Origin: Phorcus lineatus | Lineage: Eukaryota; Mollusca; Gastropoda; Trochida; Trochidae | Direction: 5' to 3' | DNA: 64,000 nucleotides | Assembly (NCBI GenBank): GCA_921293015.1 | Contig: OV121087.1 | Span: 10,924,501-10,988,500 of the forward strand | In this document: piece after piece, positions 1 through 64,000 of the stretch | Layout: the number at the start of each line of letters is the position of its first letter | Position numbering within the stretch: the stretch's first letter is position 1 | Made by a program: the position numbers and the translations under genes | The notes under the pieces: model-generated | Seen by the model: only the letters and a program-made list of their open reading frames with translations | Databases searched by the model: none | Told to the model about the DNA's origin: nothing

Positions 1-1849
1 CAATGTTTTTTTAAACAAAAGCTGTTGAACAAGACTTTGTATAAATAGAAACAAATGACAATGACTTTTTAAAAACTTGTATAAATTTAGTGGTTTATGA
101 CAAAACCTTGAAAGCTAGCCCATTAGTGTAGCTCTCAGTTTAATTAGAAAGTTAAAGAGAGTTTTTGAAGTGTTATCATAAAGATGTAAAGTATTCAGGG
201 GGTTCTTTCCTACACTGAAAAATGGTCCTGACAAACAATGCTTATGGAAACAGGACACAGGAAAATGTAGTTACAATAGGCAAGTGATACTATCAGAGAT
301 TTCACAATGTGTAAATTTATACTGATATGTAAACTTGTAAAGAGGATTGTTGAAAATGACAACTTGCCAATGATATTCGTTTGTTGGAATGCGATCTTAC
401 AACAATATTTAAGTGTAAAGATTAAATTGACATTGTACTTATGGCAGCATGTCATTAAAACGTTTCTTCATTTCTGTAAATATAGTACCTGTTCAATGCA
501 TGATTGTATGTGTATATATAAATATATCAGTTTGATGTACATTCCCAAAATATTTACCTTTATTTAACATTTTTTAAGTCATGAAAATGTATTGTGTGTA
601 TGCATAGAAGCCAAGTGCTGTGATTTTGTTAATAACCTTTTATAGATTTTTATTGCCAAATGCCTTATGTATGACAGTGTCAAGACAAGGATTTGAATGG
701 ATTTTCATTACAGATGAACTCTTACAATTTAGTTAATGTATTTTGGAAAAAAAGGTTTATGTTTTTTATTTGTCTGAGACATTCATTTACCCTTTGCATG
801 CTGCAAACACAAATAAAGGAAAATGTTACTTCTAAAATAAAATGAAGCACTGAGGTGCACACAACTCTTGTTGCTTTTTCTAGAAAACTGAATCCTCTGT
901 AGCACTTTTAAGCATGAGAGGTGAGTGCTTTGCTCTGGTATGGTGGTGTTAAGGAAAAATTTTACCCCAAAAATGTTTTGTATGAAGAATTTAAAAACAT
1001 TATGTTCAGTATGGAAAGGGTAAAGGAATAATTTTTAGTATGATTTTTTGTTAGACTGTCAAGTTACATTTCTAGAATCAGTTTATCTGTCTGATAGGTT
1101 TTATATCTTTCTAATGGGAGACTAGGCAAATTGATTTGTAATAGTATTATATTTTAAGCAAATGAAGTGAAATCAAAATTTTGTATTAGTATTTTCTACT
1201 GCCATCACAATGTAGAAAAATGTCTACTTGTTACAACTGCTCATAATTCTGTTATGTAAGTTTTTATGTTTTATTATATTCATCATGTGCCTTGACATGT
1301 TTTATGAAACGTTTGGAATGCAAATAAAAAATATATTTGAACCCTGTCTTTTATTATCAAATACCGGTACTAGGTGAAAATTGAAGTTGGCTTTTTCAAG
1401 CAGACAAATTTTATGGACAGTTACATCTCCTTGACATTGCAATTAATAAGTAGAAATCTGTAAATCAGCTTATTAGTTCATCATAGTGACAATAAAGAGG
1501 TTTGCAATTGAAAACTGGACAATGGTGCATGGCAATGCCTCAAATGTCATTTTGGAAAGCAATTTACAGCAGACACAGACAAAATACTAATATTGATTGG
1601 TAGTATTTTGTAGGTAATTTTACTAATAGATATAAAAAAAATTGAATCAGAATTTCACCTTCCTTTTTCTATGGCTGTTTTTCATTTATCTTATTTTGAT
1701 TTTTAAGGGATAACCAAAATTTAGAGGGAACTTAACTCAGGAGATATGGTATTTTGACTTTTTTAAAAGCAACTTAAAAATAATCCAAATATAGTCTCTA
1801 AGGTCAAGGTCACAGCAAAGTCAGGACTTGAAGAATAGTTTTGAACACT
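1..1849 (+). other. AT-rich stretch, possibly the 3' UTR of an upstream gene
   Basis: No coding region is supported here; the open frames are short and low in complexity. The plus strand is T-rich and carries AATAAA at 812-817, 1323-1328 (followed by a U/GU-rich stretch) and 1491-1496. This would fit the long 3' UTR of a plus-strand gene starting left of the window, but no coding end is visible, so the assignment is tentative. Confidence 0.25.
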
Positions 1850-1899
1850 ACTGATGAAAAGTGATTGTTTATTGTGTGACCTTAATAGGCCCAAATCAT

Positions 1900-3105
1900 A
1901 TTTTGAAGAAATAGTATTATGTCCGCCGCAAAGCTTTCATTTCTGGACCATATCTCAAAAATCATTCAATATTTTTTTTTACAAAACTTGGTATGTATTT
2001 AGGTGCCATTTTGCTATTTTAGTTATTCTCAATTTTTTTTTTGTCTGGTTTCTATGGAAACAATTTGAACTTTGTGCATATGGAGGTAGGGTAATTTTTC
2101 AACATATATCTATAAATCTAATGAATATTTTTTTACTAAACCTGGTATGTGGTTAGATCTAGCGCTTGGGTGTTGCCTTTTGCTACTTTGTTTATTTCAT
2201 TTTACTTGGTTTCCATGGAAACAATTTGAACTTAGTGCATATTCGGGGCTGTAGATGATAATTATAATATTTGATGACTGTGTGAGTATCAAATGTCACA
2301 TTCCCTACAATAAAGAAGTTGACAAATATATAAAACTCTTCCTTATGCACCATTGAACTTGTATATTTCACGAGTTATATTAGCATCAATGAACTTGATA
2401 TAATTATATTAACCTTTTTATTATATGTTTGGTATGGATTGTTTCTGGTATAAGTGGCAATAAGATGATTAGGTTAGATTAAAAGTTTGGAAGAGGGGAC
2501 ATCATTGTGCATCACATGCACATATATCACCAAGTAAAGAAGTGGGCACAGCTCACATACCCCTGCTTCAAACTATAGTCTGGCTTTCTTTGTTGGTCTA
2601 ATCCTCAAAAAGCTCACTTAGGGATCATGGTTGATAAGTGTATTAAGTTTGTTGAAGCTAGCATGTATAGTTTAGGAGATATGCTCAGGAAAAAGCACTT
2701 TGTCAGATATTCATTGTTTTAGTAACGTTTCTATGTAAACCGCAAACAAAATAAATAATTATTTGGTCTTATACCCTCAAAAGGCGCACCAATGGATCAT
2801 GGTTTATGAGTGTATGAAGTTTGGTGAAGATAGCATGTATAGTTTAGGAGATATGCTCCAGACAAATTACTTGGTCATGGATACACTGTTTTAGTCATGT
2901 TTCCATGGAAACTGCAAAAAATAATAATGTTTTGTTGATCCAACCCTCAAAAGGGACATCTAGGGATCATGGTTGATAAGTGTATGAAGTTTGGTGAAGC
3001 TAGCATGTATAGTTTAGGAGGTATGCTCCGGACAAGTTGTGACGGACGAACAGAATGAACGCTATATACCCCCGATTACCCTGTAAGGCGGGGGTATAAT
3101 AATCT
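1900..3105 (+). repeat. Degenerate ~180-bp tandem repeats ending in a GC hairpin
   Basis: Two related sets of roughly 180-bp units lie in series. About 1940-2245 holds two units ending in a TATGGAAACAATTTGAAC-like or CCATGGAAACAATTTGAAC-like motif. About 2600-3040 holds three units sharing AGCATGTATAGTTTAGGAG and GGATCATGGTTKATAAGTG-like blocks. The array ends in a short hairpin whose arms are ATACCCCCG (3066-3074) and CGGGGGTAT (3089-3097). Internal repeats with a terminal GC hairpin recall non-autonomous Helitron-type elements, but no terminal CTRR was confirmed. Confidence 0.6.
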
Positions 3106-3138
3106 ATTTATTATACCCAAGGAAATTCTTATTTGGCA

Positions 3139-3252
3139 CATATATATATATACACATATATATACATACACATATATATACATACACATATATATACATA
3201 TATACATATACATATATACACACACATATATACATATATATATATATATATT
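3139..3252. repeat. (TA)n/(TACA)n microsatellite
   Basis: Alternating TATATA and TACACA/TACATA runs fill about 115 bp. The long YIYIYI-type open frames on both strands here are artefacts of the repeat. Confidence 0.95.
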
Positions 3253-3255
3253 GTG

Positions 3256-4583
3256 GAGAAGTACCAAGATTTGAAAAGACAACTTCAGACGGGCTTCTTT
3301 ATTTCAGTTATGAAAGGTGATCATAGATTGTGTTACCTTTAAGGTCAAGGGCAGATAAGGATGAACATATACCTGACCAGTAAGTCAAATTTTTTAATCG
3401 GATATAGCTTTTTGAGAACTCAGATAATAATTTATTGATAATACCCTCTCAGAATTGTCTTCACATGTTTACATTCAAGGTCTTATTTCAACGACACATG
3501 TCCTGATGTCATTTATTTTGTGCTAAATGCTACTTGTTAGTGCAATTTCTTACTTTGCAGGCTTTCATAGGGAAAAAGTCAACCTATCCTATTACACAAT
3601 TAAAGTCACAAAGACAGAATATATTTTCATTTGACAAATACTATGTTAACGCATCTTGTGAGGCAGAAAAGTTGATATTTCACTCGACTGCTCCACTTAC
3701 TAAAAGCTTACATATCTATCTTATGATATCTATCTTATGATCTCGATGAGATAAACTTAGTATTTGTCAAGAAAAGACAGATATGTTCTATGTACCAAGT
3801 TGTGAGAAACTAGTTGCTGAGTGTGATGGTTTAATGACCTTTGGAACTCTGATACAGTTCGCTGGTGCTAATGACAAGATGAAGACAAAGGAGGAAATTG
3901 GCTAAGCTACTACCATTGGGAAGGTGGAATCAACACCAGACATTTTTACAGCCAAATCTACTCAAGGATGCTGGATGGTGACAACAAGTGTTGAATAACC
4001 ACAAAAGCAACAAAACAAAACCAATTCTATAGAGTCAGTTGTTTAATATTCATCGTCAGGTTTAAATGTGGACATTTCTGCTTTTAGCAGCAGCACCAGT
4101 CAGTCGCCTTGTACATAACCTGTTTTGAAAAGAACTTTGAGTTACTCCCCTTTGAATAATCTCCCTTGGCAGAATCATAGTACAATACCTGGTTTTAAAG
4201 ACCTCAACATCAGAGTAACCTCCCTCTGAATCCGCTTACCACCCCTGCAAGTTATGAAATACAGGCTACATTACATTTCTACAGATTTTTAAGAATGTTT
4301 TGAGAAGAGGTTACTTAAAATTTGTTTACATGGATGGAACAGTAAACCTCAAGTGTCAAGAAGACCCTATGTATGTCCTGTCAATTGTATGATATAAAAT
4401 TTCAAAACATGGGTTAGTTTCAAAAGAAATATATTTGACAAAATTGCTTTTGTTAAGGCTTTGTTTGCTTGTGCTTTCCGAGATATTTTCCTCCTTCAAG
4501 CTTTTTATATCAACATATATTTTCCGTTTGATAAATAGAGTGACTTCTAAACTCCTTATAAAGTTTTTCTCACCTCATGTTTT
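3256..4583. other. Intergenic stretch, nothing assignable
   Basis: I find no supported coding region, RNA gene or terminal-repeat element between the microsatellite and the MED16 3' end. A segment around 3770-3990 has a somewhat coding-like composition but is broken by stops and matches no family I recognise. Confidence 0.4.
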
Positions 4584-4736
4584 TTTTAATACATCAAGCA
4601 TAAAATGTGCTTAGTTTTAGACTCAAATGTTTTGTGTCAGTATAGCATAACCCACGGATGACACTATGGCATGTTCTCATATTAGGTCATATTGAACGTA
4701 AGGCGAAGATGTTCCTAGTTTCTGACAAATCTGCCA
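4584..4736 (-). other. Probable MED16 3' UTR and poly(A) signal
   Basis: Downstream of the MED16 stop, the first plausible poly(A) signal on the minus strand is the ATTAAA variant near 4586 (TTTAAT on the plus strand), about 150 nt past the stop. No canonical AATAAA occurs on that strand in this stretch. The 3' end is a guess from this motif alone. Confidence 0.35.
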
Positions 4737-7700
4737 TCAAGAGTTTGATGTCTTCATCTTCCAATGGCCACCACAGATACACATCTTGACAAACCTCTGC
4801 TCCCAGGACTTGAGTATTGGCGACTTAGAGGTGCTGTGAATCAGAGACATCCCTCCACAACGACAACACTCTCGCACCTTTCCGCTTGGGTATGTCCCGA
4901 GATAAATGTGCCGAACAACATCATGATGTTGCTTTGTTTCTATGCCAACAACCGTGGTGTAATGTCTTGACTTTTTGAGATTGTACAGAAAATCAGGCTC
5001 ATGTCCAACGAAGAAGCTAAGAGGATACGCTTGACTGAAGACACTGAAGCTGAAATTCTCCTCCCCGAAGCTCTGTTTCATGTTGGGAATGATGACCTTG
5101 CTGGGTAGGTGGCAGCACTCGTCCATCAAGGCGTCGTCATACTCGATGTGGATATTGCCTTCACGCACACAGATCCAGGCCTTGGTGAGGAGTTTGTAGA
5201 TGTGAGCTAGACAGTCCATGTGGGTCATGTTGGTGAAGGCCGGTAGACAGGAAGGGTTGATGACGCCCCACACACGGATAATCACGATGAGTTCACGGAG
5301 AGTTTGCAACACGTGAGTATCTCGGAGCAGTGAGGAGCCCAAGAAGGAGGAATATGATTGGTAGAGAGGCGCGGAGGAGAGAAGATGGAGGGAGAAGTCG
5401 GCTACCCATTGGATGAAGGGTTGCAGCGGCTGCAGCGAGTCTAAATAAAATAAAGAAATGGTAAAACCATGTTAAATTAATCAGTACAAAAATGTTTTTA
5501 ATGACCTATTAACAGCAGAACTAAGGGATTTCACCCCTGGGTAAAGCTCTGCTATTACAATAGTCTGGGACCAAGGAGTAAAGGGTTAATATGGGTCTTT
5601 TCAGACTTTGACAAAGAAAGACCAAATAAACCTTTAAAATACACCACAAATAGTGAGTTTTTAGAAGCAAGTTTTAAGAGCCAATTAAGTAGCTTTAGAC
5701 AACTGCACCTTTTTGTAGTTCATTTTAACAACTCCCATTCTCAAAAATACAAACACTTAATTTTTTGTTTCAAATTTGGATATACACTTTAAGCAGACTT
5801 CGACTTGCATACTTTGACTGTCAAGCTGTGTTTGAGCGTGCTTCCTTTCCCCTGCTTTTTCAATTGTATTATTATGAAATGTCATAAATAATTTCATATA
5901 TTGAAAATACATATCACGCAGTTTCAATTCATGTATCAATATCCAACATTTGTACCTCTATTTGTCGATTATTGCAATTTTATGTTTACAAATGTAGTTT
6001 TCATGCCTTAATTTCCGTCTTTTATCTTGTAGCATTTTTGTCTCAATAGGTGAGTGAGGTAATATGGGGTTTAACGCCGCTTCAAGATTTTTTCACTCAT
6101 ATTGTGGCTGCTAGTATTATTGCAGGGAGAAAACTCGCAACACCATTGTGGCTATGCATTTTGGTGAAACCAGCGAGCATCGGCTGGAACTGGCGAACCA
6201 CGGGTGGTCCTTCACTGAAATTCAGTGTAAGCTTTTGCACCCAAACCTTACTGCGTGTAGTACAGTTCTACTGCAGACAAAGTTGCACGGCCTCTGGCAG
6301 GATTCGAACCACGAAGCCGAATGCGCTAACCACTGCACTAACCCGCCCCTTATGTCTCAATACCTTTGTTGGTTATAATTACATGTACTTGTAGAAGAAT
6401 TTGCCCTCATTACAATGAGTCATTGCATGTTAATGTATCCTACCGCGACAAAACTTATTGCACTTTCGTTCAACAAGAGAAATGCATGATTATAACAGCG
6501 AATAAATGTCGTTTTTACACTGAGCTTGCCTAGAGAGAGAGAGAGACAATGTATACAAATTTGAACGTAATCCCAAAAATCAAACTAAAAAAAGTATGAT
6601 CAACTCACTCTCTGCCTGATTGGTGGATCTGTTTGACTCAACAATAAACTCGTCTGTGTCCAAGCTGGCTAACACAGCCTCTAGTTCTTGATCTGTGCTT
6701 CTACTGACAACATTGCCAAGTTTTTCTGAGGGTGACTGAAAACCAGATTGAGTTGAAATAAAATGTAAACAAAATAAATGAAATAATCATAACCAATTTT
6801 TTATATTTATATGAATGAAAATTAAATAATATTCAATATAATAAGAACTCATTAATTCTTATTCAAAATCTTGTGAAGTGTAAGTTGGCTCATAAAAGTT
6901 TCTGACTCTTCAAAATTCTCTCAGAAACTAAAAACAGTTCCGGAGAATGTGTCCATCTGAAAATGCACCTTTTACAATTGCACAATCTTTTAAAAAGGGA
7001 TGCCTAAACATTTCCGTTAACAACTTCCCAGTACCTTGTCCTGAGCTGACACTGTCCTTGGTCTGAGAATGCCTTTCAGCACAGAAGCTATAGCGAAGAG
7101 AGAGAGAAGGGCATGACAGTCAGCGGCTTTCTGGTGTCCGGCAGTGAGGCAGCTGTAGAGACCGATACGAAGACGCACCAATCGCATTCGGAGTAGCTCC
7201 TGGAGAGAGATTGGCTGCTTCTGGAAGTTGTCTAACAGTCGCCCGCATATGCGTTCGATAAGACCTAAATAGAAAGATGTTTACTAAATACATAGTGAAG
7301 AAGAACGAGTTCTTATGGATAGTTAACTTCTTTATTGGAAAAATTGCATTTTCCATAAGAACTCCTTCTTCTTCATCAATCTAGCTTCTCAAATGGCCCT
7401 TACAGAAAATATATACATAATGTTGAAATAAAATATAAATGTTGAGGTAAACTAACACTCCCATACTGGAACCTCAAACAGGTCACTAATAAATCGTGGT
7501 CTGGTACATTCTTATGTGAACTTACAACTACTTTGAAAAAAAGGGGGGGGGGGGGGGAGGGGGGTAATAGTTTGAGCACCTTGACATCTGATGCTCTTAC
7601 CTTGTCCGATAATGAGTAGTACGTCCCACCAGTCGTACCCGACATACATGACATACTCTATCAGGTGGATGATGACTGGGGGCATCAGCTGGATCGGTCC

Positions 7701-10700
7701 GTCTCTAATGTTGAACACCTACAGTAGTTAAGAGATAATTATAATTTAAGGAGACAAATTATTGTGAGGTGAGGTGATTATTTCTCAATAAAGGTATTAC
7801 AAGCATTGTCACTTTCAGTGGAACCCACTTAATCTGGCCGAAAATCCCTTTGAGAAATTTAATAAACACAGATCATACTTCAAAACTAAATTTGGCCTCA
7901 AACCTGGAAGGCATAGATCTTATCCCCGCTGAAGCCGACAAGTCCACAGCCGGATGGAGTCTGTTTGATTGTCGTCATATGAGCCGCAGGTCGCTGTGTC
8001 TTGTCCCCTGGAAGATTGTAATGGATTCCTATCAACATTTCCCATGTACAGCTGACGATAACCTGGAAACTCTGTCGATGAATGATCTTAACCGATCCAT
8101 CCCGATAAGCCACAGCGAAGTACGACACAAATCCTGCTGCCTCTACAATGTTCCGACACACACTAATCTGAGGACAGGCAATACTGGTGATCATCGAGCT
8201 CTGAGTGATTGTGGCTTTGTGCATCCATTTCGGAGTCTTGTATGCATAGTCTGGGTTGGCCGTGTTCTGGAACATTCTGTGCAGAGACATGGTCTGTTCG
8301 ACTAGCTGCCAGACCTCGATACTGCTGAAGCCATGGCCCCCGCAGCCAACCAGCAGTGTGTCGCTGTTTTCTGGATTCATGAACATTAGGTGAGTGATTT
8401 GTGTCCCCTGGTTGTCCCGATCGCCATAATCCGTCTGACTCTTCATATAGAGGCTTGCAGCGGCCTGACATGTGATATGGTGACTCATCTGGGTCATCTT
8501 GACGTTGATTGTGAAGCACTGGATTGCGCTCGTCATCAGTCCGTCGCTGGTGGCAATGATTATCTCCCCTGTGTTGGTGAATGCAACATCAGCTTCAGAC
8601 AGACGTAAGTGGGCGGGGCCGAGATTCTCTTGAGCCGTGACAAGCTTTCGTTCCTGTTCTTGAATCAGGCCTACACTCACCTGAAAAAAGATTATTAAAA
8701 AGTTATACATGAGGGAATTCAAACACTAGGACAATGAAAGTCAGAAATTGTAGTACATAAAACTTTATTGTTATATTCCATAGTTCGATTATTCCTGGGA
8801 CTGATAGCGTTTTTATCTTTACGGTTCTTGTCTTGATTTCTTGCCATTTTACAGGTATATCTGTAAATTGGTACACTGTCATCATCATAATTATTTATAG
8901 AAGACACCTCATGAAGGGTGTTAACGCATTTACTAATGGTGAAAAACTTTATTTTCCATAGTTTATTCATGCATACAAAGCAATTATACGCACCAGTCCA
9001 GTGGCTGTGACAGCAACCCATCCTTCCATTGCCTTGCTGCCAAACAGAGCAAGGGTGGGTTTGAACTTGGTCCGCGGAAACTTGTCACTGTATAGAACTG
9101 AATCACGCTTGTCTGGGCTGAAAGGGATCTGATAAAGAAATCAAAATTTACAATAATTACATGTGACAGGGTCACTTTACCTGAGTCGGCCATCATCTGC
9201 ATAAGTTTAGTTTTTAAGCTAACATAAGGCTAGATTATATATAAAGATTATTGTAAAACATGCATAATTTTAGTTTTTAAGCTTACATGTATAAGGCTAG
9301 ATTATATTTAAAGATTATTGTAAAACTAAAATAGAGGGTCAACAGTAAATTCATTAATGCATTTCTGAACCCTTTCTAAATACTTACCTGTATGCCGTTG
9401 TGAAGCCAGGTGAGAGACAGAACCTCCTCCCCTGCCAGAGTGCAGCTGTCAAACTTGACCCACTTGTTGATCAAGTAGTCCTGCAATACACACAGAAACC
9501 TATTTATGCAGGGGTTAGTTATAAGTTGATGCAAATAATTTGAAGAAAAGGGTTAAACAATTCCTAAAAAACATTCTTTAGATGGCAGGGATGTGCAGTA
9601 AAAATTCAAAAAAATATCATTTAGATGGTAATTTTGTTGAGTTCTAGTTGAGGAAATTCTTTCTTTAGGCTATGTCCATTATTACTGGTAAAGACATGAA
9701 ATTGGTTGAAATTTATTAACAGACCTAAATGATAAAATTGCACATTTTATCTTACAATGAAAGGGGTCAACAGTATTACTCCATACAATGAGAGGGGAAG
9801 AGTCACGCCCAAATTTACAGACTTTGTGGTACAATGGTGCTGATGAGCGAAAAGTGAGTCTCCATTTGACACATATCTATTATCTATTACCTTCAAACAA
9901 ATTCTAACACAATTTCACATTCAAGGGACATAAAGAATATGATTGGTCTTTGAAAATTGTTTAAGAAACTAATGCCTTACCAGGGATTGATTTTTGCCAT
10001 TCACAGATTATTCAGACTTGAGGCTTTACCTTAGGCAAGTGATTTCCAAATTGTTTTGCCTCTCTTCACCCAGCAGTACAATCGTTATTGACAATTTTAA
10101 AATTATTTTTGTTGTTTTTAATAATAATAAACTTAATAATTATGCTTATGAAACAGTAGTAGGTAAACAAACTAAATACTGTCTTCAACAAAATAAGCAC
10201 CTTCTTTATAAGGGCCCCCTTACCAAATTTTTAACTCACAAAATGATAGTGCCCCCTTCTCATAACTTTCCCTGTGTGATAAAGCTCAGGGTGCTGTATT
10301 TCAAGTATAGCCTTGCATAACCTTATGCCTTGTATTCCATTTGCTGAAACAATTTTGAACATATCAAGCTGGCAGAAATTGTTCATGTAATAACTTTTGA
10401 ATTTGATGGAAACTCAATGAAATAAGCCCTCTCTCTTTTTAATTTTCTAAGCGCCCAGGGAGCTGACTTTGTCGAATATGGTAAAAATTAAGAAAAGCAT
10501 CAGACCTGCATCTGCCAGACATCAAAGTTGCCCTGACAGTCGACAATGAGGAGTCTCCAGCCAGTCGGGTCCCATTTGATGTGTGATATTGGGGCGTTGA
10601 TACGACACACGACAAACTCCTCCCATGGCTTGTCCAGGTCTAGCACGCAGGCTTCATACTGAACCTCAAAGGGGCACACACTGAATGATAATAATAATGA

Positions 10701-13700
10701 TGTTATAATAATAATAACAATACCTTATTACCCGGAAAGGAATTCATTTTGTCTCATTACAGATCTGGTGAACATACAGGAAAATCAACACTGTTAGCCT
10801 GTGATACCAGGGCTCCAGATAATTATTTGGACACAGGGGTATTTCACTCCTCAAAATAAAAATTAAGGAGTAAAATTACCACATGAAAAAAACTAGGAGT
10901 ATGTCAAGGTTTAACGTTTTCAGATCCTCATTCCAAGTTAGCATCTTTGACGGTGTAAGTCGTTGATTATATTTTCCACACGTTTAATCTGTAAATAGAC
11001 AAGTGATTTGTCTTTGACGAAATATAATTCTTTGTTTTCATGCAGGTTGGCATCAAGTTGACTACTATTCGAGATGTAAAGATAAAGCATGTAGAAATGA
11101 AACTTTATTTTCACAAGTCACGATCACTCCTGTAAACAAATATGTGACTAGTATTCTGGGAAAGCTCTGTCACTCATAGATTTCATTTTAAATGCCTATA
11201 TCTGAATTACCTGTGCGTATTTTACGCAGATAGGCATCTTATCTGGAGCCCTGGATACATAAAACAAAGACATTCAATAATGACATTTATAATCATTTAA
11301 CAGACGAAGGCTGAAAGGAATGGATGTAACTTTTTCTAAGCAAGACTTGCTAACAATAAATAAGGAACCATTTTAAAAATAGGGGTAGTACATGTTCATT
11401 TGCAAATCGTTGCTTGCGAATGAAACATAATCTTTGTTGACTTTTTTTTTAGAAAAGTGCATTAGTATTCATCTACAATCTCAACGTTGGAAGTATTTAT
11501 ACAGACAGGGCTTGTAATGTATTGATGACATATGACAGGTCAAGAGTTCACAGTCATTTTGAAGTTCAAGTGTATTTTCTCAATAATAAATTTCATAAAT
11601 TAAAGAGGGGGCCAAAAAAAAAGAGAATCTAACTCTTCTTTTTCAAAACAGATTGGGTATACAACTAATGGCGGAAGGTAGGTATGGGGAGAAAGAAAGG
11701 CTGCTTCAGGTTTTTTTTGAGATATCAATTAAATTTTTGGAGTTAACCGTGCAATTGGTACCAGTCTTGAAACTTGGCTCCTGTCCTGTCTACTCACGGA
11801 GCAAATATACACAGGTAAATGAAGGAGGGGGGAGGGTTGGCTTGTAAGGATGGGTATGGGTCTTCATTTCCCTATGGCAAAATATTGCGATACAGAAAAG
11901 CGTATTGCAATTTGTATAGAGATATATCGGTACTTTTTAAATTAACGAGTTTTCATGCTCTCTTGACTTTGTACAGTGATAAGAACAGCAATCAATGCAT
12001 TAGTGTCTTCCGTTTTTGAAAGAGGGGTGATTCAATAACTTTTTATGATCTTTAACATGTGTGCATTATTTTCACCTTGCGCTTGCACACTTTCTGGACA
12101 ACTTTCAGCAAGAATGAAATTGTTTTTTGGTTGTGCTTTTTTTAAACAAAGAATTTGGATTTCCGATATATTGGATATTTTCAAAATTGTGTACGGGAAT
12201 GTAGCATTTTGTTTCTGTATTATAATATACCAATATACCGATAATACCACACAAGCTTAGTGGCTTGTCACTGGTCTTTAGAGATTAGAAGAAATGAAAA
12301 TCACCATAACACTAAGAATAATTTTTCTCACAAGTTAGTCAAAATTGTTCCACTCAGATCAACTGTAATAATTAAGACATATTTACATATATATGAATAC
12401 TGATAATGTTTTTTCCGAGAAACATGCCATATAAAAATTACATACATTTAAGTGTTATCTTTGCCTTTACAAAAAGAAAAGTATAGACAGAGATAGATAA
12501 ATCTGGCTGCCACATTTTGATCAAAATTATAACAACATTATTATCAACGAATGATAATCAATTGGAGGATAACTCCATCCTGTTTATACCAGAGGAATTC
12601 AGATTGGAAAAGATATAAATCACAACAAAAACATCCTGTCGACTGGTAAAAGCTTCATGATAAAGAAAGGGTTCGTATTTCAAGTCAAATATCCAATGTT
12701 GATGATCTTGACAATCTAACACCTCAAATTCCGACCTCACACATGGTTACTTACTGATATTTCTAAAAGATTCTGTTTCAGTTTCCAGAACACAGGTCCT
12801 ATGTTTTGGCTGTCTAATAACTAATTTTTGTTTAAGGCATTGTAGCAGGTTATTTCGATGATATATTTGATTATTTTTGGTACATGATGACAGAAAACAG
12901 TGACACATAAAGCTAAAACTTTGTAGGGCCAACTTTAAATAAACTTCATTCTGAAAAATTTACTTGGGAGCCCAACTGATTTTGTATGTATCTTATAATG
13001 ACTAAAAGAGGTAATATTGCAATTAATGACATTTGGTTTTCTTTTCATGAAAACCCTTTATTTCAGTAATAAAATCGGTTATGTAGCTTCAAGTGAATGC
13101 TTCTGAAACTTCCTATTCATATTTAAAATGCTTAAAGCTTCTGCGCTCGAAATAACATAATACCTTGAGCGGGTTCAAACGAACAGATCAGGTTTTGTTG
13201 GCGTTTTGTAATCCAATACCAAAAGGTTAAACCCTAGCAAGTAACCTTTTTAGGCAAAAAAAAAAAGGACTCACAGAATTGTGAAATGTGTTGAGAAACT
13301 AAATCTTGAACCCTTTAATTAACGATGTAGAGCTGGGGGAACATTGGTCACACTCCTATTTGGAAATAATCAAAATTCCAGAGAAAACTATGAAAACAAA
13401 CAATTTGACATGCGAGTTATCAAACTGCTAGATAATAAGTATTGAATTACTCATAAAGAATACTGAATACCCCTGAACTTGACTTCAAGCATGGAGTGGG
13501 AAATGAAAACGTCTATATTTCTATTTTGGACATTTTATACAGATTATAAAACTGATGATCACGTTGAGGATAAACATACCAAAATAAGCTCCTTAATTGA
13601 TTAGATTTATCTGAGTAACACAAACAATTCGACAGAAATAGATAGCTTTTAGGAGAAACTTTCCCTTCAAAAGTGTTTATAAAGGCCAACTTTGAGGTCA

Positions 13701-16700
13701 GAGTGAATGATTTTGTAGGTAATTATGGATACAGGTTCAATGGTTCTAGCTTATCAAATTTGCCCACAGATTTACGAGAAAATCTGACGTCAGTCTCACT
13801 GGTAATAGACACAAGACTCAAGTGTTGAGCAATTCTTCTCTGATTGACAGTGATATACATAAGAGTTACAGCAAATACCACAAATATTCTCATGTTGTTT
13901 TGAAAGAAACTCTTTGGCATGAGATTAAAATTAATTTCCTGGAATTGCAAGGAAGCTGATTTACTTCAATAAAATCACAATGATTAAGAGATCTTTATGG
14001 AGGTTAAATAGCCAATCTTGTGGTTAAAAAGTACAGCAATGGGCTCTGTAGCTCATCATCCTTTGTATTGTTTGTTGTTGACTATAACGCATAGTTCTCC
14101 AGGTGAGATATTACATCACAAAATGGTCATTGTCAGTTCAAGAAATCAAAATAACTTTTAGAAAACAAAATTTGAAGAAAATAGACAATATTCCTTAAAC
14201 CATGATACAAATTGGAAAAAAAAATCCTTATAAAAATATAGTTCTTAGCCCTGAGAAAGTACACTTAGACTAATTTCCAAACATTTGAATTCTAATCTTA
14301 CACACAAGTCAATTTCTTTCATTCCGTCACATATTTTTCAAAGTAACTCATATGGTCTATTCATCATCTTTTTCTCTTACAGAGGTAGAAAACAATAGTA
14401 CAGAAAATGAATATAACATTTGTGTCAACAGAACCGGAAGTAAACCCTAGTAATACATCCTGGTAGTGATATTTAAACGAATAAACAAAAATTTAGTTCA
14501 TACATATGGCACCTATCGTTCTTCACCAGTAGAAATGACATATACTACAGATGTAATTATACATGTTAGTGTTTCAGATCCATCTCTACCCTCCAGTCAT
14601 TGGTCACACTAAGGGTGCTCAGTATTATCGGTATATTGCAATACAGGAACAACACGATACGTACAGGTTCACTCTTCTGAAAATATCCCAAATATTTGAT
14701 GTTATAAAATTTACAATTTCCTTGTAATGTATCACAGCCCTTGAATCCCAGAAAATGGTTTCCATGATCTTGCCAACAGAAGGAAGGGTTTTGAACCTCT
14801 TAGATGCAGTACAGTGCTAATGCTTCCATTAAATGGATTCTTGCTTCAGGGTCTCAGTGATTAATCCACCTATCATCCCCTGTAACCAGACTGGCATGCA
14901 AGTTAACTGGATCAGCATTGTTGATATCCAAGAGCTCATGACTGGATTTAACTCTCTGGTTTCGATCTTGTGCATTTAAGTTTTGTGGCACCCATTTTGC
15001 AGACGCCTTGGACATGTGCAAATGCTCATGAATTACACTTCCATGAGAAATGCCAAACTCATCCAACTTTATTCTATAATCATAATGTCTCAGTCGCATT
15101 CACCCCTTCTTTCGTGAGAAACTTGATAACCTCACCATGCTCAGTTTAAGAAATTTCAATTACAGGAGGGTTCCTGTGTTCAACAGGCTGTAAATCTCAA
15201 GAAAATGACCGGGAAATGTTGCTTTTATCTGTAAATTATCGTCAGATGGCCTATCTCAATAATGACATCAACGATGAAGTCTTCAGGGGTAGGCAGTTCA
15301 AAAAACCTAATTCTTTTACTCTTTCTGGTCAAAAATGCAAAAATTCTAAGAAATTTGTAATGCAAACGAAGAGGTTTTCTTTCTTTTTCTAATAGGGTTT
15401 GTATGCAAATAACTCATTGTAACTCAAGCACAATTAACATAGCTAAAAGAACAACTATACTAACTGTCCATTTTTCATTTCTTTCTGCAAAAATCTTGAC
15501 GAATTAAAGGTCTAATTGTTTGTGTGCATAAGGAGATTTTTGAGCTAATGTTTTGTTAGGCAGTTCGGATCAAAAACTCAAATTCATAGAAATCTAATTA
15601 TTTTACCATATCCTGATCAAAAACCACCTACACAGAAGACAGCTAACCGTTTTCCGCAAAATTTGTTTGGGAAATGACCTTTATTCATTTCTGTCCAAAA
15701 AGGTGTGTACTGTTAGCTGTTGTTTTGATCTCCCAAAAGCAGCTAAGCCCCACCTCTATATTGGTTGACCCCTTTCTTCATATTCAAATATGCAATTTAC
15801 AATGCAAACGAAAAAAGCTTTTCTTTATTTTTAAAAAAGGATTTGCATGCAAATGCCTCAAGAACAAGCGTCAATTTCTAGTATCAATTATTCATTTTGA
15901 AATGTCATAGAGTTAACCATGACCTATAACTGGTATTCGCACATCGATGTAACGTAGCTTAAAACATAACTATAATAACTGTCCATATGCATTTTCAATT
16001 TCTTTCTGCAAAAATCTTGACGAATTAAAGGTCTAATTGTTTGTGTGCATAAGGAGATTTTTGAGCTAATGTTTTGTTAGGCAGTTCGGATCAAAAACTC
16101 AAATTCATAGAAATCTAATTATTTTACCATATCCTGATCAAAAACCACCTACACAGAAGACAGCTAACCGTTTTCCGCAAAATTTGTTTGGGAAATGACC
16201 TTTATTCATTTCTGTCCAAAAAGGTGTGTACTGTTAGCTGTTGTTTTGATCTCCCAAAAGCAGCTAAGCCCCACCTCTATATTGGTTGACCCCTTTCTTC
16301 ATATTCAAATATGCAATTTACAATGCAAACGAAAAAAGCTTTTCTTTATTTTTAAAAAAGGATTTGCATGCAAATGCCTCAAGAACAAGCGTCAATTTCT
16401 AGTATCAATTTTTCATTTTGAAATGTCATAGAGTTAACCATGACCTATAACTGGTATTCGCACATCGATGTAACGTAGCTTAAAACATAACTATAATAAC
16501 TGTCCATATGCATTTTCAATTTCTTTTCTGCAAAAATCTAGACAAATTAAAGGTTTTATTGTTTGTGTAAATTATGAGTTTTTTTAGCTAATTGTTGTAC
16601 CATTTCATGTTTATTTATAGAGATGTGTAGATATATACAACAGACAATCAAATTAATTAATCAGTTATTATTAACAAGGCTACTATTTATGGCAAGTTTA

Positions 16701-19480
16701 TTTCTCTTGTACTTCTCTTAAGATTACAAAGATATCGCAGAAGAAAACCAAAAAACATTTTTTTGTGCACTGTACTAAAACTTTTGAACAATTGATACCG
16801 ATACGGCCAGTACACATGAACTCTAAATTAAATGAAATATTTTACGACGACTCCCGGACTTTTATTGATCAACTGACTTGCTGTGCTCTGTGAACAACTG
16901 TTGGTCCCTATCCCATAATATCTTTTCAAAGAAAATAAGAAAAATTATTAATGCTGTCGCTAGCTTGTGGTGCTGTTAATATATCATAATCGTGTGACAC
17001 ACCATTTTCTAAAATATATTCTCCTATAGTTTCCCTGAGCCTCAATCCAATGTGTCACCTAATATTGTGTGATCGCTGTGTTTAGAACCAACAGATGCGG
17101 GATGGGTGGGTTTCAACACTTCCAATATTTATTTAGATGATTTAAAATATTCACCCAAAATGTATACGGCGAATATTCAAACAGCGCACAAGGAAGCACA
17201 TATCCACATGTGGGAGACTATTGCATATCATTAGATGACGTCATCAAGATCAAGTTTTCTCTGACAGTAGGAGATGTGCATTAGAACTCCTAACTACCTA
17301 GCTGCTTTGTGTATTCAGTTATATTTTCGATAGAAAAATACCTTTGAATTATCCGGGTAACAAAAACTGCACTTTAATTCATCGAGAAATGATCAAATTT
17401 AATCTTAGAAGCACCCTCGCTGTGTTTAAAGCAAACAATGGCGGGATGGGTGGCTATCAAAACTTTTGATATTTATTTAGAAGATTCAAAATATTCATCC
17501 AAAATGTATACGGCGAATATTCAACCAGCGCACAAGGAAGCACATATCCACGTGCGAGAGAGTATTGCATATCATTAGATGACGTCATCAAGATCAAGTT
17601 TCTCTGACAGTAGGAGATGCGCATTAGAACTCCTAACTACCTAGTTTTGTACCATTCATGCGTTCATTAGTATTAACAAGGTTGCAATTTATGGTAAATT
17701 TTATCTCTCTTGTGCTATTTTTAACATTGCAGAGACATCGCAGGAGAAATTCATAGAACAACGTTTTACTGCACAGTTAAGAATATTTAATATTTGATAC
17801 CGATTTGGCCATCATACATAAACTTTAAATGAAATAAAATATTTTACAATGACTCCTGAACTTTTATGAGCTAACTTGCTTTGAATAATAAATACGTTGG
17901 TCCTTTTCCTATATTTCTTCAAAGAAAATTACAATCCCTCCTGGATTGTGCAATTCCGTGGTTGCAGATAAAATCGCGGAAATAGGCTTCTATTGCTGAA
18001 AATGGTATGGTCCGCGGAAAAGTTATTTTATAAAGATGAAATTTTTTTTTAAAAACAAACAGTTGCCTTAAGGACATAATTATTTATGGTTAACGAACTA
18101 AAATACTGGCTACAAAGTGTATATTTCACAACTCAAGATGTTACATTCACATTTTATCCTTTGATAGAAATTCAACATCCTCTAAAAGAATGTATGTATA
18201 ATGAAATATCTTATCATCTTAGGCTTCTTTTTTAGTGTTTAAAGTTGCAGATACTTATGCAGAAATTGGTAAGATTGAGTGCTGAATAGACTTTAAATTG
18301 CCGCAGAATTCAGAATATTCCTCCTCAGAATCCAGAGGGAGTGAAATTAGAAAACTTGTGTTGTTCTTAGTAGAACATATCATGATCATGAGATATTCCA
18401 TTTTCCAAAATATATTCCCCTACGGTTACCCTGTCCCTAGATCCAATGTTCAGGGCTCTAGATAATTATAAGAATCCAAGGGTATTTCACTCTTCAAACT
18501 AAAAATTGAGGAGTAAAATTGCTAAGTGAAAAAAAACTAGCCGTATTTCAAGGTTAATTGTTTTCAGATCCTCATTACAAGTTCGCTGTATAAGGGCTTG
18601 CAATAAAATGAAAGTGCCCCCCGAACATAGAGTATGATTAAAAATGAGATCATTCAGATAAACTCGTATTTTACGCAGATACGCATGTTATCTGAAGCTC
18701 TGAATGTTTCATGTAAAATTGTGCGATTGCTGTTTAGAACCAACAGATGCGCGATCGGGGGTTTCAACATTTTTTATATTCATTAAGATGATATATGTAT
18801 TCACCCAAAACGAATATGACGAATATTCAACCAGCGCACAAGGAAACACATGTGGGCGAGTACTGCTTATATGTCGTCATCAGGATCAAGATTTCTCTGA
18901 CAGTAGGAGATGCACATGAGAACTAGCCTACCTACATTGGACTCCGAACTACCGATTATTTCACTGCACAAGTATTTTTATTCTATCATATGGAAAATAT
19001 TTGGCAAACATCTTCTCGCCTCTGTAAAACCCAAAAGTTCAACTCAACACAACCTATCTTTAACAAAACATCTAGCACCAAATTTTTTACACGTTACTGT
19101 CGCTCAAGTAATTTTGATTGGAACAGCGACATACGGAGCTATCAACAATTAAGGACGGAAATTTAAAAGCGCCCCCTATGTAGGAATTTAATATCGGGGT
19201 TCCCTATTGCAATGCAGCAGTGATCGTCTATGTCAAACGTGTACACATAAGCATTGCAAAGCTAAACACCTGCATTTAAATAATATTACTTAATTTACTT
19301 TTAATATCTGTTTACAAGACTGAAGAGCACTTAGTTTCCATACCTTTCCTTCAAATTCGTGTTGGGTCGGCTAAAAGCCAGAATATTTCGACATGATAAG
19401 CTGCAACATGTATTTTCCTCAACTTTCCAGTCTCGAGCTCGTGGTAGAGCCCGAAAATCCAGGGAATAAACAAGTTCCAT
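4737..19480 (-). CDS. MED16: Mediator complex subunit 16 (nine coding exons)
   Basis: MED16 is a tail-module subunit of the Mediator co-activator, which links DNA-bound activators to RNA polymerase II in the nucleus. Coding exons in transcript order are 19480-19344, 10680-10506, 9480-9388, 9128-8994, 8680-7904, 7718-7601, 7264-7035, 6735-6609 and 5440-4737. Every junction has GT-AG ends and phases agree, summing to 2496 nt (831 residues plus stop); vertebrate MED16 is about 840-880. Recognisable family segments are SCRNILAF in exon 1, LTWLHNG in exon 3, KFKPTLALFG and MEGWVAVT in exon 4, a beta-propeller-like N-terminal half, YDWWDVLL in exon 6, and a C-terminal cysteine cluster (CCRCGG, then WEQRFVK, then CICGG) resembling a zinc site. 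The start is the first ATG of an exon matching the family N-terminus. Intron 1 is 8.7 kb and full of repeats. I see no break, so this looks like a functional single-copy gene. Confidence 0.95.
6060..6352 (-). mobile_element. tRNA-derived SINE in MED16 intron 8
   Basis: On the minus strand this repeat starts with a tRNA-like head. A box A match TAGTGCAGTGG lies at 6340-6330 and a box B match GGTTCGAATCC at 6310-6300, spaced as in a tRNA gene. About 240 bp of non-tRNA body follows downstream to about 6060, ending near a GGCGTTAAACCCC motif. The head lacks a convincing acceptor stem pairing, so it is a SINE and not a tRNA gene. The partner LINE is unknown. Confidence 0.75.
7542..7563. repeat. 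Poly(G) run in MED16 intron
   Basis: An almost pure G run on the plus strand lies in the intron just downstream of MED16 exon 6. It is a low-complexity tract without coding meaning and a likely site of length variation or assembly error. Confidence 0.8.
9206..9345. repeat. Two-copy tandem repeat (~75 bp) in MED16 intron 3
   Basis: The block TTAGTTTTTAAGCT through AAGATTATTGTAAAAC occurs twice in succession with a few differences. It is intronic and has no open frame. Confidence 0.8.
10808..11253. mobile_element. MITE with CAGGGCTCC inverted ends (copy 1)
   Basis: This 446-bp element begins CAGGGCTCCAGATAA and ends with the exact reverse complement TTATCTGGAGCCCTG. It is flanked by the direct repeat GATAC on both sides (10803-10807 and 11254-11258). 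It has no open frame, so it is non-autonomous. A second, internally deleted copy is at 18451-18702. The CAGGG start recalls hAT ends, but the 5-6-bp target duplication does not fit the usual 8 bp, so the superfamily is left open. Confidence 0.75.
11259..14699. other. MED16 intron 1, AT-rich with no assignable element
   Basis: No coding exon or complete element is seen. The only motif noted is a sequence like GTATTATCGGTATATTG in inverted form at about 12224-12246 and again in direct form at about 14635-14660, perhaps the ends of a decayed inverted-repeat element. The short open frames in this part look random. Confidence 0.4.
14700..15170 (-). pseudogene. mariner-type transposase remnant
   Basis: On the minus strand a frame from 15099 to 14854 reads as the middle of a mariner transposase. 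It shows GISHGSVIHEHLHMSKASAKWVP, here in pieces GISHGSV, HLHMSK and AKWVP, then SHELLDINNADP and VTGDDRWINH. The aspartate after TG is the first catalytic residue of the mariner DDD/DDE family. Immediately past WINH comes a stop codon, followed by homologous but interrupted sequence (DPEAR, and further on AVIHYKEIVNF-like decay). Both ends and the start are missing, so it is a dead copy. It lies in MED16 intron 1. Confidence 0.8.
15280..16600. repeat. 521-bp tandem duplication with partial flanking units
   Basis: Two nearly identical 521-bp units run head to tail at about 15475-15995 and 15996-16516. A shorter, more diverged start of another unit follows (to about 16600) and a diverged end of one precedes (about 15280-15470). 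The two full units differ at only a few positions, so the duplication is recent. A 78-codon open frame occurs in each (15674-15910 and 16195-16431), but no protein family fits and the frame is not open in the older units, so I do not call it a gene. Confidence 0.9.
17067..18940. repeat. Three dispersed copies of a ~230-bp repeat
   Basis: Copies lie at about 17067-17302, 17413-17644 and 18718-18940, sharing GCGAATATTCAA, CAGCGCACAAGGAA, GACGTCATCAAGATCAAG and TCTCTGACAGTAGGAGATG. The first two also share flanking sequence, so a ~350-bp tandem duplication is likely; the third is separated by a MITE. No open frame is conserved. Confidence 0.8.
18451..18702. mobile_element. MITE with CAGGGCTC inverted ends (copy 2, deleted)
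   Basis: This starts CAGGGCTCTAGATAA, ends TTATCTGAAGCTCTG and is flanked by the direct repeat AATGTT (18445-18450 and 18703-18708). Its ends and interior match the 446-bp element at 10808, but it is only 252 bp, so the middle has been lost. Confidence 0.75.
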
Positions 19481-19545
19481 TTAAAATGAAGCTAAACAAT
19501 GTTTAAATTACAAAGGAAGCACCCGCTGTAAAGCAAGCACTGTCA

Positions 19546-19554
19546 ACTTCCGGT
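19546..19554 (-). promoter_or_regulatory. ETS/GABP-type site upstream of MED16
   Basis: The minus strand reads ACCGGAAGT, a consensus ETS-family site, 66-74 nt upstream of the MED16 ATG. No TATA box is visible upstream of MED16, which fits the TATA-less, ETS-driven promoters common for housekeeping genes. That it is used is inferred from position and motif only. Confidence 0.4.
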
Positions 19555-20046
19555 TTCATTGATACTGCTTACGTGATGACATATCTCTGCAACGCTCGGA
19601 GGAAGAACGTCGTCCGAATTTACACACTGAGAAAGAGAGAAATGGGTTTCTTATCGGAAAAATTACACATATGATTATGCAATTAATTGATACACAAAGC
19701 TACAATAACAAGTTATCATATTCGACAAAAACACACAAACCATGGTTAATTTTCAAGAAGATTATTTCATAAACATCCGATAGTCAGCGACTTCATGAAA
19801 ATAAACACTTCAACTCATTCTGCTGTAGTTCAGGCTAAGATAAGAACACTGCTTTTATCAGATGTATTAGTTTCTATAAATATGTGTGACTCAACAAGGA
19901 CAGATTCGAAACAGTTTGTTTGCATTGACAATGACAACAATTATCCCGCTATTCCTTTAGCTGAGAGCGTTTTCCAAATATCCAGCAACCAATTCCTTAC
20001 TTTCTAAGAATTTGACCCCTGAACTCTCTGTAACTCACGGTCGGCG
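19555..20046. other. Divergent intergenic region between MED16 and PVF-A
   Basis: About 650 bp separate the MED16 ATG (19480, minus) from the PVF-A ATG (20133, plus). The part from about 19905 rightwards is shared with the region upstream of PVF-B (from about 32221), so the left edge of the PVF duplication lies here and only the PVF-side promoter was copied. The 70-codon open frame at 19795-20007 is not conserved in the second copy and is not called. Confidence 0.6.
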
Positions 20047-20054
20047 TATAAAAG
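20047..20054 (+). promoter_or_regulatory. TATA box of PVF-A
   Basis: TATAAAAG lies 86 nt upstream of the PVF-A start codon, so transcription would begin near 20077. The surrounding sequence, from CACGGTCGGCG through TTTACTCCCGGGCCGG, is almost unchanged upstream of PVF-B. Confidence 0.75.
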
Positions 20055-20132
20055 CTGTTGACGTATTGATGGTGTGGTATATCAGCCCCTTTACTCCCGG
20101 GCCGGGGTGCAAACGCATACATGTATGTCAGA

Positions 20133-23100
20133 ATGATTCAAAGGATTATAACGGTTTTTGGGTTTTGCCTCATTACGGTATGTTTTTGTTTTTGTTTTCA
20201 TCTTTTTCACTAGAATTTTAACATTTTTCCTTAATGAAAGGATACTTTGCTTTTGTAACGAAAGATACTGGAAATCAGTGACATGCTTGTCAAATACAAA
20301 ACTTAGTAAAAGAATCGAGCAAAACAAATAAAGGTGCTTATGCATGCACATTTTAAAGCATTGTTTAGAAGCTATTAACTCAATCAAATATGCCCTTTTT
20401 TACGAAATTTATCTATCACTTTTGCGTTTCGAAAATAAAAAAGCACACATTTACTTCTTGATTTTCATGACATGTCAATAATTCGAAATTTGAAGTACAA
20501 AGTGAGATTTGTTTAGTCATTTGAAAAGATCCATGTCAGTTAACTTCGAAAAACTGTACTTGGAGCCTATTTGTTAATGGTATTTAATGAAAAGATACAT
20601 CGTAGTCGAATCATTGATAAAAGCGAAATCTAATTAGTTGGCTTAAAGAGCCACTCCGTGAGTTGTTGGAGTCATATATACCAAACTTAATCAGTGGTGT
20701 CATTTGATCGCGAAGTATCAACTATTACCAAAAAAGTAAGGTAGAACGTCGCAATTATGATCGAAAACCGGACAGTGGTGCGCGTCAAATAGTGAAACGT
20801 AATTTTGGAGACTTATCTAAAACAGCCAGGAGGGTAGTTAGGAGTTGATAGTGTTTGTTAGGTTATATAACTAGTATCCATGTATATTGGACGTGATATC
20901 TACACCTCTGTGCATTTATAAGGATGTTTTTAGATTTTCATGGAAAACCAGTATTTGTCATATACTAGTAGATGTCTTTTGAACATAATAAATTAAGATG
21001 TTTTGATTTTATATTTAAGTTGAACTTTAAAACAACAAAAATAAAATAAAATTTATCAAAGTGCATAAGATATAAAAAGTTGAATGTATAAGAAGTATTT
21101 ACAATGAACGGCAAACGTATGAAAACATTAGGTCATTTTTTTATCTTATTATTTGTGATGCATGTCTTCATTAGTTAAAGAGACACAGAGTATGTTTCAT
21201 TATTTTATTATGTGGCTGAGGTAAGAGTACAAAAACCAGATTGTCCTGAGTTTAGTTAAAATCATCCCTCTAAACGTTCATCTTCATCTCTAAAATGTCA
21301 AAATAATGATATTTTCTTATTTTAAATGATAAATAAAAACATGCAACCAAATACATGTAAGGAAGTCGAGTCTCTGCCTCTTATTTACATGTTAATTAGT
21401 TAAATGACGCAATAAACACTACAAATCAATATTTGTCTTTGTTTCTGTCGTAAATTAGTTTCCAAAATTACGTTTGAGTCATTGGCGCGCGCCACTGTCC
21501 GGTTTTCGATCACAGATCACGACCTGTTTATTGTCACTATACTGGACTAAGAAGCACTTAGATACTGAGTTTTAGGAACAACCACTACTTCCCTTTTAAA
21601 TAACATCATTTATATAGTTTGACATATTTGACACCAACAGGATACTCTCTCTACGGTTATCTTCTATAGTGACCAAAATTCCTTTTGAATAATTTACATA
21701 AGTTTCTACTAAGTCCCTTACAATAAGTTGATAGTACTCAAATTTGTTCATAGTCCCTTCAAAAATCAAGAATATTTGTCTTCCTTAGTTTGGCTAACCC
21801 TTATTATGATGTTTTAAATCTAGATATTGAGTTTGATAATTAAAAAAATGCATTTTCATATCCTTATCAAGATAGTTTATTATGTGAAGATGATACGTCC
21901 TTAGACAGTGACGTTTCGTCAAAATGATAAGATCAATGCTCTGTAATACGAATGCGTATTAATCAAGTTTATCTGGTGTCTGAATTAGCATACTTTTCTT
22001 ATAGGTATAGTAACACCCTGGTAAGGAAAATTTTCTCTTATTTAGATGACCCGTTTGATCATTAGTTGACCCGTTTGATCATTAGATGACCCGTTTGATC
22101 ACGGGTTTTGTCCCATGAGGAGTTGATTAGATTTTATATTATTAAATAACAAGACATACTGATTTCCTAATTTCCGATAAACGTTAATCATCGCATTCAA
22201 TAACTGTTTTCACCAAAACATATTTACGATATGTAAATCGATTTCCCATATTCCAGTCCGATATAAAATAATAGGGTTGATTTTAGTATGGAATGTTTTA
22301 AAGAATACATTACGGGGTAAAGGATTTAATATGACGAGCGATTTTAAAACACACCATGCAATTTTCTTGGCTTGTAAAGCAACGTTATTAACATAGGGTG
22401 ACCAAGGTAGGGAACGAGGAAATAAAATACCCAAATATTTGTAAGAGGAAAATTATTTTATGATAATTTTTTCATATTTTGACAACTTGCAAACCTTTCT
22501 TAATACACCAATCCTTTTTTCCCAAGTGGACAGTTGGATGATGATTTTCAGTGAAGCTTTCTAGAATATTTATACTTTTTTACAATCCAATATAACAGTG
22601 TCTATGGTTCAAACATGGTAAATGTAGGCCCATCAGTAACTTAAGCTTACTAATCCGATCTGATTAAGTAAGCTTAATGAATAGCTGTTTGAATTAGTAA
22701 GTTTATTAATTGGAATTTCAATTATTTTATTCCGTGAAATATTACATTTCTTTGGATTATGATAATACAATGGAACATAACCAGATGGTTTGATGGTATT
22801 TAATTGAACAAGTATTCACAAACATATTGTGGAAGGAGAATGTACATAGTAATCTATAACAGATAAGTTACATATTTCTTATTCTCAAGAAATTTACCTA
22901 AGTTACATAGTTGAGTAGTATTTTTTACGTAACTAATTGTACCAATTTATAAACAGAAGGGTTTTTTCCAATAATAATGTTTAATATATACATGTCTTAT
23001 TTCCTTATATTTTGAACATTGAAGGATAAAATGAAATTCGTCTTCAATTTGCACCCCATACGATTCAAGACATTTTGTATAAATTTCAATATCACTTTTT

Positions 23101-26100
23101 ATCGTGATTAATTGAAGGTTTTGTTTCTATTCTGTTTCAATTTGATATTTTGTCTGTGTAACGCCTAAATAATGGCATTCGTTCAAGAATTATCTCGTTT
23201 TCAAGAGCGTTACATCTAGCGAAAACGCATGTAATGCTGTATTTTAATCAGCAATTTAACATAACTTTCGTTTCGCAAGAACTCGTTATCTTGAACATGT
23301 CCAAGAACGCTTGTTCGCCTGATGCTATGTTCCGCACTAACTATCATATATGTCCCGGCCCTCAGGTGTCACTCCAGATGAACTTCCAGCAGGCGCGTCT
23401 TCTCTCGACCATCACGAGTATCGAGCAGCTGTTTGAGGTTGCGTTGATTTCGACGGATAACGGCACGGCTCTACGGAGAGCTTCTGATGGTCAGTCACAT
23501 CGTTTTTTCTGCAGGGACGTTCTCATGTCATTGCATATATGTGGAGAAAGGCTTTAAATATTATATTTACTTATTTGAACTGTTACAGATCGGCAATAAT
23601 TAAAACTAACCGTGAACACGCATCAAGGGTTCTCTCTGAAAAAACTCAGACCGTTGTTGCTTGAGAGGAAAGTCCATCATTGAATGAGTTCAAATCCAAC
23701 TAACGTCAATTTTTACAGTTTACAGGGTCGATTTAATCAGACTGGTTAGATAACGGGCGATATGATGTCGATCCGAGTACTTCATTAGCCTAAAACTATT
23801 GTATTTGTACAAATATTGCAAACCTCTAATAATAATGACATTGCCAATCCAATGATGTGTTACAGCTATTCCCCAACTACGGAATCACGGAGACAGAGTG
23901 TATGTTGGAATTGGTGAGTTAATTAGGCGAAAAAGTCGAACTTCCTTTAAGTAGTTCATGTTTACACTTTACATCATGGTGCGGTTTATCGACGTTGTGT
24001 TTTTTCAGAAAAGAATTTTTTTCAACAGCTTTAGTTTGAGTTAAGCGTTGCGCAACGGATATGGAAAAATCAGATTTCCCTACGAGGGACTTCATTCACA
24101 CATAAGAAAAACTTCTTTTTTAAAACCCGTTGCGTAACACTAAGCTTGGCCTTTGATTATATCAATTTAAAACAAAATTACCAAATATCTTAGTTGTCTA
24201 TCGTGCATTAATTCATATATTAGCTACGAGGATAAACAAATCAGCGTTCAGATTTATGAACACTCATGCAGCTTTGACTGTGTCGGCCCGTTAAATGTAA
24301 ATGATAGTACTTCGCGAGTAATAGAACGTATGAGGCTGGAATAAGGAGATGACAACAATGTGTGGTAGTTTATTTTTTGGTTTGAATATTTGGAACAATG
24401 AATTTGGACATACAAAGATTACTTCGATTGGAGTCGAGGGCAAATCTTTTCTAACCTTGCTGACTTCGTTCGCATATAGGTAAAACTTGGTATATTATAT
24501 TAGTTCCCCTGCGTAACGCTAAACTTTGCCTTTGGTTTAAAGCAATGTTTTTCTCAAAATTAGAAATGTATTGATTTCATCAAAAGTACAGAGATTATCA
24601 CCCGAGCAAGCGATGCACCTGCTTCACACGAAGACATAAGACACACTTTCGAATTTCATTTCTTATGACCATTTGTTCGTATTCGTGTCCTTAATGTGTT
24701 TTGACACACTTAATTAAAACAATATGTCAAATTCTAGAATGCCTTTTATCAACTCAGTTTGTTGTTCAAAGCGCCAATAATGATAATCATCGAATGAAAA
24801 TGTGTACACTGTAATTATCTTGAACCATCCTCGGTCACCTTAGGCTTATGTTTCGATAATCTTCGTAATCACCCCTAAGAATCTTCATCACGAAAATTAT
24901 CCGTCCGTGATTTTAATGAAACTGCAACGTCGATTGCACCTGCGAGCCTCTCAAATGACCTGTTTCGACAGGCTTTAATTTTTTTATGAGAAAGTTAGCT
25001 TGCAATACCAGGTCTTAGCTAACACTTTCGTGTTAACAGCCCAAACGGAGTGAAGGCCTCATTTGAAATTTAAACTTCAAATTTCGGAGCACGTGCTGAA
25101 AGGGATTGTTATTATCTGAGCTATACCATATACATATATTCACATCTCGTATCAAGCTATTTCATTGGGCTACTAATAAATGATGACCCGGTGTTGAGCG
25201 ATTATGTTGATAAATTCGTGAGGGTGTGGCCCGGGCAGAGTTTATTGCCATACTGCGAGGCACCGGGTCATTGTTAGGCTAATACTCCCGCGGAACATTC
25301 GGGAAAAGTTTTCAAAGTAAGTATTTATATATAATTAATTTACTATTACACTTTGCGGTTTTATGTGTCCTTATCGATAAGATATTTGAAATAACGCCAG
25401 CTTCAGATTTTAAAAATAAATAGTTGATTCTTTACATTTCAAATTGACATAACCCGTTACTTTAATACAAATACACAAATGGGGGAAATATTACAGTCCA
25501 ACTTCCCAAGGGGTGTAATCTTTCATAAATAGTCTCAAGGATGTGTAATCTGAGTACAGGTTTTCCCGCTAAAGATTACCATGCAGGGTTGATTGTGAAG
25601 ATAATAGGAACATAAAGCCCTGGATGACCGAGGCTGATATCGACTTGATATCACTTGAAATTTTTGTATTTAAGGTATGCCGGAGCTAGCGATGCCTGAC
25701 GAGTGCGCGCCCCGACTGACGACGGTAGAGATACCCCGTGAACCCAACGAGGACATCAACCTTCAACTGTGGCCACGCTGTACCCGTGTCAAGCGTTGTG
25801 GAGGCTGTTGCGCCAACAACATGCTTAAGTGCGTCCCAAAAACCACAGCCATCAGACAATTCATGGTATGGCTGATAACATATATGGCTTAGGCTATAAG
25901 CATCATTAGAGATTATTTGGCTTTTCCTTACCATTTGGGGAAACCGGGAGGAAATTGGATAGTGGAGTAAATGGGATATCGTTAAATGTATGACACTAGT
26001 TGCCATTGCACCTGCAACAATGTTTCAAAAAGATTAATTTTCATATTTTTCCATTACCGATATTTGTTCTTCAATTTGACAGGATAATGTTGTTAATCTA

Positions 26101-29100
26101 AAGATTGTTAGATAAGGTTAATTTTTTATATTGCCGTGAAACACTTCTTAAACATTGTCACACGAGAGGGGCCTTGAGCAAATTTCACATGGTTAAATGA
26201 AAATAGGTAAAATCGGTTACCGGTTACCGAGTCTGAGGGATGCTCATCCAAAATACACCAAATCGATCACTATATATATCAATTCATACACTCTTTGTCC
26301 AACCCCAAATCTCATTGAAACAAGTTCTATACATTCCCTCACATTTCTTTTTTTTCTTCACAACATATGTGCTACTTTCAGATCAATGTAGATAGCGAAA
26401 AAGAGCGATAAAGGTGTGTAGATCAATAAAATGATAAATGTTACAACTTTAATATAATTTTACTGAGATTGGTTTAACCCTTAGGTGCTGGAGGCGCGTT
26501 TGTGGAACTCGGGGAACCCTGAACTGATAATGGAATGGGAGGGCTACAGGCGAGTGGAAATCCAAGAACACACCACGTGTGATATCGTGTGCAGGATAAC
26601 GGCGGAGGACTGTATCAGGCGACAGGTCAGGAAAACAAAATGTTCAGAAATTGTTTGTTTGATCATTATGTCTTACTAACCCGTTTACTCCGCATTGGCT
26701 CCAATGCTAAAATGCCACCTGTTATCGACATATCGGTCCATAACGAACAGTTAGGATGCTTTCAGACCCTTGTGGTGAGGGAAGCACCTGATCGAATGAG
26801 TTCGAATCCCGCTAGAGTTGATTATTAAAAACTTTCCTTTCCTCGGCAGACGGTCGATTTTATTCAGACTGCTCCTCACCGATATTTCAAAATCTTTTCT
26901 TCCTACATTTCTGGGTAAGGATGGAGCCATATTTATCGAAAATCCTCTTATGTTGAAAATCTACAAAAAATATTCAATCCTGACCAAACTGTTAAACTGA
27001 TGGTTTGCTTAATTCAAATGAGTACACGTATGTAGCCCTCCATCTTCAAGTCATTGTCTCTGTTTTGCAAAGTAGCTACATTGAACTATTTTTGACTGCC
27101 GATAAAATAGTTGATCACTTACATTATTCTTACCTGTAACGTTTTAAATTTCAGGGGCGGATACAGGATAATCGTTTTGGTGAATGTCATAAGTTAAATA
27201 TCATGCATATTATTCTAATTTGTGTGTGAATGTTTACTGAATTTAATTTCCCTACTTTTAACTCTCCTTATATACTTTTATCACGTATGAGAAATACTTA
27301 ACTCAAATTTACCATATAACTATATTATAATCTATGTGTGTGTGTGCGTGCCCCCGTCCGCGCGCGCGTGTAGGGCGTTGATTATGAGCTCAGTGTCCAT
27401 CAATCAATCAAAAGTGTTAATCCAAAAAAAACCACATACCTCACGCGGATCTGTTGACATAAAAGTTCGTTAGTATGACAAAATATGGGAATTTTCACAG
27501 CGACAAATTATAAAAATGATTCGAAATTCATATAAAATTAGAAACAAGGGCAATCCTATATGGGTAATTCTTGTTGAAACGAGTTCAAGGGGACATTCGA
27601 GTGCATACGTGTTTGTTATCAGTTCATGATTATAATATAAACCAGTTACTGAGGGTAACATTGTGATCTATATTGGACGACTAGATTATTGAGAGCGCAC
27701 ACTAGGTAAAAAACACACGAGATAAATGAGACGCAAGCCATTCCTTGGTGCTACAAGTGTCAAAAGCCATGTCATGACTTCACAAGGCATGTTTATAAGT
27801 CTTATCATACTCCTTACATACATATAGTTTGGTTTTGTAATGTCGTATAATTAGCGTAAGTAAAGCGCCTTTTTTTCATGTCATTTCCCGAAACACTAAG
27901 TACAGCCCTTTTTCATGTCATTTCCCGAAAAAACAAGATGGCGAATGGGCGCTGATAGGCCAAGTATTTTTATATGCCACTATACCCCACACACTGGCAT
28001 TGTATTGTCACCGAACCTTCAAAGAAAATACATATAATTGACATCAGATAAAGAAACGCAGGGAGGTACAAACGACACGTTGAGATCTCTATTTACTTAG
28101 ATTAATTCTGTTTTGAACAACTTATCCATGCATATCTATTACAAGAGTTGAAGGGAAACAGGTCACTTGCATTGCAAGAAATATTTCAATACTGATTATT
28201 TGAAATGCTAGGTAACATAAAGATTTTTTAATGTGGGATTTTATACAAATATAATTGATTATGAAATTGTTTATGAAAATGATTATGACATTGATTATGA
28301 AATTAATTATGAAACACAATTATAGAATTTATAACTTATCAACACTGCATTGCGAAAAACAATGGCTTTTGTATTTCATGTCTGACAAGAAACATCTTTT
28401 AAAATCTTTCAAATTGAATATATTCCAGCGATTCTATGAATCTGAGTGCCAGTGTCGTTGCCGAACCATACGTCGATGCTCCCCTTTACAACGATGGGAC
28501 TCGGAGACCTGTCGCTGTATGTGCAAGAACCCGAACACAACCTGCCGGGCTGGGACCACTTTCAATCCAAGAAACTGCAGGTACCTGTTCATGGTAGCTG
28601 TAAGAACAGTGGCAGATCAAGGAAATTTGTAGCTCTAAGGAGTGGTAGCACGTTTTCTTATATTGTTCTCAAGAAAATGAGAATAAATGTATCCAAATGT
28701 AAGTCAATGTTTTAATTCAAAAGGAGCAGTTTTAAAACAAACGTTATATGAGCGGTTATGCTATGCGAATACATTTCCCTCCCTCAAATGATTAAAAGGT
28801 GTTCATACAAAAAATGGCCACCATTAGATTTTTCTTGATACTTGATTATCTTTCTACAACTACGGATAATTGGGAGCGTAATGAGCTGGTTTGACGATCT
28901 GAAGATAGAACATTTGACATAAACTTATGTTTAATTTAGACAATTTTCATAAATACATCTTTCCCAAAAAGGTGATACCTACCCCTTTAAAGAGCCACTC
29001 CGTGAGTTGTTGCAGTCATATATGTCAAACTTAATCAATGGTGTCATTTGATCGCGAAGTATCGACTGTTACCAAAAAAACACATTTTAAAGCTTACTGG

Positions 29101-30067
29101 GTTTTTTACGGTGACAATATGAAGGTAGAACATCGCAATTATGATCGAAAACCGGACAGTGGCGTGCGTCAAATAGTCAAACGTAATTTTGGAGACTTAT
29201 CTAAAACATCTAGGAGGGCAGTTAGGACTTGATAGCGTTTATTAGGTTATATAACTAGTATCCATGTATATTGGACGTGATATCTACACCTCTGTGCATT
29301 TATAAGGCTGTTTTTAGATTTTCATGGAAAACCAGTATTTGTCATATGTATGTCTTTTGGACATGAAAAGTTAAGATGTTTTGATTTTATATCAACACAT
29401 ATGACATTTAGGTTCGTTTCAAAGGTAAATAATACGTTATGAAAATCACGGAGTGGCTCTTTAAGCTTTAAATTTATTTGGGACTGAGATTTCAGATGTT
29501 GGTAGTCCTGAAGAATTTCTTAATTGCCTTTTTGCAAAGATTAATGACCTTGATGATGGCAAAATGCGGGGGTATGCTTCTATGGTCACATTTTTTTCTG
29601 GTTTAATCTTTTACAAAGGCCGTTTAATCTATCTACGAACCCGTCTTATCTACGAAACCATAGCCTTACGAATCTGCTGTGTCAACGAAAACACGGGTTC
29701 CCCATTTTATTGAGAAAAATGATTGGTTCTGATTGGTTAAGGACAAAAGGTTCAAAGGTTAGGTTTACCCATGTCCTTTGTTGTTGAGACACTGCAAATG
29801 AAGTCTACGACCTTCACCTTCAAAGAGAGTCAATGAAATCTCCTATTTTGCAGATGTAGGATCACCCGAATCCGACAGACCTATGCGGCCTTGAACACTG
29901 AGAACCAAGCCGACGAACATATTCAGTTAATCGGGGATGAAAACTTAGAAGATGACAACCCATGTGCTCCCCCGTTCTTTTGCCCCCGTTTCTTCACCAG
30001 GGTTGCGCGGAATGGAGGGTGCTTTTGTAACCCTTCTTTCAATTTCCGGGGGCCCCGCCGGAAGTGA
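20133..30067 (+). CDS. PDGF/VEGF-like growth factor PVF-A (seven exons)
   Basis: This is a secreted cystine-knot growth factor of the PDGF/VEGF family, whose relatives activate receptor tyrosine kinases. Exons are 20133-20177, 23366-23489, 23866-23913, 25675-25865, 26485-26625, 28429-28580 and 29854-30067. All introns have GT-AG ends and phases fit, giving 915 nt (304 residues plus stop). Exon 1 is a hydrophobic signal peptide (MIQRIITVFGFCLIT). Exons 2-3 form an N-terminal region. Exons 4-5 form the growth-factor domain with PRCTRVKRCGGCC and all eight family cysteines (C83, 108, 114, 117, 118, 125, 168, 172). The last two are spaced CxxxC where the family usually has CxC. Exon 6 is a cysteine-rich CxCxC repeat like the VEGF-C/D tail, with one N-glycosylation site (NTT). 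Exon 7 ends in a second small cysteine motif (NPCAPPFFCP). PVF-B is its tandem paralogue. The family is certain; which PVF subtype it represents is not. Confidence 0.92.
20647..21530. mobile_element. Two TTAA-type MITE copies facing each other
   Basis: After TTAA (20643-20646) the sequence AGAGCCACTCCGTGAG begins an element matching the intact copy at 28991-29460. It shares GATCGAAAACCGGACAGTGG near 20760. The reverse complement of that core recurs at about 21467-21512, so a second copy lies in opposite orientation. Neither right end is intact. The pair lies in PVF-A intron 1. Confidence 0.65.
22045..22105. repeat. Three-copy 20-bp tandem repeat
   Basis: The unit GATGACCCGTTTGATCATTA (second copy starting GTTGAC) is repeated three times in PVF-A intron 1. 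It is not present at the homologous position in PVF-B intron 1. Confidence 0.85.
22210..22470 (-). pseudogene. LINE reverse-transcriptase C-terminal fragment
   Basis: On the minus strand the frame reads GILFPRSLPWSPYVNN, QAKKIAWCVL and INPIILYRTGIWE. This matches the region after the reverse-transcriptase core of L1/RTE-like elements, whose pattern is YLGI.FS, then QA.KA, then PILLYG.EIW. It is a short remnant without catalytic motifs. A second remnant at 22830-23110 lies upstream on this strand but would belong further downstream in an intact element. Confidence 0.6.
22830..23110 (-). pseudogene. LINE C-terminal zinc-motif fragment
   Basis: The minus strand reads GVQIEDEFHFILQCSKYKE followed by a YIKHYYW segment and, after a stop, LVTxKNTTQLCNLGKFLE-like sequence. 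The ED.FHF...C..Y pattern is the usual C-terminal end of several LINE clades. It is interrupted by stops and lies in PVF-A intron 1. Confidence 0.6.
25178..25285. repeat. Short inverted repeat in PVF-A intron 3
   Basis: The arms GATGACCCGGTG and CACCGGGTCATT lie about 70 bp apart (25181 to about 25275). This could be the ends of a small foldback element or of a decayed MITE. No target duplication was identified. Confidence 0.4.
28991..29460. mobile_element. TTAA-flanked MITE
   Basis: This 470-bp element has inverted ends AGAGCCACTCCGTGA / TCACGGAGTGGCTCT and is flanked on both sides by TTAA (28987-28990 and 29461-29464). TTAA duplications are typical of the piggyBac and Kolobok superfamilies. 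It sits in PVF-A intron 6. The 64-codon frame inside is partly shared with the copy at 20647 but resembles no protein I know, so it is left uncalled. Confidence 0.8.
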
Positions 30068-32220
30068 AGTGTTTGAAGAGATTATTTTCCAACATCGATC
30101 TGACCTCATCATGAAAATCTGGTACAACAACGTTCTTTTGAGCAGTTAGCCTGCTGCTTTTGATGAGTTAGATAGGTTGCGATAACTAAGGATAGTCAGT
30201 CAAACGAACGATGATTCAACCGTATTCCAACCAATCGCGAAGGTTAGGTCGAATTTTATTAATGATTTTCAAAATACGTCATTTGTTCATTGGACTGCGC
30301 ATCAGCGTTGGTCCAACGTTGGCGGCCAAGGCATCAACGCACTGGCCACAATTTCTGGATGGTTATAATTTGCTAGCCATTTGTAGGTCAGGCGGACTCT
30401 TGCTAACCAAATAAGTGGTCCTCTTAACATGACCATTCTGACGACCAAAAAGCATTTTTTTGGTGATAAGAACTTTACCCTAAATATTTATTTTGATGAC
30501 CTTCTATTCAGTTTGAAAAAAAATAACCCGCCTACTTATCAGCTGTATTTCAAAGCGTTGTGATCAAGTTCCAGTACGTAACCTTTTCTTGAAACTTTAT
30601 GCATGTACAACAATAATCAACGATTTCATTATTTCTTCATTTTAAAAAAGAAACGTTGAATTGTAGTAAATCTGTTTCCAAAATCTTAAACTGACAATGG
30701 ATAAACTGTTTTTTAACATGATGAATAAAATATGTTTTAGTGCTTTATCCCTTTCGTTGAACCTTAGTTTACTTAACTTATTGTATGAAACTTTACTGTA
30801 TCAGAAAAGGGTTTCAATAAGTGATTTAAATTGTTCTCCTGTAGACTGGAGGAATCATGCTCAACTTATCATAAATGATAAAAAGGTTATATGTGTATGG
30901 TGCTGGCTGTTTGAAGGTGCCAGCGAGACGACGTAATGCATGTAATTTACCGAAAATATGGTAATATTCGACACGACCACCATATGTTATGGTATTTTTT
31001 GACAAGGCCATTGTTATCAAATGGTTTCATATGACACAACATGTACGCATAAAGCAACTGAATAAACTGACATGTGATTAAAACGATGTTGTGTTGTTCA
31101 TCATGTTTTTAATACTGTCTTAAAATTGATTTTCAATGGAGATAATTGATATTTTATAAATTGCAAGAGACAAGACGAAAATCCTAGGTTCGAGCTCAAT
31201 GGGAATAATTATAAAAGGAATTTATTTACAGTAACTTAACTATTTTGAAATTTTGTAGATTTTTCGAAAAATCATACTCTTCATATATATATTTATTTGT
31301 TGGATTTATTAAATAATTTAATTTAAATATAAATTTATTAATAAATCAGTTGTATTTAAATGTCTTTTTAAATTACTGACAACATTTTTAGATTTTCATA
31401 GTCGGTTTCAATCAATCTTGTCATTTTGAAATCTTTTTTAAACACGTTATGGCTATATTCGAGAGGTGTACACCATAATTAACATAATCAAATAGATAAA
31501 TTTACATCATGATTATAACCATTTATTATTGATTTTCGAACTTCATTTTCATCAACTTAAAAAAATATTCTGGACATTATGTCAGTCCGAAAATTTTGCA
31601 TCCTGACCGTAACTGTGAATAAAATTCCTACAACAACTTCCACTTTCACTGTTTTCACGTATAATTGTGAAAAGTTACATTTCAACCATCTGTAATCATC
31701 CTTAGTCCATCTTTGAAATTGTATTTCCTTGAAATGTATTTTTATTGAAATCTTCTACGATGGCACGTTTGAGAATAAAATGATTTAACTTTGTTCAGCA
31801 ACCTTCAGCCCAATTCAGCATGACAAATACATGTAGTAACTTTATGTATCAGATACCTCTTCTATATCTCCGTCTATTATGACTAGAAAGGGTCTGTGTT
31901 ATGGGCCTAAATTCCCGTCTAATGTAAAAAGTTCAAGTTTAAAATATATCATTCTCATTGATATTGACAAATATCTAATACAAGATGAAGATGATATTTA
32001 CATATATTTAACCCAGATTGAAGATGATATATACAAACCTTTCCAAACCTTTTCAAATATTTACAAAGTGATCAAATATCTTGAAAATATCTTTGTACAG
32101 TTGATATTTGATACCCAAGTTTTGTCTTAAATTGTCTTTTAATCTGTATAAATATCTTGTAAAAATCTATTTTAATAGATATTTACAAGTTATTAAGTAT
32201 AAATTGTCCTTGTAGAGGAA
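30068..32220. other. PVF-A 3' flank and spacer between the paralogues
   Basis: The first part (about 30068-30500) is homologous to the sequence after PVF-B (about 59891-60450), for example AACTAAGGATAGTCAGTC and CTAACCAAATAAGTGGTC. The 3' flank was therefore inside the duplicated unit. The rest, to about 32220, is AT-rich unique spacer. Short open frames here are not supported as genes. Confidence 0.6.
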
Positions 32221-32330
32221 CAAGTTCGAAATAATATGTTTTGCATCAGCAATGACAATAACCAAAATAAACAGCTACCTATTCCATACTGCCAATTGAC
32301 CTCTTAACTCGCTGTACCTCACGGTCGGCG

Positions 32331-32338
32331 TATAAAAG
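32331..32338 (+). promoter_or_regulatory. TATA box of PVF-B
   Basis: TATAAAAG lies 81 nt upstream of the PVF-B start codon, in a block nearly identical to that of PVF-A. Conservation while the introns diverged suggests that both promoters still work. Confidence 0.75.
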
Positions 32339-32411
32339 CTGTTGACATATTGATGGTGTGGTATATAAGCCCTTTACTCCCGGGCCGGCGTGAAAACACA
32401 TACATATCACG

Positions 32412-35400
32412 ATGATTCAAGGGATTGTAACGGTTTTTGGGTTGTGCCTCATAACGGTAAGTTTTTGTTTTCATCTTTTTGACTATAACCTTATAAAATT
32501 TATCACTTAAAAGATACTTTGCTATTGTAATGAATGATGCTAGTGGTAAAATTGTGACATGCTTGTCAAATACGAAACTTAGTAAAAGAACCGAGCAAAA
32601 CAAATGAAGGTGGTTATTCATGAAAATTCTTAAGCATTGTTTAGAAGCCTATTTCACGAAATGGACCTTTTCTTTGGGCTAGAATCGTATTTAAAGATTT
32701 AACATTTGTGTTCAATTAATGCATACGTTGATTTGCTTTTGTAATCATGATGTATGATAGGTATGCCTAACACGAGAGTTAGTAAAAGAACCGAGCAAAA
32801 CAAATGAAAGGTTAATGCAATTGTTTTCAACATTTCGTAGAAGCTATTATCTGAATTAAAAATACCTTTACACAAAATGGACATAACTTTTTCGTTTGGA
32901 AATTAAAAAAACACAATACATTTCTTTCTTTCTAGATCAACTATGGATATTTCAGGTTCTTTATTCTTATCAAATATACACAAGTTATAAAGATAGTTGA
33001 ACATATGAATGTTCAATGTGTGAGAAGTATTTATGATGGACGATGTCATCAGAATTAATAGGTTATGTATATACAAATTTGGTATGTTCATGTGAAGTAC
33101 ATAATTGGCTTTCACGATTAGCGATGCTGATAACCAGAAGCAAATCAAAAGTTTGTCCACTTATTGCTGTATCTTAGTGCAAATATCAGATAATTTGGAT
33201 TTGGTTTTGAAATCAATAGAATAACCTTAACTCATTGTCATTGTGTAAAATAGCCGTATTATCGTATTATGAGATTGTCAGGTCTCTTGTGCACATCTTC
33301 GAATCTGGGTATGATCTAATAGACAGAAGGGGTCACATTTTCGAGATTCTGATTTCCTTCAATTTCGATAAGAATATTCCATTTCGACTCTCTAAGGAAA
33401 AATTATATTGACTAAATGCAAATGTACAGACATGACTTGTGTTTAGACCTGGTGATCACTAATAAAGGAATTTGTGGCCTGCCAAAAGTTGTTGCGGGTA
33501 ACTGTACACGATGGCATACGAAGGCATAAGTAATGAATAGAATGATACAATATTCTGAAACTAATGAATGTAGATAAAACTGTAAACAAATCTCATTAAA
33601 ACCAGACGAAACTTATCGCTATTTCTTGAAATGAAGCGAAATACGAGAGACAAGTATCGACTGATTTACTTGAACTCTAACGTATCTTGGAAGCCTATGA
33701 ATATTCACTAACCAAGAAAAAGAAAAAGGATTCGCATTAACTTAGGCAAAGATATATTGCCTTTCGCCTTTCGAATAATGCATTTTATTCAAAATGTCCA
33801 TATGTGTAAACCTTTAGTTCTAATAAATTAAAAAGTCTCAATAAGCCAATTCTTTATAGATGTTAATAATAATATAATAATACACAACATTTATATAGCG
33901 CCTTATCTGCTTATTAAAACACTCTAAGGCGCTTTACATTATACAAAATAAAATAAGGTATGCACGTTTAAAAAAAAAGAATTTTATTATCCACCTGACG
34001 AATATCTACACTATACTTTCCCTTCGAGTAAGAACTAGCTAAAAAAAATTGTTTATAAGAAAAAATGACAACAGTGATTTTTACTAAAGCACCAATAAAA
34101 AACCCCAAGAAACAATTAGTTGAAAACAATTGAAATATCGTACATAAACCATTATTATTCCATTGCTTAGCCGATGTTTCAAAATAACTACATATATTCG
34201 ACTTACGATCCGAATTTATTTCCGCATAAAAATTTATTTACGCATTTTAAAAAATACATTTCATGTCTTAACGACTTGCTAAAGTCCATCTATTTCATGA
34301 CGTGTTTTTATATAATCAGTGATGAAAACAAAGTTACTTAGACATTTGGGTAGTTTTGTGACAGTATGTTGGATACAAATGTCTCCAACAGGATTAATTT
34401 ACACCAAGCCTCCAATAGTTTAAAAATTAATTTTATCTCATATAAATACGTTAATCCGTTATTCAAAATTTGACATATTGTTTTAACTAAGTACACGATC
34501 ATAAGTTTTTATTACTGAAATTTGGACATACTACCTTCAAATTTAGGACATTTTTCTTCCTTGGTTTAATATAAGGCTTACCCTAATTAGGATATTCTAA
34601 ATCTAGATCTTGAGTTTGACAGTCCACATTTGCATTTTCATATCCTTATCAAGATATTTTATAATTTGAAGATAATACGTCCTTAGGAGACGTTTCGTCA
34701 AAGTAATAAATTTGTTGCTCCTTATTACGAGTGTGTGTTTATCCAGTGCATCTGGTATCATAATAATTCTAGCATCCTATTTCTAACATGTATACTAACA
34801 CCTAGGTACGTGTAAGTAATACCTTCTCCTAGTTCGATAGCCCATTTCAACAGGTGGTTAGTCCCATGAGTATTTGAAGATCTATTCAAATTAAGATTAT
34901 ATATATTATATGTTAAGAAATATTGATCTCCCAATTACCAATATTCTTAAATTATGGGATTATATTTAGTTCAACCACGGCAAATGTAGGCCTATCAGTA
35001 TAATATAACTAAAGGCTCCTGACTCTATATATACATGTAAGTATTCACTACTAGCTAAATAACATATACATATAAACAAGGTACAACAGAGACCGATCTG
35101 CAAGGGGACCGGATATGAGAACTTGGACCTGTCTACGACGTTTACAATGGGTAATCGAGTCAGAAAACCAGTGTAGTAATTTCCGGTCCTCTTCGTTCTC
35201 GTTTGATATTTTACTCGAACACATGATATAGCGAGGCAGGCTTATATTTACTGACCTCTTTTTTTACAAGCCAACCTTTAATGAATCAGCAATCGTAGTT
35301 TTCCTTCAAATCAAGGATTTATTTCTTAAAAAATGTTGTTGTCATACAGCTGCATGCCAAAAGTTTGTTCACCTACCTGAATATACTAGTGCAAATATCA

Positions 35401-38400
35401 TGTAATTTGAGATGCCTTAGAGGTATCGTAGAGTTGCGAAAAAGAAACGTATAATAATGAATTTTCAATACAGATAGGCAGATCCATTCTTCTTTAAGGC
35501 AATTATTTATGTTACCCCCCATTATTACCCGTAACAGTTTTGGCAGGCCATTGAAGTGACCAGGGGTAAAAATTCCGAAAACACTAATTTTTATTTTTCT
35601 CCATAAAACCCTTTATAAGTTATCAACTTCTTTAGAAATAAGTCACGTTTGTTCCTTAGCACAAAGTCAATGTGATTAGGTTGGTTTTTATCTTGGAGAG
35701 TCTATATGGAACATTTCATTTATTTTAACAAACTTTCGGTATGCAGCTGTAGATCCAGCCTTGTCAAAAGATGGTCCTTGCTGCGCTGAAAACGTTAGGG
35801 AGGCGTGTTCATCGATTTTTGGTTCCTGGTTCGCCTGATGCTACGTGCCACACTAACAATTATTATATGTCCCGCCCCTCAGGTGTCACCCCAGACGAGC
35901 ATCTACAACGAGCGTATGCTTTTGACCCTCGACAATCTTAATATGCTGTTCAATATGGTCTGGATGAGGGCGGAAGATGGCGCGATTGTACAGAGTCAAG
36001 AGTCTGATGGTCAGTCACACTGTATCCTCTAGTTCAACTCAATCTTTATTCAGTACTCAGAAGGACTCAGGCCTATAGTACATTACATTTACATTTGTTG
36101 ATACATATTACACATTTATAAAACAATTAGGTTTCTTCTGTATACAGATCCGTAAAATATATACACGGACAGGTTTTCAATTTCTTCATTATTTATATTG
36201 TATCTTCTGCAGGGACGTATAGCAACAGGGCCTCAGGTCATTTACAACCCCCAAAGTGTTAATGTGTTTGATGTGCCCCCCCCCCCCCCTCTCAATTTGG
36301 ACACCATACTTACATTATATTATATATTAATATATATACACACAGAGTAAACCCTAGTTATAATGCCCCTGGTTATAATGCAAAACTGGATACAATGCCA
36401 TTTTCTTGCCAGGACGGATTTCCCGCACTTGTATTTCACTGGATATAATGCCAAACTGGATATTGTGCCATTTGCAAACTCCTCACGGAACAAAAGTCAG
36501 TTTTCCCTCACTATAATGCTAATTAGGTTCATTGGCATGCCTCAAATCAATTCACATTGGGTGCATCCCGTATAGGTACATTAATTGGTGGTCAATAGGC
36601 ATTAACTACTTGAGTGATATTCTACTTGCCCCAAATTAATTGTCAAAACTCGTCACTTCTTTAAGTAGTTGCTTGTACACCAGTTCATCATGACAAAATC
36701 ATGGCAACTAAGCGCAAACGGTGCCAACCTTGATAAAGTACCGTAAATTCTCTTGGACAAATGATGGCATTATAACCGGGGTTTACTGTATATGCAAGAA
36801 AGTATACTAAAATGGGTAATATGATGAAAAATAGAAAGTATCCTACAATGGGTATGATGATGATAAATAAATTTCAAATTATAGATATACAACACTTAAT
36901 ATATAGACACGTATCACATTTACAATACCAGCAAAGATTAGGCATAAAATAACATTTATCCTAGCTTTAGGATAATCGATAAACCTCTGATTACTCACAT
37001 GCTAGAAAATACTCTAGCACATGAATATATGCATTACAATGCATTGATGCCATATTTTATTTTAATAGCTGCACTAACTTACCACTGCATTTATAATATA
37101 TAGATATAAATTGATAAAATATATAAACACATTTGTGTGATGCACTATTTTCAACCTTCACATCATAATTACATGATGTGTATAAAAAGATAACAGACAC
37201 TAATTACTTGTGCCATCAAACGGAGGATTATGAATGGTAGCCTTAGTAATTAGCAATGCATGAACTACAGATAAAACACATATATACAAACATACACACA
37301 ATAGCTTAGCCCTATTTCCTATAGATTTAACGAATAATAAATATTGCCGATAACATAATTCTGATATTTATGATTATATGAAAAATGCTGATCATTTAAC
37401 TAACCTATGTGTGAAAGATCCGAGAAAAAAGGTAACTGTAGGTCTTCTGTCAAGTGTCTGAAATGTGTGTTTCATACAAGGTGAAATAATGCAGTAAAGA
37501 GAGTTATAAGTGCTGGTAACCTGTATTGACTACAGAGCATGCAAAGTGAGAAATAAGCTTACCTAAAAATAGAGAAAAAATGTTAGAAACCTGAAGTAGC
37601 TAAGAGGTCAGAGAAGATAACAATAGAGAGTCAGCAATTTACATGGTTACAAGCTTGCAATGTACATTTCTCTGCTACTAATCTGGGCTGTTACAATCGA
37701 AGCACCTGAAATACAATATTTATTAGTACATGGATATTTACATCTAATACAGCTGCATACCGAAAGTTTGTTCACCTACCAATGAATCTTAGTGCAAATA
37801 TCATGTTTCTGGGGTTTCGTTTCAACGTCAATAGAATAACTTCAGCAAAACTGACAATGGATCACCCACTGTCCATGTGTGAGATAGCCATTAGCTCATT
37901 TTGGGATCGTCTGGTCTCTCGTGCAAAAATGGTAATTTTGGCATATTGATATAGACAGATGGGGTCATATTTTTAAAATTTCGATTTTCGTTAACTGTCA
38001 TATAAAATGTTCCATATCGACCCTCCAAGATTAAAACCAACCTAATCACATTGACTTTGTGATAAGGAACAAACGTGACATATTTTTAAAGAAGTTGATA
38101 ACTTATAAAGGGTTTTATGGAGAAAAATAAAAATTAGTGTTTTCGGAATTTTTACCCCTGGTCACTTCAATGGCCTGCCAAAACTATTACGGGTAATTAT
38201 GGAGGTACCATAAATAATTGCCTTAAAGAAGAATAGATCTGCCTATCTGTATTGAAAATTCAGTATTATACGTAAAATAAATTATTTCAGAAGACAATTG
38301 CTGTAGGTATCATTGGAGGGTGGAGGCTTTTTATTTTCACTCTTTGACAAATCTTTTCAACAGTCGTCGCATTTCGAATTGTTGACAAGTCTTTTCTACA

Positions 38401-41400
38401 GTGTGTTGAAAAGACTTGTCAACAGATCGAAATGCGACGCATCCAGTCATTAAAAACTTACATACAGCAAGTGGGGTCTGAGGTATCTTATTTTTAAAGT
38501 GGGGTAATTGGTCGTGTATCAATCTTTCGAATGTTCAAAGTAGTAAAACCAATTTGACGGATTGGCACTGTGATCCTAACCATTGTTTAGCTTGCTAAAA
38601 ATTTGAAGGTGCCAAAATAAGAAAAAATGGGTGTCTCCTTCTAAACCTTTAATAGCTTATTTTAAAGGCGTGTTTGCTTTTCTTTCCTAATGATGTTTTC
38701 CATAAAGCATTGCCATCTACTGATGTTATACATCGTCTAGAAAAAAGTGCTCGCATCATTATCGTATTACTTATTAAACTCATGAGACAGATTAAGCACG
38801 TAATTTTCTAACCTATGTATACTCATGAGATAAAATATTACAAAAATTGCTGCATTCCAAAAGTGTTTTCTCTTACTTGTTTATAGCAGTGCAAATATGT
38901 TATATCATTAATCTTGGTTATTTAAGTTTCATAGCATGAAGAAAATAAAACCGACATTGTTGGGTTATATGGTAAGATATAATCCCATTGGAGTGTTTCA
39001 TGTAATGATATTTATCATACCATACGTTATCTTTAACAGTTTTGGCAGCTCATGGAAGTGACCAGGGGTCAATATTTCGAAAACAACACACACTAGTCAT
39101 ACATTCATGTAATATAATGTACTTAGTATGTATTTTGTTTCATTAAGTTGATATGATAAAAATAAAAAAGATGAAAAAATGTAACACCAACCTGACCAAT
39201 CATAGCACTTTAAAAAGCAATATAAGGTATAATTCAACATTTTCAGCAGGTATTTAGAGCTCCGTTTGAATGATTCAAACGTATTCATGTGGTGACATAA
39301 TATTTTTTCATGGATTAACCTCTCCATAACATGTCACCAACTCGCGCGGTTTGATTGGTTTTCGAAGCGTACTTTGAGATTTTAAACAATCAATGAAATA
39401 GCTCAATGGTATAGCGTGAAAAAAGTTCTCTTGCTATTTATGAAGACAATTATTATTCAAGAATGTGTTCACCATTAATAACATTGTTATTTTAAAAGGA
39501 CGTGTTTCTTCTGCTTAAATGTTTAATCGATATTTGAAAACGTTCCGCAATTGTCACTTAATTCAAGTGGTCATTGAAATAAATTAACACGGAGATTGCA
39601 AAGACGAAAACGCACACAGTAGTATTCTCTTACTTACTAAATAGGAGAAAAGAGGGAATATATTACCTCTATGTTCAGCCATTATCAAGGAAAATTTCTT
39701 CACCCTGATGAATGGTGAATTATATTGTATGTAATTGTATCGCTTCATCGTAACGGACGCATGTGATATGACACATAAAATTATTTATTAAACAACTTTT
39801 CCCCTAAGGTAAGGTAACCGTGTGAAAATATATACGTTTGTAGAAGAATGTAATAGTCAAAATATAACTTATTTGTTTTCATAGTTTCTTGATCGATTTA
39901 GCATTTAATCAGTTCATGTTGAATAGCATGAATCAAGTAACAGTAGTTAGTAATAACGTTATTTTCATATTGTTCTTGTGCAACAACCAGCATGTACATT
40001 TATTAGTTTCGAATATTTGTCATACAGTGTAAGTTGTCAACACTCCTTGGAACTTTATATAAAGCTCATTGGAATAAGAGAATAACAAAAAGGACTAAAT
40101 CGTCATCAATTCCGTTGTCAAATGAGTAAAATCTACTCTTTCGTGATCAGTATGCTCACTTCACTTGCTCAGCCGCCTGAAATTGGTATTCATGAAAAGA
40201 ACAGAACCATTATCGCTCTCATGTCATTGCATATATATTTGGATAAAGCTTTAAACTATTATATTTACTTATTTCAACTGTGGCAATAATTAGAACTATA
40301 TATGAACGTGCAGCTAGTGTTGCCTCCAAAAAATATGTTTATATGTAAAGTCGATTCCCCCCTATGAACGTGCGCTTTCAAACCGTTGTTGAGAGGGAAG
40401 CCTCTGATAGAATGAGTTTGAATCCCGCTTAAGTAAATTGTAAAACTTTTATTCCTTTGGAAAAGGTCGATTCAATCAGACTTGAGGGGCATTTTTTATA
40501 TCGATCCGAATACACCATTGAGTTACAACTATTGCATTTGTACAAAAGTTGCATACCTACAATTTTACTGACATTGCCAATACAGTGATTTGTTTCAGCT
40601 ACACCTGAAACTAGGAAGCAAGGAGACCAGCTGTGTGACAAAGAGGGTGAGTTAATCAGCGTTGTGTTTTTCCGAAATGTGAATGTGAACAATTAAAAAA
40701 AAAGTACCGACTTCTCAACTATTTCAGGAAATATCCAACTAAAATAATTACAGATTATTTGACCAGAGCAGAAAAACCTTTAAACATGTGTGTAGAATCA
40801 AACAAAGGGTGTTTAGAGAAAACATGACAAAGACACATACTAAAGGATCTGTATCAAAAGATCAAAATGAATTCTGGATAACGATTATTAATAAGAGAAT
40901 CGATGATCATGTTGAAAGTGTTGGACTAATTGGTGAATATCAAGGTGGTGTAAAAAAAAACCCAACATCCTACGATAGATTATATATTCACTCTGCAAGC
41001 CATAATTGAAAAAACCCACTAGAAAACAAGATAAATTCTATTGCGCATTAATTAGTTGATTAAAAAAGGCGTTCGTCATGGTTAATAGGACAAGGCTTCT
41101 CTATCTTCTTTTGAATAATGGGATACATGGACACTTTTAAAGTTCTACAAGATTTGTATAAAAAGGTGAAATCTGCAGTCGTAATACAACGTACAACGTA
41201 CGAAACTGTCTGTTATTTCAACTCCTCTACAGGAGTAAGACAGGGATGTGCACTTGGTCCGCTGTTGTTTTCCATTTTTATCAAGGAGCTGACCGAAGTG
41301 AAGTTTTTGATAATGGAATATTTTTATCAGAGGATATGTATTATATTTTGTCTTTACTCTTTGCGGATGATTTAGTTTTTTAACTTACAGATAAAGACTT

Positions 41401-44400
41401 GCTACAATTTTATTCCACAATAAAAAAAACATCATTTACTTCTGAAATGTGTGTATACATATCGGGCGGATCCGCAGTTGGGATGATACATATGTATCAT
41501 CCCAACTTGGAATTTCAATTTTAATGTTGAATTTAGTAATAACATGATAACATGTATAATTTAGATAAGCGCTTTAAGGCCCTCGAAAGATATTTTGATT
41601 TTATGTTGATTTTCATGACTTATTGGCTATATCTATCTCTCATCGCATACGAGTCTTTCATCATAGTACAAATACGATTTCAAAAGTAATTCTTATACAA
41701 AATCTTATAAATTTTTCATTATATTCTTAAAAATGTTTAATTGTGACAACATGTTAAGCAAATAAAAAAAAGAAATATACACTCAAAACCCACTCTTAGT
41801 GAATACCAAGAATGCTAATGCCTTCTAATCAGTTCAAATTCTTACACATAAACCGTTCCGTTAAGCATGATTTCAATGTACTCATTGTGTTTGATGATGA
41901 TGATGATGAGATTGGAGATTTTACAAGCGCTTCCAGCACAGCTGATTTCGCACTTGTGTCCGTTAGGACCTTTTGTAAAGTTCCGAAATTGTTTAAAGAG
42001 TGGTAAATTTTGAGCCAAGTGCCAAAAGGGGTAATTTTGAAATTTTGAAATATGGAATTATATATTTAGTAGAGAGGGGTAGAAGGAAGGGGGCTGGGGA
42101 TGGGGGAGGGTGCAGGAGGGTGGGGGGTTAATTTATGGTATATGATTGTGAGGTATTTAGATACGAGCCAGAAGGCCCGTATCTTTGATGTATTTGCCTA
42201 GAGCATGGAATATTTGTGGTTTGTTGTGTGGGTTGAGGATGTGTTGGATGTTGTGTTGGTTGATGTTGTGTTGTGAGAGAGTGGTGTTTAGGGTTTTGCG
42301 ATGTGTATTGTAGTGTGCACATTGTGTGAGTATATGGGTGATTGTTTCTGTTTGTTTGCAGTGTGGACATGTGGGATGCTTGTGTCTGGTCTGTTGTGTT
42401 TTTGCGTTTAGTTGTATGTGTCCTGTTTGTAGTTTAGTGATTGCCCTATCTATATTGGTGTTTTTGCTGTATGTTTTGAATTTAGTGAGTGGTTTGGGGA
42501 GAAGGGTTTTGGTATGTTTAACAATAGTAGAATTAGTGTATTGTTTATGCCATACGGCCCTGATGTGTAGTTTAGCGAGGTTTTTAACCTCTTGTTTAGA
42601 GTGTGGGAGTGGATGTGTAATGGTATTTAGTTTTAGGCCCTCTTTTGATGCTCTGTCGGCTATTTCGTTGCCGAAAACGCCGACGTGAGCAGGAACCCAG
42701 AGCAGTTTTATGGTTTTACCCTGATGGTTAAGTAGTTGTATAGTGTGTAGTATTTGGGATATTATGCCAGCGCGGTTTTTGGTAGATTTAGATTTAAGTG
42801 CTTCCAGCCCACTAAGTGAGTCTGAAAGGATTAAAATTTTAGGATGGTTGAGTATTATTGGATTTTGAAGAGCTGCCAAAATAGCCATAAGTTCCGCCGT
42901 GAAGACGGATTGGTCATTAGGCAGCTTGTGTGATGTGGGTGTGTGGTGTGTGTTCTGTATGTGGTAGCCGAAGGCTGTGGTGCGTGCCTCAGGATCTTTG
43001 GATCCGTCGGTGTATATGTGGCACCAATCGTGCCAGTTGTCTTGTATGTATTGAAGTGTAGTTTATTTAGCATGTAGTGGGTTGTGTTTGCTTGTGATTT
43101 TGGTGAGATGCAGGTTAATGCGGGGTGGGGGGAGTTGAGGTGTGAAGTATTGTAGGATGTTGTTTTGTGGGAGTGAGATGTGGTTGAGGTTTGCTTGGTT
43201 GATGAGGTTTGTGATGCGTAGAGATATTGGAGATGTGAGAGGGTATTTGTTTGCCAATGCCGTTTTGCGTTTAGATAGTTTAGAGTTTAAGAGATTGGAG
43301 ATTAGTGTATCCTCCGAAGAAGCGGCCCAGAAGTTTAAGGTGAGTTGGTCCCTTCTGCGTTTGAGGGGTATTTCACCAGTTAGGGCTTGAAGCGCTTCTA
43401 GGGAGGTCCCGTGTTGTGTGCGTGTTGCTAGTTTAAGTGATTGGTATTGTATAGAATTAAGTTTAGCAGTAAGTTTGGTGTTGAGAGTATTATAAATGGG
43501 GGTGCCGTAGTCCAATTTGGACCTAATAAGTGATATATATAGGTTGATTAAGGTTTGCTTATTTGCACCCCAGCTTGTGCTGGAGGTGGCACGCAGGACA
43601 TTAAGGTCCTTTGTGCACCAAGTGATTAGATCTTTGACGTGGGCATCCCATGAGAGATGTTCGTCAAAGATTAGCCCTAGAAATTTGGTTTGTTTTAGGA
43701 AATTTATTTTGTTATTTTTAAGATATAAGCTTGGGGAAATAGGGCGCATTTTTTTATGTTTAAATACTACTCCAGTGGTTTTTTCCGCGTTTAGTTTAAA
43801 TCCCCATCGGTCGGCCCATTGGTCGACCTTATTTAATGCGGACTGGAGTAGTTTTGTAGAAGTTTTAATGTTATTACAACGGACCCAGAGGGCACCGTCG
43901 TCTGCAAATTTGGAAGTATTTACTTTACTGGAGATTCCCTCGAAGAGGTCGTCTACCATAATATTAAATAGAGTAGGGCTAAGGATGCTGCCATTTTCGA
44001 GGGGGAAATTTTCTGAAAGTTGGTTGTCGACCCCGACAGTTATTTGCCTATTGTGTAGGAAATCCTGGATGAAATTAATTATGTTGCCATTTAGGCCTTT
44101 ATTTAGGAGTTTATGGATGAGGCCGTTATGCCACACCATATCAAAAGCTTTGGAAAAATCCAGGAAGATTGCTAATGTGTAATGTTTGTGTAATTGCCCG
44201 GTTTTTATTTCTTGCTCGAGGCAAGCAAGATTGTTTAGGGTAGAGCGACCTGGAGTGAAGCCACTCTGGTCCTCATTTAATGGATTAATTTTTAGGTGGT
44301 GCTGTAGGCGATTTTTTACCATCGCTTCCATTACCTTACATAGATAAGAGGTTAGAGAGATAGGCCTATAGGAATTTGGATCCCCAGAGGGTTTATTTGG

Positions 44401-47400
44401 TTTAGGGATTGGTATGATTAGTGCTTCCTTCCAGGAGGAGGGAAGTGTGCCTAATTGCCATATGAGGTTATAGAGGTTAAGAAGTATGTTGGTGGTATTT
44501 GGAGGTAGCTTCTTGATTAGTTGGTAGGAAGTATGGTCCAGGCCAGGAGCCGTACCCTTTTTCCTATTATTTAGAACAAATTGAAGCTCCTCCATTGTGA
44601 ATGGTTGGTTGATGGGTTGGTTGTTGTTTTGTTGTTTAGGTGGTAAAGGGAAATTTTGCTTGTTTTGTTGGAATTTTGGCGTGTTGTTGTTGTTGCTACT
44701 AGCATTAGCAAACTGCTTTGCGAGAGCGTTTGCCTTTGCTTTAGGTGAGGGGTGGTTATTTATAGGTGGGAGTTTACTTCTGCGTTTGCCGCCACGAATG
44801 ACTCGGAGCTTATTCCAAACTTGTTTAGAGTTTGTTTTACCATACAGCTCCTCACAGAAGTTTTCCCAATGTTGTTTCTTTGTTTCTTTAATGAGTGTTT
44901 GAACTGCATTTTTGAGGTGTTTTGCATGTGGTAGGTGAGAAATGTCGCGTTTTGCTTTGTTAAAAGCTGTTTTGCGGAGTTTGCGCGCTGTTTTTATTTC
45001 CTCGGTCCACCAGGGTACTGAGGCTTTATAGGGTTTAGGATTAGTTAATGGAATAGATTGTTTTGCAGCTTTTATAATAGCTTGTGTGAATTTGTCGCAA
45101 AAAATTTGGGGGTCGTTATTTTCAAGGTTTGCTGGTTTTAGGAGTTCACAAAGATTTTGGAATTTATCCCAGTCAGCCTTGTTGTAGGAGAATTTAGGAT
45201 TTTGGGGGCAATTTTGATCCTGAGTTTTATTTGGAAGGAAGGGGTTTAGAGTGATATAAATAGGGAAATGATCACTTCCCCACGGATCATCGAAGATCGC
45301 CCATTCGATCTGGCTAGCAATGCCTGGGGTGCTGATCGTTAAATCGATTGAGGACATTCCTTGATGTCCCCAAGCGTACCTAGTTGGAGTGTTTTGATTA
45401 TGTAGCACATAATCATTATTTATGATCCAGTCGGCGATTAGTTCTCCGCTGGCATCGGCCTTATCTTTACAGCCCCAGGAGGGGTGATGGGAGTTAAAAT
45501 CGCCCAAAAAGATTGTGTGATTAGGGGATAAATTTTGTAGGACCAGAAGGTCCTCTCTTTGAAATTTTTGAGTAACCCTATGATAGATATTATAAATAGT
45601 TAGATTTTGGTTTTTATGTGTTATAGTTATGGCTTGTGCCTCTAAGTTAGGAGTATTTACCGGAAAGTTATTATAATTTAAATCTTCCTGGATAAAAATT
45701 GCTAGACCTCCATGTGCTCGACCAGGATTGGTTTTGGGCCGGTCGTGTCGTAGCGTTTTATACCCAGGAATGTTATATTTAGAGCGAGGGCCGAAATGGG
45801 TTTCCTGGATGGTTATGATTTGGGGGTTAAGTTTTTGGAGTTTGATTAGAGCTTTAAGCTCGTGGCCGTGAGCCGAAAGGCCGCAAGCATTCCACTGTAG
45901 AATTTGCATAATGAGAAAAATTAATAGTGGAGTAAATGGGAAAAGAGAAATAGGTTTTAGCTGCATGTTTGGTTTATTTAGAATTGTAAGTGGAGAAGTG
46001 TTGGTTTAGGTTTTAAATCCTGGAGGAGATCCTCCAAGAGTTGGTTAAATTTATTTAGGGAGATGGTGATGAATTTGGATTTTTTAGCCAGTTTGTAGAT
46101 TTTTTGTGGGGTTGGGTTGCGGATGGTGAGTGCTGCTGCAATGAATGTTGCGATTGCAAGATTTTGAGGGATTTTAGTTTTTGGGCTGTTAGGATTTACC
46201 TTGCCCGTTGGAAGATGAGGTTTAGATTTAGCAAAAAGAGTTTTAGGTTTGGTTTGGGAGCTTTGAGCGGATGGAGTTGATGGGATGAAAGGGGTGGGGC
46301 GGGGACGAGAGGGTGGAGCTTTGGGCCTTACACTTTTTCGGGGTTTGCTGGGCTGGGTTTGGGCGGTTTGGGGTATAGCTGTAAGGGCGGGGTCAGGCTG
46401 GGTGGGTTGGGTAGTGGCAGAGTCCATAGGCTCTTCCTGGGTGGGGGCTACCTCTGTTACTGAGATAGATGTGCAGCGGCGTTTGGAAGGGGTGGGGCCT
46501 GAAGTAGATGGGGTGGGTTGGATGTGAGAGGTTGCTTGAGGGGGAGGTGGCATAAGGGTGGTTGGGGTTGGGTCGGCGGGTATAGGATCACCCCATACAG
46601 AGTGGGAAGGAAGGGCTGATCCTGTGGGGGCTGGGGCTGGAGGTTTAGCTGGGGTAGGTTTAGGTGGTGGGTTTTCCCGCCTAGTGCGGGGGTTGTAGTT
46701 TGGAAAGAGTTTATGGTTTAAGGTTTTATGTTTATGTTGTTTGTTGGGGCAAGCAAAGGAGACGGAGGTGTGTCCATCCACGTTACAGTGAATACAGTGA
46801 GGCTCACAGGTGTCCCTGTGGCACTCACTCTGTCCGCATGTAGCACACCTCTTATTTCCCCTGCATTGCGCCGCTGTGTGATTGTATTTTAAGCAATTGC
46901 TGCATTGAATTACGCGTTTGGCAGTAGGCCGAACGTCGCGTGCTTGAGCGCCAAAAATGATGGAAGAAGGGAGATTAGGTGTATTAAAATAAAGAGTCAC
47001 GGTTTTGAGTGGGATTATTTTGCTACCGTCAGAGGATTTTGCGGTATGGCGCTGGGCCTTTATGGTTTGGGGTTGGTTAAGTTTATTTGCCTCTGAGCGG
47101 TAGTATTGAAGAGCTTCGTCATCCTCATAAGGAGGGAAGACGATGGTCCCCCGTGACTCTGTTTCCCATAGGGGAGTTTGGAATAATACATTGAAGGATA
47201 AAATGGTTTTAAATGTTTTGGCGTCTTTGGCCGAAATAGAGTTGAGAAATTGAATTTGGAAGCCAGTTCCTGACGGTTTAATATGTTTGATTTTGATGCC
47301 ATGGCTAGTAAGGAAGGTGCCCACTCTGTCACGGGTAAGTTCCCTTGATAGGCGGATTTCCTTAGAGGCGGCAAACAAAAGCAATGTAACGGGTGTAAGT

Positions 47401-50400
47401 AGATTTTGAGGTGAGTTTTGTTTAGATGGTGTTGATTGGTGAGCTGTGTTTTTAGGTGGTGTTGTTTGAAGAGATGTTTTAGGTGATTGGTGAGGTGAGC
47501 CTGATTGGGGAGAATGGGCGCGCTTGCGCTTAGTTAGGGGTGTTTGAAAGTTGCCTACTGGGTTTTGATGAGATAAAGGAGATGTAGGAGGAAATTCCTC
47601 GTTTGAATTTAGATTTAGTAGGTTTTGAGGTTTTGGAGATGTTGAGGTTTGATGGAGGAAGTGAGGCGTTGTTTGGGCATTTTGATTAGAGTTGTCGGTT
47701 GGGGACAATTTGGAAGAGTTTAGGTTTTGTATTTTACAATTTAATTCTTCAAAAATGGATGCCTCTGTGGAAAGTGCTGTAGATGAATTGGCTGCGTTTG
47801 CCATTATTTAGATGTAGTGGTATTTAGAAAATTTAGAGTTTTAAATTAAAAAAGATGGAAATACCTTTCCTTAAAGTGTGGGAAGGAGGACCCGTTGGAC
47901 GTCCTGTCTGAAGCTGTAGTTTCCGGGAGACTGGCGAGCTGCAAGAGCAGGAGCGCTGTGGAGGTGTCTTCAGCTTGAGAGTCAAGACCGAACTGTTGTG
48001 TTTGATAGTCGAATCTAAGACTTTATGTTTCTTAAACATAATTCACAAACACTAACCTATTAGTGGTGTTCCGTCAATGCTTATAAGATGTCCAGTAAAT
48101 AAATCCAGTTATGCCTCCTCCTATTTCCGATCGAACATGATCTGATCAGTGTCGTGGTGCAAATGGCAAACATACCTGCTTGGTAGTTCAGAGAAGGGTG
48201 TGGGGGTGGGTGGAGGGGGGAGAGGGGTCCGAAAGAAGATGTTTTGGTAAACATCCGGTTCGGTTATGACAGTAATACCTGTGTGTCACCTTCCAATTAG
48301 TGACAAGAATGGGTACCAATTGTACATGAGCATGCTTGTAACACTGAGGTACACGCCGAGCGTTTGTTGTTTTAGTCAATGATTATCATTCTTATTTATC
48401 AAGGCATTGGCCCCTATCGGCAAAATCACTGATAGGAAGAAGACGTGATCAAATGATTATGTTTATTGTTATTGTATTGTTATTCAACGAAAGTTTTTTG
48501 GCCAAACTGAATATATTCAAAATATTTTTTTCATAAACAGAACGATTATCATGAAAAGTAACCAAAATGAAATCTAACATCATTAGAAATACAATGTTTC
48601 AACTCATTTCTTATCCATACTACAAGAAGATTATAAACGGAGTTTGTTGACTTTGAGCTCATTAATAGACTTTGTTTACCTTCACAAGATTTTTTGACAC
48701 AAACCAGGGTACCAGTTAAGTAAAATTATTTTTTTTCTACTTTACCCGAGGTAACATATGATTTCGATCAGTATGAAAAGGTTGTCTATCTAGGCTTGTT
48801 AGAAGCGTCGAATTGAGAGAATTGTTGTGTGTTGTTACTGCTGATAAGTTGATCAACTAAGTCAAATAAGATGAGTAGGTGAGAGAGAAGAATTACATTT
48901 CAGTGTAATATTGTTGTTTTACAGCTGAAAGTTTACTTTACTAATCGTTTTGTTATCTTAAATATGCTACTTCACATGTCCCCCCGAAAAAAGGCATTAG
49001 GTTTCTAAATACACATCAACGAAGTTTTATTGATATACTAACAATTATCGAGTTATTTTGTGCTGACATACATGTTCAAATGTGTTATCTTCAGAGGACT
49101 GAATGATTCATATTGTTATTGCTTATACAAATTTGATATAGAAACTGTCATTTCTTATACAAATTTGATATAGAAACTGTCATTGCTTATTGTAAAATAT
49201 TATCATATTTCATTGTATGAGAATGTGCAATATATGTAATCATATAATGGTTAGTAAGTATAATACTATGATTTAAACAGTATTTTATTTCCATAAAACA
49301 TGTGCTACACAAACTTCAGAATATATATACAAAAAGGATGAACAAACAGGCAGCAAATGCCTATATAAATTCTTTTCCTGACACAAACATAACATGATTA
49401 AGATATCAAGTACATTGATGGAAATATACATTTGCAATTATTAATACTAAACTCAAATTTATATTAAGCTTTATCTACCTTACATTTGGTACAAATTTTA
49501 GGAAAGAGCTTTAAAAATCGTTTGGTATCATTTATGAAATGATCAACAGATATTATTAGGAATTCGTCAACACTCTGTGACAAAGATTTGTCGCCGTTAA
49601 GATAGATTTTAGTATATTGATATGATTTACTAGGGAATATTCAAGCCCTAAGTTGGCACTAGTGGAAAATATCTAAAATGTTGGGGAACCAGACTTTGAT
49701 AATAGGAACTTTTAATTTTTTTTACCTTTGATACAATCAACCAAGTCGCCAAGGAGATAAACAAGATAATAATTTGTTAAAACAACATGGGCTTATGGTG
49801 TCTCCATATGTTGTTTTAGCCTAACACTACCTACGGTGGGCAAATTGGTGCCCAATCATTCGTAAGCAACGTGAATCTCCACACTTTGATACTTTCGGAA
49901 TAATCTCAGCTGAGTCAAATCTAGAAGTAGTCAAAATTTTGCGTAAGTTTTTGGGTTGCTTACGGCTGTTTATTAAATTGCATTTATCGACAATCTTTTT
50001 CATTTTTTGACTAGGACTTAAAATAGGAAGATAACGTTTCACGATAGACATAACATTATCATGATTGGGGTTAAAAGTGGATACAAGATTAAGATTATTT
50101 TGAGTATCGATGTTCTTTTCCACTTTAGATCTCAGTTGTTGCTGGTCCGTATTCAAAGCTTTTGATATACTATCACTTATCAACTATGCTTCTCGTGTGA
50201 AAGTATTATTGAAGGATGTTCCATACATATTTCACCAAAGGATACATTTGTTGTTAAACAAAACATGAATTGTGACACCAAAAATGTTATCTATGTAATC
50301 ATATGTGCTGGATGTAATGAGAAATATATCGGGAAAACAGAGCAAAAATTAAAGAGGAGAATGAACCTTCATCGATCCCACATTAACCAGCCCCGAAATC

Positions 50401-50733
50401 GAACTATCCCTCTCAGTGAACATTTAGAAAAATGTGGTAATGGCAGGTTCAAGGTTTTCCCGATATATAAACTCAATTATAACAATGATAATGATTTACT
50501 TTTGAAAGAATCATATTTCATCCGTAAATACGCGCCAAAATTAAATGGCAAAACATAATGTTGCTTACAATACAATTTGTTGTTGTCAAATTCATTATGA
50601 CGTCATTAGTTCCTGTGTGACGTCATAGTATTATGTACGTAGTGTCAGTTACTGCATTAAACGGCCTGATGAAGCAGGTACATTCGTACCTGCTGAAAAC
50701 GTTTGCCAAATGTAATTCAACTTCATCTTCTTC

Positions 50734-50767
<34 letters not shown>

Positions 50768-53700
50768 CAATAATACAAAGTACAGGAAGCATTGCTTATT
50801 TTCAGAAGCTGTTACAACCGTCTTGATGCTATGCTAGTGCTTTTTTACTATGACAATTCTGATACTGAATGTTCATTATGTAATGTAATTGAAGATGAAA
50901 TGCATATCATATATCATTGTCCAATACATCAAACTCTTCGTGATGATGTAACGTTATTATTCAGTCTAAAAAACATGGTATTTTATGGAATCTAATGATA
51001 AATATTTTCCTAATTGGAAAATTCTTACATAACGTGTTTCGTTTACGAGGAGAAATCCTTTAATGCGCATGTGTATGAATTTTCATGTGTGATACATATC
51101 TAATGTATTGTCCGATGGGTCAAAAGGCCTTGAAACCATTGAATTGAAATGAAATGATCAATTTCGATGTTTCCTAGGTTTGTGGTGTAGTAGTGGTACA
51201 GTTGGGGGATAATCGTTTCCAACCTTACTAACTTCATTCGCATGTAGGGATAACTGGGTATATTATATTATCTCCGCTGCGAAACACTTAACCTGGCATC
51301 TGGTTTAAAGCAACGTGTTTCTCAAAATAAGAAAGGCATCAATGTCATCAAATGTACAGAACTTATTACCAAAGCAAGTGATATATATATGTTATACACG
51401 AACACATATGACACACTTTCGAGTGTCATTCTTATGACCACTTGTTCGTATTCGTTTCGAAAAGGTTTTTAAACACAGTATGTCGAATTCCATTGTCTCT
51501 AAACAGAGGTAGCTCCGTCATAAATTCGTATACAACCTCTGTCTTAATACGAAGGTTTCTCGGGCACGAAATGGTGTCTTCCCACTTGCCACCACCCAAT
51601 GTTCTCCGTATGAAAGTCAGACAATGGAGGATGCAGGGGTCATCTCTAGATTTATTCATCACAATCAGAAACATTACAAAAGAATTCGATATACTCATAT
51701 TTTCATATTAAAAGTCCAACAAGTTGAGACATTATATTTGCATATTCAGTGGATCAGATCGGCTTCATCTCTCCGCATTTCAGAAAGAAATGTATTTAAG
51801 AGAAAAGTTTATTACTATGATTGAGCTGATATTGAGGGCATGAATCGAGGCATCAACAACATAGACTGGAACACGGTTTTTGAATGTAATGACATCGATA
51901 ATCTAACTGATGAGTTTATTGATATCTTGAGAAATGTATGTGATGTTTATGTCCCAAACAACGTTGTAACTATAAGACCCAGAGACAACCCATGGATTAA
52001 TAGCACTATACGAAAACTGATCAGGAAGAGAAATAGACAACATAAGAAAGCAAAGACTCGAAATTTTGATTCTGATTGGCAAACCTTTAGACTTCTGTGA
52101 AATAAAGTAACAGCAGCAGTGAGATCAGAAAAAAATGAAGTATATATATGCTGGGGTGTCACAAAGATCCGTCCTGGGACCGTTATTTTTTTTAGTTTAC
52201 ATTAATGATATTATAAGTGCTATTGATAATAATATTCGTCTATTTGCAGATGATACTTCAGTGTATGTTATTGTTGATAATCATGATTTTACTGCTGCTT
52301 CCTTGAATAATGACTTAACCAGGATTTCTAATTGGGCTGCAAGTTGACTTTAATCCAGGTAAGACTGAAACAATTGTATTCTCTCGCAGAAGTAATCAAG
52401 AGCCGATTCCTAGACTTACAATGCAAGGAGCAGTCATTAACGAAGTTGATAAACATAAGCATTTGGGAAGTACATTACAATCTGATTGTAGGTGGAATTC
52501 ACACATTGCTGAATTAGTTAAAAAGATAAGTCCATTAGTAAATTGCCTTCGTAGTCTAAAATATAGATTATCAAGAAAATCATTAGAGCGAATGATCATG
52601 TCTTACAAATTGCCAATTTTTGATTACTGTTCGCACATATGGGACAATTGCACATAAGAACAAGATAAAATCATTGAAAACTTGCATTTAGATGCTTTGC
52701 GGACGATTTGTAGGGCAGTTAGTGGAACAAGCCGTGCGTTAATTTATAGGGAAAATAGTGCCATCTCCCTAACTGAGCGTCGACAAACAAGTAAATTATC
52801 GTTATTATACAAAATGACTAACAATATGGCACCATATTATTTATGCCAACTTCTACCAGCGAGAGTATCACAGTTAACTGAACATAGACTCAGAAACAGT
52901 AATAATATCCAGAATCTTCGCTGTCGTATTGATCTGTATAGAAATTCATTTTTACCAGATACAATAATACAAAGGGAATAAGCTACCTGATAATATTTCC
53001 AATGCACTAATTTTAGGCAACTTCAAAACTCTATTGCAGTCTACAAAGCAGAAGTATGTAAATAAGTTTAATCTAAATTTTGGTACACGTTTCTGCCAAA
53101 TAGTTCATGCTCGCCTCGGACTTAGATGCAGTGACTTGAATGCACACATGTTTGAACGGCACATATCAGTAAGTCCATCCTGCTCTTGTGGTCACCCCTA
53201 TGAAGACCCACTGCATTATTTTTTAATTTGTCCAAATTTTTCCACTTTAAGAAATGAAATGTAATTTTATGTACAGGGCTACAATCTCAACTCTGTCTTA
53301 AATGGAGTCTCCAACCAAAATAAATTCATCAACAAATTGACACTTAAATCTGTCCATACTTTCATTATAAACTCACATAGGTTTGAAAAATGATTAATTT
53401 CCCCCATACGCTATACAGTATTTGCTTACTATCTTTCATGTATCGCGTTGTTTAATATTCGTGTTATTTTGTTATGTATTGATATAACATGTAATGGAGA
53501 TGTATTTATATAAGCCATTGCGGCTTGTTTACCGATTCATATTCAATTTATTAAATAAAAATATGTTTACACCGAAGAAATTCTACTCATATCTTAATAT
53601 AGTATGACTTACATATGGTAAAATGATATAAAGATAAACAATATACAAGATAATATACAAACTCGTACATACCATGTAACTCGGAAAGATTAATTGATCG

Positions 53701-56700
53701 TATTCCTTCACCATGTTCTTCGCTGATGAAAAACACTTGTCAAAAGCAATCTTGGTATGATCTGAACCATGGTTGTGGATGTTGTTAAATGTCGTGATGG
53801 AGTCGTTCTATGTGTTGATGGTAGCTGGACATGCAGATATGCTACATTTCCAGTGGATGCTGGTACCTCTGGTTCATTTTACTCGATACTTATAACCTCG
53901 CTGTACGAGGCTTCTGCCACAACGACCGTTGGGAATGAATTGAACGTCTACCTGTACAACTGACAGACAGACAGACATTTTATTCAGTAAAAGGCCACTG
54001 GCCCATAATACAGTCATAAGCAGGTAAATATTGCATGAGCGTTATAGAATTCACTAGAATTTCTTATTTTCCTAACGTGACATAAAAATAGACATAAATT
54101 GTTAATCACATCTTTATCTGTTGATGACATGAGATTAACAAAAGTGTATTTTCGAAATTGGATGTTTAAGATATTTATCAAGAAATATTTTCCTTATATC
54201 CGAATAGGCTTTACAGTAGAGTATCACATGTATTTCATCTTTAATTAGATTAAGATTAGACCTTTTACAAATAGAGTACCTGTACATTTTGAAATGACTG
54301 CTTCCATATCACCTTTCTTATATATGAGTGTCTACAGTGATCACTTAACATTAACTTAATCAACAAATACGAACAATCGCTGACCAAATGTACATGTGAA
54401 CATGATTAAAACCATTAAGGTTGAACACATTTCATTGACATTGACGAAGGTGGGGAGCTCAGCTGAGCATTTGACATGACCCCCGAGCTTGTATAAACAT
54501 TGTTTATCTTAATTCCGGCTAATGTCTGAGACCAGACACGAAATGTAGAACGCTGATTGGATGCAATGAAAGTTAGTTGTGCAATCAGCCAATTCATTCC
54601 AATCGTCCAACTTTATTCGAATATGTACGTTGCACATTGAGTCGTCTTTACAGAACACATACGCCTCAATTTACGACTGTATCATTGTACAGGCCTGTGT
54701 GACAACAAATATGTTATTCATGCATTCGGTGTTTTCATTGGCTAACATATTGCCAGGGAGTTTAATTAGCTATGTTGCGCCGGTTGGGGAAACTGCCTGA
54801 GCCCGACAAACCTTCGTATTAAGACAGAGATTGTAAAGAAAGCTACCGCTTTTTGGAGAGAATGGTCGAATTCTAGAGTGCCTTTTTATCAATACAGTTG
54901 TTGTTCGATGTGCTAATAGAAATATCCATCGGATATAAATGTGAACACTGTGTGACCAGCGGCTAAACGTTTCTATACTTTCACAATCACCCTGTGTATT
55001 GTTTTTTTTATTCAAGATATGCCAGCGCTAGCGATGCTTGACGAGTGCATGCCCCGACTGACGACAGTAGAGATACCCCGTGAACCAAACGACGACATCA
55101 ACGTAAAACTATGGCCACCCACTATCCGTATCAAGCGTTGTGGAAGCTGTAGCCCCAATGAAGGATGCGTTGTCAAAGATGCAGTCGACAGGCAATTCAG
55201 GGTATACCAAATGATAAATAGCATAGGCTATAAGCATTGCTAGGGGATATTTAGCTTTTTCTTTACAAATTACGGTAACCGAGCGAAAATGGGATAGTAA
55301 GGTGAATATGAGACCGCTAAAAATATATAATGACGCTTAAACAGCCAGATGCAATAAAGACATTGCGAAACAATGTATAAAAGGAAAATTTGATTATTTT
55401 TTTAACTACCTTTCATATATGAATATATTTTGGCTTAGCTCAATTTAAGGTAACATAACGTGAATAGTACTAAAATATGTGGGTTAAATAAGATCGATCC
55501 CTATGTATCTCAATTTAAATACTCTTTTGAAAACCAAAATCTCATTGAAACAAGCACAAATAATTGGCTCACATTTCGTTTGCTTTTCTACAGAACACAT
55601 TTGCTATCATGTGAATTATAGCGAAAACGAGCTGAGTGGTGAACATCACTAAAATTTTAAATCTTTTATCTTATTTTACTGAGATTTTTTAAACCCCTAG
55701 GTGATGGAGGTGCGTTTGTCGGACTCGGGGACCTCTGAAATGAGGAAAGAATTTGAGGCCCTCAGGCGGGTTAAAATCCTGGAACATACTGCGTGTGAAA
55801 ACGTGTGCATGATAAGGGCGAAGGACTGTAATTTGGGACAGGTATGGATGATTAAATGTTCAGAAATTCTTTTTGATTATATTAAGTAGTTTATTTTACT
55901 CCAATGTTAAAATGACACCTGTGATCAACACGTCTGTCAAAAACGAGCAATCAGGCTGTTTTCAAACCGTTCTTGAGAGGAAAGCAACTGATAGAAAGGG
56001 TTCGAATCCCACCACAGTCAATTATCTAAAACTTTTATTCCTCGTAAGAGGTCGATTGTATTCAGACTGTTCTTACAGAAAACGTTTCTACGTTTATGTG
56101 TTACGATTGAGTCATATATCTCGAAAATCCCCTAGTGATGCAAATCTTCAAAAACAGAATCCTTGCCGATTTCTACCAATCTGTAAAACTGATGGTTTGT
56201 TTAGGTAAACTGAGTACACGTTTGTAGCACACCATCTTCAAGTCATTGTCTCAGTTTTGCAAAGCAGCTAATTGATGATAAAATAGTTGATCACTTACGT
56301 TATTCTTACCTGTAACTTTTGGAAGTTTCAGGGGTGATACAGGTTTATCATTTGGTATAAATCACGCAGATTTGATTAGAAAAAGGTTTCGTTACTTGGA
56401 AAAAAATATGGAAGTTTTCAATGCGATAAATTAGAAGAGAAGGTCAGAACTTCACATCTTGTGGAAACAAATACAAGGGGACATTCCAGTTTAAACTTGG
56501 TTATAACCTTACCCAGTTGAAACATGTTACTGAGGGTACAATTTTAATTGTTGTATATTTGACGACTAGATAAATTAGTTCACACACACTAGGTAAACAA
56601 ATAAAAAGGAGACGTAAGCCATACATCAGCGAGAATTTAGAATGTATCTGCAGTGCATGGCGAAAAACTTAATTTATTTTACATCTGACAAAACTTCTTT

Positions 56701-59700
56701 TACAATCTATTTCATTGTTGCTTACATTTCTGATCCCTACATTAATAGCTGAAGAATTTTGTGAAAAAACTCAATTACAGCTGCATACCGAAAGTTTGTT
56801 CACTACCGACTGAACCCACTGAATCGTAGTGCAAATATCATGTAATTTGGATTTCGTTTCCATGTCAGTAGAATAACTTCTGCAAGACTGACAATGGATC
56901 ACCCACTGTCCATGTGTGAAATAGTCATTCCTGAACTCATTTTAGCTTTGTCCGGTCCCTCATGCAAACATTCTAATTTTGGAATTATGATATTAATATA
57001 GACAGAAGGGGTCACATTTTCGAAATTTCGATTTCGTTAAATGTCGAATAAAATGTTCCATATCGAATCTCTAAGATTAAAACCAACATAATAACATTGA
57101 CTTTGTGATAAGAAACAAACGCGACTTATTTCTAAAGAAGTTGATTAATTATAAAGGATTTTATGGAGAAAAATAATAATGAGTGTTTTCGGAATTTTGA
57201 CCCCTGGTTACTTCAATAACCTGTCAAAACTGTTACGGGTAATTGTGGGGTACGATAAACATTTGCCTTAAAGGAGAATGGATCTGCATATGTGTATTGA
57301 AAATTCAATAGGATACATTTCTTTTTCGCAACGCTACGATACCTCAAAGGCATCTCAAATTACATGATATTTTCTCAAATTACATGACATTTTCTCAAAT
57401 TACATGATATTTTCTCAAATTACATGATATTTTCTCAAATTACATGATATTTGCACTAGTATATTCAGGGATGTGAACAAACTTTTGACATGCAGCTGTA
57501 TGTGAACAAATGTGAATAAATTCCAGCGATTCGACGACGCAACGTGTCAGTGTGAGTGCCTAAAGTTGCATGACTGCTCCTCTTTACAACGTTGGAACTG
57601 GGATACGTGTCGCTGTGTGTGCAAGAACCCGAACAGAACCTGCCCGCCAGGGACTGCTGTAAATCCAGAAACCTGCATGTTCGTGTTCATGCTAAGTGTT
57701 AGAGCAGTGTTAGAAGTTTGAAGCGTATAGGGGCAGTAACACGTTTCCTTAATTGATCTAAACGATTTTTCCAAATTTAAGACACTTTTTAAATCAAGCA
57801 ATTTTAAAACGAACGCACCATGAGCGGTTAAGGTATGTGAATATATTTCCCTGACTCAAATGATTAAAAGGTGTTCACACAAAAATGCCCGCCAGTATAC
57901 TTTTCTTAAAACTTGATTATTTTTCTTTTTTTATTTATTCTATGACAAAATCCGTAGTTTATGACGAGCTGATTTGAGCTCATGACCTTCTTCAGTTTTG
58001 AGATAAACATGAAATAAAGTTTAATGAGGCAAATATTAAGAAATGAGGTTTTTTTAAAGAAATTTCAGATGTAGATAGTTCTGAAGAATTTCTTGATTAA
58101 GTTGGGAAGCAATTATAGAAATCCTTTTTACAAAGACACCTGACCTTCAGTTGAGGCATAATTGTGAGGGTATGATGCTTTCTTGCTCATTTTTTTCTTA
58201 AATCTATTACGAACCGTTCAATGTATCTTCAAACCCTCCTCGTCTGGGAAATCACCGCGTTAAAAAACCCGCCCTGTAAACGAAAAACCAGATTCCCAAT
58301 TTTTAGAGTAAAGGTCTACTCTCTAGTTTAATGGATTAATATCGGTTCTGATTAGATAAGGTAACCGTCACAAAAGATTAAAAGGTTAGACCTAAGCGTC
58401 CTCGGATACTGAGAAGTAAGATAATGACACGATGATGACTCTTATTTTTCAGGTGTTTGATCACCCTAGTAAAACTAGATGATGACTCGCTCGAATTTAC
58501 ATTGTGGCTGATCTTACTGTTGAAGGTATAAGACTAACCCTTACCACTGTATATGGACCAAACCAAGATGATCAAGGATTTTATATTTCTCTTTTTGAAA
58601 CCATAAATGAGTTTGATAATCAATCAAAAATTATTTCTTGGGATTGGAACCTTGTTGTTAATCCAGATATTGTTTTACAAAATTACAAAAATATTAATAA
58701 TCCAAAAGCTAGAAAGATTGTAATAGAAACTTGAAAAAATTAAAGAGGAAGAAGAAAAAGGTATACAAATAAGAACTAGAATTCAATGGTATGAAGAAGG
58801 GGAAAAAGCAACAAAATATTTCTGTCCCTTAGAACAAAGAAATTATACAAGCAAACTCTTCAACTCCTTAATTAATGAAAAAAAGAAACTTCTGACTGAT
58901 GGGAAAGCCATCCTCAATGAACAAGACAAGTTTTATCATAAACTCTATGCTTCTGATAATATTGATTGTGATACTGAAGGAATTTTAAACACCGTTAATA
59001 CTCCATTACTTAATAGCTTGATTGATCTTAAGAAAATGAAAATAAGTGTTTCCAAATGTAAGACAATGTTTTCGAAAACGAATGTACTATGAGCGGTTAT
59101 AGGCTATGTGAATATATTTCCCTACCTCAAATGATTAAAAGAAGTTTAAACAGAAAAGTAGTTTTAGATAATACCTTATTATATTTTCTACGACAAAATC
59201 ATGGGGGATAATGAGCTGACATAAACTTATGGTTAGGGACAATTTCAAGAAATAAATTTTTCAAAAAAACGTGATTCAACCTCTTAAAGCTTTAATCTAA
59301 TACAAATGTTTTGGGAATTACGTTAATGATTTGGATAGTTCTGAAGAATTTGTGGTGGAAAGACATTTCCGAAATAGGACCGGTTCTGGTATGGTAAAGA
59401 AGGAGTGACAAAAGATTTGAAGGTTAGGTAACCATATGTCCTCTGTTGATGAAATACTGCAAATGAAGTCAACGATCTACACCTTTAAAGACAGTTAATA
59501 AAATTCGCAGATTTGGGATCACCCTATTCGGACCGACCTAGGCGAACTCGGACACTGAGAACCAAGACAATGACAACAAAATCTTGCAGTTAATTAAGGA
59601 TGGTGACTTTTATTTTCAGTTGTTGGAACATCCGAATGAAACAAATCTCCGTGACCGTGACCTCAGACGATGAGGAGCAAGACGACGAAATCCCTCCTAC

Positions 59701-59890
59701 AAACGAAGATGATGACTCGCTTGAACAGGAGGAAACTACAACAACAACCCCTACAACAACCACTACGAGGCCTACAACAACAGCTGATTACAACCCATGT
59801 GCTCACAGTTTCTATTGCCCCCCTTTCTTCACTATGGATGTGCTGGATGGACGATGCATTTGTAATTACTCGGGTCGTTTTAGGAAGTGA
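32412..59890 (+). CDS. PDGF/VEGF-like paralogue PVF-B, missing two cysteines (seven exons)
   Basis: This is the tandem paralogue of PVF-A. Exons are 32412-32456, 35883-36009, 40599-40646, 55017-55201, 55701-55841, 57527-57678 and 59620-59890. Phases are identical to PVF-A and sum to 969 nt (322 residues plus stop) with no internal stop. The signal peptide (MIQGIVTVFGLCLIT) is conserved. In the growth-factor domain, exon 4 reads WPPTIRIKRCGSCSPNEGC where PVF-A has WPRCTRVKRCGGCC. Family cysteine II is now T109 and cysteine V is S119; the other six remain (84, 115, 118, 124, 167, 171). The exon-6 CxCxC tail and its NRT glycosylation site are kept. Exon 7 adds an acidic stretch and a threonine-rich run before NPCAHSFYCPPFF. 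Intron 3 is 14.4 kb of nested transposons. The exon-6 donor (AT|GTTCGT) is weaker than in PVF-A. It is either a diverged ligand or an early pseudogene; the intact frame favours the former. Confidence 0.85.
32560..32900. repeat. Local duplication in PVF-B intron 1
   Basis: The block containing TTAGTAAAAGAACCGAGCAA occurs twice, about 190 bp apart, and once in the homologous part of PVF-A intron 1 (about 20290-20430). This is a PVF-B-specific partial tandem duplication. Confidence 0.7.
33128..33510. mobile_element. Old copy of the CAGCTGCAT MITE family
   Basis: This shares the interior of the family (AGTTTGTCCAC, TTAGTGCAAATATCA, GACAGAAGGGGTCACATTTTC, GGCCTGCCAAAAG) but the terminal repeats are lost. 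It lies in PVF-B intron 1. Confidence 0.65.
33855..33960. repeat. Small palindromic repeat (GCGCCTTA / TAAGGCGC)
   Basis: TTATATAGCGCCTTATC is followed 25 bp later by TCTAAGGCGCTTTACA, giving a short stem. Sequences of this kind are widespread in animal genomes as LINE or SINE tails. The family is not resolved here. Confidence 0.4.
35347..35749. mobile_element. TA-flanked MITE, CAGCTGCAT family, complete
   Basis: This 403-bp element starts CAGCTGCATGCCAAAAG and ends with the inverted CTTTCGGTATGCAGCTG, with TA on both sides. TA duplications are the mark of Tc1/mariner-type transposition. It has no open frame and ends 133 bp before PVF-B exon 2. Confidence 0.85.
36343..36788. mobile_element. 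pogo/Tigger-like MITE in PVF-B intron 2
   Basis: The ends are inverted repeats: CAGAGTAAACCCTAGTTATA on the left and the reverse complement of CAGTAAACCCCGGTTATAAT on the right, with TA after the right end. Repeated TATAATGCC motifs inside resemble the subterminal repeats of Tigger/pogo-type elements. It is 446 bp with no transposase frame. Confidence 0.7.
37750..38290. mobile_element. CAGCTGCAT-family MITE, right end lost
   Basis: The left end CAGCTGCATACCGAAAGTTT is preceded by TA and the body matches the copies at 35347 and 56778, but no right inverted end is found. It lies in PVF-B intron 2. Confidence 0.75.
38364..38440. repeat. 77-nt near-perfect hairpin in PVF-B intron 2
   Basis: The arms at 38364-38395 and 38409-38440 are 32 nt each with three mismatches, around a 13-nt loop (CTACAGTGTGTTG). 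No flanking duplication or longer inverted ends were seen. Size and shape would suit a small foldback element or a precursor-like hairpin; the sequence alone cannot distinguish these. Confidence 0.7.
38850..39085. mobile_element. Old CAGCTGCAT-family MITE fragment
   Basis: A diverged copy with GCTGCATTCCAAAAG, CAGTGCAAATATGTT and ACCAGGGGTCAATATTTCG; internal parts are deleted. It lies in PVF-B intron 2. Confidence 0.55.
40760..41405 (+). pseudogene. LINE reverse-transcriptase fragment
   Basis: Broken frames read IINKRIDD, VGLIGEYQGGVKKNPTS, VNRTRLLYLLLNNGI, TGVRQGCALGPLLFSIFIKEL and LLFADDLVF. These are, in order, conserved blocks of a non-LTR reverse transcriptase including the catalytic FADD box. 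At least one frameshift and several stops separate them, and the segment between the GVRQG block and FADD is deleted. It is the leftmost piece of the insertion nest in PVF-B intron 3. Confidence 0.75.
41476..41507. repeat. Perfect 32-bp palindrome
   Basis: The sequence is AGTTGGGATGATACAT followed directly by its reverse complement, with no loop. It may be the junction of two element ends. Confidence 0.8.
42157..45966 (-). CDS. I-type LINE ORF2 (endonuclease, reverse transcriptase, RNase H), one in-frame stop
   Basis: ORF2 of a non-LTR retrotransposon makes the enzyme that nicks target DNA and copies the element RNA into it. From 45966 the frame runs 967 codons to TAA at 43063-43065 and stays open in the same frame to 42157. 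An N-terminal APE-type endonuclease shows NACGLS, QETHFG, GDFNSHHPSWG and SDHFP. The reverse transcriptase has YRPISLTSY, LDFSKAFDMVWH, GSILSPTLFN and the catalytic FADD near residue 688. After the stop comes an RNase H domain with its four acidic residues (YTDGS, TAELMA, ILSDS, NEIADRAS) and a CPHC...H...C motif. A C-terminal RNase H puts it in the I group (I/Nimb-like). It starts 11 nt after ORF1. The stop lies in the linker before RNase H, and nothing else looks broken. Confidence 0.88.
45978..47804 (-). CDS. I-type LINE ORF1 (gag-like, zinc knuckles)
   Basis: ORF1 of the same element is 608 residues and intact; it would bind the element RNA. Three cysteine/histidine knuckles lie at about residues 300-350: CSNCLKYNHTAAQC (CX2CX4HX4C), CATCGQSECHRDTC and CIHCNVDGHTSVSFAC (CX2CX4HX6C). 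This is the arrangement of I- and Jockey-group ORF1 proteins. Long Pro/Thr/Ser/Gln-rich segments flank them. It is followed closely by ORF2 on the same strand. Confidence 0.85.
   Translation of the reverse strand: MANAANSSTALSTEASIFEELNCKIQNLNSSKLSPTDNSNQNAQTTPHFLHQTSTSPKPQNLLNLNSNEEFPPTSPLSHQNPVGNFQTPLTKRKRAHSPQSGSPHQSPKTSLQTTPPKNTAHQSTPSKQNSPQNLLTPVTLLLFAASKEIRLSRELTRDRVGTFLTSHGIKIKHIKPSGTGFQIQFLNSISAKDAKTFKTILSFNVLFQTPLWETESRGTIVFPPYEDDEALQYYRSEANKLNQPQTIKAQRHTAKSSDGSKIIPLKTVTLYFNTPNLPSSIIFGAQARDVRPTAKRVIQCSNCLKYNHTAAQCRGNKRCATCGQSECHRDTCEPHCIHCNVDGHTSVSFACPNKQHKHKTLNHKLFPNYNPRTRRENPPPKPTPAKPPAPAPTGSALPSHSVWGDPIPADPTPTTLMPPPPQATSHIQPTPSTSGPTPSKRRCTSISVTEVAPTQEEPMDSATTQPTQPDPALTAIPQTAQTQPSKPRKSVRPKAPPSRPRPTPFIPSTPSAQSSQTKPKTLFAKSKPHLPTGKVNPNSPKTKIPQNLAIATFIAAALTIRNPTPQKIYKLAKKSKFITISLNKFNQLLEDLLQDLKPKPTLLHLQF
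48061..49826. other. Nested-insertion flank without assignable gene
   Basis: This is AT-rich sequence between the I-type LINE and the Penelope-like fragment. The only structure seen is a two-copy tandem repeat near 49110-49190 (unit containing TTATACAAATTTGATATAG). It has no counterpart in PVF-A intron 3, so it belongs to inserted DNA. Confidence 0.45.
49827..50183 (-). pseudogene. Penelope-like element, inverted linker fragment
   Basis: The minus-strand frame reads TFNPNHDNVMSIVKRYLPIL, KKIVDKCNLINSRKQPKNL and KCGDSRCL. This is the segment between reverse transcriptase and GIY-YIG endonuclease in Penelope-like elements. Its continuation lies on the opposite strand from about 50196, so this 5' part has been inverted relative to the 3' part. 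Only about 118 codons remain. Confidence 0.75.
50196..50558 (+). pseudogene. Penelope-like GIY-YIG endonuclease fragment
   Basis: The open frame from about 50196 reads CESIIEGCSIHISPKDTF, then NVIYVIICAGCNEKYIGKT (GIY-YIG motif variants IYVI and YIG), then KRRMNLHRSHI and LSEHLEKC, ending in a normal stop at 50558. GIY-YIG endonucleases cut the target DNA for canonical Penelope-like retroelements. The reverse transcriptase is missing, so it is a truncated copy. Confidence 0.85.
50660..50707 (+). ncRNA. Hammerhead-ribozyme-like motif of the Penelope element
   Basis: The core boxes CTGATGA (50665-50671) and GAAA (50694-50697) flank a 9-bp perfect stem II (AGCAGGTAC / GTACCTGCT) with a 4-nt loop. 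GGC just before CTGATGA can pair with GCC at 50705-50707. Penelope-like elements are known to carry hammerhead motifs with a very short stem III in their terminal repeats. The expected NUH cleavage site reads GCC here, so this copy may be inactive. Confidence 0.55.
50736..50767. repeat. (AT)n microsatellite
   Basis: A pure TA/AT run follows the Penelope-like fragment directly; it may mark its 3' insertion junction. Confidence 0.85.
50792..51130 (+). pseudogene. LINE 3'-end fragment with zinc motif
   Basis: The frame reads TECSLCNVIEDEMHIIYHCP followed by HQTLRDDVTLLFS, the C-terminal C..C....DE.H....CP motif of several LINE clades. A TTGAATTGAAATGAAATGA tail at about 51108-51130 is typical of LINE 3' ends. 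It is strongly 5'-truncated. Confidence 0.65.
51838..53575 (+). pseudogene. CR1/L2-like LINE, internally deleted, nested in the transposon
   Basis: Homologous blocks run in order. First comes an endonuclease-to-RT linker (NPWINSTIRKLIRKRN), then after a deletion near 52130 RT blocks GVSQRSVLGPLFFLVYINDI and RLFADDTSVYV. A C-terminal part follows (KHLGSTLQSDCRWNSHI, then LSLLYKMTN), ending in a zinc motif with CGHPYEDPLHYFLICPNF. At least four stops or frameshifts interrupt it. The 3' tail ends TTTATTAAATAAA near 53560. GVPQG is mutated to GVSQR. Confidence 0.8.
53580..54798. other. Right part of the inverted-repeat transposon, no gene
   Basis: Between the nested LINE and the right inverted repeat no protein family is recognised. 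The 64-codon frame at 53769-53963 and others are short and unsupported. A TTTTATTCAGTAAAAGGCCACTGGCCC-like block near 53980-54005 (shown here only by its start TTTTATTCAGTAAAAGG) resembles LINE tails in reverse orientation. Confidence 0.4.
56778..57498. mobile_element. CAGCTGCAT-family MITE next to PVF-B exon 6
   Basis: This is a 721-bp copy starting CAGCTGCATACCGAAAG and ending ACTTTTGACATGCAGCTG, with TA on each side (56776-56777 and 57499-57500). It ends only 28 bp before PVF-B exon 6 and contains a 20-bp minisatellite absent from the other copies. Confidence 0.85.
57360..57452. repeat. 20-bp minisatellite inside the MITE
   Basis: The unit TTCTCAAATTACATGATATT is repeated four to five times almost exactly. 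Other copies of the MITE have a single ATCATGTAATTTG at this point, so the array grew within this copy. Confidence 0.9.
58441..58490 (+). pseudogene. Decayed extra copy of PVF-B exon 7 start
   Basis: TTATTTTTCAG is followed by sequence resembling the beginning of PVF-B exon 7 and then GATGATGACTCGCTCGAA, which matches the true exon at about 59709. The similarity stops at about 58490, where a LINE fragment begins. The duplicated segment also includes upstream intron sequence (57800-58440 resembles 59060-59600). Confidence 0.65.
58490..59030 (+). pseudogene. Tx1/L1-type LINE fragment in PVF-B intron 6
   Basis: The first frame reads GIRLTLTTVYGPNQDDQGF, IISWDWNLVVNP and YKNINNPKARKIV, an APE-type endonuclease segment. 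The second reads RTRIQWYEEGEKATKYF and DKFYHKLYASDN, the linker before the reverse transcriptase. Both are typical of the L1/Tx1 lineage. The stretch between them is deleted, and no RT follows. Confidence 0.8.
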
Positions 59891-60780
59891 CCGGAATAAG
59901 TATCGACTTGACCTTGTCATGAAAATCTTTTCAACAAAGCGCTTTGGCTGAGTTCGTCTGCTTAAAATGGGTAGCGCTAACTAAGGATAGTCAGTCGAAC
60001 GATAGACAGTTTGATAATTTGACAGTATTTTGAGTAACTGCGGAATTATATGAATGCTTTACGAAAATACGTCATTTGTAGATTGCGCTGCAGATTGAGC
60101 TGCGTATCAGCTTTGGTCCAACGATTGCTACCGAGGCATCATGATTCACCAAAATGCCCTCGACTTCTGGATAATTATCAATTGCTAAACATTTATAGCT
60201 CAGGCGAACTCAGCCTTGCTAACCAAATAAGTGGTCTTCTTAACATCACCATTCTGACGAAGCTATTACATTAAGGGTTAATCAAAACCAACGCCTTTTT
60301 TGTGTAATGCGAAGTGTACCATACATATTTATTCTGATGAAGTTTATGAATCTATTCAATTAGATAAAAAACGCCTACTTACAGTACGTAACATTTACTG
60401 GAAACCTTATTCATCACAGTCTTCAAGAAAGTTTTTTGGAGTATTCCGTTTACGAAGCCTGACATTAACTGGCAATTGATAAACACATGTTAAATAGATT
60501 CAATAAAATCTGTTTATAGGCTTAATCGATTCATAATTTTTTCTTTGAACCTTATTTTACCCAAAATATTGTTGGGGTCAAATATATCAAACTTGCTAAA
60601 TTGTGTTATTTCATTGACTAAAGGTGGTTGAAAAATACATTCCTTTGTCGACACTGCCACAATCACACAAAGAAAGAGTCTAGATTTGAGTCTAGTGGTC
60701 AAAATTTAAAATGACACAAATCAGAGTTATTTGAACATTTAATGATGATTACGTAATGGGCTCTGTAGTCAAGAAACACG
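59891..60780. other. PVF-B 3' flank
   Basis: Up to about 60450 this is homologous to the PVF-A 3' flank. An AATAAA at about 60502 could be the PVF-B poly(A) signal; the PVF-A flank has AATAAA near 30723. No gene is seen. Confidence 0.5.
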
Positions 60781-60789
60781 TTATCAAAC

Positions 60790-61440
60790 ACGTTATCAAT
60801 AGCAAGTGTGTCATCCATGCACGTCAAAACACGCTTCCTGAGATTGACGTCAATCGTCGGATAACGTCTTCAGAAATCCTGTTCCATAAGTTAAATAAAG
60901 TCTGTTCTTGTCGGTTCGATTGGGTTGTTACTTGTTGTCTCAATTGAGGATCGGGCTGATTCCACAAATGTTCAATGGGGTTCAGGTCTAGAGAATAAGC
61001 TGGCCAGGGTAAAATGTAGATGTTAACCTTGTTTGGGTAGTATTGAACAATATGGGCGATTACGTTTTCTTATAGCAAAATTAATGCTTTTGGTAAAGGG
61101 CACCACACAAGTCACAGCACGCCACCACTGTATTGTTGAGCATTTCAGTTTCCTCGGATGATAACATCACTCTTGCCCAGTCACATTGCTGCCACCGACG
61201 TACAGTTCGTGCCCATTGAAGTCAAGACCATTCCATGGAAGGACGGTAGGCTTGTATACCAGCAATACAGATTGTCGAACGTAGTGCTGTTGCTGCCGTT
61301 GACGTCGCCGGCAAAGATCGGTTTCGCAGATGAACCTACCAGATGAAGCGGTCCTCCGCCAGTTTTGTCACTTTCGGTTTTCCCGATTTTGGTTGGTCTT
61401 GAGTCTCTCCTGTCTGAATTATCAACCTACTGATGGTATA
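60790..61440 (-). pseudogene. Tc1-like transposase remnant
   Basis: On the minus strand a frame reads ENVIAHIVQYYPNKVN, then LPWPAYSLDLNPIEHLWNQ, then LFNLWNRISEDVIRRL, the C-terminal third of a Tc1-type transposase. The glutamate in NPIEH is the third catalytic residue (DD34E). The expected first and second catalytic regions upstream (61100-61440) are present only as broken frames, so the copy is dead. Confidence 0.8.
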
Positions 61441-61509
61441 CTGGGAGCAGTTGAAGGATCTGGCTATCTGATGTTGAGAAGCCCCTACAGTGCATTGTGT
61501 TTATATTTG

Positions 61510-61735
61510 AAACATGTTTTGATTTACAACAATTTATATCATGTGTTTAGCATTTCAACACATTTCGAAACATGTTATTAGTGAAACATGTACGGAACAT
61601 GTTTAAAATCAATACACAATTTTTGAAGTATACTACAATGTGTTGATATTCGGAACATGTTTGATTTACAACACAAAATAATTAACTTTTTTAGCATTTA
61701 AACACATTTCGCAACATAAAGTTTTTTATAAATAA
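61510..61735. repeat. Degenerate repeat with AACATGTTT motifs
   Basis: A unit with ACATGTTTTGATTTACAAC and TTTAGCATTTCAACACATTTCG recurs after about 150 bp in diverged form. No open frame. Confidence 0.55.
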
Positions 61736-61786
61736 TAATTATAAATAAAATAAAAAAGCCATTTTTGCAGTGTGTAGTTGTCATGA

Positions 61787-63479
<1,693 letters not shown>

Positions 63480-64000
63480 TTTTGTGTGATCATTGATTTT
63501 TTAAATCAAGTTCTTAATATTACATAAATTGATATATTTTTGGCAGAAATAATGATTTCATTCATCAACACATTTTTGTGTAATGGAACAAACCAGATGA
63601 AATATATCTAGAAATTTATCTTTTGCGGAAAATAGCTATTAATCCAAAGTTCCAGTTCATTCCAATATTTCATGGTTTCACAACACGCCCAGTACACATG
63701 ACAAAGAGTCTCAGAAACATTATTGCAGAAGGTACATAAATCATTGTCAATGAGTTTATTTTCTAGTATATATCACTCTTTGCAAAAATCTGTGTTGAAA
63801 ATCAAGACGTTTAACATCTTTTAAGCCATGTCTATAGAAATTAAAAGTGTTGTGCCAGTCCAACTCAACATCCTCAAAAGTTTTTTCCCATTTATGACAA
63901 ATCTCAAGTTTATCTTGTTTTGAAATCAGCTTCTCATAATAAGAAAATTATTTTGGTAGATATTGATATTCACTTTATAAGAAGTAAGGATCCGTGTCTA
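63480..64000 (-). pseudogene. Tx1/L1-type LINE C-terminal fragment, running off the window
   Basis: Reading leftwards from 64000, the minus strand gives YEKLISKQDKLEICHKWEKT, VELDWHNTFNFYR, LDFQHRFLQRVIYT. After a frameshift it gives NKLIDNDLCTFCNNVSETLC and HVYWACCETMKYWNELE. This is the C-terminal region of L1/Tx1 elements, with W...F...DIDW, then F..R.LH, then LCTFC...ET..H.FW.C...FW. Stops and a frameshift mark it as dead; the upstream part lies beyond the window. Confidence 0.75.

Follow-up and report, generated by a model that had tools for sequence, protein, structure and literature searches.

The window, a stretch of 64,000 nucleotides from Phorcus lineatus (C12:10924501-10988500 of a 958-Mb, 74-contig assembly), carries two PDGF/VEGF-like genes, PVF-A and PVF-B. 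Both lie on the + strand with identical exon phases, and their introns and promoters can be aligned in part. PVF-B was modelled as seven exons (window 32412-59890, + strand) encoding 322 amino acids. All introns are GT-AG in this model, and none of the 322 codons carries a frame-breaking change, so that the open frame of 322 residues described in the earlier note is borne out. That note concerned positions 55017..55841, which correspond to exons 4 and 5. The donor of exon 6 (AT/GTTCGT) is poor, departing from the usual donor consensus. To the left, the cluster is bordered by exons of Mediator subunit 16 (window 4737-8725, - strand; Pfam matches to Med16_N, bridge and C-terminal parts). A long CT dinucleotide run with few interruptions lies to the right of PVF-B (window 61790-61945). 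Intron 3 of PVF-B holds a non-LTR retrotransposon (window 42157-47807, - strand) with three frames: 980 aa for endonuclease plus reverse transcriptase, 301 aa for RNase H past a stop, and 609 aa further upstream. A dispersed repeat with about 85% identity between copies is found in introns of PVF-B (window 37748-38270 and 56776-57374) and of a further paralogue, PVF-C.

Features of the PVF-A and PVF-B genes, in window positions
Feature	Position	Strand	Details
PVF-A gene, 304 aa, open	20133..30067	+	7 exons: 20133-20177, 23366-23489, 23866-23913, 25675-25865, 26485-26625, 28429-28580, 29854-30067
PVF-A C108, cysteine II, codon TGT	25779..25781	+	
PVF-A C118, cysteine V, codon TGC	25809..25811	+	
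PVF-B proximal promoter/5'UTR	32265..32411	+	TATAAA common to A, B and C
PVF-B exon 1	32412..32456	+	signal-peptide-like start, judged by eye
PVF-B exon 2	35883..36009	+	upstream of knot domain
PVF-B exon 3	40599..40646	+	upstream of knot domain; carries C70, present in B alone among A-D
PVF-B exon 4	55017..55201	+	cysteines I (C84), III (C115), IV (C118), VI (C124)
PVF-B T109 in place of cysteine II, codon ACT	55121..55123	+	
PVF-B S119 in place of cysteine V, codon AGC	55151..55153	+	
PVF-B exon 5	55701..55841	+	VII = C167 (55794-55796), N169 at canonical VIII place (55800-55802), C171 (55806-55808), C178
PVF-B exon 6	57527..57678	+	BR3P-type CxCxC repeats
PVF-B exon 7	59620..59890	+	Thr-rich linker and C-terminal stretch, four cysteines

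The PF00341 profile matched PVF-A with 59.5 bits and PVF-B with 36.1 bits (cut-off 27), residues 84-168 of the latter aligning to positions 1-81 of the 82 in the profile. PVF-B has this domain in common with PDGF-B and VEGF-A (PDB 1pdg, 1bj1 and others), and its residues 79-169 match PDGF-B 1pdg (E 1.2e-4). The VEGF-A sequences among the PDB matches include 1mjv, 1mkg and 1mkk, presumably disulfide-deficient mutants. PDGF-B and VEGF-A have eight cysteines and a C-x-C motif, whereas PVF-B has six knot-domain cysteines and departs from the eight-cysteine pattern of PF00341: II and V are absent, and the canonical place of VIII is occupied by N169, with a cysteine two residues later. Past the domain, both PVF-A and PVF-B carry two complete and one incomplete BR3P repeats (C-X10-C-X-C-X(1,3)-C). 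The Pfam CXCXC score is 17.9 bits for PVF-A and 14.8 bits for PVF-B, slightly below the cut-off of 15. Tails of this type are known in PDGF/VEGF relatives, according to portions of PMC10328876. The N-terminus of PVF-B, MIQGIVTVFGLCLIT, resembles a signal peptide by eye and is similar across A-C; judged from this protein start, PVF-B is probably secreted. As far as its sequence tells, PVF-B is a real coding PDGF/VEGF-like gene that evolves fast and has a depleted set of cysteines; its kind is known and the details are new.

The replacement of PVF-A C108 and C118 by T109 and S119 in PVF-B, from which the earlier note set out, was confirmed in both aligned columns and codons. In the protein-guided codon alignment the segment from III through V is ungapped and the codons of A and B are nearly alike, a two-codon deletion following before VI. 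At the place of V, TGC in PVF-A faces AGC in PVF-B. Cysteine V would thus have been substituted in PVF-B rather than misaligned, and misalignment was rejected as an account of T109 and S119. The DNA likewise favours substitution of V over deletion of IV, and one member of the IV/V pair would remain either way. Overall PVF-B keeps 22 of the 24 PVF-A cysteines, but of the remaining 274 aligned residues it keeps 123 (Fisher p 6e-6). The two losses therefore stand out against the kept set. The CxCxC tail is kept, as the earlier note stated. The companion claim, that the other six PDGF/VEGF cysteines are kept, holds if the spacing from VII to VIII grew by a two-residue insertion; the canonical VIII place itself is N169. 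It is very improbable that an assembly or sequencing error erased the two cysteines. The data consist of a single assembly, but both sites lie within a clean multi-exon gene model, II is missing in PVF-C too, and PVF-B has an in-frame deletion nearby and many flanking changes.

A search of the whole assembly with PF00341 located at least five places, all on contig C12 (14 candidates scored), and protein searches with PVF-A and with PVF-B located at least 17 places each, all within the loci of PVF-A to PVF-D; since the genome searches scored the best candidates only, these counts are lower bounds. Elsewhere in the genome, myosin head matches recur many times along C2:56.25-57.07 Mb, in either orientation, and the region resembles a muscle myosin heavy chain cluster (best 65 of 306 candidates). 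One muscle myosin exon has its best PDB match in 3i5f, from squid, followed by 2ec6, 2os8 and 1dfk (2ec6 and 1dfk from scallop), in line with a mollusc. The earlier note had described a tandem pair of one standard and one cysteine-poor ligand. A two-gene cluster was rejected once the third copy, PVF-C, was found 18.2 kb past the window end (C12:11006718-11029907, + strand, 312 aa, open); its exon 6 has lost one CxCxC unit in frame. The cluster is rather a trio of fast-evolving tandem ligands with 8 (A), 7 (C) and 6 (B) knot-domain cysteines, in which PVF-A itself is not standard. PVF-D (C12:6045840-6033010, - strand) encodes 288 aa in an open frame; six exons were built, the counterpart of exon 3 not being among them. 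PVF-E, at about 9.11 Mb of C12 (two exons built), has a PDGF/VEGF domain as PVF-B does. Unlike PVF-B, it has eight cysteines by position, a canonical NHTECGC and a three-residue insert between III and IV.

Across the five genes, cysteine II is present in A, D and E and replaced by Thr in B and Ala in C; IV is present in all five; V is lost in B only, where it is Ser. At the canonical position of VIII, the second residue past VII, PVF-A has I170, PVF-B N169, PVF-C Ile, PVF-D Leu and PVF-E Cys. In PVF-A to PVF-D a cysteine is instead found at the fourth residue past VII (C172 in A, C171 in B), giving VII-xxx-C and not the VII-x-VIII of PDGF-B and PVF-E. Of the 82 positions of PF00341, the match ran to 82 in E, its second CxC cysteine, to 81 in each gene of the trio and to 61 in D; phmmer set EHTACEN of PVF-B opposite DHLACKC of PDGF-B. 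In A-D, either VIII may have been lost in the common ancestor or two residues may have been inserted between VII and VIII. The cystine ring of A-D would be enlarged if their later cysteine is VIII.

The earlier note had raised the possibility of a gene beginning to decay, and proposed dN/dS between the paralogues as a check. Whole-protein pairwise values (NG86, YN00) were 0.88 and 1.25 for A-B, 0.94 and 1.12 for A-C, and 0.93 and 1.14 for B-C; for the knot exons A-B gave 0.85 (NG86) and 1.05 (YN00). In distances to PVF-D, dS was saturated over the whole protein. A maximum-likelihood codon model (277 codons, A/B/C star tree) gave omega 0.999, with the same lnL as omega = 1. Free-ratio omegas were 0.83 (A), 0.98 (B) and 1.16 (C), with an lnL gain of only 0.23, B being inseparable from 1. 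The near-neutral ratio was therefore found, but because A, B and C all lie near 1 it does not discriminate decay.

Neutral substitution was run with fitted branch lengths, a paralogue coding sequence standing in for the ancestor (PVF-A for B) and without indels. It produced on average 3.5 stops in A, 7.0 in B and 6.0 in C, and runs with zero stops numbered 102, 2 and 6 of 4000, respectively. Coding gaps are 3, 6, 63, 6 and 12 bases for A-B, all multiples of three, and 9, 66, 12 and 63 for A-C, while 16 of the 20 noncoding A-B gaps are not multiples of three. The proximal promoters differ less than six other noncoding pieces picked as alignable, at 14.3 vs 26.0% for A-B (p 0.0019), 12.2 vs 22.9% for A-C (p 0.0025) and 18.4 vs 27.9% for B-C (p 0.016). 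The suggestion of incipient decay is thus unsupported, given the open frame, the A-B coding gaps in threes, the kept cysteines and the conserved proximal promoter. In our reading, the frame, the scaffold and the promoter are constrained and the rest changes fast. The mean rate is neutral-like in all three genes, not in B alone.

A paralogue under relaxed constraint and heading to loss, its frame open because little time has passed, would account for a dN/dS of about 1, for A-B divergences that hardly vary among first, second and third codon positions (0.365, 0.365, 0.377) and for the poor exon 6 donor. At sites where the other three genes agree, PVF-B also has more changes of its own than PVF-A (21 vs 7, p 0.013), though not more than PVF-C, which has 17. 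In the knot domain the counts are 11 in B, 2 in A and 6 in C (B vs A p 0.022), and those of B include two tryptophans, G117 and P126. The rarity of neutral runs that stay open (2 of 4000), A-B coding gaps in threes, the selective keeping of cysteines, the conserved promoter and the similar dN/dS of PVF-A (0.83) and PVF-C (1.16) all speak against it. A recent onset of decay would slip past these tests, yet we consider this course unlikely for PVF-B, as we do decay in general.

Diversifying selection on the ligand cluster, with the scaffold kept, the rest quick to change and the cysteine losses as by-products, seems somewhat doubtful to us, though it is compatible with the explanation that we prefer. 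The mean dN/dS of 1.0 despite a kept scaffold fits it. In the site models M1a gave p0 0.11 and w0 0.09, and M2a improved on M1a by 2dlnL 6.1 (p about 0.047, 2 degrees of freedom), a borderline gain from 277 codons of three sequences with an unreliable omega class of 55.6. Codon positions 1 and 2 diverge beyond noncoding DNA for B-C (0.352 vs 0.279, p 0.003); the contrasts of exon with noncoding are, however, not significant for A-B (p 0.23) and A-C (p 0.19), and the choice of alignable noncoding pieces lowers their divergence.

Of the II and IV that each chain contributes to the covalent dimer, PVF-B has IV, and T109 in place of II. With II missing on both chains, a PVF-B homodimer could not form the usual II-IV bonds, and on this point the earlier note is upheld. 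By count, six knot-domain cysteines remain (C84, C115, C118, C124, C167 and C171), though their spacing is not canonical. Two bonds of the standard knot are I-VI and III-VII. Our leading explanation, held tentatively at a little short of an even balance, is that PVF-B encodes a fast-evolving ligand whose knot domain has six cysteines, without a II-IV homodimer bond and probably with IV in the role of V. Once II was lost, the II-IV bonds between the chains would have gone and IV would have become available; V would then have been lost, and the adjacent IV would have taken its place in the knot. The predicted bonds are C84-C124, C115-C167 and C118-C171, with a ring of 4 + 5 = 9 residues compared with 5 + 5 = 10 in PVF-A. 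The product would fold and pair without covalent links or weakly, rather than being a misfolded remnant. PVF-C, which lacks II but has V among its seven cysteines, resembles an intermediate. Were C171/C172 part of the CxCxC tail instead, the knot domain would hold an odd number of cysteines and IV would be without a partner. Monomeric PDGF has reportedly shown agonist activity, to judge from the title of Andersson 1992, cited in PMC4658112. Portions of PMC3592873 tabulate cystine rings of 8 (VEGF), 10 (noggin) and 14 (NGF) residues, and state that PDGF with serines for the interchain cysteines still dimerises, with much reduced resistance to denaturation.

The rewired knot could have been reached after one or two losses of II. 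A proline beside the place of II in B and C, absent from A and D, together with the codons ACT (B) and GCT (C), suggests one loss. With D as outgroup, codon positions 1 and 2 favour B+C (3.1 lnL), as do all positions together (1.4), and the protein tree favours A+B by 0.5 lnL; differences among the A/B/C topologies do not exceed 3.2 lnL. In the unrooted noncoding pieces B-C is the least alike pair in five of seven. Cysteine II may have been lost once or twice, a single loss not being established. Since the mechanism would work with one loss or two, the noncoding counts leave the standing of the explanation unchanged.

Missing interchain bonds are usual in protostome PVFs, and Drosophila PVF-2 and C. 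elegans PVF-1 are said to be without one or both of the cysteines concerned, much as PVF-B lacks II; the authors caution that alignment artefacts may explain some of these absences (portions of PMC10328876). PVF-B differs from these two in lacking knot cysteine V as well, and PVF-A to PVF-D differ in having C-xxx-C for VII-x-VIII. The missing II is ordinary, PVF-C lacking it too; the missing V next to a retained IV is the interesting part. PDGF-D, a CUB-bearing vertebrate ligand and in this unlike PVF-B, works with a glycine for cysteine V.

The main rival makes PVF-B, and PVF-C, subunits of heterodimers, whose retained IV would pair with II of PVF-A or PVF-D; the resulting one-bond heterodimer may be a partial agonist or antagonist. 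Both genes lack II yet keep IV. Co-expression is plausible, since the three tandem genes have similar proximal promoters that are better conserved than the remaining alignable noncoding DNA. A VEGFR-1-like Ig model matched at least one exon in the assembly (C12:29368656 region; 4 candidates scored), and the receptor of A-D may be a single VEGF-type receptor. However, IV in PVF-B could equally replace V, and one cysteine retained in two sequences is little evidence; we regard this rival as rather unlikely. Under our preferred explanation, PVF-B would be a competitor of A, C and D at a perhaps single VEGFR-like receptor, or would modulate their action there. A more elaborate arrangement, which we think quite unlikely, is a co-regulated trio with one receptor and graded covalency. 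PVF-A (8 cysteines) would be the disulfide-linked agonist, and PVF-C (7) and PVF-B (6), without a covalent homodimer, would pair with A via IV or compete as built-in dominant-negatives, the knot of B being rewired with IV for V.

If PVF-B works, it would be a natural test of how far PDGF/VEGF ligands need the cystine knot and covalent dimerisation. Possible intermediates lie side by side at one locus, PVF-C without II only and PVF-A with an enlarged C-xxx-C ring, and a trio whose cysteine numbers run from 8 through 7 to 6 makes the reading testable. A working PVF-B would also be a natural case of ligand-level modulation of a perhaps single VEGF-type receptor.
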